DNA from: Sabellastarte sp. h YS-2021
Lineage: Eukaryota > Annelida > Polychaeta > Sabellida > Sabellidae
Assembly: GCA_964017235.1 (NCBI GenBank)
Contig: OZ024936.1
Span: forward strand, 45,497,028-45,561,027
Reading direction: 5' to 3'
Length of the DNA stretch: 64,000 nt
Positions within the stretch are counted from its first letter, which is position 1. Each line of letters opens with the position of its first letter. Positions 1 through 64,000 of this stretch are shown piece after piece. A program made the translations under genes and the position numbers. The notes under the pieces are model-generated. The model saw only the letters and a list, made by a program, of their open reading frames with translations. It made no database searches and was not told the DNA's origin.

Positions 1-765
1 TAAGTTCATTTATTGAACTAGTATAGTTACATTTTCTAAAAAAAATGTTATAGTTTCATGAAAGATTATTGCTGTTAGCCACTACAACTATGCAATTAAT
101 AATAAGTTACCTTGCATTTTTCCATTATGTATACGCAGGGTAACATAGTAAATCCAACATTACCTCAACTGAAACTACTTTGTGGCCATGCATTCCATAC
201 ACACTGGTTAAAACCCTGGCCTATAAAAAATTGAGCGACCTATGTTGATTTATCAAGATACTAAGTCAATAAATCAAGAAAACTAAGTCGATTTATTGTT
301 ACTAACTCAAAAACTTGAGATGCCTAAGTTCATTTATTGAACTAGTATAGTTACATTTTCTAAAAAAATGTTATAGTTTCATGAAAGATTATTGCTGTTA
401 GCCACTACAACTATGCAATTAATAATAAGTTACCTTGCATTTTTCCATTATGTATACGCAGGGTAACATAGTAAATCCAACATTACCTCAACTGAAACTA
501 CTTTGTGGCCATGAATTCCATACACACTGGTTAAAACCCTGGCCTATAAAACAATGAGCGACCTATGTTGATTTATCAAGATACTGAGTCAATCAATCAA
601 GAAAACTAAGTCGATTTATTGAGTTGATTTATCAAGATACTAAGTCAATAAATTGAGAAAACTGAGTCGATTTATTGAGTTACTAAGTCAAAAAATTGAG
701 ATACCTAAGTTCATTTATTGAATTAGCATAGTTACATTTTTCTAAAAAACCTATCATGATATTTG
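1..765. repeat. Satellite-like tandem repeat, about 324-383 bp unit
   Basis: The unit starting 'taagttcatttattgaact' at base 1 starts again at 325 and at about 708, where it is truncated. The second unit is about 60 bp longer because its internal segment ('gatttatcaagatactaagt' followed by 'agtcgatttattga') is itself doubled. This AATAAATC/GATTTATT-rich segment is partly self-complementary. The array probably continues left of the window. No coding capacity is seen. Confidence 0.85.
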
Positions 766-984
766 TATTGTTTTAGTCCATGAAAGTTTATTGCTCTTAG
801 CCACTACCATTATGCAAACATACAACTAAATAAGTTGGATATGTGTGATATTAAATCAAATGTGTAACGTAATACATTGAATATTCTACTTCATAATGTA
901 TGAAGTATATATAATATATGTTGTATATATGGCTTTGTTTCTGTGTATATGACAGTATATTGTAAATAAGAATTAATAAGTCAG
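766..984. other. AT-rich spacer
   Basis: Low-complexity AT-rich DNA with TATATA-like stretches lies between the satellite repeat and the Harbinger element. No gene or repeat is recognised. Confidence 0.5.
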
Positions 985-1561
985 ATGTTCCAACCCTCAA
1001 TGACTCTCGATCACGACAGTGGCTCTGCTTATCTAGAAACCGTCCTATTGTGTCTCTCTATGTCCTGTCATAGACACTTCCCGTCTTTTCCTATACTATC
1101 ACCATCTTGTCTGGAAGCATTTGTCGGCCAGTCATAGTTAAGTACCTGGACACCACTTCACGACAGGCTGTAAACATAAACCGATCATAAATGAAAGGAA
1201 ACTGGCCTGTCGTAAATATCGCTGACCTGACTTGGTCACTTCCAGTCAAGACAGGAAGTCTCCAAGTCTCTTTTCACCAAAATGGTAACACAGCAGGACA
1301 AGCTGGGAACACACCAGGGCAAGCTGTAAAGTTAAACTGACAATTACAGCAACAGACAAGCTGGAAAGTGTGTTAGGACAAGCTGGCTTCATTTTACCAA
1401 CCCATGGCTGGTCTTTTATGCAATCTGTGCCAGGAATTATCTGTGCCTATATAAGGTCAGGGCTCTGAATGCATCATTGGTTTTTCAATTCTGACGGATT
1501 ACACCTGTCAGTGTTCAGATGGGGTGTTTTTACTAATGTTGCTTGATTTGATTATTTTTCA

Positions 1562-2190
1562 GATGGGTCCTAAAAAGGACAGAAAAATGTTAGGAAGATA
1601 GAAGTCCCAGAAAAACACAACTACAGAGTTTGAGTATACAGCTGCTAACATATAGAGGAGGCGGGAGGAGAGAGAATAGAGGGAGAGGGAGGAGGCAGAA
1701 AAACAACAGAAGGAGGAGAGGGAAAGGGAGGAAGCCAGGAGGGCGAAAGCTCAACAGTCCTCAGAAGAGACAGTGGCCGAAAAAAGAGCAAGAACTGAGA
1801 GGAGTGAAAGTGACATGGACAGAAAGAATGAAGGAGAGGCCCGCACATCTCAAGCACACTACAGGTAAAAGAAAGGACATACGACGAACATTTTTAACAG
1901 ACTCAGATAAGGAGACTTTGTGGACTTTGTCAAGGATCATGAGGAGCTTTGCAGCAAAAAAACGAGCACTTGAAGGACAAGACCAGGAAGGATTGCCTGT
2001 TGGAGAGGTTTGCCAGCAGCTGCAAGCTGTCAGTGAAAGTGTGCAAGTGTCCAGTCCAAGTCTGGCCAGACTCCCAAAGAAAATGACAAATGAGAGGCAG
2101 AACTGGATTCAGGACAAATTTATCTTCTTGAAGACCCACATCAGAAGGAAGGCACTCAGCAAATCTTCAGCCTTCAAGTCTCCATAGAGA
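1562..2190 (+). pseudogene. MADF/Myb-like DNA-binding protein of Harbinger, broken
   Basis: From the ATG at 1562 a Lys/Glu/Arg-rich region (AEKQQKEEREREEARRAK in one frame) is followed by a MADF-like stretch ('DFVDFVKDHEEL', then 'KDKTRKDCLLERF' and 'CKLSVKVCK') and by 'RQNWIQDKF' and 'FLKTHIRRK'. These words are spread over more than one reading frame and an early stop follows the first ATG, so the gene is dead. In Harbinger elements such proteins accompany the transposase and bind the element's ends. It converges with the transposase on the other strand. The family assignment rests on remembered family features. Confidence 0.55.
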
Positions 2191-2516
2191 GGAGCCAGTG
2201 CGGCCCACAGCCCATGATATTTCACAGGGGTCGAAAGACACAGACAGTTTAGAGACCAGCATCGGCTCTGACACAACTTACCAACAATCCATCTGCAGCA
2301 CTGCCAGTACCAGTGTAGTGTGCTAGTCTTAATCAGTCGACCAGCAAGATCATAGATCAGTTTGCCCAGATGAAGACTGTGCTCACATATTTCCTTGAGC
2401 CCAGGCAGGAGACCACCAGAACAGCCTTCTACAACTAAATAGCATCTGAAGTTGAAATTTGGCGGAAAGGGACTTTCATACTTTAAGAAACGAGGCTGTG
2501 AAACTTTTAAGTAGTA

Positions 2517-2653
2517 TACAGAGCAGGGCAGGATGTCCAGGCTACTTCTGTGGGTTCGAGTCCCACAAGTGGCAATGCTTTGGACCTGTCTCAATATGAC
2601 CCTGGCTGTTGAACAGGATGTAAAACCCCAACTTTAACTTTGTACAGAGCAGG
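2517..2653 (+). repeat. SINE D copy 1 (tRNA-derived) with target-site duplication
   Basis: A tRNA B-box-like segment ('gggttcgagtccca') is followed by the family tail 'tgaccctggctgttgaacag' and 'gatgtaaaaccccaac'. The 11-bp direct repeat TACAGAGCAGG flanks it (2517-2527 and 2643-2653), which marks retroposition into the Harbinger element. The copy is short, about 115 bp, so it is probably 5'-truncated. Confidence 0.75.
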
Positions 2654-4440
2654 ACAGAGAAAAGGACCCTTCAGCACCAGCAACTTTCTAGGAGCTGCAG
2701 TACCACTTCCACAAATGTGCCATGTGGCTGGAATGTCATCTGCTGGGTTAGGTGCCCTGTCTTGTCGCCTTTGATGTGTCTTCATTATGTTGTGCAACGC
2801 ACCACATTTCAAAATGATGTCTCCAACAACCTTTGACCTTTGCTCTATTGTGCCCAGTATGAATGAATCTGATTACCAGGATTCCAAACACATTCTACAC
2901 TGCCCTCCTGTCTCTGGAGATCCTGTAGTTCGCCATTCTATTCTCCATTGTTAGTTGTCTTCTGCTGTAGGGTTTAACAAGCCATGGCATCTAAGCGAAG
3001 CCGTCATTACCTAGCAAAATGTGTACATCTAACCCTCCCTCCCCTAGGGGTTCGGGTGCTGGAAGCCCCAAGGTAACATCCTTGATCTTTTCCTGAAACT
3101 TGTTTGTGGTTAATTATGTGTGAATCTGATGAATATCCCCTTTATGCCCCTCTTCCCCCACATAACTAAGGCTCCCAATTTAGCGTTTTTGGGGATGTGT
3201 TTCCAAAAAATGTAGAGTGCTGGACAGTCGGCTGGAGTCTTTTTGGGTCTGTTGTGGTCGGCATAAAAATCAAACATGTTTCATATTTGCCACGACTGTA
3301 ACCGATTCACTTTCGCCCATACCAACAAATGTCCCAGTCTCAGGACTCTTAGTCCCAGAAGGACTGGACTTAGTCCCAGGCCTAATAAAAATCAGCCATT
3401 ACTGTCTCTATAAATTGGTTATTGGTCACAGGAGCCTGAGGAAGGCTCAGACCAGTCTGAGACCCAGTCGGTATATCCCTGACAGGATCAGGGTTGAAAC
3501 CAATCACAGACGTGGCTTAATTGCTTCATAGTAGGGGAACTATTATGACTTGTATGAGGACATCTGAGGCTTCCCGGGGACAATCTGGGTTTGTTCCCAG
3601 AACTGGATCAAGATTCCATTGTCCCACCCATTTTTGCAGGTTTTTTTGCACCGAATCTCAAGGATTAAGGGTCCCAGGACAAATTGGGCTTTAATCCTTT
3701 GCTGGAACAGGGTCATCACCTGACCCAATATCTACCAAAAGAAAGTTGCAGTCTGTGTTAACCAAGGCTAGCATCACCAGGGAAATAAGCCCTTGTAGTT
3801 GTAATATTCACCCCCGGATCTCTTTGGCTTCTTCATGGTGATATGTTGCCCAGTGCCCCAAGAGGGTGGGGGGCATTCTATCTGGTTCTTAACATCTCCT
3901 CAATCTGTTTCCAGTCTTCAAGAGCGGTAGGGCAGCTCAAATGCTTCATCAAGGATGGCCCGGCAGACTTTGGGAACGAATATACACATGGTAGTTTGGC
4001 TAACCAGCCAATGATACTGTAATCATGTGTATGCTTCTCCTATTGCCATGTGTTTCAGTGTTATTGCCAGTTTCAGTCCAACTTTTAAGGGATTCCTAAT
4101 TTTTTTTACTTCCTTCTTGATGTGGAGGTAGATGTGGTCTTGAATGAGGTCGACAACTGCAACTGGCATCCTCCCAAAATTCTGGTAAACAGGGATATCA
4201 GTCTGTTTCAAGTTGGCCAAGAGGTTCGTATGGGCATGTTTTTTCTTGTATTTGAAGGATTCAGGGCATGTCTCAGGGTTTTGTGGCTTTCTTCTTATCC
4301 TAGGTGCTGTTCTGAAGGTACTGGTTGTATAGTAGGTGGTGGTTCTTGGTTTAGATGAGTCCTCCTGACAAACATCAGGGCCCTGAGCTTCTGTAGAAAG
4401 TCTCTCTGATGTGTAGCTGGCATCTTTGCAGTGATAAATC
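2590..4440 (-). pseudogene. Harbinger transposase, broken copy 1
   Basis: Reading right to left, the protein words match the better-kept copy at 25.4-26.5 kb: an N-terminal part (about 4023-4220, 'KVGLKLAITLKHMAIGEAYT'), a middle part (about 2890-3165) and the C-terminal 'LHNIMKTHQRRQDRAPNPAD' near 2740-2800. The middle is split by a roughly 580-bp insertion and frames shift repeatedly. It is inactive. HARBI1-type transposases carry a DDE nuclease fold; the catalytic residues cannot be traced reliably here. Confidence 0.65.
3170..3755. mobile_element. Insertion in Harbinger copy 1, probably a non-autonomous element
   Basis: Alignment by eye with the copy at 25.8-26.0 kb is lost at about 3170 and resumes at about 3755. 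The intervening DNA contains a stretch (about 3215-3300, 'aaacatgtttcatatttgcc') resembling 12770-12900, so it is probably related to the non-autonomous element there. No protein is recognised. Ends are approximate. Confidence 0.4.
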
Positions 4441-4859
4441 AGGATTTACATCACCCAGAAGGGGTTTATATAGTGTTGGTTTGATCCTGACTAATGACCA
4501 TGACTCCAGAAATTAATCACTCCCAAGCAGATGGATCGGGATACTGATCCAGTCTTATCGGTTTGTCACTATGGCTTGTCATGGCCTGATACAGCTTGTC
4601 AATTAAAAGTTTAGAGCTTGTCCTGGTAGTTTCCTGTCTAGTCAAAGAAAAGACCCCAAGCACAAGTCAAATCAGGATCTTGTTCCAGACAAGCCAGGAT
4701 GTGTTATCCTGTCGAGGAGATGTAACTGACCCAAAATTTTCGAGTGTTTTTTTTTTTGTTTTGATCCCCAATGCCCAACTTTTCTAACCGATCATAGAAT
4801 CACGTAGTCAGTTGTAGAGTTGGCTCCAGTTGAACAACCCCAAAATTTAAACTAAGCTC

Positions 4860-5993
4860 AATATCAAATAAATTCAGGCAACCAAGGGTTTCTTTAAATA
4901 CCAACACTTTTTTCCTATTCATCCATGTGGTGACTGACAACTGCAGTCACATTCGATTGAAGCAACTAGTTGAAGCTAGTTCAAGCTGCTGCAACATTTT
5001 TGAAAGCCAGAACATCCATTGACTTTCAAATCATTGGTGATTTTCAATGAGGGAAAATGGGCACAAAATCTTGATCACATGACACTGATATTCCATGTTT
5101 TCTGAGCAAGCATAATAATTGATATATTCATTATTTGAAACTATCCCAGATAACCGTTATATCAGAATTATCTGCATTGACAATGCAATAAAACTACCCA
5201 GTTAATAATTTAAAAAGTAGTATGTGAAATAATTCCATAATAAATGTGGCATGTTATTTTCAATTTCGTTACAAATAAGTTAATAATATGTCACTGTAAC
5301 ATTTGTTATTATTTTTTTCAGTTAAAACTGTATATTTTACGTTCCTCCTGGCAAAACTGACGTCTAATAATTCTGTTCTGGTGTTTTTTTTACTGATTCT
5401 GATCCTACTACTTGTATGCAAAATAGGATGGCACGATTTTCTCATTAGTGCTGCAGGCTTGGTGTTTTCTTTTTCCTATTGCCAGATGATTTGTACAAAT
5501 CAGACAAATGTTAACCTGCCTTAATTTATGAGACCTGCTCATTTGTCACGACCAACCAGCGTGGGATTATCAAAATATTCTGTCAAAAGCACAAACCAGG
5601 CAAATCTAGAACTAAAACTGGACTTACACTCTATTTGCATATTATTTTAAATTCTTAGTCTGCAAGTATATTGTTTAAATGTTACTATCATGTGTTTTAT
5701 GGATTCATCATCAATTTAATCAAAAATAATTAAATGTATTAAATTTAGTCAAAAGGTCTCACATGAACATTGTATTAATACGTTGTCACATTCAGGTTAA
5801 CATCTCAATACCAAGTCCTAAGGTTGTTTTTTGTTGTGTGTTATATCTTTTTTTAGTTTTACTATTTTTATTGGACGGCTTATGTGTTTGAAGCATCAGT
5901 TTATGTAAAAGCTTCTCCGAGCTAATTCACATTTTCATCTATCACAATTCTTTAAAATATTTATTAGTTGGGATTGAATTTGAAGGATAAACA
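4860..5993. other. Gene-free spacer upstream of His-rich gene 1
   Basis: AT-rich DNA without recognised genes. A hydrophobic 73-codon reading frame at 5303-5524 shows no homology that I recognise. The region presumably includes the promoter of His-rich gene 1, but no clear TATA box could be fixed. Confidence 0.4.
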
Positions 5994-8116
5994 ATGTATC
6001 TGGGAAAAGAGGGGTTATTTTTATTGGTCCATGCTTTACACATGGCTGTATCTAAGGAAGCTCAGGCTGGCAGAAACAAAAGATGTAAGTATGTCATCCC
6101 TTCTGTTATAAATATATAAATTGCAAATTTAATTGTATTGTCAATTTTAGAATTAGAAAAAACGTATATTGGTGACATGGAGTAAACCACTGACTTCCAG
6201 AAAGTAGCTTAACAAATTTAATGAGGCAGCTAATGGGGTTCAATGGATACACTTTTCTTATCCATGACGCAAGTACTGGTTATGTTGCTACCTTCTACTT
6301 GAATTCATGTCACCTTATTTGCCTGACATCTATGATATAACTGGTCTGAATCTTGACTATCAAATTTTAGATTTGTTAACATTGATTAGTCCAAGTAAGG
6401 GTTTGGGGTAATATTCACCAGCCAGAGCCATATTGGGACAAGCCCTCAGAAGTAGGTTTTACCACTTGTTTGGGTTGAACCTACACAGAGCTGACACAGC
6501 CTGAGATTAGATGCCAAACTTGGTAGCTATTGGGCGACTGAGGACGTCTATTTACATTGGTCATCAGTTTAAAGATGTTCACCCTTTAATGACTAATAGT
6601 GTCCATTATCAGACACTTACAAAGTGTGTTAATATTAATATTTACTAAAAAGCAATCAAATCAAGCAAAACCTTGTGGTACTAAACTGCGACTAAATTAA
6701 GTCATGGTAATAAATTTTATATTGCCCATATGTCCACAAGCAAGTTTAGTAGTTGGAGCTTTGCCATTGTAGCACAATCCAAGTCGAATAGATAACCACC
6801 TGTAGTCAAGTCTCAATCGTACCCTTCCCCGGTATTTCTTGCTGGGTAATAACTTTCCCGTTTGTCTCCAGCGCATTAGATGGGTTCTATCAATTTTACA
6901 CTATATAAATGCTTGTATCTTAATGTATTCTATTTTAATGTACTTAGATCTTTTAATAAATATAATATCCCAAATACAGTTTGGATAGAACATTTACATT
7001 AGACCATTAATTCTCTCTGGTTTAAACTTAAATGCTCTTTTTACATGTGTAAACTGGTTTGTGCTTTTCCTTCTTGTCACATTTAAACTGGAGCTCTGGC
7101 AGATTTTGATTTTACCAACATGGACAATGCAAAAGATGGTATTGTGAAATGTCAGTACTTTGTTTTTTCTGTTTCTTCTCTGTAGTTTACACACTAAAGG
7201 AAGTCTAAAAGTCTTGCCTCCCTTTGTTAAATAATGTGTTTTACCCCATTAAGTCCTCTGTTATCATTACCTCCACCTTGGAGGTTATGTTTTGAAGGGA
7301 TTTGTTTCTTTGTTAGTAATGAAACTGTTTGCAGTAACAGAAAGCATAACACAAGGTCATTTTATTATATATAGTGTTCATGAGCTAAACACTTGTGCTA
7401 TTATTATTCTTGCAGCTCTACACATCAGTCACTTACTCCCTCAGGTGTACCAGATACCGTCTCCATACAAGCAAACTGGATACACTTCTACAGTCCAGTT
7501 ACCCAGTACCCTGGAGGATTCCTTGGATCAGAGCTACAATTCATACAGTCCATATAGCGCATACTCCATGTATACACCTCAAGCATCACTGTATGGTGAT
7601 CCACTGAGTACACAGATGTATCCACCTGTCTACCCAGCCATGTATCCATACTTTGCTCCACACATGGACCTTGTAGCTAGGATGGGATATGGATATAAGA
7701 AGAAGCATCCAAAGGTCATACATTTGACAGATTGTCATGATGACCATCATGATGCATGTGATCACGATGATCATGATTTGCACACCATTAAGTTCGTAAA
7801 GAATGATCATCATGACAATTACCATGATGACCATAGTCATGGATATGGTATCCACTATGATGATCACCATGATGATTACCATAACAGTCACCATGACGAT
7901 CACCATGATTACCATGATGACCACCATGGTTATCATGATGATCACCATGACTACCATGATGATCATCATGATTACCATGATGATCACCATGACTACCATG
8001 ACCATTATGGCTCCAAGAAGAAGGTTTACAAACCTAAAATTGTTATTATCAAAAAGATTATATCTGATACGACTACTACATTACCCCCTCCTCCCGATGA
8101 AGAGGTTGAAGGATGA
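5994..8116 (+). CDS. His/Asp/Tyr-rich secreted protein 1 (two exons)
   Basis: Exon 1 is 5994-6084 and exon 2 is 7416-8116, with a phase-1 intron (GTAAGT...GCAG); about 263 aa. Residues 1-30 form a signal peptide/propeptide ending R-N-K-R, a furin-type site exactly at the exon junction. The mature protein begins with a Tyr/Pro-rich region (about 31-120), then a Lys-rich block, then the signature K-V-I-H-L-T-D136-C137-H-D...C145. Next is a field dominated by His, Asp and Tyr with five consecutive heptads of type DDHH(D/G)YH at about 191-225. It ends with the strap VYKPKIVIIKKII (from V234), TTTT and PPPP, with an extra acidic tail DEEVEG. It contains only two mature cysteines. It is the first of four tandem paralogues. 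Function is unknown; metal binding and matrix assembly are inferred from composition. The signal peptide core is the weakest of the four. Confidence 0.82.
6425..6545 (-). repeat. SINE D copy 2, in intron of His-rich gene 1
   Basis: Reverse-strand match to the SINE D head: 'gttgaacctacacagagctg' followed by 'gattagatgccaaacttgg' parallels the reverse complement of 35766-35835. It is diverged and its tail is poorly kept. Confidence 0.5.
6780..6935 (+). repeat. LINE/SINE 3'-tail-like repeat
   Basis: The segment 'gcgcattagatgggttctat' followed by 'caattttacactatataaat' parallels 63780-63830 ('gcgcatcagaggaggcttat', 'caattttgcgctatataaat'). Such 'gcgctatataaatgc' ends are typical 3' tails of CR1/L2-like LINEs and their SINEs. 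No coding part is attached. Confidence 0.45.
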
Positions 8117-8179
8117 AGACTTTGTATAGCCATATATGGAATAATATTGCCTCATGATAGGCGTGCATTCCTGTCTTTG

Positions 8180-8185
8180 AATAAA
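8180..8185 (+). terminator. Poly(A) signal of His-rich gene 1
   Basis: A canonical AATAAA lies 64 bp after the stop codon of gene 1. Confidence 0.6.
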
Positions 8186-8663
8186 CATGTTTTTAGAGTT
8201 AGAAATTTCAGACTGTGTCTAAAACCTCTGCAACCTTTGATTTCAGGTAGTTTGGTAACACTCAATATTTTAATAGCACTATAATTTGGCATTTTCTAAA
8301 TAAAACATTTGTCTTTCAATATGTATGCTTATTAATTTTGAAAAGCTGAATCAAAGAAATAAACTATATGTCCAAAGTGTAGCCTTTTTCTCTCTCCTGT
8401 ACACATAGCTCATACAAATATGAAACTGCCTTTTTATACTGTCCTTTATTACATTTTGTAAGCCATTACGAGCTATTTAAATCACCTATGATTACCATAT
8501 CACCCGTACACATTCATGTATATCATTGCACCAAAACGATTGATATACTTTCAGATCAAATTTTCAAAACAGTTTTTATGAACATCAGTAACTGTGGATT
8601 ATTCAGCTTTCTGTTAAATATTTTGGATGATCTTTGAAGAAAATTCATTTTGCTGGTCGATGC

Positions 8664-9924
8664 ATGCTTACAATGGTTGTCAAATATATAACTGTTATAA
8701 TCTTCTTTTGTTTATTTCACAATGTATTGTCTGATTCAGATAAACCTGTCACAAGTTATAAGGATAAATCTGGCTCAAGGAGTAAACGCTGTGAGTATGC
8801 AACTAGAACTTTATTTTGAAATAAACCAAAGATTGTGCACGTGCATAAGATGGTGTAATAGGAAATAGGTCCATTGGGTTTTAATTCTGCTAAAGTATCA
8901 CATGGTAGGTTCATTCATGTAATAATATTAATTTATATTCCCATTCCCCACAAAAATAGCAGAAATGTCCTGGACAGATAACTGTATCATTGTCTCGGGT
9001 CCTGCCCACTACATATCATTCTGCAACTGATGCAAAATGTATGTAAAAATAGTCAGGGTTTTAATCTAATATCAATAATATATCAATAATATCAATCTAA
9101 CATCAATATCTTGGTAATATGTTGACAAACTATGCTTATTTTCTGAGTATTACTATTGAAATTGGTTCCATAAATAAACATTATAGACAAAAATTTATTT
9201 CAAAATGTTTTAGTCATGTATTTGCTGTAACCATTAGTGGATATCTTATCTTTCAGCTTTAGTTAATCCAGTCTCAGACTATGGCTTCTATGACCCACTG
9301 CTATACTCTGGCAGGTTACAGTCACATCACTTCACGCACAGATCACCCATCACTATGGATCTACAAAATCCATACAGCCATATAACCCAGCCCTATTACA
9401 ACCCATACCTAGCCCAGCTTTTCCACAATATGGGCCTCTTCTACCCAGGAATCCTTCAAAATCAAGCTGGTCAACATCCAGTGAATCTAGCTCACATGGA
9501 GCATACTGCAAGGATGGGTGGATACAAACGTAAAAAGAAGCAGCAGCCAAAGGTTGTACATCTAACAGACTGCCACGATGACCATGATGCCTGCCATGAA
9601 CACAACAATCAACACGTCATTAGCTTTGATAAGGATGATCATGATTACCATGATAATGACCATGACTACCATGGAGATTACCATGATTTAGATCATGGAT
9701 ATTCCTACCATGATTACCATGATGATTACCACGACGATCATGGTGATTACCATGATTTCCATGGAGACTACCATGATGATGATCATGGGGATTACCATGA
9801 CTATCATGATCATGGTGGGTATGGAAGAAAGAAAAAGGAGAGAGTGTACAAGCCCAAAGTGGTCATCATAAAGAAAATTATAGAGCAGTCAACTACTACC
9901 TTACCTCTTCCACCAGCTTCTTAG
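8664..9924 (+). CDS. His/Asp/Tyr-rich secreted protein 2 (two exons)
   Basis: Exon 1 is 8664-8790 and exon 2 is 9257-9924, with a short phase-1 intron (GTGAGT...TTTCAG); about 264 aa. The first ATG of the frame is 8664, and a second at 8673 is possible. A clear signal peptide core (VVKYITVIIFFCLF) is followed by a propeptide ending R-S-K-R at the exon junction. The mature N-terminal part is Tyr/Pro-rich ('PYLAQLFHNMGLFYPG') and, like gene 1, shares 'H-M-x-x-x-A-R-M-G' before the Lys block. The signature is KVVHLTD147-C148-HDDHDAC155. The His field mixes DYHDD, GDYHD and DFHGDYH units. The strap VYKPKVVIIKKII starts at V239, followed by STTTLPLPP. It begins about 550 bp downstream of gene 1 and is its closest relative. 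Confidence 0.87.
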
Positions 9925-9956
9925 GCGAAAATCAGTTCCTGGATTGATTTTTTTTC

Positions 9957-9962
9957 AATAAA
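9957..9962 (+). terminator. Poly(A) signal of His-rich gene 2
   Basis: AATAAA lies 33 bp after the stop codon, within 'tttcaataaataagtc'. Confidence 0.6.
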
Positions 9963-10925
9963 TAAGTCAGCTCATTTACCAAGTCATATATTCACTAGTC
10001 AATATTAAACCTATTTTATAATGAATGAAAAAAAATTCTGAATGACAGTTTGCATACTAAGGATAAAATTCGTTGGAATATAAATTTAATTTCTAACTGT
10101 TAATGATGAGTCTGGAATTGAACAACTTATTGTAGGGTTTAATGTTGTAATTCTTTTACTTCAGTTATTTCTACAACATTTTGTGATCATATCAATGATA
10201 AAAATCCTTAAATGTGTATTTTGGTAGGTTCATCACTTTTGCTGATTGTGTATAAGAGGACATGTCACATTGGATCTCGTGTTGCATTTGCATTTTCATA
10301 GTTACACATTATCTCAGGTTACCTTTTGTCAAACTAGTTTCGAATAAATGTCAAACTAATTTCGATTTTTTTTCATATCGTGGAATGTTGTTGCAAAGTA
10401 TTTTCAATATGACAAATGTATTAACATTTACAGAATTTCAAGCATTTCATTCTATGAGAATGGAATCGCCACTTTAAAAGTGAGATGTGATCACCTACCT
10501 AACCTGCAATCAATTTTTATTGGTGATTAAAAGTGCAATTAATGGCTGCATTTGATAGATTCAGGAAGCTATCACACTATTTATGACATCTGTTAGTCAT
10601 ACATTAAGCTCTTACATATGTATATACAAGAGACATATCAATCACAAGGACATATACTGGTCACTTTTGTTGATATCTTCAAAGCCTTTGACAAAGTGAT
10701 ACTTCTAGATGGTGTGAAACCAACAATAACAAGGTAATGTATGCTAATTGAAATTCCTTCTTTTACCTTTAAACCACTCCTCCTTGCCTCATAAATAAGA
10801 TTTTTTGTCCCCTTGCTGAATTACTCACTTGCATTTGCTTTAACAGTACACCATAGTGGTCAACAAACTGGTGATAAATGTTGCAAGTTATTTGGATAAC
10901 AGAAAATAGTTAATCTATTTACATC
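9963..10925. other. Spacer between His-rich genes 2 and 3
   Basis: AT-rich with no gene. At about 10640-10720 there is a scrap ('tggtcacttttgttgatatc' then 'ttcaaagcctttgacaaagt') that reads like the F-V-D-F-x-K-A-F-D-x-V box of a LINE reverse transcriptase. It is too short to assign. Confidence 0.35.
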
Positions 10926-13900
10926 ATGGGGATAATAAAATGGTATTTTGTTTTGTATTTGCCATTTATTGTTTATGCTTTGACAGAGGATGTTTCTGCA
11001 AAACAGGAAGCCAAGAGTAATGTGGTTGAGACTGGTAAAAGTCACAAAAGAATTAAAAGATGTAAGTTTGTATGTGATCATATATTTTATACGCTGACGA
11101 TAGCAACATAGATTGCCATGTGGTGTTACAAAGACATTGCGGGTTATTGTGCACAGATAAATAAAGATGCAGTGTAGACAAAGAATTTATAACTGGAGAA
11201 AAGTAACTGAATTTTACATTTGAATAACTATTAAAAATACATTTTTGGGATAGTTTATTGTACTGCAAATTTCTTAAACATCGTTTTTTTTTCATTCAAA
11301 CTCTATTTGTGCTGTATACATTGGTGATTTGAGGTTATTATAAATTTTCTGTCAATTCACTTTCTATTCATTAGACAAGCAAAACATTGAAAAACTCTTG
11401 TAATAGTTTGGAATGAATGCTTCTTTGTGAGAGATAGTAACCAATGGCTGTCCGAAATGATTGGTATAACTAATTATACCCTTTAGGAATGGTTGTTTTG
11501 TTAAAAGGTATATCAACTCTTATCATACTGGACCAAGTGATCCCTATAATCCCCAAAACAATAACAAAAACTTTTTTATGAAAGACTGTTCCTTGTTAAT
11601 TGCCATATCCCTACAGATGATCAAAGAAACCCAGTAAATTTGCACATTCTATGTATTATGGTCCTCGTTTTTTATTGTTTCATTGTTCATGTAAACTACC
11701 CATTACAGCACAGGTATAATGAGGAGTGCCTTAAGGAGTACAAACATTCTCCTGCGGATTCAGAAGCAAATATTGTGAAAAAATATTTAAAATCCACAAT
11801 TACACACTGTGGATCCGGATCATCTTTGTGGAGGAGTACACCTGAACTTATGTAAGAATAAGAACATAGTGTAATCCAATAGTTTTTGAGTTATAAAGCA
11901 GATGTTGTCAAAAAAACCTTAAACACTTCTGGAGTCTCGCTTCAGATCCAAATCATCTTTAAGGAGGATTGAGTAGCGGGTAGATTCCCCCTAATATGGG
12001 CAAGTGCAACGATTAGAAAGGAAAGGTTGTAGATGGCATCACTTCCAACTAAGCACAGAAGTGTACCTTGTACCTTGTATTCAAATTACTCGGCTCTAAT
12101 TATTTAATAACTGGTTATGTGACCAATAACAAAAACTTTAAATATCATCCTTCACATATACAAGAAAAATACTTGCTCCAGCTTTTGCATCATACAAGAC
12201 CATTATGGATAGTCAATATTGTCAAAATGGATGGTGTAAACAGTGCTTATATGCCAATTTTACAATGTGCCATAATAAACCTGTCGCCAGTGAAACTAAT
12301 TTGCAATTTACCATCACATAGTATACGTAAGGGTATGATTCTAGGTAGATAAAGACACGGTACATTGTGAAAATCTGTTCTAGATGATTCCATTATGACT
12401 GAGATTACAGGTTTGTGGCAGCCATTTTGTATATAATGAGCTCGTATATGACAGTATATTAAGAGTTCCATCCAAGACTGTAAAACGGTGGGAAATTATG
12501 CCTATCTTCGAAAGTCCATATCCAATCCCCACTTTTTACATTGCGATGGTTATTTCAACTCCTTTAATTCAGATAATAAGTAAATCTTTAAAATGTTGTC
12601 ATCTTGTTCCTTTATTACTTCTCCTCTATAGTTCTGTAGGAGAATAGCACAAAATCTAATCAGCCAATTCCCCGGGTGGTGCATATTCTGAATCTTTGTC
12701 ACAACAGATTACTAACAACTAGCTACTTGTTGGTAGCTAAGCATTTTTCGGGGCTTGGGACCAATGTTTAAAATAGTCGGTAAGGGCAAGTTTTATTTTC
12801 CCGGCTTGTCGTGGGGGGTCGGTAAAATATAAAACATGTTTGATATTTCCCCGACTCTTCTTACAGTCCCGTGATAGGATCCAAATATTCAGCCTTGACC
12901 TAGTTTCAGATTTTTTTATTGGTCGACACTTGATTCTCTTTCTGCCCATAAATTCATCAAAAACTGTAATGGCAATATTGACTGCAAGTCTGGTCGTGGT
13001 GATTCTGTATGTTTCTCCAGTACTGTCAGTTTGTCAGTATGGATTGTCAGTACCTGCCACGGCTTGTCTGTTATGGGTTTAGGGGTTATTCTAGTACTTT
13101 CCAGACTAGTCATGTACAAAATATCCCGACCCCAAGGCAGTGTATCACGACCTGTTGGGGAGGTGAAACCGACCCGAATTTTTTCCTCCTTTCTTCGTGG
13201 ATCTTTGTCCCGGACCCCCGACTTTTGCAGCCGACCACAGAGTCGTAAGGTCAGCTCCAGTGGAACACCCACATTAAATATACTCTACTAGGGCTGTTTT
13301 ACTTTTATTATCCATCACTTTAATATATAATAAGCGATAGGAGTCCATACTTAACTATTGGCTAGAGCTTAAGACAAATGGGCAGACTTGCATTTATTAA
13401 AGTATGGATGTATGGATGGATATAATAAATTACTGAACCTTGAGTATTCTGCTATGGCAATTCTGATGTTGTATAACTCATGTTTGCTTCTTTAGTAGAT
13501 GATGAATTTTGTTTGCTTGTTAGTTGTCTTGCTTTCTAAAAAAATAGCTTACCTCCATTTTCTGTCTAGTATCAATTATTCCATTACTCTTATACTCATG
13601 TTTGTGGGGGAGGCCGGGTGGTGTAGTGAGTAATACACTCAGCTCCCGCCTCTTAAGTTGATGGTTTGAAACCCCTAGACCAGACCCTATGTGGGAAAGT
13701 TGGTAGTTGCTTACCGATACCCCCCAGTTTACAATGCAGAATCTTGACCAACTGGTATATACTGGTTTTGTCTCCCTTAAAACTACCTGCCGTGATATTA
13801 CTTGTACAGTGTGTTGAAAGCAATGTTAAGTCCAAATAAATCAAATATATTCATGTTTGTGGACTACGTGCACATTTTTTTGTTCAGGCTATTTTTCAAA

Positions 13901-14835
13901 TCTAGCCATATTTATGTTGCACTGAAATGCAAAATTACTTATAGCCCTTGCTTGAAATCATGCAGTATTGTTACTTTCTCTAATTCTATAATGAATTATT
14001 TTTACAGTTTTTTTCTGTAAATGAAAGGCACCTCTAAAGATTAAAATCAAAGCTAATCTAGGAATTGTTTTAACTTCATTTAGTTTGGTTCGTTTTAACT
14101 GCTGTTTGCTTCTAGGCTGCTCCTTCAAAGATATATATGGTTTCACTATAACAGTTATTTGATATTATTTGAATTATTTTTGTACATTAGGAATATTTTC
14201 AACAGGTTTTGTTGTTTTATTGCACATGTAACCATATGTATTTCACAGAGTATTTTCAGAGTCTAACCAACCAGAGACAAGAAAAATGTTTTAAAATTGA
14301 CAGTTATCCTTCCATCTAAATGATATATTTCCTAACCAAATCTCAGTTGACCCCTGTACCTGTTCATTTTATAGCCTATGGTGAAGACTATGGTATTGGT
14401 GAATATGATGCAGTGTACAGCCAGCTTGCCACAGCTGCTAAGTCAGGTTACAGCAAGAAACGCAGGCGTTCAAGGAAGAAGAAGGTGGTTCATATCCTTG
14501 ACTGTCATGACGGACACGATTGTCATGGAGACGACAGTCATGAAATTAGCTTTGACCACTACGATTACCACGATGACCACAGCTACCATGATTACCATGG
14601 AGATTATCATGATGACCATGGATTTTATGATTATCATTACGGCGGTGGTGGTGGACATGGAGATTACCATTATGATGAACACGATGATCATGGCCATTAT
14701 CATTATGATGATTACGATGACCATCATGGCGGAGGTTATGGACACAAGAAGTCGGTGTACAAACCAAAGATAGTGATCATAAAGAAAATTATTTCTCAGT
14801 CCACTACAACCCAGCCACTGCCTCCACCTTCCTAG
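10926..14835 (+). CDS. His/Asp/Tyr-rich secreted protein 3 (two exons)
   Basis: Exon 1 is 10926-11061 and exon 2 is 14375-14835; about 198 aa. The 3.3-kb phase-1 intron (GTAAGT...TTATAG) contains a Harbinger-related element and a SINE. A signal peptide (MGIIKWYFVLYLPFIVYA) precedes an acidic/Lys propeptide ending R-I-K-R at the junction. The mature protein lacks the long Tyr/Pro-rich part of genes 1 and 2. It starts SYGEDYGIGEYDAVY, then has a strongly basic block (KKRRRSRKKK) and the signature KVVHILD88-C89-HDGHDC95. The His field carries a Gly-rich break (GGGGG) and tandem HYDDYDDHH-like units. The strap VYKPKIVIIKKII starts at V173, followed by STTTQPLPPPS. A codon frame starting at the ATG 14320 is intronic and should not be used as the start. 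Function unknown. Confidence 0.85.
12755..13290. mobile_element. Non-autonomous Harbinger-related element in intron of His-rich gene 3
   Basis: The right part (about 13080-13287, ending 'agctccagtggaacaccc') parallels the right terminal region of the Harbinger copy at 26690-26995, including 'tcttgttggggg'-like and 'actgacccaacatttttgct'-like steps. The left part resembles 3215-3300. No transposase is present. The left terminus is uncertain. Confidence 0.45.
13596..13862 (+). repeat. SINE B copy 1 (tRNA-derived) in intron of His-rich gene 3
   Basis: A tRNA-like head ('ggtggtgtagtgagtaatac', B box 'ggtttgaaacccc') is followed by the family body 'gggaaagttggtagttgctt' and a tail ending in 'aataaatcaaat'. 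The 12-bp target-site duplication TCATGTTTGTGG (13596-13607 and 13851-13862) bounds the copy. Confidence 0.85.
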
Positions 14836-16500
14836 ATATAGCCAGTCTTTTTCGGGTGGAAAAAGTATCTGTTGGATTATTGATGTCAAACACTGTAAAT
14901 TTAGTCAGAGTTACCCATCCATTTTAAGGTAAAAGTTATATAAGGTTTTTTTATTTTACAGTGGTATGAACAGTAATCCGGGAATCTTTTTTTTCTTGTC
15001 CTGGTGAACGTAAAGAAATCCACAAACATGTTACGGGACTGGTTATTGAATACATTATTGTTTTAGGCTTTTAAATGGCTGATACTCTATCAAAACAATA
15101 AGAACTTTTGTGAAATATCTCACATTTTGCTTTATATTTGCCAAGTTAACACATTAATTTTACTCATTTTAGTATATCGGGCCAAATATATTTCCAGGTA
15201 TAAATAATAACTCATCATGTAGTTAAGTTTTACCATATTATATTTCTGAGCCATCAGAAATAAAATTCATTTCTGTGTGAAAAAGGAATAAGATTAACTG
15301 TACAAGGGACCACATGGTGAGGCAACTGACTTTGATGTGTTGCTGACAAAGAACAGTTTACATGGAGGGAGGGTAAAACCATTTTAAATGTGTAAGATGA
15401 AAACAACTAATTTCTAAAGAAAAATGTTGCAAAAAATTTAACATGAAAAACTCTCAATATATGTACAGTTACTGGGATATATAAGTATATATGTGTGTGT
15501 ATGCGTGTGACCATTTGAATAAATCTGTGTCATAAAAGTCATTGGTGACTTCACTGACTTGGCCTCATGACTTCTGCACTAGAACTCTTTTTATATCTGT
15601 TCAAAAAATAGACAAGTTGATATTAGTTCTCATAGAAGTACCATAAATTTATTTTATCCCTTTTTACCTCACTAGGACAAGTGCCTTGCTCTTTCTATTG
15701 CTATGTTTCTAACACAGTGGATACTGTGCAAAGATGATAAATAATCTTATACAACTAAAAGCAATGTTCCAAAACATGAGATCCATTTCAGTTAATGTAG
15801 CTTTTAGACATGTTATTTTTATCCACCACGGAAACGTTCAAACATATGCTGTGTCTACAAAATAGAGTCAAAAGCCTTTCCTTGTTTCATATCAAACTTT
15901 AATTTACTTCCTCCACTTTGGTATTGATGTAGCAGTTAAAAATGAATTTATATGGCACACCATATGCCCTGAAGGTAAACGAGAAGGTGTACTGAACTTA
16001 AGTGACATTGTGTTGATAGTGAGTTATTTAATATGTAAATTGAAGAAGAACACAATCAGCTGAAGCTTTTTTTAGGCTTTGTTTCGCTTGATTCTATTTC
16101 ACTCTAACATTATACTTTCTAATCTCTATTTCAAAGTTTTTAACGAGGTTGCAATCTTCTAATCATAGAAATATGTCAGAAGTAGGGCCGTGTGTCACTA
16201 CAGCTAGTGACAGTGAATTAATGCGAGTTCAGTAGCCACAGCCTGACTTCTTTGTGGGGAACAATATATCATCTGTTGAGCAGAATTAAAATCATTGAAA
16301 TTCAAATCTTAGCTTTCAGTAATATCATCTTTTTGATGTTAATGTTCTATTTCTTTGATCCAAAAAGGAAAAAACAACAAAGGAACAATTATTGATAACA
16401 TTATATGGACCACTTGCTGAAAAAGAATGGTCTTTGTAAGAACTGAACAAGTTCCAGAGGAAAACTTTTGTTTTATAAATATGACTTTCTTTAATATCAA
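14836..16500. other. 3' region of gene 3 and spacer
   Basis: Contains a candidate poly(A) signal AATAAA at 15259-15264, rather far from the stop codon. The remainder is AT-rich, without recognised genes or repeats. Confidence 0.4.
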
Positions 16501-16504
16501 GCCT

Positions 16505-17060
16505 TGTAACTCACTTTTAATCTTGAGCTCTAGCGCGGTTTGTGCTTCTACAGATCACGTTTTTCAAGTCAATGGACTTTCATAAATTGTGGTATAGTGT
16601 GAAGATTCTGACTCTCATCACTGATCAAGTTAAGTGAAACTTAATTTGGCTATGTTAATACTTGGATGGGTGACCATCTGAGTTCTAGGCCTGGTTTGGG
16701 ATGTATTAGACTGTGAATTTATTTTTGTCAGCAGGTGTTTTTGTCTAGTGCACTACTCGTGTCTCTTTCGATTCACAGCTCGTGCACATACTGTACAAGT
16801 ACTCTTAAGTTACTGACATTCCCCTAACTGTAAGAAAGAGGCTCCACGATGACCATTTATCAATAGTTTTGGAGATACTTTAACCTGAAACCAAGGAATT
16901 GACCCAATGTCAGAGGATCGTCATTTTAAGTGATCATCCAAGCCCCCATATATCTGCCTGTACCTGGGTTTGAACCCACATCTTCTCTGTTCCCAGGTGA
17001 GTGTATTACCCACATGGCCACAGTGGCAGGTAGACCGAAAGGCTTTTGGGTCTTGTTATC
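16505..17060 (+). repeat. SINE C copy 1 (5S rRNA-derived), split by SINE A copy 1
   Basis: The segment 'aatacttggatgggtgacca', preceded by 'catcactgatcaagttaagt', matches the internal promoter half of 5S rRNA. The head is 'gagctctagcg...gtgcttctacagatc' and the tail 'agctcgtgcacatagaccgaaag'. The tail is interrupted after 16790 by a reverse-strand SINE A and resumes at about 17031 with 'tagaccgaaaggc'. Confidence 0.75.
16791..17030 (-). repeat. SINE A copy 1, nested in SINE C
   Basis: Reverse-strand tRNA-derived SINE: 'tacctgggtttgaacccaca' is the complement of the B-box region, and 'ttactgacattcccctaact' is the body. It parallels 34211-34520 and 46409-46712. It lies exactly within the 'cacata/gaccgaaag' tail of a 5S-type SINE. 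Confidence 0.8.
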
Positions 17061-18049
17061 TTTAATTAAATAACACTCATTTTGTGTATTGGTTATACGT
17101 GAGTTCTGTGGAATACAAATAGTAGCTAAAATACATAAATGTGGAAACCATGGATTCCCTTAAAAGTTATGTGTACCCCACTTATTGACAAAATTGTTAT
17201 CAGTCTCTTTTGCTTAGATGTATTGGTATTTGTATAATTATATCTCATGAGCAGAAGGCTCTTTTTAAATTTGAACCCACTTGTCTATGCACAACAACAA
17301 AGATCTACTGCAATGCAATTAACAATAACCTTCAAACAATAGCCATTGAATTTGGCCAATTTGACAATATATTCATGTCACAGAAAAACATGACGCTATT
17401 TTAAAAACAATCTTTGGTGAGTAAGTTTTTGCGCTTTTTAAATCCCTCTTGGTATTTTTCTCATTAATCACATTACTGTTTATGTAGTATCTTAGCTTTT
17501 GCATTATATATCAATCTAATTTGTTGTTTCAAAAAATATCATATTCTTCATATAATTTGAAACATATATAAAAAGAATTAGGAACAACATTGGTATTATT
17601 TGGGGTAGTCTTAAAGTGTCTTCTATCTATTTCACCCACTTCACATAGCAGAACGTTGATGGTGTCATTTAATATGCAGAAACTGTGGACTAAACTGGTG
17701 ATGAAAACTGTGCATTGAGTCTCATTAAAGTAAGCGTGCAAATTGAGCTTAATGCAATTAACTGAAGGCTATGAGTCCACTTCTAAATACCTTGATAAGT
17801 CTACATGACTAAACTACTGATAGCATTTCTATTAAAGTCAGAAAACTGTGAGAATCTCTCATTTGGTGCTAAGATGCAAACTGCAAAACATGGAAAGTTG
17901 TTGAAAAGCTCACTCAAGAAAAAAATAACCTCAAAAGAAAGAGTTGATATTGATACTTTGACCTATACTTGAGGATAGTTACATAGTTGTCAACATACCT
18001 GTATATATATATATATATATATTTAAGTAGTATTGCATTGAATGAAGAA
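17061..18049. other. Spacer upstream of His-rich gene 4
   Basis: AT-rich, with no gene recognised. A (TA)n tract at about 18001-18021 lies some 30 bp before the chosen ATG of gene 4 and could act as a TATA element, but it may be just a microsatellite. Confidence 0.35.
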
Positions 18050-20704
18050 ATGTATAAAATTTGGATTTTTCTGACTGCTTTTGTTGCCTTGTTGATGGTA
18101 TCTGGCGCTAATCCATTAATAAAGAAGAAATCTACCAAGGATGTGGATTCCAAAGTCCACTCCAGGATTAAGAGAGGTGAGATTTGGTAAATGTATAATA
18201 GTATATTTTGTACACAAATATTAATCAATTGTTGATACATAAAACTGCCATAAAATGTATAATTGAAGCATTCTCACACACAAAAATAAATTGTTTCAGA
18301 AGGAAACAACCTGTCTCCGAAACTGCTATTTTTATAGCCCTTTGTACACCTATACACAATGTTATATTTTTATTTTCATATAACTCACAACAAATACAGT
18401 GAAGAGTTACTGTAACTTTCAGACTTTCTGTTTTGAAATAATATTAATCTGTACTGTAACTTTCAGACTTTCTGTTTTGAAATAATATTAATCTGCACTG
18501 TAACTTTCAGACTTTCTGTTTTGAAATAATATTAATCTGTTTTCACTATTCTAAACTGATGTTGAGGTCATTTTGAATTCATGAAAATGAATTGTAAATC
18601 ATGTTGATCTTTCATATTTTTGATCTGAAGATTACATCACGCATGGGTGGATAAGGGTTGATCAAGATTTGTGTTTCAATAGAAACTCATTCCAGTGACA
18701 TATTAATACTAGTATCATATTAACAGCATTGCGTACTGTCCAATAAAGCTTCGGAATTAATGTGAATGTAATTTCCTATGTCTTAAACTAATGGTGATGC
18801 ATGCAAGTTCAGTTCATCCACATTAAATGTTTATAAAGAACGTCTTGTTAATTATCAATGAATATGCTCAGAAGGCAAAGCTTTGTCCATCAAAGCTGCT
18901 TCCACCAAAACAGATTTGATTCAATAGCAGTGTTTTTTTTAAATTAAACAGAGTGGTTTTTTCTTCATTTTGACACAGTGTAATTAACAAGAGTCTGGCA
19001 AATTCAAAACCTGAGGGCTTATTTAGTAGTCCAATCAATGCCACATTTGAACTTTTTTGTATTAAATTCTGTGAGCTGTTTGTGTTAACAAAACGTTATG
19101 TTGGCCCATATTTTTGTTCATTATATGCGTGACTAAACTATTGTATGTGCACTGACATGACAGTACTATAAAAATAATGTGCCAGTCACTTCTAGACCTT
19201 ATCATCTTTACAGAGGAAAACACGAATCTTTCCACAGATCCATCCTTTGTCGAGTTGTTTAACATTTAAGAAGAGGCTCTCACTGTGATCACCATCTTGT
19301 CTTCTCATCCGCCATCTTTAATTGATTTTACTTTAATGATCACACCTTCGTTTGTCTTTTATCTTTAGTCTATTGTGTTGTCACCGTTTGTGTGCAAGAA
19401 GTACGAAATATTTGTAAAAAAAAATAAGTAAAAGCACACATTCTGGAGAATCAATCTGGATTCATATCTGAATCATCTTTGAGGACTAAACCAAGGGTAA
19501 ACCATTACTTGTGTGAAGACGTGACACAGATCCAATGTGTTGTTTCTTAGTTATGCACGCCCACAAACTGACCCGATTTTGTAGACCCTCAACACACTCG
19601 CTGGGGGCAAGGATAAACATGTCGTTTGAATATCTCAACATATCCTACCTGAATTAACAATGTGTTCCCATGTATCAAAAATCCAAATTCATTATTTCTA
19701 TGAAGTTACCATCACCACAATATATCCAGCATTCGACATATAATTAGCTTCCAAGTTGTATATAGGCACAGAATAAACCAATTTTAATTTAGTAGTTATC
19801 ATAGACTTAATCTTCCAGTTCATGATCGCCTTGTTCTGCGCCAATATAAATGTTAAACTATCCTGTTGACTTTTTCAGGAATACCATATCCCCAGTTAAA
19901 TGCTGACAAATTTGTGGAACTTCCAACTTTGTTTGTTATCGGTCCAGATTAGTTTATTATGTGGCAAACTTTCTCTCTGTTTTAGGCTGCACCAATTGAA
20001 CTTAATTTCATCTTGCAGTTATATCTTAGTTTTCAATTACAAAGACTGCAACAATCCATACCATGCCAAATCATTCAAAACCCTTTTTAGTATAGCAAGT
20101 TATTTGATAGAATGAAAAATTGTATCTGTTGTTCAGCCTTCTACAGTAGGTCCTAAATTATGGATGCTTTCAAACTTATAAAACTCTGATCTCAGTGGAT
20201 CCTTTTTGGATTTTATTACAGAGTTGGCATCATTAGATCACAGTGTGATAATACATCTATGTTTCAGCCTACTACAGTAACTTTGACGACCATGCTCGCA
20301 GAGGTGGAAGAGGTGGGAGAGGTAGGAATAAGAAGGTACTCCACATTGTAGACTGCCATGATTCTCATGATTGTGACTCATTCAACCATCATCCAGTCAG
20401 CTTTGGTCATAACGATTACCATAATGATTACCACAATGATTATCACAACGATTATCATGATGATTACCATAACGATTACCATGATTATCAAAATGATTAC
20501 CACAGCTTTGATCATGGTGATTACCACAATGATTACCATGATGATTACCATGATGGTGAGTATGATTACCACTATGGAAACTCCCATAGCAGCAAACATG
20601 GTGGCTCATCTGGTGGATACGGAAACAAGAACGTCTACAAACCAAAAGTGGTGATTGTGAAGAAGATCATCACCCAATCCACCACAACTGTACCTGCAGG
20701 ATAA
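18050..20704 (+). CDS. His/Asn/Asp/Tyr-rich secreted protein 4 (two exons)
   Basis: Exon 1 is 18050-18176 and exon 2 is 20268-20704; about 187 aa. The phase-1 intron is GTGAGA...TTTCAG. The ATG at 18050 gives a good signal peptide (MYKIWIFLTAFVALLMVSG); an upstream in-frame ATG at 17987 would add a stretch encoded by the TA repeat and is unlikely. The propeptide ends S-R-I-K-R at the junction. The mature protein begins AYYSNFDDHARRGGRGGRGR, so its basic block is Arg/Gly-rich. The signature is KVLHIVD71-C72-HDSHDC78. The repeat field uses NDYH units (Asn replacing Asp) rather than DDYH, making it less acidic. The strap is VYKPKVVIVKKII (from V165) and STTTVPAG. Exon 2 lacks an early ATG, so ordinary ORF scans miss it. 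Confidence 0.86.
18409..18540. repeat. 44-bp tandem repeat, three copies, in intron of His-rich gene 4
   Basis: Three nearly identical 44-bp units beginning 'actgtaactttcagactttc' and ending 'attaatctgt'. They differ at a single base, indicating recent expansion. Confidence 0.95.
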
Positions 20705-21875
20705 ATGAACTTCATATCCAGGAGACTTACACTTGTGTTGCATTAGATTTAAACATTTATCAAATAATGTGGAATACAAATATATCGCAGAAAAAGAATT
20801 TGATCATGAAACTTACTTTTAATATAAATTTAAGAGAAAGATTGTGCATGTTTAACCCGTAAGAAGAAAGATGTAAAATTTTGTGACCTGATTTTTGATC
20901 CAGTAGTATTTAGAATGCAAATTTTAACTGTTTAATTGTGAAAATGATCCACATGTTGATAATAAAAATATATATTTTATATATATATAACTTATAGATG
21001 AAGGAATCAATATTTTGTCTCATAGGTTTAGTACCAATATGTACCTAATATACTTAGTGATGTATTTTTGTAAATGTTGCTCTTATCATTTATTAACTTA
21101 AGTAATTATTCTTTTAATTTTGGAACTAAAAAGCGAAAATCAATTGTCTCTGAATATGTTCTTGTACATATACACTCGTTTCTTGAATAAATATTTTATT
21201 TTAATTCATTTGTTTGTGTGTGATGGATAATTATTGCTTATTCCAGGATTTTAATCGTTGTTCACACAATGATGTACTCTTGTACAATGGTTCAAGCACA
21301 GTTCCATGTTAACAGACATGACAATTCTGTGATGTGGACACACCTTCATATTTCAGCTCGTCCAAGCTGTTTTGGAAGACCAAATTCGATAAAATAAACC
21401 AGTGTTGTAGCTTCCATAGATTAGCTTCAAGGCAGTTGCAAATTAGCTTCAGATAATGTGTCACTGCTTCTAATATATGTAAGTCAGGTTCAGACTGATA
21501 TTCCATGAGAGAATGCAAAGATATTTACAATGGTCAAATACATGCAAGGACTAATTTTGAAACATGAAATGTTTCTACAAAATAAACATACTTCTCAATT
21601 TACATTATTTCAACACATGCCACTGTGATTTTTCATATTTGGGGTCTTCAATTGGTAGAAGTGCTGTATAAGGAGAGAAGTATTCGCCAAGTACAAGCCA
21701 AGTCTATATGCGCTCATCCCTCTAATGCCAAGGAATAAAGCTATTTAAGGACGAAAGCAAATTATTAGTAAAGACTGAAAAACGTATTTTTTTGTTTTCA
21801 TTTTAAAAACTATTTCTTAAAAAATCCACTTTTGGTTTAACACAAGCTGTCAGTTCTGTGCGGCTTCAACTATAC
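20705..21875. other. 3' region of His-rich gene 4 and spacer
   Basis: AATAAA at 21186-21191 is a candidate poly(A) signal about 480 bp after the stop. A (TA)n stretch lies near 20970-20990. No other gene is seen. Confidence 0.4.
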
Positions 21876-21952
21876 AAGTAGCAATATTGAGGACTTACCC
21901 CAATATGACCATGGCTGTTGAACTGGACGTAAAACCCCAACTTTGAACTATT
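21876..21952 (+). repeat. SINE D copy 3, 3' part
   Basis: The family tail 'atgaccatggctgttgaact' and 'ggacgtaaaaccccaacttt' is present. The tRNA-like head is missing or too diverged to see. Confidence 0.6.
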
Positions 21953-23295
21953 AACAACGCCAACATACAACATACCAGGTGTGACTATGTGAAAAGCCTA
22001 GTGTACGTGAAACCAGTATTTTACCTGTACTGGCTGCGTGATATAGGTAATAAACGTTATAGCATCAATGCTAGAGTCATCAACAATTCTCTCAGTGTAC
22101 TTCCTGGAAAAAATGAACCACTCTTACCTTATCAGTGACTGGATTTGTTTTAATTTGTTGCTTTTTATTTCCTATTTTCTACATTCTAGTTGAATATGAA
22201 GGTTTCATTTCTCTCTGCAGCAAATATGTTGAAAACATTTGTTCCTCAGAACTTTTACAATATGAGCGAGAACCGTTATTTGCCACATACACAAGGCACT
22301 GACTTAGCAACTTTGTTCTCAGAAAAATAAATCATTCGGATTTTGGTCAGACAACCTGATTGGTTTCTCAGGAACTATGTGTTTGGGCACTATTTTTTTG
22401 TTTTGCAAATGCTTCCTCTTTTGTGAGATCTAATATTACAATCACAAAGTTTAACAATGACTTCTTCAAAAGTGACATGTATTGAGATGTAAAGAAGGTG
22501 TCATTTTCAGTGTGGCGCATCTGATAAAAACCGACATTTGATCACCTTTTCTGTCCTTGTGACGGATCTGATGCAGATGTTGGAGAACATCATCCAGTAT
22601 GACCTTTGGATCAGAAGGCCTAAGCCAAGTATCAGTAACATCTGTATTTTTAAGAAAATAAACTCACTGAAGGCTTGTGCTTTATTTCAAAGTGACCTTG
22701 CATTGGGCAAGAAACCCCTAATTTTAGTTCCCAAAGGGCCTTGATTTAGCTGAAGTACCTCAGAGCATTAGAATAATGGAACACCACCGATTTACACTTC
22801 TAAAGGTGTATGTGTGACTCACCTTCCGGACCCCTGTACAGTGACAAAAGCAGTATTACTACAATCAGGGGTTATGTGATAAACTGGGATGGATAGTCAT
22901 TAGTGAAATAGAGTGGATATTTGGTCGAAGAGGCAGTACTTACCCTAGCCACTGAGAGAGTGGAAATACAAAACCAAAAAGTGTAATGAAACCACTTTAC
23001 AAAGGTAAAATGTGCACATACATTATGTTAATATAAGTTTTAGGGAGGCTTTTGCAGATGGAAGTCTATTTTCGTGTGCATACCTCAAGAATATTTGTCA
23101 TATAGCTGTGTATGAATATAATCGATAATTAGACCATATCTTTACATTATTTGAAATAATCATATCAAGATATTGTCTTCACAGAGATTCATTGTCAATA
23201 GTGAATTTTAAACCCAAAGGTGGACTTTGTATCAACTTTTTATCCATGTTGTGTATCAAAGTTCTGTATGTTATGTCACTATAATATAACTGACC
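21953..23295. other. Gene-free spacer
   Basis: AT-rich DNA. Short reading frames are scattered without recognisable homology, splice structure or repeats. Confidence 0.4.
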
Positions 23296-23299
23296 AAAT

Positions 23300-23515
23300 A
23301 AAGGAAAAGGGGTCCCGGTAACACACTCGCCTCCCACCTCTGAGATCAGAGTTCAAATCCCGACCCAACCTCACATGAGAAAGCTGGTAGTTGCTTACTG
23401 TTGATGAACTGTATTTACTTGTTTCCTCTGCCATTCTGACTACCCATTACAATAAAATTGAAACAAAAGTATTAGGCGTGACATAAACACCATATAAATA
23501 AATAAAGGAATTAAA
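23300..23515 (+). repeat. SINE B copy 2
   Basis: 'acacactcgcctcccacctc', a B-box-like 'agttcaaatcccgac', and 'agctggtagttgcttactg' match the family. The tail differs from other copies ('ttaggcgtgacataaacacc', then 'aaataaataaa'), suggesting a subfamily. A short flanking repeat 'ATAAAGGAA' is visible on both sides. Confidence 0.75.
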
Positions 23516-24167
23516 AATAAAAGTTATCCAGCCCTCAAACATACTGGTATTTCATCATAACTTCTTTCAATCTCGAAGTCATTCAGTACATATTTTACTG
23601 TAATTTTACAGGATAGATTTTTAACCTACCTATTGGACTACTATTTCCAAATGACAAGTTTTCAAACCTTTACAAAACGGATATCAGACAATTTTTCAAC
23701 CAATAGTATTCACCCACGTTAGTACAAGGAAGAAACTCAGACACCAGGGTTGACACTGAGGATAAACACTCAGGGAAACAGGAAAAAATAGTTGAAAAGG
23801 CAAAAATATTTAACTGCAAACAAACCCAGTATAGTACTTTTTGTAAAATGTACAATATTATCATTTTAATAAAAGAAATAAATTAATTTAGCTGATGGCA
23901 TATTTTTCTGTTCATTCAATAAAACATCAAATTGAAAAATATGTGCTTTAATTTCAAGCTAGAATCAATGGCCAGTTAGGATAACACTGTTATAACATTC
24001 ACACTGAGGGATTGTCACCCTAATCTTCACAGCTTATTCATTCTCTGATCGCAAAACTATACATAATAAAATTGTAATAGCATTGAAGATTTCTTGTTGA
24101 ATAAAATTGCTTGATTGATGATAACTTAACCAATTAGATCATTTTAAAAAATATCTGTCAACACCCC

Positions 24168-24202
<35 letters not shown>

Positions 24203-24525
24203 TCTGGACAAATCTTACATACCCTATACACCAGGATGTACCAGTAATAGCATGTAGGTTATGAAACAAACTATATAATAGGAAAACTTCCCAAAAGACA
24301 TTTATAGAAAAAATATATCTAATGAGGATAACAATATTATATGAGTGCACAGAAAGAGCATTATATTGTTAATCTTCATGAGTGAAATATTTTTTCTGTA
24401 TATGTCTAATGAGGGGTATTTTGCTTTTATTATCCACCATTTTTTGGCTCAAACTTAAATAATTCACATTCACTTATAATTTCATTTAGAATTTATGCCT
24501 GGATTTTTATGCAACAACAGGCCCA
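23516..24525. other. Gene-free spacer with 29-bp poly-C tract
   Basis: AT-rich DNA with an uninterrupted C homopolymer at 24164-24192 followed by a short A run. No gene is recognised. Confidence 0.6.
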
Positions 24526-24529
24526 AAGA

Positions 24530-24755
24530 GGTTTTGGTCTACTAGCACGAGCCGCAAAGCCAACAGAGACATGAGTAGTGCACTGAAGCAGTCACATATC
24601 CAAGTACTAACATAGCACATTGCTGCTTAACTTCAGTGATGAGAGAGGTACTCATTGCGCCACGCCATAATTCATGAAAGTCCAGAGACAAAAAAACAAT
24701 AAAAAATGAAAAAAGTTATCTCTAGAAGCGTGAACCTCGCTAGAGCTCGCACTTA
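24530..24755 (-). repeat. SINE C copy 2 (5S rRNA-derived)
   Basis: On the reverse strand it reads 'atcactgaagttaagcagca', then 'gttagtacttggatatgtga', matching the 5S rRNA internal control region. The head is 'gcgagctctagcgaggttca' and the tail 'ggctttgcggctcgtgctag'. It is the copy with the clearest 5S resemblance. Confidence 0.8.
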
Positions 24756-25400
24756 AAATGACAAGAAGTGCTGAAATTAGACCTTTCTCATGACATATAA
24801 CACTTATATGTTAGTTAAATAGTTACCAATATACTTGTTAGCTGTAACTATCCGTGGTATGGAGGTGTCGCTGTATACAAAAGATATATATCACCCTGTA
24901 CTGGTCAAGTACAGTGGATAATAAATAAATAGTCTTGTAATATCATCAAGCATTCAAATTGGAGCATTTATCACTGACTTCACCACCCTTTTGCCAATGT
25001 GATTGCAGCTTTTAGTCATGTTATCAGCCAATCGTATATGTCTGCATCCTTTAACTTTAGCAAGAGAAAACTGCATTTAGTCATGTGACATCATCAATCA
25101 ATCAGCTTGCAGAATTTGGTCATGTGACATCATCAACCAATCAGATTGCTTCACATTACTGGGCATGCGCAACCAGAAGTGCTCAACTGCACATACACAA
25201 CTGGAAGTGGGTCACTACACAACCCGGAAGTGAACCAGGTGAACAAGGAACTACTCACCAGCTTAAATAAAAGTTCTTGGAATAATTGGGCAGTTCTGGG
25301 CAGGACTGATAGATGCCAGCATTTCTGCCACCTGCCAGAAGGGATGTTGGTGGACACATCTCAGATCCTGTTCTTCTGCCCATGCCCTCATGTGATTAAA
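24756..25400. other. Gene-free stretch left of Harbinger copy 2
   Basis: Contains an imperfect repeat 'agtcatgtgacatcatcaat' / 'gtcatgtgacatcatcaacc' at about 25078-25142. Part may belong to the Harbinger element's left side, but no terminal inverted repeat could be identified. Confidence 0.35.
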
Positions 25401-27000
25401 GTTGTCTTTCAATAGTTCTCATTGGTGTTTGGCCTCCCTCGAATGATTTCTGTAGTTGCTATCTGACACATACACAACCTGTTCATTTGTTTTGGCTGCT
25501 CTGTCATTTCCTGGGGTGAGTGCCCTATCTGATCTGCCCCGGTGTGTCCTCAGCATGTTATGCAATGTCACACATGTAAAAACAAAGTCTCTGACAATCT
25601 TTTGTCTTTGTTCCATGGTGCCCAGTAGTATCCTGCATCTGCTCACTAATATTCCAAGAGCATTTTCCACCACACCCCTGCCTCTGGAGATCCTGATGAT
25701 GGCTATTCTTTCTTCCCTGGTGAGTTGTCTTTTGCTGTAGGGTTTCATTATCCATGGCATCAATGTAAAGGCTTTGTCACAGAACAAGAAATAGTTCAAA
25801 TTTGGCCCTTCCTTCCCCAGTGATTCAGGTGGTGGAAGCCCCAAGGTGCCATCCTCTATCTTCTCTCTCAAATCACTTCTGTGTATCTGATGAAGATCCA
25901 CTTGACCCACAGGAATCAGTATAGTGCGTCAACCAACTTTGTCAGCACCAGGGAAAAGAAGCCCTTGTAGCTGTATTAGTCACTTCAAGATTTCTTTGGC
26001 CTCTTCATGGCGATATGCTTCCCATCTATTGCTCCTAAAGCATGGGGGGACATTCCATGTGATTCTTAACTTCTCCGCCACCTTTTTCCAGTCTTCAGGG
26101 TCAGTATTGCAGAGCAGATGCTCCTGGAATTAAGCAAGGTTGGCTAGGCAGACCTGGTGGATGAAGGTGGTGCAGCCAACCAGCCAGTGATACTGCAAGG
26201 AGGTGTAGGTCTCTCCGGTTGCCAGGTGTGTGAGTGTTATTGTCACTTTTAATCCAAGCTCTAAGGCTTCCTGACTGGCTTCTTGAAGGGGTGTTTATAT
26301 GCGTTCTTTGATGTAGTTGAAAAAGGGAGGTAGCATCCTGATAAAATTCTGGAAGCCTGGGATATCAGTCTGTATTGAGTCGACTGGATGCTGTAGCATC
26401 CTTTTTCTTGTCTATAAAGGATCCAGGGCATGACACAGGGGTTTGGTGGCTTTCTTCTTTTCCTGGCAGCTGGCTGGGGCTGTGGCTGTGATGCTGGCTG
26501 TAGGGCAAGTACTGTTCCTCGGTTCGTTGAGTCCATTTCTGTCCACAAATCATAATGAAAATCAAAATATTGGTGATTTGTAACTGGTATCTTTAAAGTG
26601 ACATATGATGGATTATGACAGCCAAAGGGGGTTTATATAGGTTTAGTTTGATGCCGACTCTTGATCCCGACTCCATTAATAAATTAGTCCACTCGGAGTG
26701 AGTCGGAAAACACTGAAGTCCAAGTCAAGTCACTACAGCCTGTCAGGGTCTGATACACTTTTTTGGTTAGGGGTTTTATGGCTTGTTGGAGTAGGTCCCC
26801 GTCTTGTCATGGAGAAAATCATCCTGATCCCAAGTCAGGTCGGGAGGTAGATCCAGACAAGCTGGAATGTTCTATGTCTTGTTGGGGGTATATAACTGAC
26901 CCAACATTTTTGCTCATTTTTTTCTGGATTTTCGTCCCCAACTCTAGAGTTGTAGAGTCGGTTATAGGGTCGGCTCCAGTGGAATACCCCCATAAAGCAC
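25400..27000 (-). mobile_element. Harbinger DNA transposon, copy 2
   Basis: Carries the transposase remnant described separately plus a terminal region (26690-27000) shared with the copy at 4560-4850 and with 12755-13290. The outer right end reads 'gggtcggctccagtggaata' followed by 'ccccc'. No companion DNA-binding gene is visible, and the left end was not found. Confidence 0.6.
25419..26545 (-). pseudogene. Harbinger (HARBI1-like) transposase, partial and broken
   Basis: The N-terminal reading frame (26261-26548) starts MDSTNRGTV or slightly upstream, with a Gln/Pro-rich segment and 'RKRRKPPNPC'. Across frames come words typical of the family ('YTSLQYHWLVGCTT'). The last 163 codons (25419-25910) are intact: FLFCDKAFTLMPW carries the probable second catalytic Asp, and RGRGVVENALGILVSR carries the probable third acidic residue (Glu). 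It ends with 'FTCVTLHNMLRTHRG'. Such transposases cut and paste the element using a DDE nuclease domain. At least two frame breaks lie between the N- and C-terminal parts, so this copy is not functional. Confidence 0.75.
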
Positions 27001-27790
27001 CTAAATTCAGTGACTTTTAGTGCAGATAGTTTAAGCATGATTTGGTTATTCATTATACCTTGGTTACATCCAATGAATAATGTGCAGTGATGAACAATCA
27101 TAGTAAAAATATCAACTATCTGTTACCAACATGTCCAAAAGAAAGTAACTTCTTGAACATTTTAAGCCAATTTAATTTTGTGTATGCATCTTTCTGCATG
27201 TTATGGCAAAGATCTTTGGGCTTCATTTTTATGGAAGATTGTACACAATTAGTCATGAATATAGGTCTTAGCAGCCTGAAGATATTTCTCAGGCCATTTA
27301 TGACCGAAAGAATCGGGTCATGACTACTTCTGCTCACATGTTGAGAAAAACAGTCAAGAACATTACTCTCGGTTGTCTCTCTAGATCTTCATGACTGTTA
27401 AGATAAATTGCACAAACTCCAAGTTTTGTTCATAAGTGCAAATTCAGGGTAGTCACAAGACAAACTTGTGACAGTGGAAGTCTATTGCACAGGTTAGTTT
27501 CAAGTGTAGTCCATCTATAGGTTTTCTTATTTTATCACGAGCTTGGCACTTTTTCAATCATATGTGGTATTTTGGGAGTGTGTATTTTAATAGGCCATAT
27601 GTACACATACAAAATAACATTCATTTGCTCTGAGGTACACTTGCCTCAGGAAAAAGGAATTCATATAACTTGTCCCAGAGTTTTATCAATTTATAATTTA
27701 ATTGTTATTTGGGGGCTTTGTCTTTGTTTCCGATTTATTTAATATTATTTTAGTACCAGTTTAAGCTAACCTTTATCAGTGGTATATATA
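27001..27790. other. Gene-free spacer
   Basis: AT-rich DNA with short unconvincing reading frames on both strands. No repeat is recognised. Confidence 0.4.
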
Positions 27791-27795
27791 TATAT

Positions 27796-29346
27796 GTTAC
27801 CGTAAATATGTGAAATCAGAAAGTACAAGTATTTACTGAAAATTTCAGTGACTATGCATATTTACTAATTTGGTCAGTAAATACACGTATATTCCCTAAA
27901 ATTTTCAGTAAATATGCCTATATAGTGATTTATGACCAGTGATGTTTCAAAAGTTTGCTGGTTTGACTTTCAGTACATATGTGAAATGAAACTTTGATGT
28001 TCACTGGTTGCAACTGTGTAATAAATAGTAAATGGTAAACCAAACTCTACATTATATTTGAACATTTTACTCTTTATAACATTAAATGGTAAACCAACTG
28101 TGAATTATATTGGAACATTTCACTCTGTTATGATGACTATTAGAACATACTAGGTATGCTTCATTTTACAGTACACTACATGCAAATATGTTAAAAAATA
28201 GTACTGGGCTTTTAAATATTTATTTTTTAAAATTTTAGATATGTGCTTTCTGTAGACATTTCATTTAAGATTATAGTATTTTCAATCCCACATACCATAG
28301 CAACTAAGGACTTGTGTCATCCCCACAAATGATTAAAGATCATTTAACTGTTCATGTCTTTTATGTGACTGATACATAAAAGGTGCTTTTATTTGAAATA
28401 CATAAAAGTTTAAGAAATTAATTTAAACTATAGTTTCAAAAGTTTTACATATTTTAACTTTTCTTTCATTCAGCAGAAATTTTACCTTATCATGTAAGAC
28501 AACATGATTAACATCCAAACAAATCCACATGCATTCTTTAAAAATCTGTTGTTAAACTGAGATTATTAGTAAGTAGTTTCTTTATTTAATTTCAATCAAA
28601 GCTTTATATTTTGCCATTTTCTGGCAGATTTGTGACTTTAATGTATGTACTGGCTACGTGATCAATTAATTGTTATTAGAAACAATGAAAAGGCTAGCTA
28701 GACCCTTATTGGAATTCATCATAGTCTTTCAAAGGGACTTAATCCCTTTTAAGGCATCTATGGTGATGGCGTTGCTTCCTATATTTAATGGTCAACATTA
28801 ATTGGCGACCATTGGAAAAGAAATATATTGTTAAAATACATTGTTAAAACTACAGCGAAATTCAAATTCTTGAACAATTAATATATCTTAATCTTGTTAC
28901 CTCGTTTGTTGTTCCTTATACATAAAGTATCATAATTTGTTAAATATTTGGATATTTAAATTTATAACCTTACCTATTTACATTACAATTTATTTTAAAT
29001 GAAAACAAAAGATATTTTTATCACAACTTTTTATCACATGCAACTGCTTTTGAAATTATAAAGTGATGATAAATAGTTACCCCAGTGCCGATTGTAAGCA
29101 AGTATCAAACTTTGAATATAACAAAGCCATTTAAAGTTTTAAATTACTGTTAATATAAAGACATTGTAGATAACACCCAACTCTTTAAGATATGAAGTCT
29201 TCATGATAATTTTTGTTAAACATGTGTATTTACTGGACCCAAAAAATCCAGTAAATACGCATATTTACTGAAATTTTCAGGGAATACGTGTACTTACTAA
29301 ATTTCAGTAAATATATGTTTTTACTGATTCACATATTTACTGTAAC
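27796..29346. mobile_element. About 1.55-kb non-coding element with terminal inverted repeats
   Basis: The left end 'gttaccgtaaatatgtgaaa' is mirrored at the right end, whose reverse complement reads 'gttacagtaaatatgtgaat'. Resemblance continues inward for about 45 bp or more through AGTAAATA-rich sequence ('tatttactgaaa'). (TA)n-like sequence flanks both ends, compatible with insertion in a TA-rich site. The interior is AT-rich with no reading frame of note. It is probably a non-autonomous DNA transposon or foldback element of unknown superfamily. Confidence 0.55.
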
Positions 29347-29354
29347 AATGTAAC

Positions 29355-32305
29355 ATATATACATAAATGGGGTGTTGTTCTTACTTGTTCTTATTTTTAT
29401 ATCTTTTCAACTTTTACACATCTGCATCCAGTTTAAGGTTTGAAAAAAGAAAGAAAAAGAAATGTGCTTAACTGGATTGTTAGCATAACATTTACCAAGA
29501 AAGTTATGTTTTTTTTACATTTGTTTGTCTGTTTGTGTTGCGATAACTGCAAAAGTAATAACTGACGTTTCTGATTTTTTTGCATTAGTATTGGATGACC
29601 AAAGGAAGAAGCCGTCAAATTTGGCTAATTCCGGATCATATTCTGAATACAAAAAGCCCAAATATTTAAAGTTCCCATTTTCAATGTATTTTTATTGACT
29701 TTGGCTTTCTGAATTTTGTACATGAGTAGAGCTTAATCAAAGCAAGCAGTGGTTATATTTTGGTAAGTCTCTGGACACCAAAAATCTCAACGTTTTGGAA
29801 ATGCCCCAGGGGTATGAGTTCTAGATGTCGTTTTAATGATGATGATTATTATTAGTATTACTAGTTTTAGTAGTAATAGTAGTAGTAGTGTACAAAATTA
29901 CAGCCTGAACCCAGTCCTATGGTAGAGCTGTTACAACCAGATAAACAAGTGCAAAAAGTATATTGTTACTTCATTTCCTTATCTTGCAAAACATATAGTA
30001 CTATTTAAAGACCACAGTGCATAAAAAAACTTTTGCACACCTGTACAGATTATAGGTGTAATAACACACCTGCCAAGTCCCATCTTCAAACTCCCACTAT
30101 AAAACACATTAAATGCCAATTAAATCAGGTACTTGAAAAAAAGAAACATCCCTCCCTGAAACTGTGCTACCTCACACAAGTATATTTGCCATGAAAATCT
30201 GTGTGTGTACAATACAAAATAGTATAAAATGAGGTGAAATTACTGTTTACTGTTTGATAAACTGTCTTGGAAAGGGGTCAGCTTGAGTCCAGAATAATTT
30301 TCTTACCTACCCTTAGTGCAAAGATTCTTCCATCAAATGTACTTTAAAAATGTTGTGATCACACATAAGTAATGGCCATATAATGTATGATTAACAGTAC
30401 AACTCGACTGTAACTTGTTTTCAAAATATTAGTGAATAACTGTGTAGTTTTTAGTGTAACAATGCAACTTCCGATAGTGTTTTTAACTGTATTGATAAGC
30501 ATGTTCTTCAACCAGTTCTTGACCACATTTTTTCAAAGTGCTATAAATTGTTATGGCACTCTTGATTATCCAAACTCCTTATTATCAAAAAAAAGTTAGC
30601 CCAAGGTTCAACAGTAAATAGTACATTGTATTATTTTTGTGAACATATTAATATTCTTTTATAGCTCTAGTTGTAAACAACTAGTTGTAAACAGTCTGAA
30701 AACAGTCTGAAATGTTTAAGCGCACTGGTTCGTTACCAGGATGTAGAGTTTATAACACTGGAGATCTGAATCACATTCTGACATTTTACCGACAGTGTGT
30801 CTTTCATGACATCTACTTTTAATAACTGTAGGCATCAGATTGCACTGTTCATGTAAATTTGCACCTGAAAATTTGTATTTTTAATTATGAAATTCTTGTA
30901 ATCATAGAGCAAAGTTGTGTACCTTGTGGATTATAAAAATACTAATGTATTTTGGTGGAATTGTATCCAAGAAATAACCAAGTTAAATACTATACTTGAA
31001 GGTTTCATTGAAAGTTTTGCAACCCAAGCTGAAAGAAAAAAACTAACAATTTACTAACAATGATTGATAGACATTAATGAATGTATGACTGTAACCCAAC
31101 CAGGTCTTAGAATCACATTATTTATGATTAATATTTGAAATGTTATCTCCACAGAGTCCTCACTCTCACTCTCTCTCTCTCTCTCTATCATTAACTGTTT
31201 CAGATGGAGTCTGAGACCTTGCATGTTACAGACTAAATGCTAATTATCATATTAATTTATAAAAATACTTTTTAAACAAAATTATCCTTATTCAGCTAAA
31301 GCTAAACTTCAGCAAAAGAATCACTTTGTTATACAATTAAATTAATTGCATATTCAATTACATTCAATCCTTCCAAATACATTAATAACAAAAAGATGGC
31401 AAATAAACAGTTGTGTCCTTTTTGTGTGGTCAGAACTCCTCCGTACATACTTTCAGGGATGTTATTCCATATGCCACTTTGAGGGGCTTGTATCTCAGTG
31501 GGGGATGCTTTGATTGATGTGGGATTTTCTTTACTGGGATTGTCTTGACCGCTGGTATACACATACATAGTTTGAAAGGAATTTTTTCTTGCACTGTGGA
31601 CTTGTTACGTCTATTGTTGATCAATGGCTCTATAACTCACAAGCTCAAGTCATGCAATATTTGAAGAACCCTTAAAAGCACCAATAAATAAAGTACCAGA
31701 AAGGAAGTGCGCTTAATTGAATTATTAATTTACATTCTTAATTTTTATTTCAGAACTCTGATAGACAGTAACAAATATATCTCAGTAAGCAAGATTAAGT
31801 TGGTCTGACACCACAGAAATAAGAATAAAATAATTCTATAGCTTAAGTGTTTTAATAATTAAATAATGATTTATGAAAATTCTATATAAGATTATATATT
31901 TTAATTTCACTAAACTATGTGCTATTTGCAGCTGAATGTAATTCCAATGAATACACTAAAATAAAACACAATTTAAGGCCTCATTAGAAAACCATGAGGT
32001 CACCACAACTTTGGGTCCATATCATATCACTTTGTGACCTTGACCTTACGTTTACATGACAATACATTACATAAATTTAAGGTGGCTTTAATTAGAGATT
32101 GAGATTGGTAATTTAGCTTGGTAGGTCAGACTAGTTAGCTAAATAAGGTTCACTTTACTTATTTTTTTTGGCTACAATGTTAATAAGTTTAGAAAACTCT
32201 GTGATCTTTATGAAAAAACTCTTATATTATTTATTCAGTGTTTGATGTCACACCTACTACTTTTATATCAGTTATGTTGTAATGGGTAGGTTATAGTAAT
32301 CCAGT
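29355..32305. other. Gene-free stretch
   Basis: AT-rich DNA with microsatellites (TAG/TAA-rich near 29840-29890, and (CT)n at about 31163-31186). No gene, splice structure or known repeat is recognised. Confidence 0.4.
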
Positions 32306-32310
32306 ATATA

Positions 32311-32455
32311 TATGTTGGTAAAGGTTCTGTACTCTGAACTACCAATCAACGGCAAGCTACTACCAGCTTTCCCACATGAGGTCAAGAGAGGATTTGAACT
32401 CTGATCCCAGAGGTGGGAGGATAGTGTGTTACCACTGAGCCACCATAGCCCCTTA
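32311..32455 (-). repeat. SINE B copy 3
   Basis: Reverse complement of the tRNA-like head and body: 'ctaccagctttcccacatga' and 'agaggtgggaggatagtgtg'. It is 3'-truncated. Confidence 0.75.
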
Positions 32456-34200
32456 AGGAACCTTGAAAGAGATAGGTAAAGGATGGCAATTGTTTTAACC
32501 CTTAATTCCTGAGTCAATTAGGAATGTAGTATCCAGGCCACAATGGATTGATTGCATGAGTTGTTTGAAGTAAAAGTCTTGAATGAAAGTCGAACAACTG
32601 GACCTATTTACTGGATGTTAAATATCATAAATGTGCCAAATGCATAAAAAAGCCTGAACCTGGTGTTATAACGTTTAGCTAAATAAGTCAAACTCAAACG
32701 AAAAGTTAGATTTCGTAGATTTTTCTGTCCCCATGTATCTTTTATCAAGGATTCTGTTAAGAAAAAAGTTCTTATATATTTCATTATTTAGAAAGGGTTA
32801 CCACTGTTGATAACGGTTTTAAGTACCTTTGCTTTGTTTTTATTACACGTTAGCCATTTCAATTATTTGTTTGACTTTGGTCACTTGACACAGATGAAAT
32901 ATGTGGTATTAAATATTCTCCAGAAATTTATTTTTTTTTGTAGCTATTGCTGAAAAAACATAACTTTTGTTCAAGGATGGTTACTTGTTGAGATCTTGTA
33001 GATATGCAGTAATAGACCTGAAGTTCACTTGGCAGATTGATGTATCCTTGGCATAAATGATGTTAATATGCTGTTCAGACATAATTTTATGCATAGTAAC
33101 AAGCAATCTTCGATAGAAGGCACTGTTGTACCTAAAGCCAAAGGGCAGGCACTCGTTGACGTGGCTTTGCCCGGTTTTAGGACTCTCTCTTTTTAAATTC
33201 CAGTGCTTTAGAGTATCCTCATCACTTTTGTGATGTACAAATGTTTCTATTATAATTATTACTATTTTAACATTTGATCTGATACAATCCTGATAATTCA
33301 CAATAAATTGGATAAATTGGATTGTCCCTGAATTCCAAAACTCTGTCCAGGTTATTTTCCATACAACCTTTATTTACCTTCTTAAATTGTTTGATGGTGG
33401 TACATATTGTGTAAGTGCAAGTTGAAATGGCATATCTGGAGGATTTTGTGTTCCCTGGAAAAAACCCAAAGATTTATTTGAACTCTTACACTGTATCAAG
33501 GGAGGTGACGTGTATTGTTTTGCAGAAGTATGTTTTTTGCTGAGTGTGATCCTAACACCAATCCCTACAGAAATTCAAACGGCACAAGAATATAACTTGT
33601 ATTTTTACCAAGTATATGTCTTTTCAATGAACCTCATTCAGTATATGTTTCTGGTACTCAATCCGACAGTTTCATCGGGATGAACATAAACTTATATATC
33701 TTGCCCTTTCATACATTACATCACATTGATTTAATCAATGACTGATCTGTACATCTAATTTTTATCACCTCCATGAACTGGGATATGTAATCATTGCATT
33801 CTGTATGTTTGTACGTTTGCAAGACCACAAAAGAAATAACTGCATGGATTTACATCAAATATTCACATTAGGTGGACCTTGGTGTAACATTCAACTGTTT
33901 TATTTTGGGAATGATCCAATTCTTGATCCAGGGTGTCTTAAAGGGTTTTGTTATCATTACACTCACAAGTAATAGTGGACGTGCTGGTCTTTGGATGAGC
34001 TGTGTGCTCCCGAAGTGCTCTTTTTGGGAAACAAAGCTATATGGTATGTGTTCATAGTCCAATCAAGCAGTACTTCTCCAAAGACTTGATTAAAAGATTA
34101 ACTAGCTATTGAATTACGAACATGAATATGATTTACTCACATTCATATAAGATGATTTGGTTACAAGCACCACTGGAGCCAGATCTATCTCACTGTGGTT
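32456..34200. other. Gene-free stretch
   Basis: AT-rich DNA with no gene recognised. A segment at about 33760-33870 belongs to the diffuse repeat described at 49765. Confidence 0.35.
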
Positions 34201-34204
34201 TCAT

Positions 34205-34525
34205 TAGCATCTGCGACTGTGGCCTAGTGGGTAACATACTCTCCTAGGAATTCGGGGGACGTGGGTTCAATCCCAGGTACAGGCAGATACATATTGGCTT
34301 GAATGACCACTTAACATGGCGGTCCTCTGTCATTGGGTCCTATCCCCAGTGGCAGGTTAAAAAACCTCAATGACATTGATAAATGGTCGTCCTTGAGCCT
34401 CTGTCTTTCAGTTAAGGGAATGCCAGTAATTTGAGAATTGGACTGTACTTGTACAATCGGATACGTCATATACCTCTTTCAGTCCAGTAGTATATGGAGA
34501 TATTGCGCTGAGTATAAATATAAAT
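34205..34525 (+). repeat. SINE A copy 2 (tRNA-derived, full-length)
   Basis: The best copy of the family. It has the A-box-like 'tgtggcctagtgggtaacat', the B-box 'gtgggttcaatcccaggta', a body with 'gtcattgggtcctatcccca', and the end 'gagatattgcgctgagtata' followed by (AAATATA)-like sequence. A short direct repeat, ATTAGCAT, is visible at both sides. Confidence 0.85.
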
Positions 34526-35525
34526 ACAAATTAGCATGATAATTAGTGGCATTGCCAAAAATCATTTATACAGAATTTAGACATTTTGCATGTTTATAAG
34601 GTGTTAGGTGCTGATGTTGGTTTTGGGGAAAGACTGCAAATATGTCACACATATACAATGCTTTGATACATTCCTGCATATGTTAGAGATATCAGTGGTA
34701 GATTAACATACAAATCAATTAGAATAGTTGAAATCTAGCAACGTAAGAAAAAGAGTTGAGCAAGTAAGAAGCTGTTCCCCGCTATAGTGACTTCAACTTC
34801 ATATATGGGTTTCAAACCCTTATTGCCAACACACACCCTCCCCCATAGTCCATTAAATTGCCATATTGTGACATGTGATCAATTTTCTAATTGGTAGAAA
34901 TATTTCGAATTTCTTCAGATTACTTTAATTTAAACAGCTTTTTAAAAATAGACACTTTGTTTCATGGCATGAAATGGTCTTATCCTGATCACAAAATGAG
35001 CAAATACATCTATAATTTGTGTGAACATATACATTCAATAAAACATCTGCACACCTTCCTTGTACCCCCCATTAAATTGAGATGCGAGATGCTAGTCATA
35101 GTTATTTGGGAGGCTGACACACTGGTAAGTGACCACTGGCCTGCATCACACCAACTTATGTTGTACCTCATGGATCAAGTCAAATCAAGAAACTGTGAGG
35201 GCCAGAGTAACAAAATCACATCACTGATTGCCAGTAAGAGTTGTGCTTATTTGGATGTGAATGGTCTTGTATGTAGTGGAAATTTGAGAGCAGTGCCACA
35301 AACCAAACCCAAGAATCAACAGAACATCATATAGGATTCAATTCAGACCACTAAACCTAGGAAAACCTCCACTGGGCAATCTATGTTCAAGAAAGGATCT
35401 TGCAGTAGTTAAGTCGACTGATGATCATTGAGTTTGCAAGCAGGGCTGTAGTCTAAATATTGAGGAATTTGAGGATGCATCTCAGGTTCTTGAGGTTATA
35501 GTAGCAGGCACGAAAAACCTTGGTT
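34526..35525. other. Gene-free stretch
   Basis: AT-rich. A 147-codon reading frame at 34891-35334 has no recognised domain or splice context and is not called as a gene. Confidence 0.4.
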
Positions 35526-35529
35526 ATGT

Positions 35530-35760
35530 GACTGTTAAAGGTGTTGCCAGAGTCAAAAGAAATACGTTTTGACTATATTGGTAGGGGAGATACAATTTCC
35601 AAGCAGTTCGGTGGGAAATTTTTGCATGAGGGACTCTCTGGCAATGAATTCTGTATTCTCTGGGTCGAGTTTCAGTTTCACACCATCCATCCACTTTTGA
35701 ACACATGTAAGGCACTCAGTGAGCTCCGCAAAAGTTCTTTTGGTCAAGTGTTAAGTGCTA
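35530..35760 (-). mobile_element. LINE fragment (L2/CR1-type), end of reverse transcriptase
   Basis: Reverse-strand words 'CLTCVQKWMDGVKLKLDPEN' and 'TEFI', then 'FPTELLGNCISPTNIVK', correspond to 'LDVQEWMSLSKLKLNPEK' in the better LINE copy at 61.7-63.25 kb. Only about 70 codons remain. Confidence 0.65.
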
Positions 35761-35764
35761 CATC

Positions 35765-35860
35765 AGGTCATCAGGGGCCTAGCGATTAGCAAGTATGGCA
35801 TCTAATCACAGGCTAACACCTCTGTGTGGGTTCAACTTCCATAACTTTGAACTTTTCTAA
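35765..35860 (+). repeat. SINE D copy 4, head region
   Basis: 'gcgattagcaagtatggcat', 'ctaatcacaggctaacacct' and 'ctgtgtgggttcaacttcc' match the tRNA-like head of the family. The tail is absent. Confidence 0.5.
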
Positions 35861-37545
35861 GTGTAACACATTAGATGCAGGTCTATGCTAGGAATGAGTT
35901 GATGTGGGGTTTGCTGATGCCATGTTGGTAGCTCGAGGAAAGCTGCTGGTTAGTGGTGTACAGTTCAGCATGGTGCTTCACCATCCACTCTTTTAACGAA
36001 GGCTTCATTGGAGCATCAATCTTATGTAAGTAAGTAATGATCACTTTATTTAAAGGAGGAAGTTTGGATATCTGCTGTGGCTGGAATATTGGGATTGGTA
36101 GTTATGCTTGCATTGTTTGTTTTTTGTTTGTTTGTTTTTTGTCACATAGTGTGCCTTTTGTACTATCTACGAGAAAGCTAACGTCATTGAAAGTACATTG
36201 AAAATAGAACTTTTGAAAATTTGGAATTTTTGTATCCATATGTGATTCCGATAATTCCCCAAATCTTAGCATTTCTTCCTGTGAACTGGCCCTATCCACA
36301 CATATATTTCAGGAAGGCCCCTTCATTACTATTGAAGTTATTAAGAACACAGAAAAATAGACAGATAAACAAACACACCCAAAAACATAACATCCTGTTG
36401 GAGGTAATCGGAGTGACCTTGGGCAAAGTTATGGTTGGACAGAGTTGACACAAAGTGAAACATATGTAGGACATGCTCTTACGTTGTCCCCTCCAGGTAT
36501 CTAGGTTTGTATACAAAAATAGTTTTTAGTACATTACTTCCTTGTCATATTTGAATCACTTGATATACACACTAAATCCAAAACTAAGGAAAAAGAAACT
36601 ATATATTAGGAAGTGCAGTTTGTATGGGAATGAAAATTGTAACATACATTAAAGGGTGTTGTTACACTTTGAATTGGATATGAACATAATATGCTGTTTT
36701 GAAATATATTTCAAGTAATTGTGTTTTGGATAATTAAAAAAAAGTTGAAGGTTAGGTGCTGAAACCACATTCTTATTATTATAATTTTATAATAAATATT
36801 ATCACAAAACAGATAATAATATTGACAGTATTGATTCATTTTGAACCCTAATACCTCTTTGTGGAGTTGCAGTAGTCATACACGGAGAGAGATCCAGCCA
36901 ATCAGCACCCTTTATAAGTGTAGACCCTTAGCTACTATCTTCTCACACGTTTTTACTTTATTGGATTATGATAAGTAGGTGGGTGCTATTGGTATTCCGT
37001 ATCTTTCTTTGGTATTCATCAATTTATTTATTATATGTTTTCAAACTCTATGAATGAATATCCCCACACGTGCAATTACGTCAGTATGCGTGTGTGCGTC
37101 CTGCTTAACCTCCCTTGAATGACTTCTCTGAATTGATCAGATTATACATATCAGGTGCCATTGTATACGTGTTAAGGTATGACTGATCATCTGAAAGCAT
37201 ACAAAGATTATGACATAACTGAGTTCTGAATGAACATCGTGACTAATAGTAAAGAGTGGATCATTTTATATTCTGAGGAAAAAAAGAAGTTGTTCTGTAT
37301 TTAGATTTGTCAAAATAGCATCATTGTCCATTGATATTATAATACTCTGTAATGTCGTACATATATATGCATTAACAAAAGCTCTATCTTTATCAAAACC
37401 ACCATTGATCTTTTGGCTTCCTGTGGTGATATAAATCAGTCCGTCCCTATTCAATATTTACTTTGGAATTGACTTGTGACTTGTTTTTAGTGGTAACCAA
37501 ATACTAGGTTAGACCACATGATAATCATAGTTCCGGTATTGGCAG
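35861..37545. other. Gene-free region upstream of the LPMO gene
   Basis: AT-rich, no gene recognised. Proximal sequences just before 37550 presumably hold the LPMO promoter. Confidence 0.4.
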
Positions 37546-37549
37546 TCCA

Positions 37550-37556
37550 TATAAAA
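37550..37556 (+). promoter_or_regulatory. TATA box of the LPMO gene
   Basis: TATAAAA lies 50 bp upstream of the ATG at 37606, leaving room for a transcription start near 37580 and a short 5' leader. The spacing supports the chosen start. Confidence 0.65.
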
Positions 37557-37605
37557 GTTAGATGCCTTTGTAAGACACTCATTAGAGAGACACCCTCAAA
37601 GACAC

Positions 37606-40600
37606 ATGGCAGAGAGAAAGCTCCTGTTTTACCTCAGTTTATTGGTGGCTGCCATCCCCACTGCTCGTGGACATGGGTACCTTCAGAACCCTCCAAGCAG
37701 GTCTTCAGTATGGAGAGAATACATTGGGAAAACTTTGCCGCCTGGGGTGGTAATAAACTACAATGACAATGAACTTTACTGTGGAGGATTCAGTGTGAGT
37801 ATTGCTCTACAGTATATGTAATATATATTTGAGCCTTTTTCTTATGAGTTGTGCTAGTGAAAATTATTTTCTAGTAACTTCAGTAGAAACTGACCATCAG
37901 TAAATTCTGGCAAAGTAATATTTCTCTTTTATTTCATTTAATATTTATTTGATGATATTCTTTGATAATAATAATAATAACATTACTTAAGAAGGCTCCT
38001 TTTGTGTAAAGTCTATTTTAATTATTGCCAGTTGATATTTTGTTCATAAAACTTGATACTATATTAGATAAAATATGCAAACAAGGATTGTGTACTAAGT
38101 TATGCTGAATTAATCCTAGACAAACGCAATAACTGACTACAGTGTTAAAACTAAGAGACCGAAAATGAAGGTGCAAGACAGTGCAGTATAATAATAACCT
38201 TATGAAACGAAAAGAGTTACAGTTTCTATTTAATATCTATGTTTTAAGTAACCAAATAAGAAAGGGCAGCTTTCCTTCATGAGGTCTAATGTTACACTGA
38301 ACCTCTAAGAATACACACAGTAGTATGTAAAAAATTCCAAACTTTACCATAAGATCAATTTTCCGGAAAATAATTGATTACCACATATGCGGATTCCTGT
38401 AACTAATGCAAGCAGGAATCAAATCCACAACAAGTACACTTCAAGTACACCATGAAGCCACACTGTCGATTACACAGCATTAGATATACCAATGGGTTAA
38501 TACATACATACTAATACATCCTCTGGCCTATTTGATATAGTTACCAACTACATGTTACCTTTGCCAGGAAAGACATACACTGTATATATATTTTTCCGAG
38601 CGTGTATTTGTTTACAATGTGGGCGGATTTTTATGAAATGTTGGCAATGGCAAAAAAAACATAAGATTAAATTTTGGTTAGGATGCAGATCACTACCTCG
38701 AACCAGGGATTTGTTAACGAGTTTCTTATCATCCCATTCAATAGAGTTATTGCAATTTATTGCAATTGTGGGTGTCGGTCTTAATTCGAGGATTTGGTCA
38801 GGGATTCAGATTGATAGATAGACAGATTTTCACATTGATTAATTTAGAGATACCTTGCATTCATAGTAATATTATTATTTGTTGTCACATTGTAGCATCA
38901 GTGGAGCATTCATGGCGGGAAGTGTGGTATATGTGGGGACCCCTATGAAGGCCCTCGTGAAAACGAGGCTGGCGGCAAGTATGCAGGTGGTTTTATCAGC
39001 AGGACTTACCAGCAAGGACAAGTGATAGGTAAATCAAATGAAGTATTCTGTAATAATTAGCTGTATTAATGATACCAGGGAACACGGTGGTGTTGTGACA
39101 GCATGCTCACATCTCACCCCTGTATATTTGAGTATGTAAGTGAGTATTTTATTAGTAAAACATTAATTCCTAAGTATTAAGATTTCACTAGAATATAGGG
39201 GCCACGGTGGCAGAGTGGTAACACTCTCGCCTCCCACCTCTGAGGCCGGGGTTCGATTCCCGGCATGGCCTCAAGTGGGAAAGCTGGTAGTTGCTTGCCG
39301 TTCGTCGGCAGTTTACAGTACAGAACCCTAACGAACTGAAGGTACTGCTTTCCTCTGCCCTTCCAACTACCTGTCGTGATATGACCTGTACAGTCTTGAA
39401 AGCGACGTAAAACCCCAAATAAATAAAAAAAAATTCACTAGAATTAATTCCTACTGGTAGTTCGTCTGTAATGTGTATATATAAATAAATATAATAATCT
39501 CAGCATAGTTTACTACTCTAACTTCGACTCACTGTACACTGCCTTATTAATTTTCATTTTAAAGAATAGTCACTCAGTTTGGTCACAATATCTTTTTATA
39601 TAAACTCCAACAATCACACACTTTAACAGTTTCAGCCTGTCATTCTAAATGTGTGTTAACAGATGTCGAGGTGAAGTTAACTGTTGACCACAAGGGATGG
39701 TTTGAGTTCAGACTTTGTCCTCATAACAACCCCACTGTACCCGCAACTCAGGAGTGTCTGGATCAACATCTTCTGATGCAGCCAAATGGAGATACTAGGT
39801 TAGTATAAATAACGGGGGGACCGGGGTTTACTTTTTGGCATAACTTTATTAAATTGTGGTGACATCTGGTCGGGCAATTAGTAGGAAGAATAGGTTATTG
39901 TTTATATTATGAAAATGAAATATGCACAATATAGTGATCGTTGCAGATTATTGCTACACTTTCACAATTAAACATTGAGACACCTCTCAGCTAAAAAAAC
40001 ATGACCTCTCTGTAATGATATATGCAATAGTCTTTTTTTCTTTTGGGGAGGATGTTGTTTGAATATCTTATCTTGACGTTAAACATGAATTTCAAAATGT
40101 GTACATCTCTTTCCTCTAAACTTTCCAATGTATCTATATATGTATCAGTTAATCAGAAAACTAAATGTTATTATTTCAAAATATTTAAAACACAGAGATG
40201 TACAAAGTATATTTGTGAATGTTACAAGTAAATTTTTTTTTTATTTTAAGGTCTATGCTCCAATTATCCCCCCCCCCCCCCCCCCTAAACTCGTAGTTTA
40301 TAAAAACCCTCAGTGTATATTTGATAAAATGAAAGACCGAAAGAACGTAATAAGGAAGTACATGGAAATGACTGCAATTTAAAAGGGGTGTAGCGTTCTT
40401 GTCATGAGATATTTACAAATTTTCTTGTTACAGGTGTAACAAAGCCAAGATAATAAAAAGGTCTATAATGAATCAGTGTGTATGTAGTAGTGTGTGTACA
40501 CAGAGTCTCTTGAAACATACAGGATACACAAAAAGCTCCAATGAAATTCATGTCAATTTTTTTCAAAATTATTTTTCCACACATTCCTCCAGTTCCCCAA

Positions 40601-43600
40601 TACAGGAAAATGCATTATGGGATTATTATCTTATTTACAATAACAATAGATAAATGTGACTACTAAAAGAATTATACCAATATAATAATGCATATCCAAT
40701 AAAAGATGACTAACTGACTTTGAATACATAAAGGTCAGATGTAAGGTCAAACTGACCAGTAATGATTAATACTAAAATATAGCATAATAATTCTAATTCT
40801 AATTTGACCTTTATAGCTAAGCTCCACCCCAAAGGGGCAGCGAAGCATAATTGAATAATAGCAGTTCAAAGTTGAAAGGTCACACAATGTCAATAACTAA
40901 AAGTTAAACCTGTAAAAAGACACAATGAGTTTAAATTACGTGCATAAAGGTCACATGGGAGGTCAAACTAACCACTGAATAGACCCATAGTGAGGTAATG
41001 AGTTAAACCCTGCTCCAAAGGAGAAGAGCAGCATGACCTACGAATGCATAACAGTTGAAAGGTCAAAGTTCACACAAGGTGAAATAAGTGAAACACTATA
41101 TATAAGGTAGTAAGTTGTATAACAATGTAAATGTTCCAGAAAACATGACTTAAGAGGGAAAACAAGGTCCCCCATTAATTAAAATGTCATAGTAATTACA
41201 ATAATCCCCCAAAGTAAATATTATCACAATTAGACATTATAAAAAAATTAAAAAGTTATTTGTTACTGCATAGAAAAAGAGAATATATTAATGTAAGCAC
41301 GTTCCAACATAAAGTGCCATAATGTAATAATATAAGCAAAGTTAAACTCTAAAAAAAAACCATTACGCTATAAAATTGCAAACAAACATAAATATAATGT
41401 ACACATGTGATGTGATCAACTTTACTGCTCAATGACAGTTCTTTAGAATATAACAGTTCCTCTGGATTGCAGATCCCAACCCAACCACACAACACTAAAA
41501 TATAGCATAATAATTCTAATTCTAATTCTTAACAGATATGTAGCTCTCAAAGAGCACCAAAACAATGAAGATAACAAGTAAGAACATGATATGAAAATGT
41601 TGACGAGCACAATCTCCAAGACGGTCCATATGCTGTTTCTTATAGTCAAATTCTTTCAAAATGATTTTCCCACACATATTTACAACACGTAAATAACACA
41701 ATGAAGTCCACCACATGATCAATATTTTGTATATTTTTTTATCTGTAGGTACACCTGGTCCACATCTCAACCCACAGTCCATTATGTCAAACTCCAACTT
41801 CCTGCAACTGTTACATGTAGTCAGTGTGTGGTTCAGTGGAAGTACCACGCAGGTAAGATATTAACATTTTGTTGATTTCATGAACCCTCCCCTGAAGAGG
41901 AGAGGTGACAGAATTTTAAGCATGTATGGTTCTCTACCTGTCTGACTGTTGGAACTTATGCATAACTCGAAAACTACACATCGAATCTTGTCCCTTAAAA
42001 TTAAGTTAGCAGACTCTTAACTCTTAGTAAATTTTAAATTAGCAAAATCTTTGTTGGTTTATTTTTTTTTGGTAAAAATCCCTCAATTTTAAAGATAATT
42101 CAATTCCTGATGTTAAGTATTAGTTGTGTAAACCTCATACATATGAATAAATATAATGTTCTCATTTTTGTGTAATACAAAGTTAATGCAGTGTTGTTCA
42201 GGTCATGTGTAATTTACCTAAATTTTACAATAATTGAGACATTTCAATCAGCATTTTATGATCTGGAGGAAATCTCTAATGCTTCCATTTATGGGTCCAT
42301 GGGTCATATTTTAACACAAGGTGGGGTAAACTCATGACTCGGTCCTTCTAGAATTAAAATGAAATCAAAGTTATACAGTAATCTACTATGAGTCAAATAC
42401 ACTTTTTTGCCTTTTTGTTGTACTTTTTTCATTGCTATTTTTCGTTCTATGGTGTACCTTGTGAAGTGTACAGCTGAACAAAAGTAAATGACACATATAA
42501 ATCAAGTTAATATAAAAGCTTTTTGTGGTGAAAATAAAACATTTCTCTTCATAGTAATATAATTATGAAAAACAATTGTAATAAATGACTTTCATTACAA
42601 GTCAGTTAACACTCTACCCATGTTACTTTCTGATCAGGGAATAACTGGGGATGTGACACTCTCTCAGGACCCTGTGGTATTGGTAAGGGCCCTCAGGAAG
42701 AATTTTATGGATGTGCTGATGTTTCAATATCCTCAACAGGTATATATTTATTAACATTTTTTTTCTAAAATTAGTCCAGGACTAAAGTATTGCTCATGGA
42801 TACATATGGCATCTTGGCATATCTAAAATTGATGTCTTAAGCTTTATACTTCGGACTTCTCTGTAACAAGATAGAATAATTATCACAGTTGAGGTTGGCT
42901 GTTGCCATATAAGTAGATTGTCATATTCAACACATAATCATCATCCATGGCTTTGCAGGTAAAAAGATTAGTCCTCAGCTGTTGAAACAGACTAAAACCC
43001 CATGTTGGACTTCAGAGCAAAGAATCATTTACAACATTCTTTTCTATATGTTATGTACGGGTCTCATGTGGTTCAGTTGATAAGGTGTTGGACTCATAAT
43101 CGTGGGTTCGATCCTGGTTGATGCCCACTGTTTCATGTGGGATAACATCCTAGGGCAAGATCCTGGACTGTGCCTCTCTCCACCCAGGAGTAACGGGTAT
43201 TGTGGTAGCACTCTGAGGGAACTGAGACAGATAACCTGTGTGAAAAAGTTTTGAAACCCAGACCAGGGTGTAAATGTAAAGTCGAGGGACAGTATATATA
43301 TACTGATACTAGACTATAAACCATAACATTTACATTTACATATTTATATATGTTCAATACACAATTTGTCAATAGAATGAAGGACTCGTTTTTAGATTAT
43401 ATATTTTCAAAGTAATTATGTTCTGTATATTGCAAAACTGTGAGAAGGCTATTATCAGGAGGCTATTTACTTGAGCTTTTAAATGCCGAAAAAAGAGTCT
43501 GGAGATTATACCAAAAGCCAAGGAAATTTTGTACAACTTTAAGACATTTAAATTGGTTCAAAAATAACCCAAAGAAGTAACAAATAAAACGCAAATATCT

Positions 43601-46600
43601 CGCAAATGTGAGCATAAATTATGGAATAATATCATTGATATAACTGTTAGTAGAAGTTAATGTTAAGTCCATATAAAGAATGAGTATTGACACTGTCCCT
43701 CAGGGATCCTCATCAAATTGTTCATTTGGATGGGTTTTTACATTTTGCCTTCATAGGAATGTCACCCACACCCACGAATAGTGGTTCAACTGAAGCCCCC
43801 ACCAGCACCACATCTTCTGAGGCTTCTTCAACAACATCTATTAAAACCACAACAACCAGTGGTCCACAGTCAACAAGCACTCCCACTGTTACCACTACTG
43901 TAAAGAACGATTCTACAACCGAATCAATATCCACAATATCCAGTGGTCCACAGTCAACAATTACTCCCATTGTTACCACCACTGTGAAGAAAGGTTCCAC
44001 AACTGATTCAGCATCAACAATATCAAGTGATCCACAGTCAACAAGCATCCCCATCGTTACTACTACTATGAAGAAAGATTCCACAAATAAACCAGTAAGT
44101 TTGAAGTAACTAACTAATCTGCCACTGTGATCTTGTGGGTTACACACTTGCTTAGGAACATAGAGGGCTTATGTGTAATCCCAGGTAAAGGTAAATTGTG
44201 ACTAAGATGACCACATGAAATGGTAATCCTCCCATTGGGTCCTGTCCTCAGTGACAGCTATACAGCCTTCAGAATGTAAATAAATTGTCATCCATGAGAT
44301 TCTGCCTTTCAGTGAGGGAAAAGGCATTGAGTAAGATATGTACTGTACTAAATACTAATATTTCAAGTTATAATTAAAATGTTTATTTCTATTTATGCAA
44401 ACCAGAACTTGATCCATACTGTTCTTAACAGAACTATTAGATTACAAGACAGTTACTTTTAACAATAGGACGAGGTGACATCTATACAATTGAGGCTCTC
44501 AGTGTACAAATTGAATCACTTGGCTCCAATCTCTGTTGCCATGGGGATGGTGTCCAGCTTATGGCAACGGGGTCTGGGGTGTGATGGGGTTCACTGACAG
44601 CCATTCCAACATATCATAGGATGCAACCTGTATATTTACAAGCTCAAACATTGCTAGAGTATAAGGCATGCTTCACTTGTCCTGTGTTAAAGAGGCAATT
44701 TAAGAAGTAGAAGTTTCCAAAACGAGAATGCAATCATAAGACTTTCAAGATAACTTTGAAAGTGTAATAAATCATTTCTTTAATGTAAAATCTGACCTGC
44801 GAATCCAATATTGGATTAATTACACAATCCATCTGGTGTTTCTTACCTTCCAGGGATCAAGTTGTGTGGGCGTCCCTCCCTGGAAAGAAACTCCTGGAAT
44901 AGACAAATGGTGTGTGGACAATTGTAACCGTGGTTACTGTCCAGCCAGCCACTGCAAGTGTAACCAGGACACTACTAGTGGATCAAAAGAACCATCTACT
45001 CTCAGCAAGCTACTCGTTTCTTCAACAACATCATCTACAGGACAAACATCCTCCACTACCAGTACCAGTAGAACCACCCCTACAGCAGTGTATGAGACGG
45101 AAAGTTCCACTGCATCAAGTTCTACCACAACAGGTTCACAGGTACACTCAATGTAAACCAAACATATTTCATAAGCAAATGGTATATGTTTTGGTGATTT
45201 TTTGTAATAGGTAACACCCTGTTCCACTGGCACAGATGTACCTCCTGACCACCCCAAGTATATCGGACAGGCAAAATTTTAGATGTTTTTTTACTTCTCT
45301 TTTTGTGTATTTGTGTAATTTTTTTATACTTTTCTATTCAGCCTTCAGAATGTAAATAAATTGTCATCCATGAGATTCTGCCTTTCAGTGAGGGAAAAGG
45401 CATTGAGTAAGATATGTACTGTACTAAATACTAATATTTCAAGTTATAATTAAAATGTTTAGTTCTATTTATGCAAACCAGACCTTGATCCATACTGTTC
45501 TTAACAGAACTATTAGATTACAAGACAGTTACTTTTAACAATAGGACGGGGTGACATCTATACAATTGAGGCTCTCAGTGTACAAATTGAATCACTTGGC
45601 TCCAATCTCTGTTGCCATTGGGATGGTGTCTAGCTTATGGCAACGGGGTCTGGGGTGTGATGGGGTTCACTGAGAGCCATTCCAACATATCATAGGATGC
45701 AACCTATATATTTACAAACTCAAACATTGCTAGAGTATAAGGCATGCTTCACTTGTCCTGTGTTAAAGAGGCAATTTAAGAACTAGAAGTTTCCAAAACG
45801 AGAATGCAATCGTAAGACTTTCAAGATAACTTTGAAAGTGTAATAAATCATTACTTTAATGTAAAGTCTGACCTGTGAATCCAATATTAGATTAATTACA
45901 CAATCCATCTGGTGTTTATTACCTTCCAGGGATCAAGTTGTGTTGGCGTCCCTCCCTGGAAAGAAACTCCTGGAATAGACAAATGGTGTGTGGACAATTG
46001 TAACCGTGGTTACTGTCCAGCCAGCCACTGCAAGTGTAACCAGGACAATACTAGTGGATCAAAAGAACCATCTACTCTCAGCAAGCTACTCATTTCTTCA
46101 ACAACATCATCTGCAGGACAAACATCCTCCACTACCAGTACCAGTAGAACCACCCCTACAGCAGTGTATGAGACGGAAAGTTCCACTGCATCAAGTTCTA
46201 CCACAACAGGTTCACAGGTACACTCAATGTAAACCAAACATATTTCATAAGCAAATGGTATATGTTTTGGTGATTTTTTGTAATAGGTAACACCCTGTTC
46301 CACTGGCACAGATGTACCTCCTGACCACCCCAAGTATATCGGACAGGCAAAATTTTAGATCTTTTTTAACTTTTCTTTTTGTGTATTTGTGTAATTTTTT
46401 TATACTCAGCGCAATATCTCCATATACTACAGGACTCAGAGGGGCTATTTAACCATTCCGATTGCACAAGTACAGTCCCAACTGACAAGTAACTCACATT
46501 CCCCTAACTGAAAGACAGAGGCTCAAGGATGACCATTTATCAACCTCCTTGAGGTTCTTTAGCCTGCCACTGGGGATAGGACTCAATGACAGAGGACCGC

Positions 46601-48322
46601 CATTTTAAGTGGTCATCCGAGCCACTATGTATCTGCCTGTACCTGGGTTTGAACCCACGTCCTCTGAGTTCCTAGAAAAGTGTATTACCCGCTAGGCTAC
46701 AGCGGTTTACATGTAAAGGTTGGAATGTCAGCTTTCCCTCACTTTTTGGACAGGGTCATTGGTAGCAGCCTTTCCAGTTCAAAACATAGCTCTGTCTTAT
46801 ATTGCAATAGGAGTCGAAAGTAGAGAGTTTAAAGAAAGTTTTCCAGTTTCTATACAATAAACATGGGATCCAATTTTAGAACTGGTAACAATTGTTGAGT
46901 TAATAGTGAACATCACATGCAATGTTCACGGTTGTTGATATGTGTATATGTAATGTTTTGTATTATTTTGAAACTTTTCTTACCACATAAGCATATGTTT
47001 CTAAACAATTAAATCCATTCCTAAAATAAAAATACAGTTGAAGAATTAGAATATTGACTGTGTTGCAATATCACATCCATGATGGGTTTCGGTGACAAAA
47101 TTTAGCATCAGAATAATTAGCCTTGGTCTGTTGCTATGTTCATATTGTCTGTGATTGGCAGCTGACGTGCATTCTTACAAAAGGGCAGACATTAGACTAA
47201 ATTCCTATCCATGCATATCCCAAGTATTTTTTTTTCATTATATACAAATGCCATTTTCAACAATTTCCCATCATCAAATGTCCAAATTGGATATGTTGTT
47301 ATCAACAGTTATCATTTTGAACAGTTTCCTACCCTCAAATGTCCCATATTGCCTTGTTGTTATCAACAGTTATCCTTTTTAACAGTCTCCTGTTTTCAAA
47401 TATCCTTGGTGACCTTGTTGTTTTCCACAATTGTCATTTTCAACAATTTCTTATCCTCAAGTGCCCTAAGGGGACTTGCTGTTTTCAATAATTGTTGTCG
47501 TTTTTTCTAAGTGGATGGTTTTTTTTAATTCAGCAGGTTGTTTTATTAATTTGGATTTAATATTGTGTTTTTTTTTCAACATTGCATAAGTCATTACCCA
47601 ATGCAAGGAAAGTAATGTACAGCAATTGATCAAACTTTGCACTGAACGAAAACCATATCAGTCACTGTCAAAATAACTTTGGGCTATTTAAATAGCCTGC
47701 TTACTAGTTACACCTTGCTTTCATAAACAATGTTGTATGGGGGCCATGGTGGGACATGAGTAACACACAAACCTCCCACCCCTGAGGTCGGAGTTCGAGT
47801 CCCAGCCAAGCCTCAAGTTGGAAAGCTGGTAGTTGGTTGCCATTAGTTGGCAGTGTACAATATAGAACATTTACTAGCTGTATGCACTGGGGTGCTCCAC
47901 CCTTAAAACTACCCGTTGCAATATAAGTGATATACTCCTGACATAAACACTAAATTAATAAATAATTAATTTAGAACGGAAGTATTAATGCCCACTTCAA
48001 TTATCATTTAACATAAACACATATGGATTGATGGTTATAGTTATACTTGAACTTATTCATTTGTTAATAATAAATATTCTATCACCTTTAGGATTGCAGA
48101 TTCTTCAAAAGTGTTGGGAATTTGGGACCAATCATAGATAATTACTGCAACATCTGTTCGAGGGAAGGCAGCTGTCCAGATGACTTCTGTACATGCGATA
48201 CCAGTCTACCAGAACTCCACTGTCTACCAGCCAGTCCAGATTTGGCTGGATTCTGTACTTATTTCTGTACTTACAACCAGTTAGTTTGTCCTGACACTTG
48301 TGGATGTACAGTGATACGCTAA
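37606..48322 (+). CDS. Secreted AA15 lytic polysaccharide monooxygenase with Cys-module tail (nine exons)
   Basis: Exons are 37606-37794, 38896-39028, 39663-39798, 41749-41852, 42638-42739, 43757-44094, 44854-45141, 45930-46217 and 48092-48322. All junctions fit GT-AG in frame; about 602 aa. A signal peptide (1-22, ending TARG) exposes His23 as mature residue 1. His23 and His117 (in TVDHKGWFEFRLCP) form the histidine brace for copper, and Phe210 or Tyr211 in 'EEFYGCADVSI' is the likely axial residue. Other family words are LYCGGF, GGKCGICGD and NNWGCDTLSGPCGIGKGPQE. Exon 6 encodes a Thr/Ser linker (223-334) with three 28-aa repeats. Exons 7 and 8 are near-identical Cys modules plus linkers, and exon 9 has two more divergent modules. 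AA15 enzymes oxidatively cleave chitin and/or cellulose. The tail may bind substrate (inference). Confidence 0.92.
39184..39444 (+). repeat. SINE B copy 4, in LPMO intron 2
   Basis: A well-kept copy with 'ggccacggtggcagagtggt', B box 'ggggttcgattcccggc', tail 'gacgtaaaaccccaaataaa' and poly-A. The 11-bp target-site duplication TTCACTAGAAT (39184-39194 and 39434-39444) shows a fairly recent insertion. Confidence 0.9.
40268..40285. repeat. Poly-C tract in LPMO intron 3
   Basis: Eighteen consecutive C bases. Confidence 0.9.
40730..41110. repeat. Degenerate two-copy repeat in LPMO intron 3
   Basis: 'aaggtcagatgtaaggtcaa' with downstream 'gctccaccccaaaggggcag' and 'cagttcaaagttgaaaggtc' recurs about 213 bp later as 'aaggtcacatgggaggtcaa', 'gctccaaaggagaagagcag' and 'acagttgaaaggtcaaagtt'. 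A second shared segment ('actaaaatatagcataataa') occurs at about 40772 and about 41494. Confidence 0.55.
43056..43290 (+). repeat. SINE E (tRNA-Met-like head) in LPMO intron 5
   Basis: The head has 'tggttcagttgataaggtgt', 'tggactcataatcg' (CAT in the anticodon position) and the B box 'gggttcgatcctgg'. The body carries 'tgcctctctccacccaggag', a segment I recall from SINEs of several marine invertebrates. It is a SINE rather than a tRNA gene: the acceptor-stem pairing is poor and a long body follows. Confidence 0.65.
44117..44345 (+). repeat. SINE A copy 3, in LPMO intron 6
   Basis: Diverged copy with 'atcttgtgggttacacactt', 'tgtgtaatcccaggtaaagg' and 'ttgggtcctgtcctcagtga'. Its 3' part from 44263 on is included in the 1,076-bp duplication and reappears at 45339. 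Confidence 0.7.
44263..46410 (+). repeat. Tandem duplication of about 1,076 bp containing an LPMO exon
   Basis: Copy 1 is 44263-45338 and copy 2 is 45339 to about 46410, with a constant offset of 1,076 bp. By eye about 20-25 differences are seen, roughly 98% identity. Each copy has the SINE A 3' part, intron sequence, a complete 288-bp exon with both splice sites, and the following intron start. Copy 2 ends where a reverse SINE A begins. Confidence 0.95.
46409..46712 (-). repeat. SINE A copy 4, in LPMO intron 8
   Basis: Reverse-strand copy running from 'actcagcgcaatatctccat' to 'cccgctaggctacagcggt'. It includes the complement of the B box ('cctgggtttgaacccacgt'). It abuts the right border of the duplication. 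Confidence 0.85.
47250..47500. repeat. 61-bp minisatellite, about four copies, in LPMO intron 8
   Basis: Units start near 47253, 47314, 47375 and 47436 with 'attttcaacaatttcccatc'-like sequence, followed by 'ttgttgttatcaacagttat'-like sequence. They are diverged from each other. Confidence 0.8.
47738..47975 (+). repeat. SINE B copy 5, in LPMO intron 8
   Basis: 'gggggccatggtgggacatg', B box 'ggagttcgagtcccagcc', 'gaaagctggtagttggttgc' and tail 'gacataaacactaaattaat'. A moderately diverged copy. Confidence 0.8.
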
Positions 48323-49440
48323 TGTACAAACACTGGCTTTTGGATGGACTGATAATTCCCATCAAATCGAATGGATTTTCATATATTTATACAGCCTTTT
48401 TGCGAGGTTGAAACTTTTTCTGAAATTGTGTATTTTGCCATTTTTTTTTTTTTTTTTTTTTGCTTAATATATGAAAAAGTCTTGTCAAAAAGTGCATTCA
48501 TAATGCTCTGAATTATGTGTATCATGCAAGACTTATATGGTTGCAAATGTTCTAACGTAATATTTTTGCTAATTATACTAAATACAATTAGACATATCAT
48601 ACCAATTCATCATAATTTATGTAATACATTTATATGAGATCAAACACTGATATTTTGCCTGTTATTAGATATTAAATTATAATTATAATACAGTAAAGCA
48701 TATGCTATCCTAACCATATTAATTTGAGATGTATTCACCTACTGCGACCTCGGGACATTTTTTTCAAGAAACAATGTTATCCTGCAACAGAGAAGAATAT
48801 TCACTGGAAATTATGGTTTATAAAAAAACTCATTATAAACTAAACAATGATGATTTATGCATTCCTCCGATTTCCTCTTCCACTTTTAACTCAGGACATT
48901 TTTAGAAGGTATGCTATGTGCCTACCTTTTTTTAGCACAAAATTTAAGATTTATAGGTATCAAGGTAATGCAATAAGCTCCATGGCACAAAATTGCTGTG
49001 AAAACATGCTTAAAAATGGAAATCTGTGAGGTGGGTATAATAAATAATAAATATCCCACACAATGGGACAGAGTTACTTACATGTGACATCTTGGAAGTG
49101 TACCTTTGTCACCTCAGACGTTATGTGGCAAACATTCATCAAAAGCAGGATTGCTAAGGCATGCATATAATGTAAACACTTGTATAGAATTGGTACTTGG
49201 GTTGTGCAGCTATTTTTATCAAGTGTTGTTAGCATTCCTATATGATTCAGCACACAGGTGTCCCGAGTTGGCAACAATGATAATAATAATCATAATGATT
49301 TCAAACATTAATAAAACACAATGTACTCATTTATTAAACATAATTGTTATATTTAGTTGCTTTTCAGTATATTTATATTAATACTTGTAAAACCATAATA
49401 ATTCTTTGTCATCACAATTTTGAATAAATTAGATAAAAAT
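48323..49440. other. LPMO 3' region and spacer
   Basis: AT-rich with a T homopolymer at 48441-48461. No canonical AATAAA close to the stop codon was picked out. No further gene is seen. Confidence 0.4.
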
Positions 49441-49444
49441 ATAA

Positions 49445-49740
49445 CAAGGACGGAAAGTCTTTCGGTCTATGTGCGTGAGCTGCAAAGCCATCAGATATAT
49501 CAGTAGGGCACCAGAATTGATAAAAGTCTGGAGACAAAAACAAATTCTGAGTCTGATACAACCCATACCTAATCCAGAACTCAGACAGTCACCCGTCCAA
49601 GTACTAATATAGGTCTTTGCTGCTTATCTTCAGTAGGATACTCATCACTCTTTTCCACAATTTATGAAAGTCTGTGGCAAAAAAAATAAAAATTGATCTC
49701 CAGAAGCACGAGCCTAGCTAGGGCTCTCACTAAAAATATA
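49445..49740 (-). repeat. SINE C copy 3 (5S rRNA-derived, full-length)
   Basis: On the reverse strand it reads from 'tagtgagagccctagctagg' through 'attagtacttggacgggtga' to 'gctcacgcacatagaccgaa'. It is a complete copy useful as family reference. Confidence 0.8.
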
Positions 49741-49764
49741 TATGCCCCAAGTCTGTCCTTTTTT

Positions 49765-49910
49765 CCTGTTGGAGGTGCATTCCTCATTACCCTCACCTCC
49801 CGATGTGGAGGGGAGATGGTATTGTAATCACATTAGTTTGTTCATCTATTTATCTGTCTGCGCACAATAACTTGAAAACTATACATTGGTAAGTCATATT
49901 TTCCCACACG
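49765..49910 (+). repeat. Diffuse interspersed repeat ('ggaggt...aacttgaaaacta')
   Basis: A pattern of 'tgtggaggggagatggtatt', 'tgtctgcgcacaataacttg' and 'aaaactatacattgg' recurs loosely at about 7265-7330, 33760-33870, 41885-42000 and 54590-54720. No coding part or clear termini are seen. The grouping is by eye and tentative. Confidence 0.35.
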
Positions 49911-50284
49911 ATGGGGCCACTGGTGGCTTGGCCCTATCAATAGGAATCTAGATCAACCACCCAATAGAGACTCTGTGAATGATTTTAAATATCTGCTTTA
50001 TAGCTCAAAACTATTAATCTCATTGGAGTCTTAATTCCACACCCTGGCTTAGTGAGGATGAGATGGTGTCGATGAGACAGGGGTTTTACATCAAAAATCT
50101 AAATACTGTCCACTAAAACAAGCCCATGTTCTCTTTGTACACAAGACGTGATGTACTGAATACTCTGTGTGGTGACTCTGAATCCTAAACAGCGCATACC
50201 AATACCCAAAGTTAGGGTTTCATGTGTATAAACCAAACCTAGTGTGGTTAATTATTGCAGTTTGTCTTGTGATTTGATTGCTGT

Positions 50285-50440
50285 GGAATGTAAGGCGTGT
50301 GGTTAATAACCAAATCATCCAATTGTATGTGGGTTGTATTCAAGGAGATCAGCCCCACAAGTGACAGAGCAGAGGACCTGTCATAATAGGACCCTGGCTG
50401 TTGAACAGGACGTAAAACCCCAACGTTGACCTTTGTCAAG
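50285..50440 (+). repeat. SINE D copy 5
   Basis: 'atgtgggttgtattcaagga' is a decayed B-box region. The tail 'ggaccctggctgttgaacag' plus 'gacgtaaaaccccaac' is well kept. Confidence 0.65.
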
Positions 50441-50449
50441 CAATTCAGT

Positions 50450-50605
50450 TTCTCTGTGACCTAGTCATCAAGAATTGCATCTAATTACAGACTTTCAGCC
50501 GTACGTAGTTTTGAGTCTGACAAAATGCAATTCTAAAGAGGCCTGTTCTGATATGACCCTGACAGTTGAACAGGATGTAAATCCCTAACATTGAGCTTTC
50601 ACAAA
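50450..50605 (+). repeat. SINE D copy 6
   Basis: The tail 'tgaccctgacagttgaacag' plus 'gatgtaaatccc' and a head-like 'attgcatctaattacagact' are present. It lies immediately downstream of copy 5. Confidence 0.55.
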
Positions 50606-51101
50606 AAAGATCAGGAAAGGTAAGCCAAAAATCAGCTAAAACTCGGCACATAAAGCCAATTACTAAAGCTGATTTCTTTCTCTGATAACTGGCTTATCCC
50701 TTTTGTAAACACCATTCCTGATTGCCATTACTATGTTCTTGATTAACCAGCGTGCTTGTAGATACATACCCAAACTTCTTCTTTCGAAGCCAGTTATTTT
50801 CATTACCCATGCAGTCAACATGTACAACTACAGCCTGGGTATCTTTACTTCCCTTGATTAGGATCTGCCTATGTGATGCAGCTTGACCAGTTCCCATCTG
50901 ATCACTAAATTTAAATAGCACTAGGCTTGGTTAGTAATTGGACAGCTGAACATATGAGTTTTGGGCCAGATATAGACAGATACTGGATGACTGAACACTT
51001 AAATAGCTGTCCAAACGCAATATAACTGAAACAAAATATTAGGCGTGACATTAAATATGTTAAACAATCAATCATTCCTGTGATTAGAGAGCCCCCGGCT
51101 G
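50606..51101. other. Gene-free spacer with a SINE-like tail
   Basis: At about 51005-51050 the sequence 'aacaaaatattaggcgtgac' resembles the tail of SINE B copy 2. No head is visible and no gene is seen. Confidence 0.4.
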
Positions 51102-51654
51102 CAGGGGTCGATTTCATAAAAAAACCTTTGCCCACACTTAGACTTTAGAAAGTTAAGGCTTTTATCTTAAAATGAGGCTGAATCTGTGGTCTTAGGGTAT
51201 CACAAAGCTGCTAAGCCTAGGCTTTGGCTAAATCTACTCGGGGGTGAGCTTAACTTTTGTAATCAAAGACTAAAATATGTCTGTCATATATTTTTCTCAC
51301 TTCGTACTTTGAAATGCAAGAATATAAAGCATAAATAAATATAAAACATCCCCAAAATAGTCTTTGGGCACATTTATGCAGTTACAAGGCTTTTCTTTGA
51401 AAAAACAGCATTGTTTCAAAAGACAAAATGAGTTTAAAAAGATATATGTCACCACTGAAATATTTAGACTAGACATAAATGGTCCAAGACATAGAAAACC
51501 ACTGTGGTTACATGATAAGCTTGGACTTAGCTAAGTCACCCTTTGTGAAACCCATTACGTCTAGGACTTAACAAAGACAAAAGACTCAGATTTAAGTCCT
51601 GGACTTAGCCTAAGTGCATTCTAAGTCTGAGACCCTTTGTGAAACCGGGCCCAG
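51102..51654. mobile_element. 553-bp MITE with terminal inverted repeats
   Basis: The left end 'caggggtcgatttcataaaa' pairs with the right end, whose reverse complement is 'ctgggcccggtttcacaaag'. Subterminal parts on both sides are rich in 'cttagact/agtctaag' words. Non-coding. The superfamily is not recognised. Confidence 0.65.
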
Positions 51655-51679
51655 TATTTTAAAAACACACTTCTTGGAG

Positions 51680-51830
51680 TACATGCAGTTGGTCAAGGTG
51701 CTGTGCTGTAAACTGTCGACCATCAGTAAGCAACTACTAACTTTCCCACATAGGGTCCGGGGTTTGAACCACAGACCTCAGAGGTGGGAGGCGAGTGTGT
51801 TACCACTGCACCACTGTGGTCTCTCCAATA
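51680..51830 (-). repeat. SINE B copy 6
   Basis: Reverse-strand copy: 'actaactttcccacataggg', 'ccggggtttgaaccacaga' (B-box complement) and 'agaggtgggaggcgagtgtg'. Its 3' part is missing. It abuts the MITE. Confidence 0.75.
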
Positions 51831-52034
51831 TTTTAATGACGCTCTTCTTGGAGTGAATATTATAACCTTAACTGCTGATTAGCATGTGCAATATCTTCTC
51901 TACACAGAGGAACTCAGTGTGCTTAACAAACAAAGAATGGAGAAGAACTGATAGTCAAGCGACATTCTAGTCCAGTCATCCAGGGTTGTGGGTGTGAACT
52001 AGAAGACAAAAAAATGGGAAGCTTGACTTGAAGA

Positions 52035-52825
52035 GTTTTTAAGCGTGAGCTCTGGAGAGGCCCGTGCTTCTAGAGATCCCTTTTTGTTTATTTCTTTTTT
52101 TGTGGACAGAATTTCATAAATTTTCTCATAGCATGATGAGTGCCCGTCACATCACAGGCAGTGAAACATCCCTGTCCTTGGACGTCTGTTTATAACCTTG
52201 GGAGTCAGTGGCCCACCGTCCCAGACATTATGCTTCTCTCAAAAGTTTTGAAATGCATGAAATTTCCACCTCTGATTTTTGTTCCTTGGGCATACACAGA
52301 CGATTTCACGCATGTGCATATGAATTTCTTACTACCGTAACTGAAGGTTGTGACTTTCGGTGTAATACGGCGACATAAGGTGAGTTAAGGTATTGGTCAT
52401 TTTGCCACATGTTCGATGATGGCTACCAAAGGTGAGTTGAGGTTAATGGAGGTTTCTTCTCAGTGACCAATTTTTGTAGCACTGTCATCCTACTGTTATT
52501 GATAGTTAAAAACCTGTGTCCAATCATTGGCCATCCGCCTGTCGTGTGAACAACTCGGATAAAATGGGAGCGACCTGGGGGCCTGCCAACGAGTAAAACT
52601 TCTAACCATGGGACACCTGTAGTGTGAAAGAGGCACTAGCAGTAATTTGGCTACGTTATGGATAGGTGACCATCTGATTTCTAGTCCAGGTGTTGGATGT
52701 GTCTGACTCAGAATTAGTTTTTGTCGCCAGACCTCCAAGACTTAATTATTCAGTGCACTATTTGTGTCTCCGATGGCTTTGAAGCTCAGTATTTAGACCG
52801 AAGGACTTTTTCTCAAGTTATTGCT
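52035..52825 (+). repeat. SINE C copy 4 (5S-derived), interrupted
   Basis: The head 'gtgagctctggagaggcccg' and 'tgcttctagagatc' ends near 52140 at 'atgatgagtgcc'. The family sequence resumes near 52637 with 'taatttggctacgttatgga', 'taggtgaccatctg' and the tail 'tttagaccgaaggac'. Roughly 500 bp of foreign sequence separates the halves. Confidence 0.7.
52140..52636. mobile_element. About 500-bp insertion (possible MITE) inside SINE C copy 4
   Basis: The left end 'tgcccgtcacatcacagg' and the reverse complement of the right end, 'tgcctctttcacactacagg', look like short imperfect inverted repeats. Non-coding. Exact termini are uncertain. Confidence 0.5.
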
Positions 52826-53660
52826 TTTTGGCCTTGAGTCTTTCTCAAGGATATTGCTGATGAACTGGTTCTTACATGTAAATTAAGAGAGTTTGATATA
52901 CTTGGAGCATGGTGAATAGAAAACTATTTGTGGGATTTGAGGGCTTTATACTGAAAAGAGGAAACTTGAAGGAACTGGATGTTTGGACAACTGGTGTTTC
53001 TTCATCTTGTGTAACGATTACGATTACGATTCCACATTATACAGACCATTCACATCACTCTTGATAACACAGTGTGGGGGGCTATCAGTCCATACAGTGA
53101 CTGTATCGACATTTGTCTTCCTCTTAATCGTCTGCTTCCTATGATCATATACTAGTCTTTCTATTTTATATGTCAGACAACAAAACTTTGACAAAGGCAA
53201 TGAAGTTTATTTTTCAAACATCAGTTTTGTTTATTTCTTTTTTGAAATTAATGGTTTAGTGGCATATCTATTTTTGTCAATATTTTCTGCTGATTTGGAG
53301 CTATAGAAATTGCATTATCGCCCCATAAAAAGCTCCTTGAAAGGTTAATTGGTGTGACTTTGTGTGGATATGTAAATTTATAACTTGGATTTCCATCAAC
53401 TCATGCATTCTAATCCAAAGTAAATATACTTTTTAAAACAGGGAATTATTGTTTACTTTCACAAATTTAAAATTCTTTATATATACCTACATAAATATAA
53501 TTTTTAATTTTCCCTTGTCAAAATAATGAAAAAATATGCACATAATTTTTTAGGTCTAGATATAAAGACTACCTGGAACATATTTCTCAGTGTGAGCAAG
53601 TCACAAACACTGTAAATTGTATGGAGTTAAGCTGTGCACACATCTTAACTCTGCATATTT
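52826..53660. other. Gene-free spacer
   Basis: AT-rich DNA. No gene or repeat is recognised. Confidence 0.4.
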
Positions 53661-53664
53661 CCAG

Positions 53665-53793
53665 ATACACACTTGTCTGGGCACATATGTGTACAGACTA
53701 CTCACTAACATAACTAAACTCTGTCCAACACCTGTTGTTGTCCTTACTCAGTACATAACTGGCTGCTGCTCTCCAGGTTACTTAGACACAATG
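53665..53793 (+). CDS. Possible lone exon with EMI-like cysteine pattern
   Basis: A 129-bp open stretch sits between an acceptor-like 'atatttccag' and a donor-like 'ATG|gtaata'. It reads in phase 0 as 43 codons with 'TCLGTYVYRLL', 'KLCPTP' and 'TGCCSPGYLDT'. The C...C...CC-x-x-G-Y arrangement resembles part of an EMI domain, as in secreted EMI/EGF-type matrix and receptor proteins. No neighbouring exons were identified on either side, so it may be a relic, a single exon of a gene with very long introns, or chance. Confidence 0.25.
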
Positions 53794-53847
53794 GTAATAG
53801 ATGTAAAATACAGATTCATCAGCAGAGAAATATCAAATCACAAATAA

Positions 53848-54890
53848 CATAAATTGATTTTCAGCATTTTATGCCGAATTTAAACAAGATATCATTTTTA
53901 TTTTTACCAGGACAGAAGTGCAACCTGTTCAATTTATATTTTTGATATTTAAGTTTGAGAGTTATATGGATTGATGGACTCCAGGCAAAAAAATCCCAAA
54001 ACAAAGACCCACATTATAAACTTCCAACAAATTAGTAGTAATAACCTTTTGTCCTATATAGTTTTATCTCTATGTCCAATGCTCTTAACTTTAAAAGACA
54101 TTTGCCTAAATCATTTAAATAGGTGTAAATGTTATGATATAGTTTTGCTAGAATTTTAGCAGATCTATGTTGGTATTTTGTCAGCAGTATTTACGGAGAG
54201 TTCTCTTTGATGTATAATGGACTTGCCGATACACTTTACAATCAACATCAAGCTAAGAGATTTGCTGCAAACTGGCTTGCTTGCCAGAGTGAAATTGGTT
54301 GGAAAGGGGTCTATTTCAGAAAACATATAAATCATTCACCAGTTATCGGTTTTGTTCGCATAGTAAAAAACACAAAATTTCTTCTAATTAACTAATACTT
54401 TAATATAACAATTAATAATTATTTTAGGTTTATTGTTTAGAAATCAACTATTTAGATTTGTCTTGTGAAGAGAAAAGAGACATGTTTAAACTTGGGTACT
54501 AGTGAGACTATCTATCTTCACCTTTGAACCCATGCTATGGGTCACGTTTTTGCTTGACCAATTTTTACATTATTTTCTAAATTAGTGATTTTCTCCCTCG
54601 GTCCATTCTGGGTGGAGGTATTGTAATCGGGTCTGTTTGCTTGTCTGTATGCATGTTTACACAAGGAGATGTATAACCATGGCTCGGTCATCAAGAAATT
54701 TGGTCTGGAGCCAAGTCTGAAATGCAAATCCAGAATTACTTTGTAATTTTAGGTAATATTCACAGGGAAGGGTTTGTTGGTTCTCAAGGTCTACTTGTTT
54801 ATCGTTGTATTATCTTAGGGGTTTTGTTTTTGTCCTTGTTTACATAGATTATTGATCTTCCTGTGATTGAGTACCTATTCTTGGTACACG
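53848..54890. other. Gene-free spacer
   Basis: AT-rich. The part at about 54590-54720 belongs to the diffuse repeat noted at 49765. Confidence 0.4.
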
Positions 54891-54894
54891 GGTG

Positions 54895-55126
54895 GTCACA
54901 ATTGTGTCTGGTTCATAATAATGTCCAATTTTTATTGGAATTTATTTTTAAAATGTTGCAACCAGAATTTTGAATATCTTTTTTCAAAATATTCCCTTTG
55001 AGATCGATTTAATTTCATGAAAATTTTAAAACAATTGAACCAAACACCCAAACTGAGTACCATGACACTTAGTAAAAAATTAAAGGACATAATTATGACC
55101 CGGACATAATTGTGACCACCCGTGTA
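54895..55126. mobile_element. Mariner/Tc1-type MITE, 228 bp with about 40-bp inverted repeats
   Basis: The element 54897-55124 is flanked by TA on both sides (54895-54896, 55125-55126). The left end 'cacgggtggtcacaattgtg' and the reverse complement of the right end, 'cacgggtggtcacaattatg', agree for about 40 bp with about four mismatches. TA target duplication is the hallmark of Tc1/mariner elements. Non-coding. Confidence 0.85.
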
Positions 55127-56760
55127 TACTTCTACTGTCATAATGAAAACAAGTTATAAATTTGTATGCGATTTAATTTCATGAAGTTTAAAATCCTAAC
55201 ATGTTAAGTACCATTTCCGCATTTACTTTACCTGCATTTATTTTCTTTCACCTTTAGTGAAGGTCACCCAGCTAACTGAATGTTTCTGATAAACTTAAGT
55301 GATCAAAACAAAAGCAGAATGCAATCTTTAAGTGTCGATTTCCGCAAAGTTTTTCTACAGCTCAGAATTATTCAAATGGAATAAAACATTATTTAAAACC
55401 TTTCACATTGCTAGTTTTCAATTGGCGAGTTTATAGGGAACTATTTGCCAAGTGCCCAGTTTAGTGGCAGATTTGCCAAGGGCCGATGTGTCAACGGGCG
55501 ACTTGTTCAGTTCCCCCTTTAACATGTGGTGCATGTTATATTTTAATATTTTTCACAAGACAGATTTTTTTTTCTAAATGAATACATAAATTATTCAGTA
55601 AATATGTGTGCTGCATATAATTTCTTTACTTGTTTTCTCAGTCTCAAATGTGTTCATGTTTTCTTATGTGTACTGAGAAAAACTGGATATTTTGAGATGA
55701 CCCCTGGTGAGCACACGGCTGTTGTACTTCGCTCACCTTTTCCCTTTGTACATCTGTTGATATTCAACTTGATGATCTGGCAAAATCGGGGAAACCACCA
55801 AAGGATACTTGATTTTCGACTTCAAAATTTGTGATTTATGAGGAAATTGGGATTTATATTTTAGGTTTGTAAATTCAAACATGATGAGCGCGTTCATTTG
55901 AAAAGTCTTACTGTGAGAAAAAGAAATATTAACGATTCTTCAAATTCATTTGAAATTAATACATTACAAATTTTCTTTGTCTTTGATATGATGAATTTTT
56001 CTTAACTTCATAGACATTGTCAAACTTAACAAGAAAACGTATCTGAGGAATGATCTCTTGGAAGCATTTAAACTTGAATTCAGATAATTTATTCTATCTT
56101 TTTTCTCTTGATATTTACTTTAGAGTGTGTTTTTTAATTTCACATTTTAATTTTAAACGAAGTATATTCAGCATAAATGCCTGACACTACCTGTATGTTC
56201 TATGTACTTTTTTTTTTTTTTTTTTGGGGGGGGGGGGGGTTAAGTAAATCCTTAACTTTAAAGTCATAAATTATATTGGTTTAAAATAGTTTAAAATGTA
56301 GTGCTGAAGAGTCTATGAAGGATACTGTATAAACCACAGAAAATCATTTTATTCAAAACAGAAAAATGGGCTCATTAAATGTGGAATGTGGACCACATGG
56401 ATCCAGATATTCCCAAGGCTGGAGATCACGTGATCAGAACAGGTATGCTTCCCTATTAATTTGTCAGAGATTCGGTCTACAGTATAAACCTTTTCCCCGT
56501 CTTACATTATAATGCTCATCAAAGCACATCAACATGCTTAGAAACTACTACTACTTACTACTAGTACTATTACTACTAATAATAATAATGAAAATGAACA
56601 AATTTGTAAGATGTATATTATCTTATTCTTTCCGCCAAAACAGTGAATTTCTGTTGATGAACAAAGTTACAGACAACATTACTTTCTAATTCCTCTCTCA
56701 GGAAAGAAGGTAACACAATGAAATTTAAATAACACTAAACCTCATATTCAGCTGATTTTA
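55127..56760. other. Gene-free spacer with T18/G14 homopolymer junction
   Basis: A run of 18 T (56208-56225) is directly followed by 14 G (56226-56239). Otherwise AT-rich with no gene recognised. Confidence 0.45.
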
Positions 56761-56779
56761 AATGAGATGATAATAACTT

Positions 56780-58095
56780 TATTGGGTCTGATCAAATGCC
56801 ATCCACTACAGCAATGGTGGAAATTTGTGGCTGCAAGGAAATTCTTTTCTCTTTTTGTTTCTCCAGACTTGTTGAAGATCAAAGTTAGAGTCATTGGTAA
56901 ATACTTGAATAATACTTCGAAATCCGATACTCTTCATCTTGCTAATTTGACACATGCCTCAAATTGGCAAAACTCAAACAACAGATATAAATCACTGACA
57001 ATTGGGCATGCCTTTGTAGACTGTATGTACCAAGGACAATAGTACAGCAAACACATAAAAACTGTGTAAACAGATTGCTTGGTGCAACAGGCTACCCAAT
57101 AAACTATGACATCAAATGTGACTACTTCAAGAATTTGATGAACAAAAACAGTCAGAATTTAAAACAACTATGGAAGGTTCTTTAAAATGCACTCCACAGC
57201 TTCCCTGTCAGGGTATTGCAATCAGGCAGTCAGACAAGAATCTTGCTTATTGTTTATTTGTTACCTACTTTCAAGATAAAAGCAGTAAGATATGCAAATC
57301 TTTTCCTCGTCCTCTTCTCCTGAAGTGCTCCTTGTCATACTCCTGCCTTGCCCTCTGTCTTTAACTATGTATCTATGATTTAAGTATTAAAAATTATGAA
57401 TGCTCACCCACCAAGTGTTGGGCATTTGATCCTTGCTCAACTTTCGTTGTGTAAGAGTGCATTGACGTTCTACTACCATCAATATCCAGACTTGTTGATC
57501 TTTCCCTCCCTAAGGAGTTTATTCCATCAGAATTCAAGAAAGGCTGTTGTGACACCTCTCATAAAAAGGCTTCATTACCCGGTGAGGATTTTAAGATTAA
57601 TCGCCCAGTGTCTGGACATATTAATACAAATAACCTTGACAAACTGAATCAATAAGCATACAGGCAGAGTCATTCATGAGAAACAGCACTCTTAGTAATA
57701 AAGGATGATATTCATTTGTCATTGTCTAAATAGGTGCATACTTCTATGGTACTGCTCACCCTGTCAGCTGCTTTTGACAAAATTGATCACAGTACACTTC
57801 TCAGCAGTTTGTCATCCTGGAGTTTGATGTATGTAAGTAAAGGCATATACTATCAGACTACAGAGAGTTCAAAATGCCTTATGTCATACGGTATGCAAGC
57901 TAAATAAATATTGTCATGTTACACCCTTCCTGCACAAACTACACTGGCTCCCCATTCATTACCGTATATTGTTCAAATACAATTTCCTTACTTATAAAGC
58001 AATACATTTCAGTCAACCTCCAGATCTTTCCTCTCTAATTAGGTGGAATGATCTCACACGGGGCAATCGCCTATCTATTTCCTCATCTAAACCAA
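56780..58095 (+). mobile_element. Degraded LINE (L2/CR1-type), linker and reverse-transcriptase part
   Basis: From about 57060 words of the endonuclease-RT linker appear ('NSQNLKQLWKVL', 'QDKSSKICKSFP'), then the start of the RT ('SRKAVVTPLIKR'). Later come 'LTLSAAFDKIDHSTLL' (catalytic box A with Asp) and a C-terminal 'CHVTPFLHKLHWLPIHYR'. These parallel the LINE at 61.7-63.25 kb (LLDLSAAFDTIDHNILL; AHVTPILQKLHWLPVKYR). Between box A and the C-terminal part most of the RT is deleted. Multiple stops and frame changes make it dead. Confidence 0.65.
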
Positions 58096-58108
58096 ATATA
58101 GCTCAAGT

Positions 58109-58368
58109 TTAACAGTGCACTTAGGGGCCACAGTGGCAGAGTGGTAACACTCTCCCGTCCCACCTCTGAGGCCAGGGTTCGGTTCCCGGCACAGCCTCAT
58201 GTGGGAAAGCTGGTAGTTGCTTGCCGTTGGTCAGCAGTTTACAGTACAGAACCCTGATGAACTGTATGTACTGGTTTCCTCTGCCCTTCCAACTACCCGT
58301 CGTTATATGACCTGTACAGTGTTGAAAGTGACATAAAACCAAAAATAAAAAAAATTAACAGTGCGCTT
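58109..58368 (+). repeat. SINE B copy 7 with target-site duplication
   Basis: A full-length copy ('ggggccacagtggcagagtg' to 'gacataaaaccaaaaataaa') flanked by about 14 bp TTAACAGTGCRCTT at 58109-58122 and 58355-58368. It is inserted directly after the degraded LINE. Confidence 0.9.
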
Positions 58369-58789
58369 TAGTTCAAAAGGGCTATAAGTTTCTGATCTCA
58401 GGGTGTTAGTGGTAATGATTTCCAGTTTTTTAGACTAGGCAATTCCAGATGTTAACTTTGTAATTCTTGCCTTACTATGTTCCTACTGTTTACCACCTTG
58501 GCCCATAAAGGCTCCTTTTAGCAAGGAGCTAACTAAAGTAAAGGAAGGTGTATTTCAGCTAAAGAGCGCTACATATAATAAATAATTTATGTGAATATGT
58601 CTGTCACATATATAATAAGTTCACTGATGTGAAAAATAATTCTTTTCGAGATATTTGCTTAAATAGAAGGAAGACCATTCCGTTTCTACAAAGAAAGATT
58701 CCTTAAATTTCAAGATAACTTTTTGGGGAAGGAAACTTTTTGTAATAGATCTGTATTAAATAAGAAAGAAACATAAGGAACATTTGATT

Positions 58790-58925
58790 TAAGGTGCTCT
58801 GTTTGTGGAGGAACCTTTGTGAGGCAATCATCTCTGTGTGGGTTCGACCCCCACAAGTGGCAATGCTGAGGACTATGACCCTGGCTTTTGAAAGGACGTA
58901 AAACCTCAACTGTGTCTTTGAGTTA
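58790..58925 (+). repeat. SINE D copy 7
   Basis: 'tctgtgtgggttcgaccccc', 'acaagtggcaatgctgagga' and tail 'gaccctggcttttgaaagga' plus 'cgtaaaacctcaac' match the family. Confidence 0.75.
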
Positions 58926-59925
58926 CACACGATGGTATACATTGGCAACTCACGGTTATACCACCTTGTTCCAAATATATCCACGGTTGAATTTGTCTTA
59001 TAACTGTGCCAGAATAAACAAGGGGATATTTGAGACTTGGGAAAACATAACTAACATGTTATATCAATAAACACAGGGGGTTCTGGCCAGCCCAAAGTAA
59101 TACCAAGTGTAAAATAGACTAGTCCAGAATACACTACCACATTTAAACTTTTATAGGTTACATTACAACCAGGTATATGTAGATTCCCTATTTATGTCAT
59201 AATATTAGAAAATTGAAAATTTTAATTATTTAAATGTAACTTTTATGAGCTAAAAGCTTAACATCTGGGACAAGGTTCTGTTCTCAGGAGGGCCCTTGTG
59301 CCGGCCAAGTTAGGACAAATGAGCATATAATGAATGAGCTGTCTTCTAGGTGGCAGTACTAGCAATGCAAAGGTGGCCTAGAGAAAGACATACAACACAA
59401 CTTCCTTCTTCCAGTTGGAGTTTTGTCCCTACCACTCAGCTGTAACACAGTGAGAAGACAGGGTGGGACTTTCATTAGTCCTAGATTGTAAGCTTGTAGC
59501 TTATTAATAAGCTACATTTAATTAATTATAATTTTCAATTTTATTGCACTACATTAGCTTATGGCAGAGGGATTACAGCTCAGACTGTTTTTAGCAAGTT
59601 TTTCTTGTTATCACTTTATGTTAAGTATAAATGGAAGTCTGAGTACCAGTCTGAGTCCCAAGTACAGTGAACAAGCTGATCAGGCACTGTTATAGTGAAA
59701 AATCCAACTAATGCATGCATATCTGGACTTATGAAGGAAGTAGGTGAGTCCTAGAGAGAGAATAGAGAGAGGGAGTAGAGAGAGCCCGCCAAGGCTTTAC
59801 TAGTTATGAATTCAAAGAGTTTTAATTGTAAATTAACCATTGTAGATTATTATTACTATTATTATGTATTTGGTCACCTCGAGGAACAAATGTTATTAAA
59901 TATACACTTATTAAAGAAAATTAGA
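58926..59925. other. Gene-free spacer
   Basis: AT-rich DNA with a GA-rich patch at about 59750-59785. No gene is recognised. Confidence 0.4.
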
Positions 59926-59929
59926 GAAA

Positions 59930-61500
59930 TATGACACTCTTACCAGATATCCTGGTGTGGTATCGGTGGTACCTGATGTTTATGGCTTGGCTGAGCCCCA
60001 CCCCTTATTTTTTCCCAAGTATGACTATTTTGAGGGAAAGGTCGAGAACTTGTTGAGCTGCCACTACTGGAAGCATGTACATTTTGTTGTCGTTATCTGA
60101 CAAAGTTAAGTCTTGCACTGGCACTAACATATTTTTATCACTTGTGAAGTAGAGCCCTGAGAGGGTAGGCATATGCTATGACACCCAACCAGTTTATGAG
60201 CAGGGCAATTATTTTCTATGTTTGTTGATCTGGAACTGGGGATGTGTACAGTGGCACCTTATAGTTGAGATAAGGGACAAATAGGTGTATGTGTAGAGTG
60301 AACCACTTTTGACAGATCCGCTTGAACACCTGATGGTGTAGTGACCATTCAGTTGATTGGATCTAAGTTGAAAATGGGTAGGTCAGCACATTTTGGCACC
60401 CTGGAATGAACCTGGCATGTAATGTTATTTTGTAACGATGGCATCAACTATTGATTCTCCACAGGACAGCACATATCTCATTGTATGGGTTCCCCCCTGT
60501 TGTTTTTTTTTACTACCACTATTAAATTGTCTGTGGCTATCGATACAGCCTGATTTTGGCACTGATCCCTGTGGCTATCGATACAGCCTGATTTTGGCAC
60601 TGATCCCTGAACTGTTCCAGGACTAAAACACTGGTTGAGATCTAGTACACTTATATGTAGCCATTTTTCCCATCTGACCACAGACCTTTGACTGAATCTT
60701 GATTTAAAATTTGAGACGTCAGAAAAAAAGTCTGTAAGTTGTGGTGTATGGATGAAGGTCAAACCTTTCAGCATGTTGAAGGGATTCTGCCACCACTCCA
60801 GGAAGCTGATATAGTCTATGACCATGGAAGGAGGGGGTACTCGAAGAGCATAAAGGAACAGACTTGAGTGGGAATGAGCGCTGACTTTTCCAGATTGGTT
60901 ATCTATCCCAAGGACTCTGTTAGGTTCATAAAAATGTTTGTGTTCTATAGAGTCTCTCTTTGAGATTGAACCCTGATGAGCTAGTCGTCAAGGTATTGGT
61001 GAAGTCTGATTCCCCTGGATAAGACAACAAGGTTCACTCCCTTGACTCTCATTGTGAAGATTTGTGGGGCTGTTGCTAGCCCCAAGGACACTGAGGTGAA
61101 TAGGTACGATTGGGGCTTGTGAGTGAAACGCAGAAACTTACTGAAGTTTTGATATACAGCCCTGTACATCAAATATCTGCTTAAGCTTTCAAAACTACAT
61201 AAAAGAGGATGACATTTATTGTTTGGCCATACCAAGGTCGGACCCTACATGTTTGCCATTGGTTAACAGACATGTACTTCCAGGACAACATTGATGTCAA
61301 AGAGGGGTTTTCCAGGGTTTGCCAACTTCATCAAAGGCCTGTTTTCAATGCCTTTATTTACATTTAACCTTTTGAATGGTCAAGAATGGAGTAGATGGGG
61401 GTTAAACCCCTAAGACTTCTTTAATTTGACAGGTACAGGTTCCTGTATATAAGCCATACACATGACTGTTTAGATAATGAACTATTCTGGAGGATTTTCT
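59930..61500 (-). mobile_element. DIRS-like (tyrosine-recombinase) retroelement fossil, pol fragment
   Basis: On the minus strand the order is reverse transcriptase (about 60980-61400; words 'LGLATAPQIFT' and 'YLDD'), then an RNase H-like part (about 60480-60830; 'EWWQNPFNMLKGLTF', 'HISVLDL'), then a further downstream part (about 59930-60390; 'TEWSLHHQVFKRICQKWF', 'YKVPLYTSPVPD'). These are recalled features of DIRS-type pol. No ends, gag or recombinase are visible. It is an old, broken remnant with many breaks. Confidence 0.6.
60531..60608. repeat. 38-bp tandem duplication
   Basis: 'gtggctatcgatacagcctg' followed by 'attttggcactgatccct' occurs twice in direct succession, inside the retroelement fossil. 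Confidence 0.9.
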
Positions 61501-61714
61501 GGGCTAGGCTAAACAATACCTGGGTTACAGGCCCAGTTCAATAATTATAAAAATTACTGACAGGTTCTCAACATTGAATGAGTTTTTGATTCATATTTAT
61601 TAATACTCATATTTGTGATCCAATGGTTTGCTGTTATAATTACTCACATAGTCATAAATAAATTCTAAAATTTTATTCTAATTGAAACAGCTTACCAAAT
61701 GATAAAAGCCAGTC

Positions 61715-63250
61715 ATCTAATCTAATCTAATGTGGACTTTTATAGCGCTTAATCTCCATCACTGATGGACTCTAAGGCGCATCTAAACATAAAGCAAGGC
61801 AGTGAGCGTTAATCAAGGGACGTAGCCAGGTCGTACCAAGGAGACACAGATGTGACGGGAGAGGCTATGGTGGGTAGGCTTTTGCAAACAGGTAAGTTTT
61901 AAGCTTCTTCTCTCTTTCTTGCACTACGAACATCTTGAGGGAGGTCATTCCAGATCTTAGGAGCATCAAAGGCAAAACTATGACCAAAATGTTTGGCTGA
62001 CTTAAAGACTGATGAATGGAAAGGAGGAACTGTAAGGTATTGACGATCTGGGTGACTATGCCTAGTACTATAGGGACAACTACTAAAAGACAAGAACGGT
62101 TTGAAGTAAGAAGGAGAACCACTATGCAAAAATTTATACACAAGTGTTGCGGTTTTGAAAATACAACGATACTTAACAGGCAACCAGTGGAGTTTCTGTA
62201 GAATGGGTGTAACATGAGCATACTTTCTATGATTTGTAACAATACGAGCAAGGGTGTTCTGAATACTTTGCAATTTGTGCTGATTGAAACCGGACAGACC
62301 TCTGAACAGAGAGTTACAATAGTCCAGACGACTACTAACCAAGGCATTTGCAGCAAGGACTGCCACTTCAGAAGTGAGATACTTTCTAATTCTACGGAGG
62401 TCACGCATCTGAAGGAAGCACGCTTTGCAAGTCCTCTTGATATGCTCAGAGAATGAAAAATCTGCATCAAACCACACACCTAGATTTCTGACAGAATCAA
62501 CCAGATGAAGAAGGCTACCAAGAATGCTAACAGGAAAGTGAGAGGAAATCTTCTGACGTTGAGCCTTGGAACCAAAGACAATAAACTCAGTTTTTTTCAG
62601 GGTTGAGCTTCAATTTACTGAGAGACATCCACTCTTGAACATCAAGAAGGCAGGCATTTAGCTTGGCGAGAGCCGAAGAAGCATTCTTGTGGGAGAGATG
62701 GATGTATAACTGATTGTCATCCGCATAAAAATGGAATTTAATATGCGGGTGGAGGCGAATAATTTTACTAAGTGGTGTTGTATAGAGTGAAAACAGTAAC
62801 GGACCCAGAACAGAACCTTGTGGGACTCCATAGATGAGATTGCTTAATTCAGATAGTGTGGAGCCTATCTTAATGGCCTGACAACGATTTCTTAAGTAGG
62901 AAGCAAACCACCTTAGAGCTGTTCCACCAAGACCAAACCAGGATTTAAGGTAACCAAGGAGAATATTATGGTCTATAGTGTCAAATGCGGCTGATAAGTC
63001 AAGAAGTACTAGAGCTGTGGGTTCACAGCGTGCCAGAGAGAGATGAACCTCGTTTTTTATAGACAATAAAGCAGTTTCCGTGGAATGTCCTGGCTTATAT
63101 GCTGACTGATGAGGATTGTCCAGTTTGTTGCCATTAATGTGTGACGTTAGCTGCCTGGCAACGACTCGCTCAACCAACTTTGACAGGAAACAAAGACCAG
63201 ACACTGGGCGATAATTCTTAATGTCGTCTCTAGGAAGGGAAGCCTTTTTT
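61715..63250 (-). mobile_element. 5'-truncated LINE (L2/CR1-type), 3' half with reverse transcriptase
   Basis: The minus-strand frame 62587-63250 begins 'KKASLPRDDIKNYRPVSGL' and carries the RT boxes LLDLSAAFDTIDH (catalytic Asp), YGVPQGSVLGPLLF and FYADD (catalytic pair). The frame 61899-62477 continues with HIKRTCKACFLQMRDLRRIR, LDYCNSLF, LQKLHWLPVKYRC and PKIWNDLPQDVRS and ends REEA. One extra A in a 7-A run near 62593-62600 is the only break I see between the two parts. The 3' end has 'gcgctataaaagtccacatt' and a (TTAGA)n tail at about 61715-61735. Endonuclease and 5' parts are missing, as usual for truncated LINE insertions. Confidence 0.85.
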
Positions 63251-63436
63251 CATGATTCTTTGATTTAAGTACTTTCATATCCAATGCAAAATATATATGA
63301 TCTGCATAAACACTATATCACATAACTGTATGAATATGCCAATAAACTGATAATTTGGTTACATACTTATAAACAAAGTTAACATATAATTGTCCATTAC
63401 TTAATCATTGATTCACCAATCCATGTGTGATTAGTG

Positions 63437-63715
63437 TACGAATACCAATAAACTGATCATTTTTTCAAAACCCCTATGTAGAGCTAATTTGTATGAAATA
63501 TTTCAAAATTCTAAGGTGAATAGGTAAGATTGGGACTTGTCAGTGAAACGCAGAAACTTATTGAAGTTTTGATATACTGCCCTGTACACCAAATATCTGC
63601 TTAAGCTTTCAAAACTACATAAAAGAGGATGACATTTATTGTTTGTATAAATATGTATGAATACCAATAAACCGATCATTTTTTTCTAAACACCTATGTA
63701 GAAGTAATGTATGTC
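63437..63715. repeat. Repeated block around a second DIRS-like scrap
   Basis: Bases 63517-63644 are close to 61095-61226 of the retroelement fossil ('gtgaaacgcagaaacttatt' versus 'gtgaaacgcagaaacttact'). The scrap is bracketed by two similar about-55-bp segments starting 'aataccaataaactgatcat' (63442) and 'aataccaataaaccgatcat' (63660). Confidence 0.7.
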
Positions 63716-63729
63716 TTTTATTCATATGG

Positions 63730-63855
63730 GACTCTTTCGAGGCTACGACTTTGCTATCGTTAACTACCGTCCCTTTTTGGGTTCAAGCGCATCAGAGGAG
63801 GCTTATCAATTTTGCGCTATATAAATGCTTCTATTATTATTATTGTTATTATTAT
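63730..63855 (+). repeat. LINE/SINE 3'-tail-like repeat ending in (ATT)n
   Basis: 'agcgcatcagaggaggctta' and 'ttttgcgctatataaatgct' end in (TATTAT)n. It is related to 6780-6935. The 'gcgctatataaatgc' end followed by a microsatellite suggests the 3' end of an L2/CR1-related retroposon. Confidence 0.5.
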
Positions 63856-64000
63856 TAGTATCATAAATTGGTAACGTTCTATCTATATAGAATCAATGCA
63901 TGATCGGCCATTTTGCCAATCAATGCACAATTAATGTATGATTCCTGATAACTTTTTTATTCTTCTACCTACCCAAGTACAGTTAATATATGATTGTCAA

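Follow-up and report, generated by a model that had tools for sequence, protein, structure and literature searches.

A tandem cluster of five related genes

The window analysed here, a 64,000-nucleotide stretch of DNA from Sabellastarte sp. h YS-2021 (a feather duster worm, hence a sabellid annelid and a lophotrochozoan), contains four related genes (G1–G4) that together occupy exactly positions 5994–20704, and a fifth copy (G0) lies just upstream of it (Table 1). The initial annotation had described four same-strand, two-exon genes with a common plan. These were recovered on the forward strand at the same coordinates, but the count of four holds for the window and not for the cluster, which the window edge had cut. 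All introns, that of G0 included, are GT-AG introns of phase 1 (466 to 3313 bp), the reading frames are unbroken in all five genes, and at the level of sequence G1–G4 were confirmed as intact gene models.

Within 104 kb read in six frames, the joint signature 'DCHD ... YKPK[IV]V[IV]' in a single open frame occurred five times, and it occurred in none of 40 dinucleotide shuffles. A forward-strand scan of the same 104 kb for first exons (an ATG exon of 22–74 codons ending in R-x-[KR]-R, one more base, then GT[AG]) returned eight rows, which differ in start codon but all correspond to the five first exons.

Table 1 Genes and features of the cluster, in window coordinates.
Gene	Feature	Position	Strand	Length
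G0	Fifth copy, just upstream of window	-4135 to -2960		195 aa
G1	Gene model	5994-6084 + 7416-8116	+	263 aa
G1	Exon 1: predicted signal peptide, short propeptide, end RNKR	5994..6084	+
G1	Exon 2: mature protein; Tyr/Pro-rich N-block, CHD motif, field, strap, stop	7416..8116	+	233 aa
G1	Cys-His-Asp motif and HDDH/DYHD field (33 H, 31 D)	7730..8023	+	98 aa
G1	Strap VYKPKIVIIKKII and TTTTLPPPP tail	8024..8113	+
G2	Gene model	8673-8790 + 9257-9924	+	261 aa
G2	Exon 1: predicted signal peptide, propeptide, end RSKR	8673..8790	+
G2	Exon 2: mature protein	9257..9924	+	222 aa
G2	Cys-His-Asp motif and field	9568..9843	+	92 aa
G2	Strap and STTTLP tail	9844..9921	+
G3	Gene model	10926-11061 + 14375-14835	+	198 aa
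G3	Exon 1: predicted signal peptide, propeptide, end RIKR	10926..11061	+
G3	Exon 2: mature protein	14375..14835	+	153 aa
G3	Cys-His-Asp motif and field	14500..14754	+	85 aa
G3	Strap and STTTQP tail	14755..14832	+
G4	Gene model	18050-18176 + 20268-20704	+	187 aa
G4	Exon 1: predicted signal peptide, propeptide, end RIKR	18050..18176	+
G4	Exon 2: mature protein	20268..20704	+	145 aa
G4	Cys-His-Asp motif and NDYH field	20351..20632	+	94 aa
G4	Strap and STTTVP tail	20633..20701	+

In each of the five genes, exon 1 encodes a predicted signal peptide and a short propeptide ending in R-x-K-R, a furin consensus, at the phase-1 junction; the signal core of G1 is the weakest of the five (Kyte-Doolittle 1.97). 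The mature proteins share one order of parts: a variable amino-terminal block, a Cys-His-Asp motif, a D-Y-H-D field, a basic-hydrophobic strap and a TTT-P tail. The strap (consensus [VF]YKPK[IV]VI[IV]KKI[IL]) combines positive charge with hydrophobicity and ranks with the best-conserved parts, and basic runs of the amino-terminal block, such as those in G3 and G4, could be further cleavage sites. Across 35 codons of the conserved modules, with ten gene pairs pooled, pS was 0.84 and pN 0.19, the latter biased low because these modules were chosen for conservation. This shows that the conserved modules are under purifying selection, and a pS this close to saturation indicates that the copies are old and have been kept by selection on the protein.

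Searches for relatives

A Pfam scan of G1–G4 assigned no family to G1, G2 or G4, and the sole match of G3 (E 0.19), at 12.2 bits, fell below the cut-off of 25. No convincing relative was found in the PDB, queried with G3 and with a five-row profile, or among viral and prokaryotic contigs, and literal sequence strings searched in papers matched no known family. Within these sources, the earlier proposal of a secreted, unrecognised family was borne out.

Searches of the worm genome, which scored the best candidates only, such that distant copies may escape, returned one cluster and chance-level matches. A DNA pattern of the strap matched ten places, five of them the cluster; such matches arise by chance, as the reversed control pattern gave 41. 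The other five (one each on C2, C3 and C8, two on C4) were rejected as copies, with stops nearby and no field. The field pattern matched three places, all within G2 and G4, and because its reversed control matched six, the number of matches is uninformative and only their location tells. An extra weak protein match on C2 (E 9.81) was also rejected as a copy, showing stops and no likeness in the one frame translated. The class of function is already known; the sequence design looks new.

A candidate pH- and metal-responsive matrix

The mature proteins contain 14.0–16.6% His, 14.0–15.9% Asp and 3.9–12.4% Gly, with His/Asp counts of 26/23, 38/37, 31/31, 22/24 and 21/22. Over whole mature proteins the chi-square of His against Asp was 0.31 (lower-tail p of 0.0025 with 5 degrees of freedom and 0.011 with 4), a statistic that was calculated after the counts had been seen and covers five related genes only; in the field alone the balance was weaker (p of 0.032 and 0.079, again post hoc). 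Because His roughly equals Asp and the computed pI is 5.88–6.34, the computed charge flips sign between pH 5.5 and 6.5. Whole mature proteins range from +6 to +11 at pH 5.5 and from -11 to -27 at pH 8.1, and the computed values for the fields are -5 to +2 and -20 to -27, respectively. His follows Tyr at 43 of the 61 tyrosines in the five fields (mean 15.6 and maximum 27 in 2,000 shuffles), and the pairs DY (38) and HD (49) exceed their maxima of 26 and 45 in 300 shuffles.

An AlphaFold model of the mature G3 protein (152 residues, five-row alignment) had a mean pLDDT of 47.5, with 111 of 152 residues below 50, and the mature proteins are probably intrinsically disordered. Pairing of the two basic-hydrophobic stretches as strands was considered, but the model is devoid of strands.

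Judged from their sequences, the proteins may serve in a metal-dependent matrix or in metal storage. Of the two, the matrix is favoured by composition, by predicted disorder, by a computed charge that depends on pH and by a resemblance to His-rich proteins of annelids and squid. We put at roughly 0.5 the probability that the genes form a tandem family of five secreted, disordered polyampholytes that undergo furin-type processing and build a pH- and metal-triggered matrix of tube, mucus, cuticle or chaeta. Within the secretory path the preproprotein would be cleaved after R-x-K-R. Inside an acid granule, the positive charge of His would nearly offset Asp in the field, giving a soluble protein or dense fluid; upon release into seawater, at about pH 8, His would become uncharged and the net charge strongly negative. 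Imidazoles without their proton could then bind Zn, Cu or related metal ions and bond with adjacent Tyr, whereas Ca and Mg could be bound by Asp. Both the basic stretch of the amino-terminal block and the carboxy-terminal strap might be sticky ends that attach to acidic fields or acid polysaccharide, the single Cys pair might form a disulphide or metal node, and the outcome would be a gel or a hardened material, in the form of tube lining, mucus, cuticle or chaeta. Against this, the whole mature protein is computed to be net positive at pH 5.5 and not neutral. Sabellastarte dwells in self-secreted parchment tubes (excerpt of PMC13234546), and His must be deprotonated for metal binding (excerpt of PMC6477608). 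DOPA chemistry is at least possible, because 44 exon-level tyrosinase-domain matches occur in this genome, none of them on C14. No link was seen between these tyrosinases and the five proteins.

A more specific proposal, which we hold to be doubtful, is that the family represents a natural way of setting under water that is distinct from others. Evolution would have held His equal to Asp, keeping the field near charge balance in the granule; the pH jump into seawater would unlock it, and Tyr-His stickers with the strap as an end joint would set fan-worm tube or mucus with neither Gly-rich repeats nor a phosphoserine partner on the same chain.

The His- and Asp-rich composition of all five proteins would also suit soluble extracellular carriers or stores of Zn, Cu, Ni, Fe or V, located in body fluid or in the feathery crown; we regard this as unlikely. 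Such carriers would bind metal through the field and, in G0 and G1, through an amino-terminal Cu/Ni site: His is the third residue of the predicted mature protein in G0 (S-F-H) and G1 (S-L-H), which is the ATCUN copper/nickel motif, and C-H-D-x(n)-C with a nearby His could be a metal node. Accumulation of vanadium and arsenic in the sabellid crown counts for a carrier; a literature search on it gave no pertinent sabellid paper. However, His-3 in two of five proteins is near chance (about 0.16 at 15% each) and is absent from G2–G4, a soluble carrier would have no obvious use for the TTT-P tail or the conserved hydrophobic strap, and divergent copies of variable repeat length would better suit material proteins. 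Histatins are a model for microbe killing by His-rich proteins, and a prepropeptide organisation, a tandem multigene family and a strap that is cationic, hydrophobic and well conserved are consistent with host-defence precursors whose strap or His-rich field, freed or intact, would kill microbes in mucus. We consider this improbable: KK or KKK/RKKK directly ahead of the strap in G1–G3 could be a processing site, but KK is missing at that place in G0 and G4, R-x-[KR]-R separates field and strap in none of the five, and the computed charge at seawater pH is strongly negative, unlike that of most antimicrobial peptides.

A silica- or mineral-directing protein is highly improbable in our judgement. 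The His/Asp field followed by a Thr/Pro tail resembles the HD, P and HT domains of sponge glassin (excerpt of PMC10772126), a likeness by description only, whereas the Sabellastarte tube is described as parchment (excerpt of PMC13234546). Least probable of all is a minisatellite caught by chance in non-coding DNA, or a set of decaying copies. The field DNA is tandemly repeated in units of 9–69 bases and consists largely of NAY codons, the class that encodes D, H, Y and N; as other frames are open too, a long open frame in the field says little by itself. Yet splice sites, R-x-K-R junction, Cys motif and strap are kept in five copies despite near-saturated synonymous change, and no frame is broken.

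On the matrix reading, these five His/Asp/Tyr-rich secreted proteins may be a building or metal-binding material that sets on contact with seawater, and the family would be a new sequence design, in a candidate role, for water-setting materials. Being compact, with five genes and a candidate pH and metal chemistry, it is cheaply testable. Literature searches, none aimed at this topic alone, returned no paper on sabellid tube proteins. Among public resources, PMC13234546 lists a tentacle RNA-seq run from the sequenced specimen (ERR12318605) and counts four further sabellid genomes.

Comparison with known His-rich proteins

The field is not Gly-rich, unlike the His-rich hard-tissue proteins in the excerpts of the papers cited here, a difference that counts against a matrix. 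Like the five proteins, the nereid jaw proteins Nvjp-1 and Nai11527 are secreted annelid proteins with about 16% His and several related transcripts, and in zinc-hardened nereid jaws His is the zinc ligand in natural tissue (excerpt of PMC13120676). Nai11527 has a Gly-His composition with 29% Gly, whereas the proteins here have 3.9–12.4% Gly and 14.0–15.9% Asp and are not dominated by Gly and His; the excerpt mentions neither an Asp balance nor a strap. By its definition of a His cluster (at least 10 in a row or at least 8 in 20 residues), G0 and G1 reach 8 in 20 and G2–G4 stay below, with a longest His run of 3.

The squid beak proteins HBP-1 and HBP-2 share disorder, His/Tyr repeats and Tyr as the partner of His, and condense once His deprotonates and bonds to Tyr (excerpt of PMC6884462). 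They carry GHGxY in tandem, whereas the proteins here have Asp in place of Gly, with one GHGDY in G3 and none in G0, G1, G2 or G4. Mussel preCol His-rich domains (excerpt of PMC6477608) and mfp-4 (excerpt of PMC12621633) provide His-metal cross-links in a secreted holdfast, a likeness to the proposed matrix, and mussel threads are about 50% less stiff below pH 5 (PMC6477608). The preCol His domains flank a collagen domain, whereas the five proteins have no collagen-like repeat. Glassin likewise joins a His/Asp-rich domain to Pro- and Thr-containing domains; it differs as a sponge protein of silica with a conserved, non-silicifying carboxy terminus (excerpt of PMC10772126). Compared by description only, all five proteins have the His/Asp field and a short TTT/P tail but no His-Thr domain.

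The sabellariid cement proteins Pc-4, Pc-5 and Sa-5 are likewise secreted by a tube-dwelling annelid and His-rich or His-containing (excerpt of PMC12621633). They are basic, and Sa-5 has 8.6% His, whereas the proteins here have 14.0–16.6% His and an acidic computed pI. This cement has been suggested to pass from a granule at pH 5 into seawater at pH 8.2 when it is released (PMC12621633).

Five tandem genes at one locus

The initial annotation had placed four tandem genes for secreted His/Asp/Tyr-rich proteins at 5994-20704, and all four (G1-G4) were confirmed there, each consisting of a short exon 1 and a single long exon 2. Searching the whole genome (1,785,957,881 bases in 647 contigs) with G2 returned six rows, all within the cluster, including one that falls outside the window on its upstream side; because both exons of this upstream gene, G0, were also located, the cluster comprises five genes, G0 to G4, and covers 24.8 kb. 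All introns are GT-AG, in phase 1 and 466-3313 bp long, and that of G4 contains a 44-base unit present three times (97%). By comparison with the published Sabellastarte sp. h YS-2021 chromosomes (PMC13234546), the window is located on chromosome 10.

Mature G0 and an edited G2 query each returned seven rows, all in the cluster; of the four rows obtained with the N-terminal half of mature G1, three were in the cluster and the remaining one is due to chance (E 9.81). DNA patterns were also searched: all three hits for YHDDYH were in G2 and G4 (six hits for the reversed control), and 5 of 10 hits for the strap, a basic-hydrophobic C-terminal stretch, were in the cluster (41 for the reversed control), the other five showing no likeness on inspection. 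These genome searches score the best candidates only, so a distant family copy could go unnoticed.

The field, the D-Y-H-D-type repeat region of the mature protein, would not by itself be good evidence for genes; the flanking parts settle the question. Every codon for Asp, His, Tyr or Asn has the form NAY, and the field is weak evidence because it is largely a run of such codons (54/75, 77/98, 65/92, 57/85 and 65/94 field codons in G0-G4, respectively), because its DNA consists of tandem repeats with units of 9-69 bases and because further reading frames are open as well. Exon 1 ends in R-Q-K-R, R-N-K-R, R-S-K-R, R-I-K-R and R-I-K-R in G0-G4, respectively, with an identical phase-1 junction. 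The Cys-His-Asp motif ahead of the field (Cys motif) and the strap occurred jointly five times, compared with none in 40 shuffles, and pS was 0.84 and pN 0.19 when pooled over ten gene pairs and 35 codons selected as conserved. When the window, with G1-G4, was compared against itself (threshold E 1e-8, minimum run 60 bp), DNA was shared between genes in the field only. Judged by hydropathy, the cores of the predicted signal peptides average between 1.97 and 3.52 on the Kyte-Doolittle scale, the lowest being that of G1. G0-G4 are an old family under selection, at a single locus.

Anatomy and charge of the mature proteins

After the R-x-K-R site, an N-block of 28-105 residues, Tyr/Pro-rich in G0-G2 and short and basic in G3-G4, precedes the Cys motif, K-[VIL]-[IVL]-H-[IL]-x-D-C-H-D. 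A second Cys follows 4-8 residues past the first, and these two are the only ones in the mature proteins. The predicted N-termini of G0 (S-F-H, at the start of exon 2, -3432) and G1 (S-L-H, 7416) carry His at position 3, which we take to be a copper/nickel ATCUN motif; comparing all five sequences, this His is absent in G2-G4. The field spans 75-98 residues, of which H, D, Y and N make up 67-79%, and its residue order is strict: over the five fields there are 43 YH pairs, where 2000 shuffles gave 15.6 on average, and in 300 shuffles DY (38 versus 16.7) and HD (49 versus 32.0) were commoner than expected, HH (12 versus 24.3) was rarer, and DD (28) and DH (31) were close to the means. The strap, [VF]YKPK[IV]VI[IV]KKI[IL], is followed by a TTT-x-P tail.

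AlphaFold modelling of G3 (152 residues, split first codon omitted) gave a mean pLDDT of 47.5, a pTM of 0.13, 111 residues below 50, a single low-confidence helix and no strand. The model agrees with a disordered protein, as weak evidence given an alignment of five rows. The five proteins are probably secreted and disordered.

Each mature protein contains His and Asp in almost equal numbers (26/23, 38/37, 31/31, 22/24 and 21/22 in G0-G4). The spread is below that expected from independent draws (chi-square 0.31; P = 0.0025 or 0.011), less markedly so when the field is taken by itself (P = 0.032 or 0.079). This counts as a hint, because the test was made once the counts were known and the genes are related. 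The computed charge of the mature proteins is +6 to +11 at pH 5.5, -2 to -13 at pH 6.5 and -11 to -27 at pH 8.1. For the field by itself, the value at pH 5.5 is -5 to +2.

Other features of the window and genome

The window also holds repeats, mobile-element pieces and a near-perfect tandem duplication without a Pfam match, directly downstream of an open frame that possibly belongs to the same mucin-like gene.

Features of the cluster, window and genome (window coordinates unless a contig is named)
Feature	Position	Strand	Details
G0 exon 1	-4135 to -4021	same as G1-G4	
G0 exon 2	-3432 to -2960	same as G1-G4	
G4 intron repeat	18408-18540		
Tandem array, window left edge	1-298, 325-621, 623-749		units 91-98% identical
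Region resembling 25493-25872	2725-3098		72%
SINE-like dispersed repeat	13618-13845, 23317-23405, 32301-32457, 39185-39429, 47736-47916, 51678-51839, 58120-58354	both	about 90-240 bp, copies 75-90% identical
Second dispersed repeat	16803-17029, 34211-34528, 46390-46702		205-314 bp, copies 78-86% identical
DDE_Tnp_4 transposase piece	25422-25928	-	E 2.3e-9
Open frame	43684-44109		Thr/Ser-rich, internal 84-base repeat
Tandem duplication	44258-45330, 45334-46406		1073 bp, 97.9%; small Cys-rich domain (CVGVPPWKETPGIDKWCVDNCNRGYCPASHCKC), then mucin-like Thr/Ser-rich stretch
Reverse transcriptase piece (PF00078)	62590-63249	-	E 3.1e-30
Tyrosinase-domain cluster	contig C1, 182-193 Mb		11 matches
Tyrosinase-domain cluster	contig C3, 184.0-185.5 Mb		14 matches

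On the mitochondrial contig (15,345 bp), cox1, cox2, cox3 and nad3 lie on one strand, and the opposite strand carries nad1, nad2, nad4, nad5, nad6, atp6, cob and rrnL (protein genes named from translations, rrnL by Rfam). The first four are reported likewise to share a strand in Sabella spallanzanii, the positive one, along with atp8, with the rest negative (PMC7889199). The apparent cox3 at 832-1790 is split over two frames (832-1419 and 1332-1790), so the contig may carry a frameshift or sequencing error there.

Proposed mechanism and comparison with known families

By analogy with sabellariid cement, for which a shift from pH 5 to 8.2 has been suggested in P. californica (quoted in PMC12621633), release from an acid granule into seawater would trigger setting. 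His deprotonation and His-Tyr bonding would then start condensation, as described for squid beak histidine-rich proteins (HBPs; PMC6884462), and deprotonated His would bind metal, as in mussel threads (PMC6477608) and nereid jaws (PMC13120676). The genome contains 44 exon-level tyrosinase-domain matches, 25 of them in two clusters, which we read as an expansion of catechol oxidases in this tube worm.

G0-G4 belong to none of the testable known families. Pfam scans of G1, G2 and G4 found no family, and that of G3 one sub-threshold match. Against the PDB, G3 returned nothing up to E 1, and a five-row profile returned six aminopeptidase rows (E 0.43-0.57), taken as chance. Neither the 70 pattern-bearing stretches in viral contigs nor the 142 in prokaryotic genomes included a relative, and five literal field or strap strings were absent from the literature text searched. 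The family is thus new to the libraries searched, Sabellastarte's own being the sole annelid genome compared, and orthologs are to be expected in further fan worms. It would open fan-worm tube or mucus chemistry to testing. By analogy, the family would most likely work like HBPs, nereid jaw proteins and cement. It does not match the Gly content of the jaw proteins, lacks the GHGxY tandem of HBPs and does not share the basic character of the cement. As a putative His-rich extracellular material or metal protein it is ordinary in kind; its design is new.
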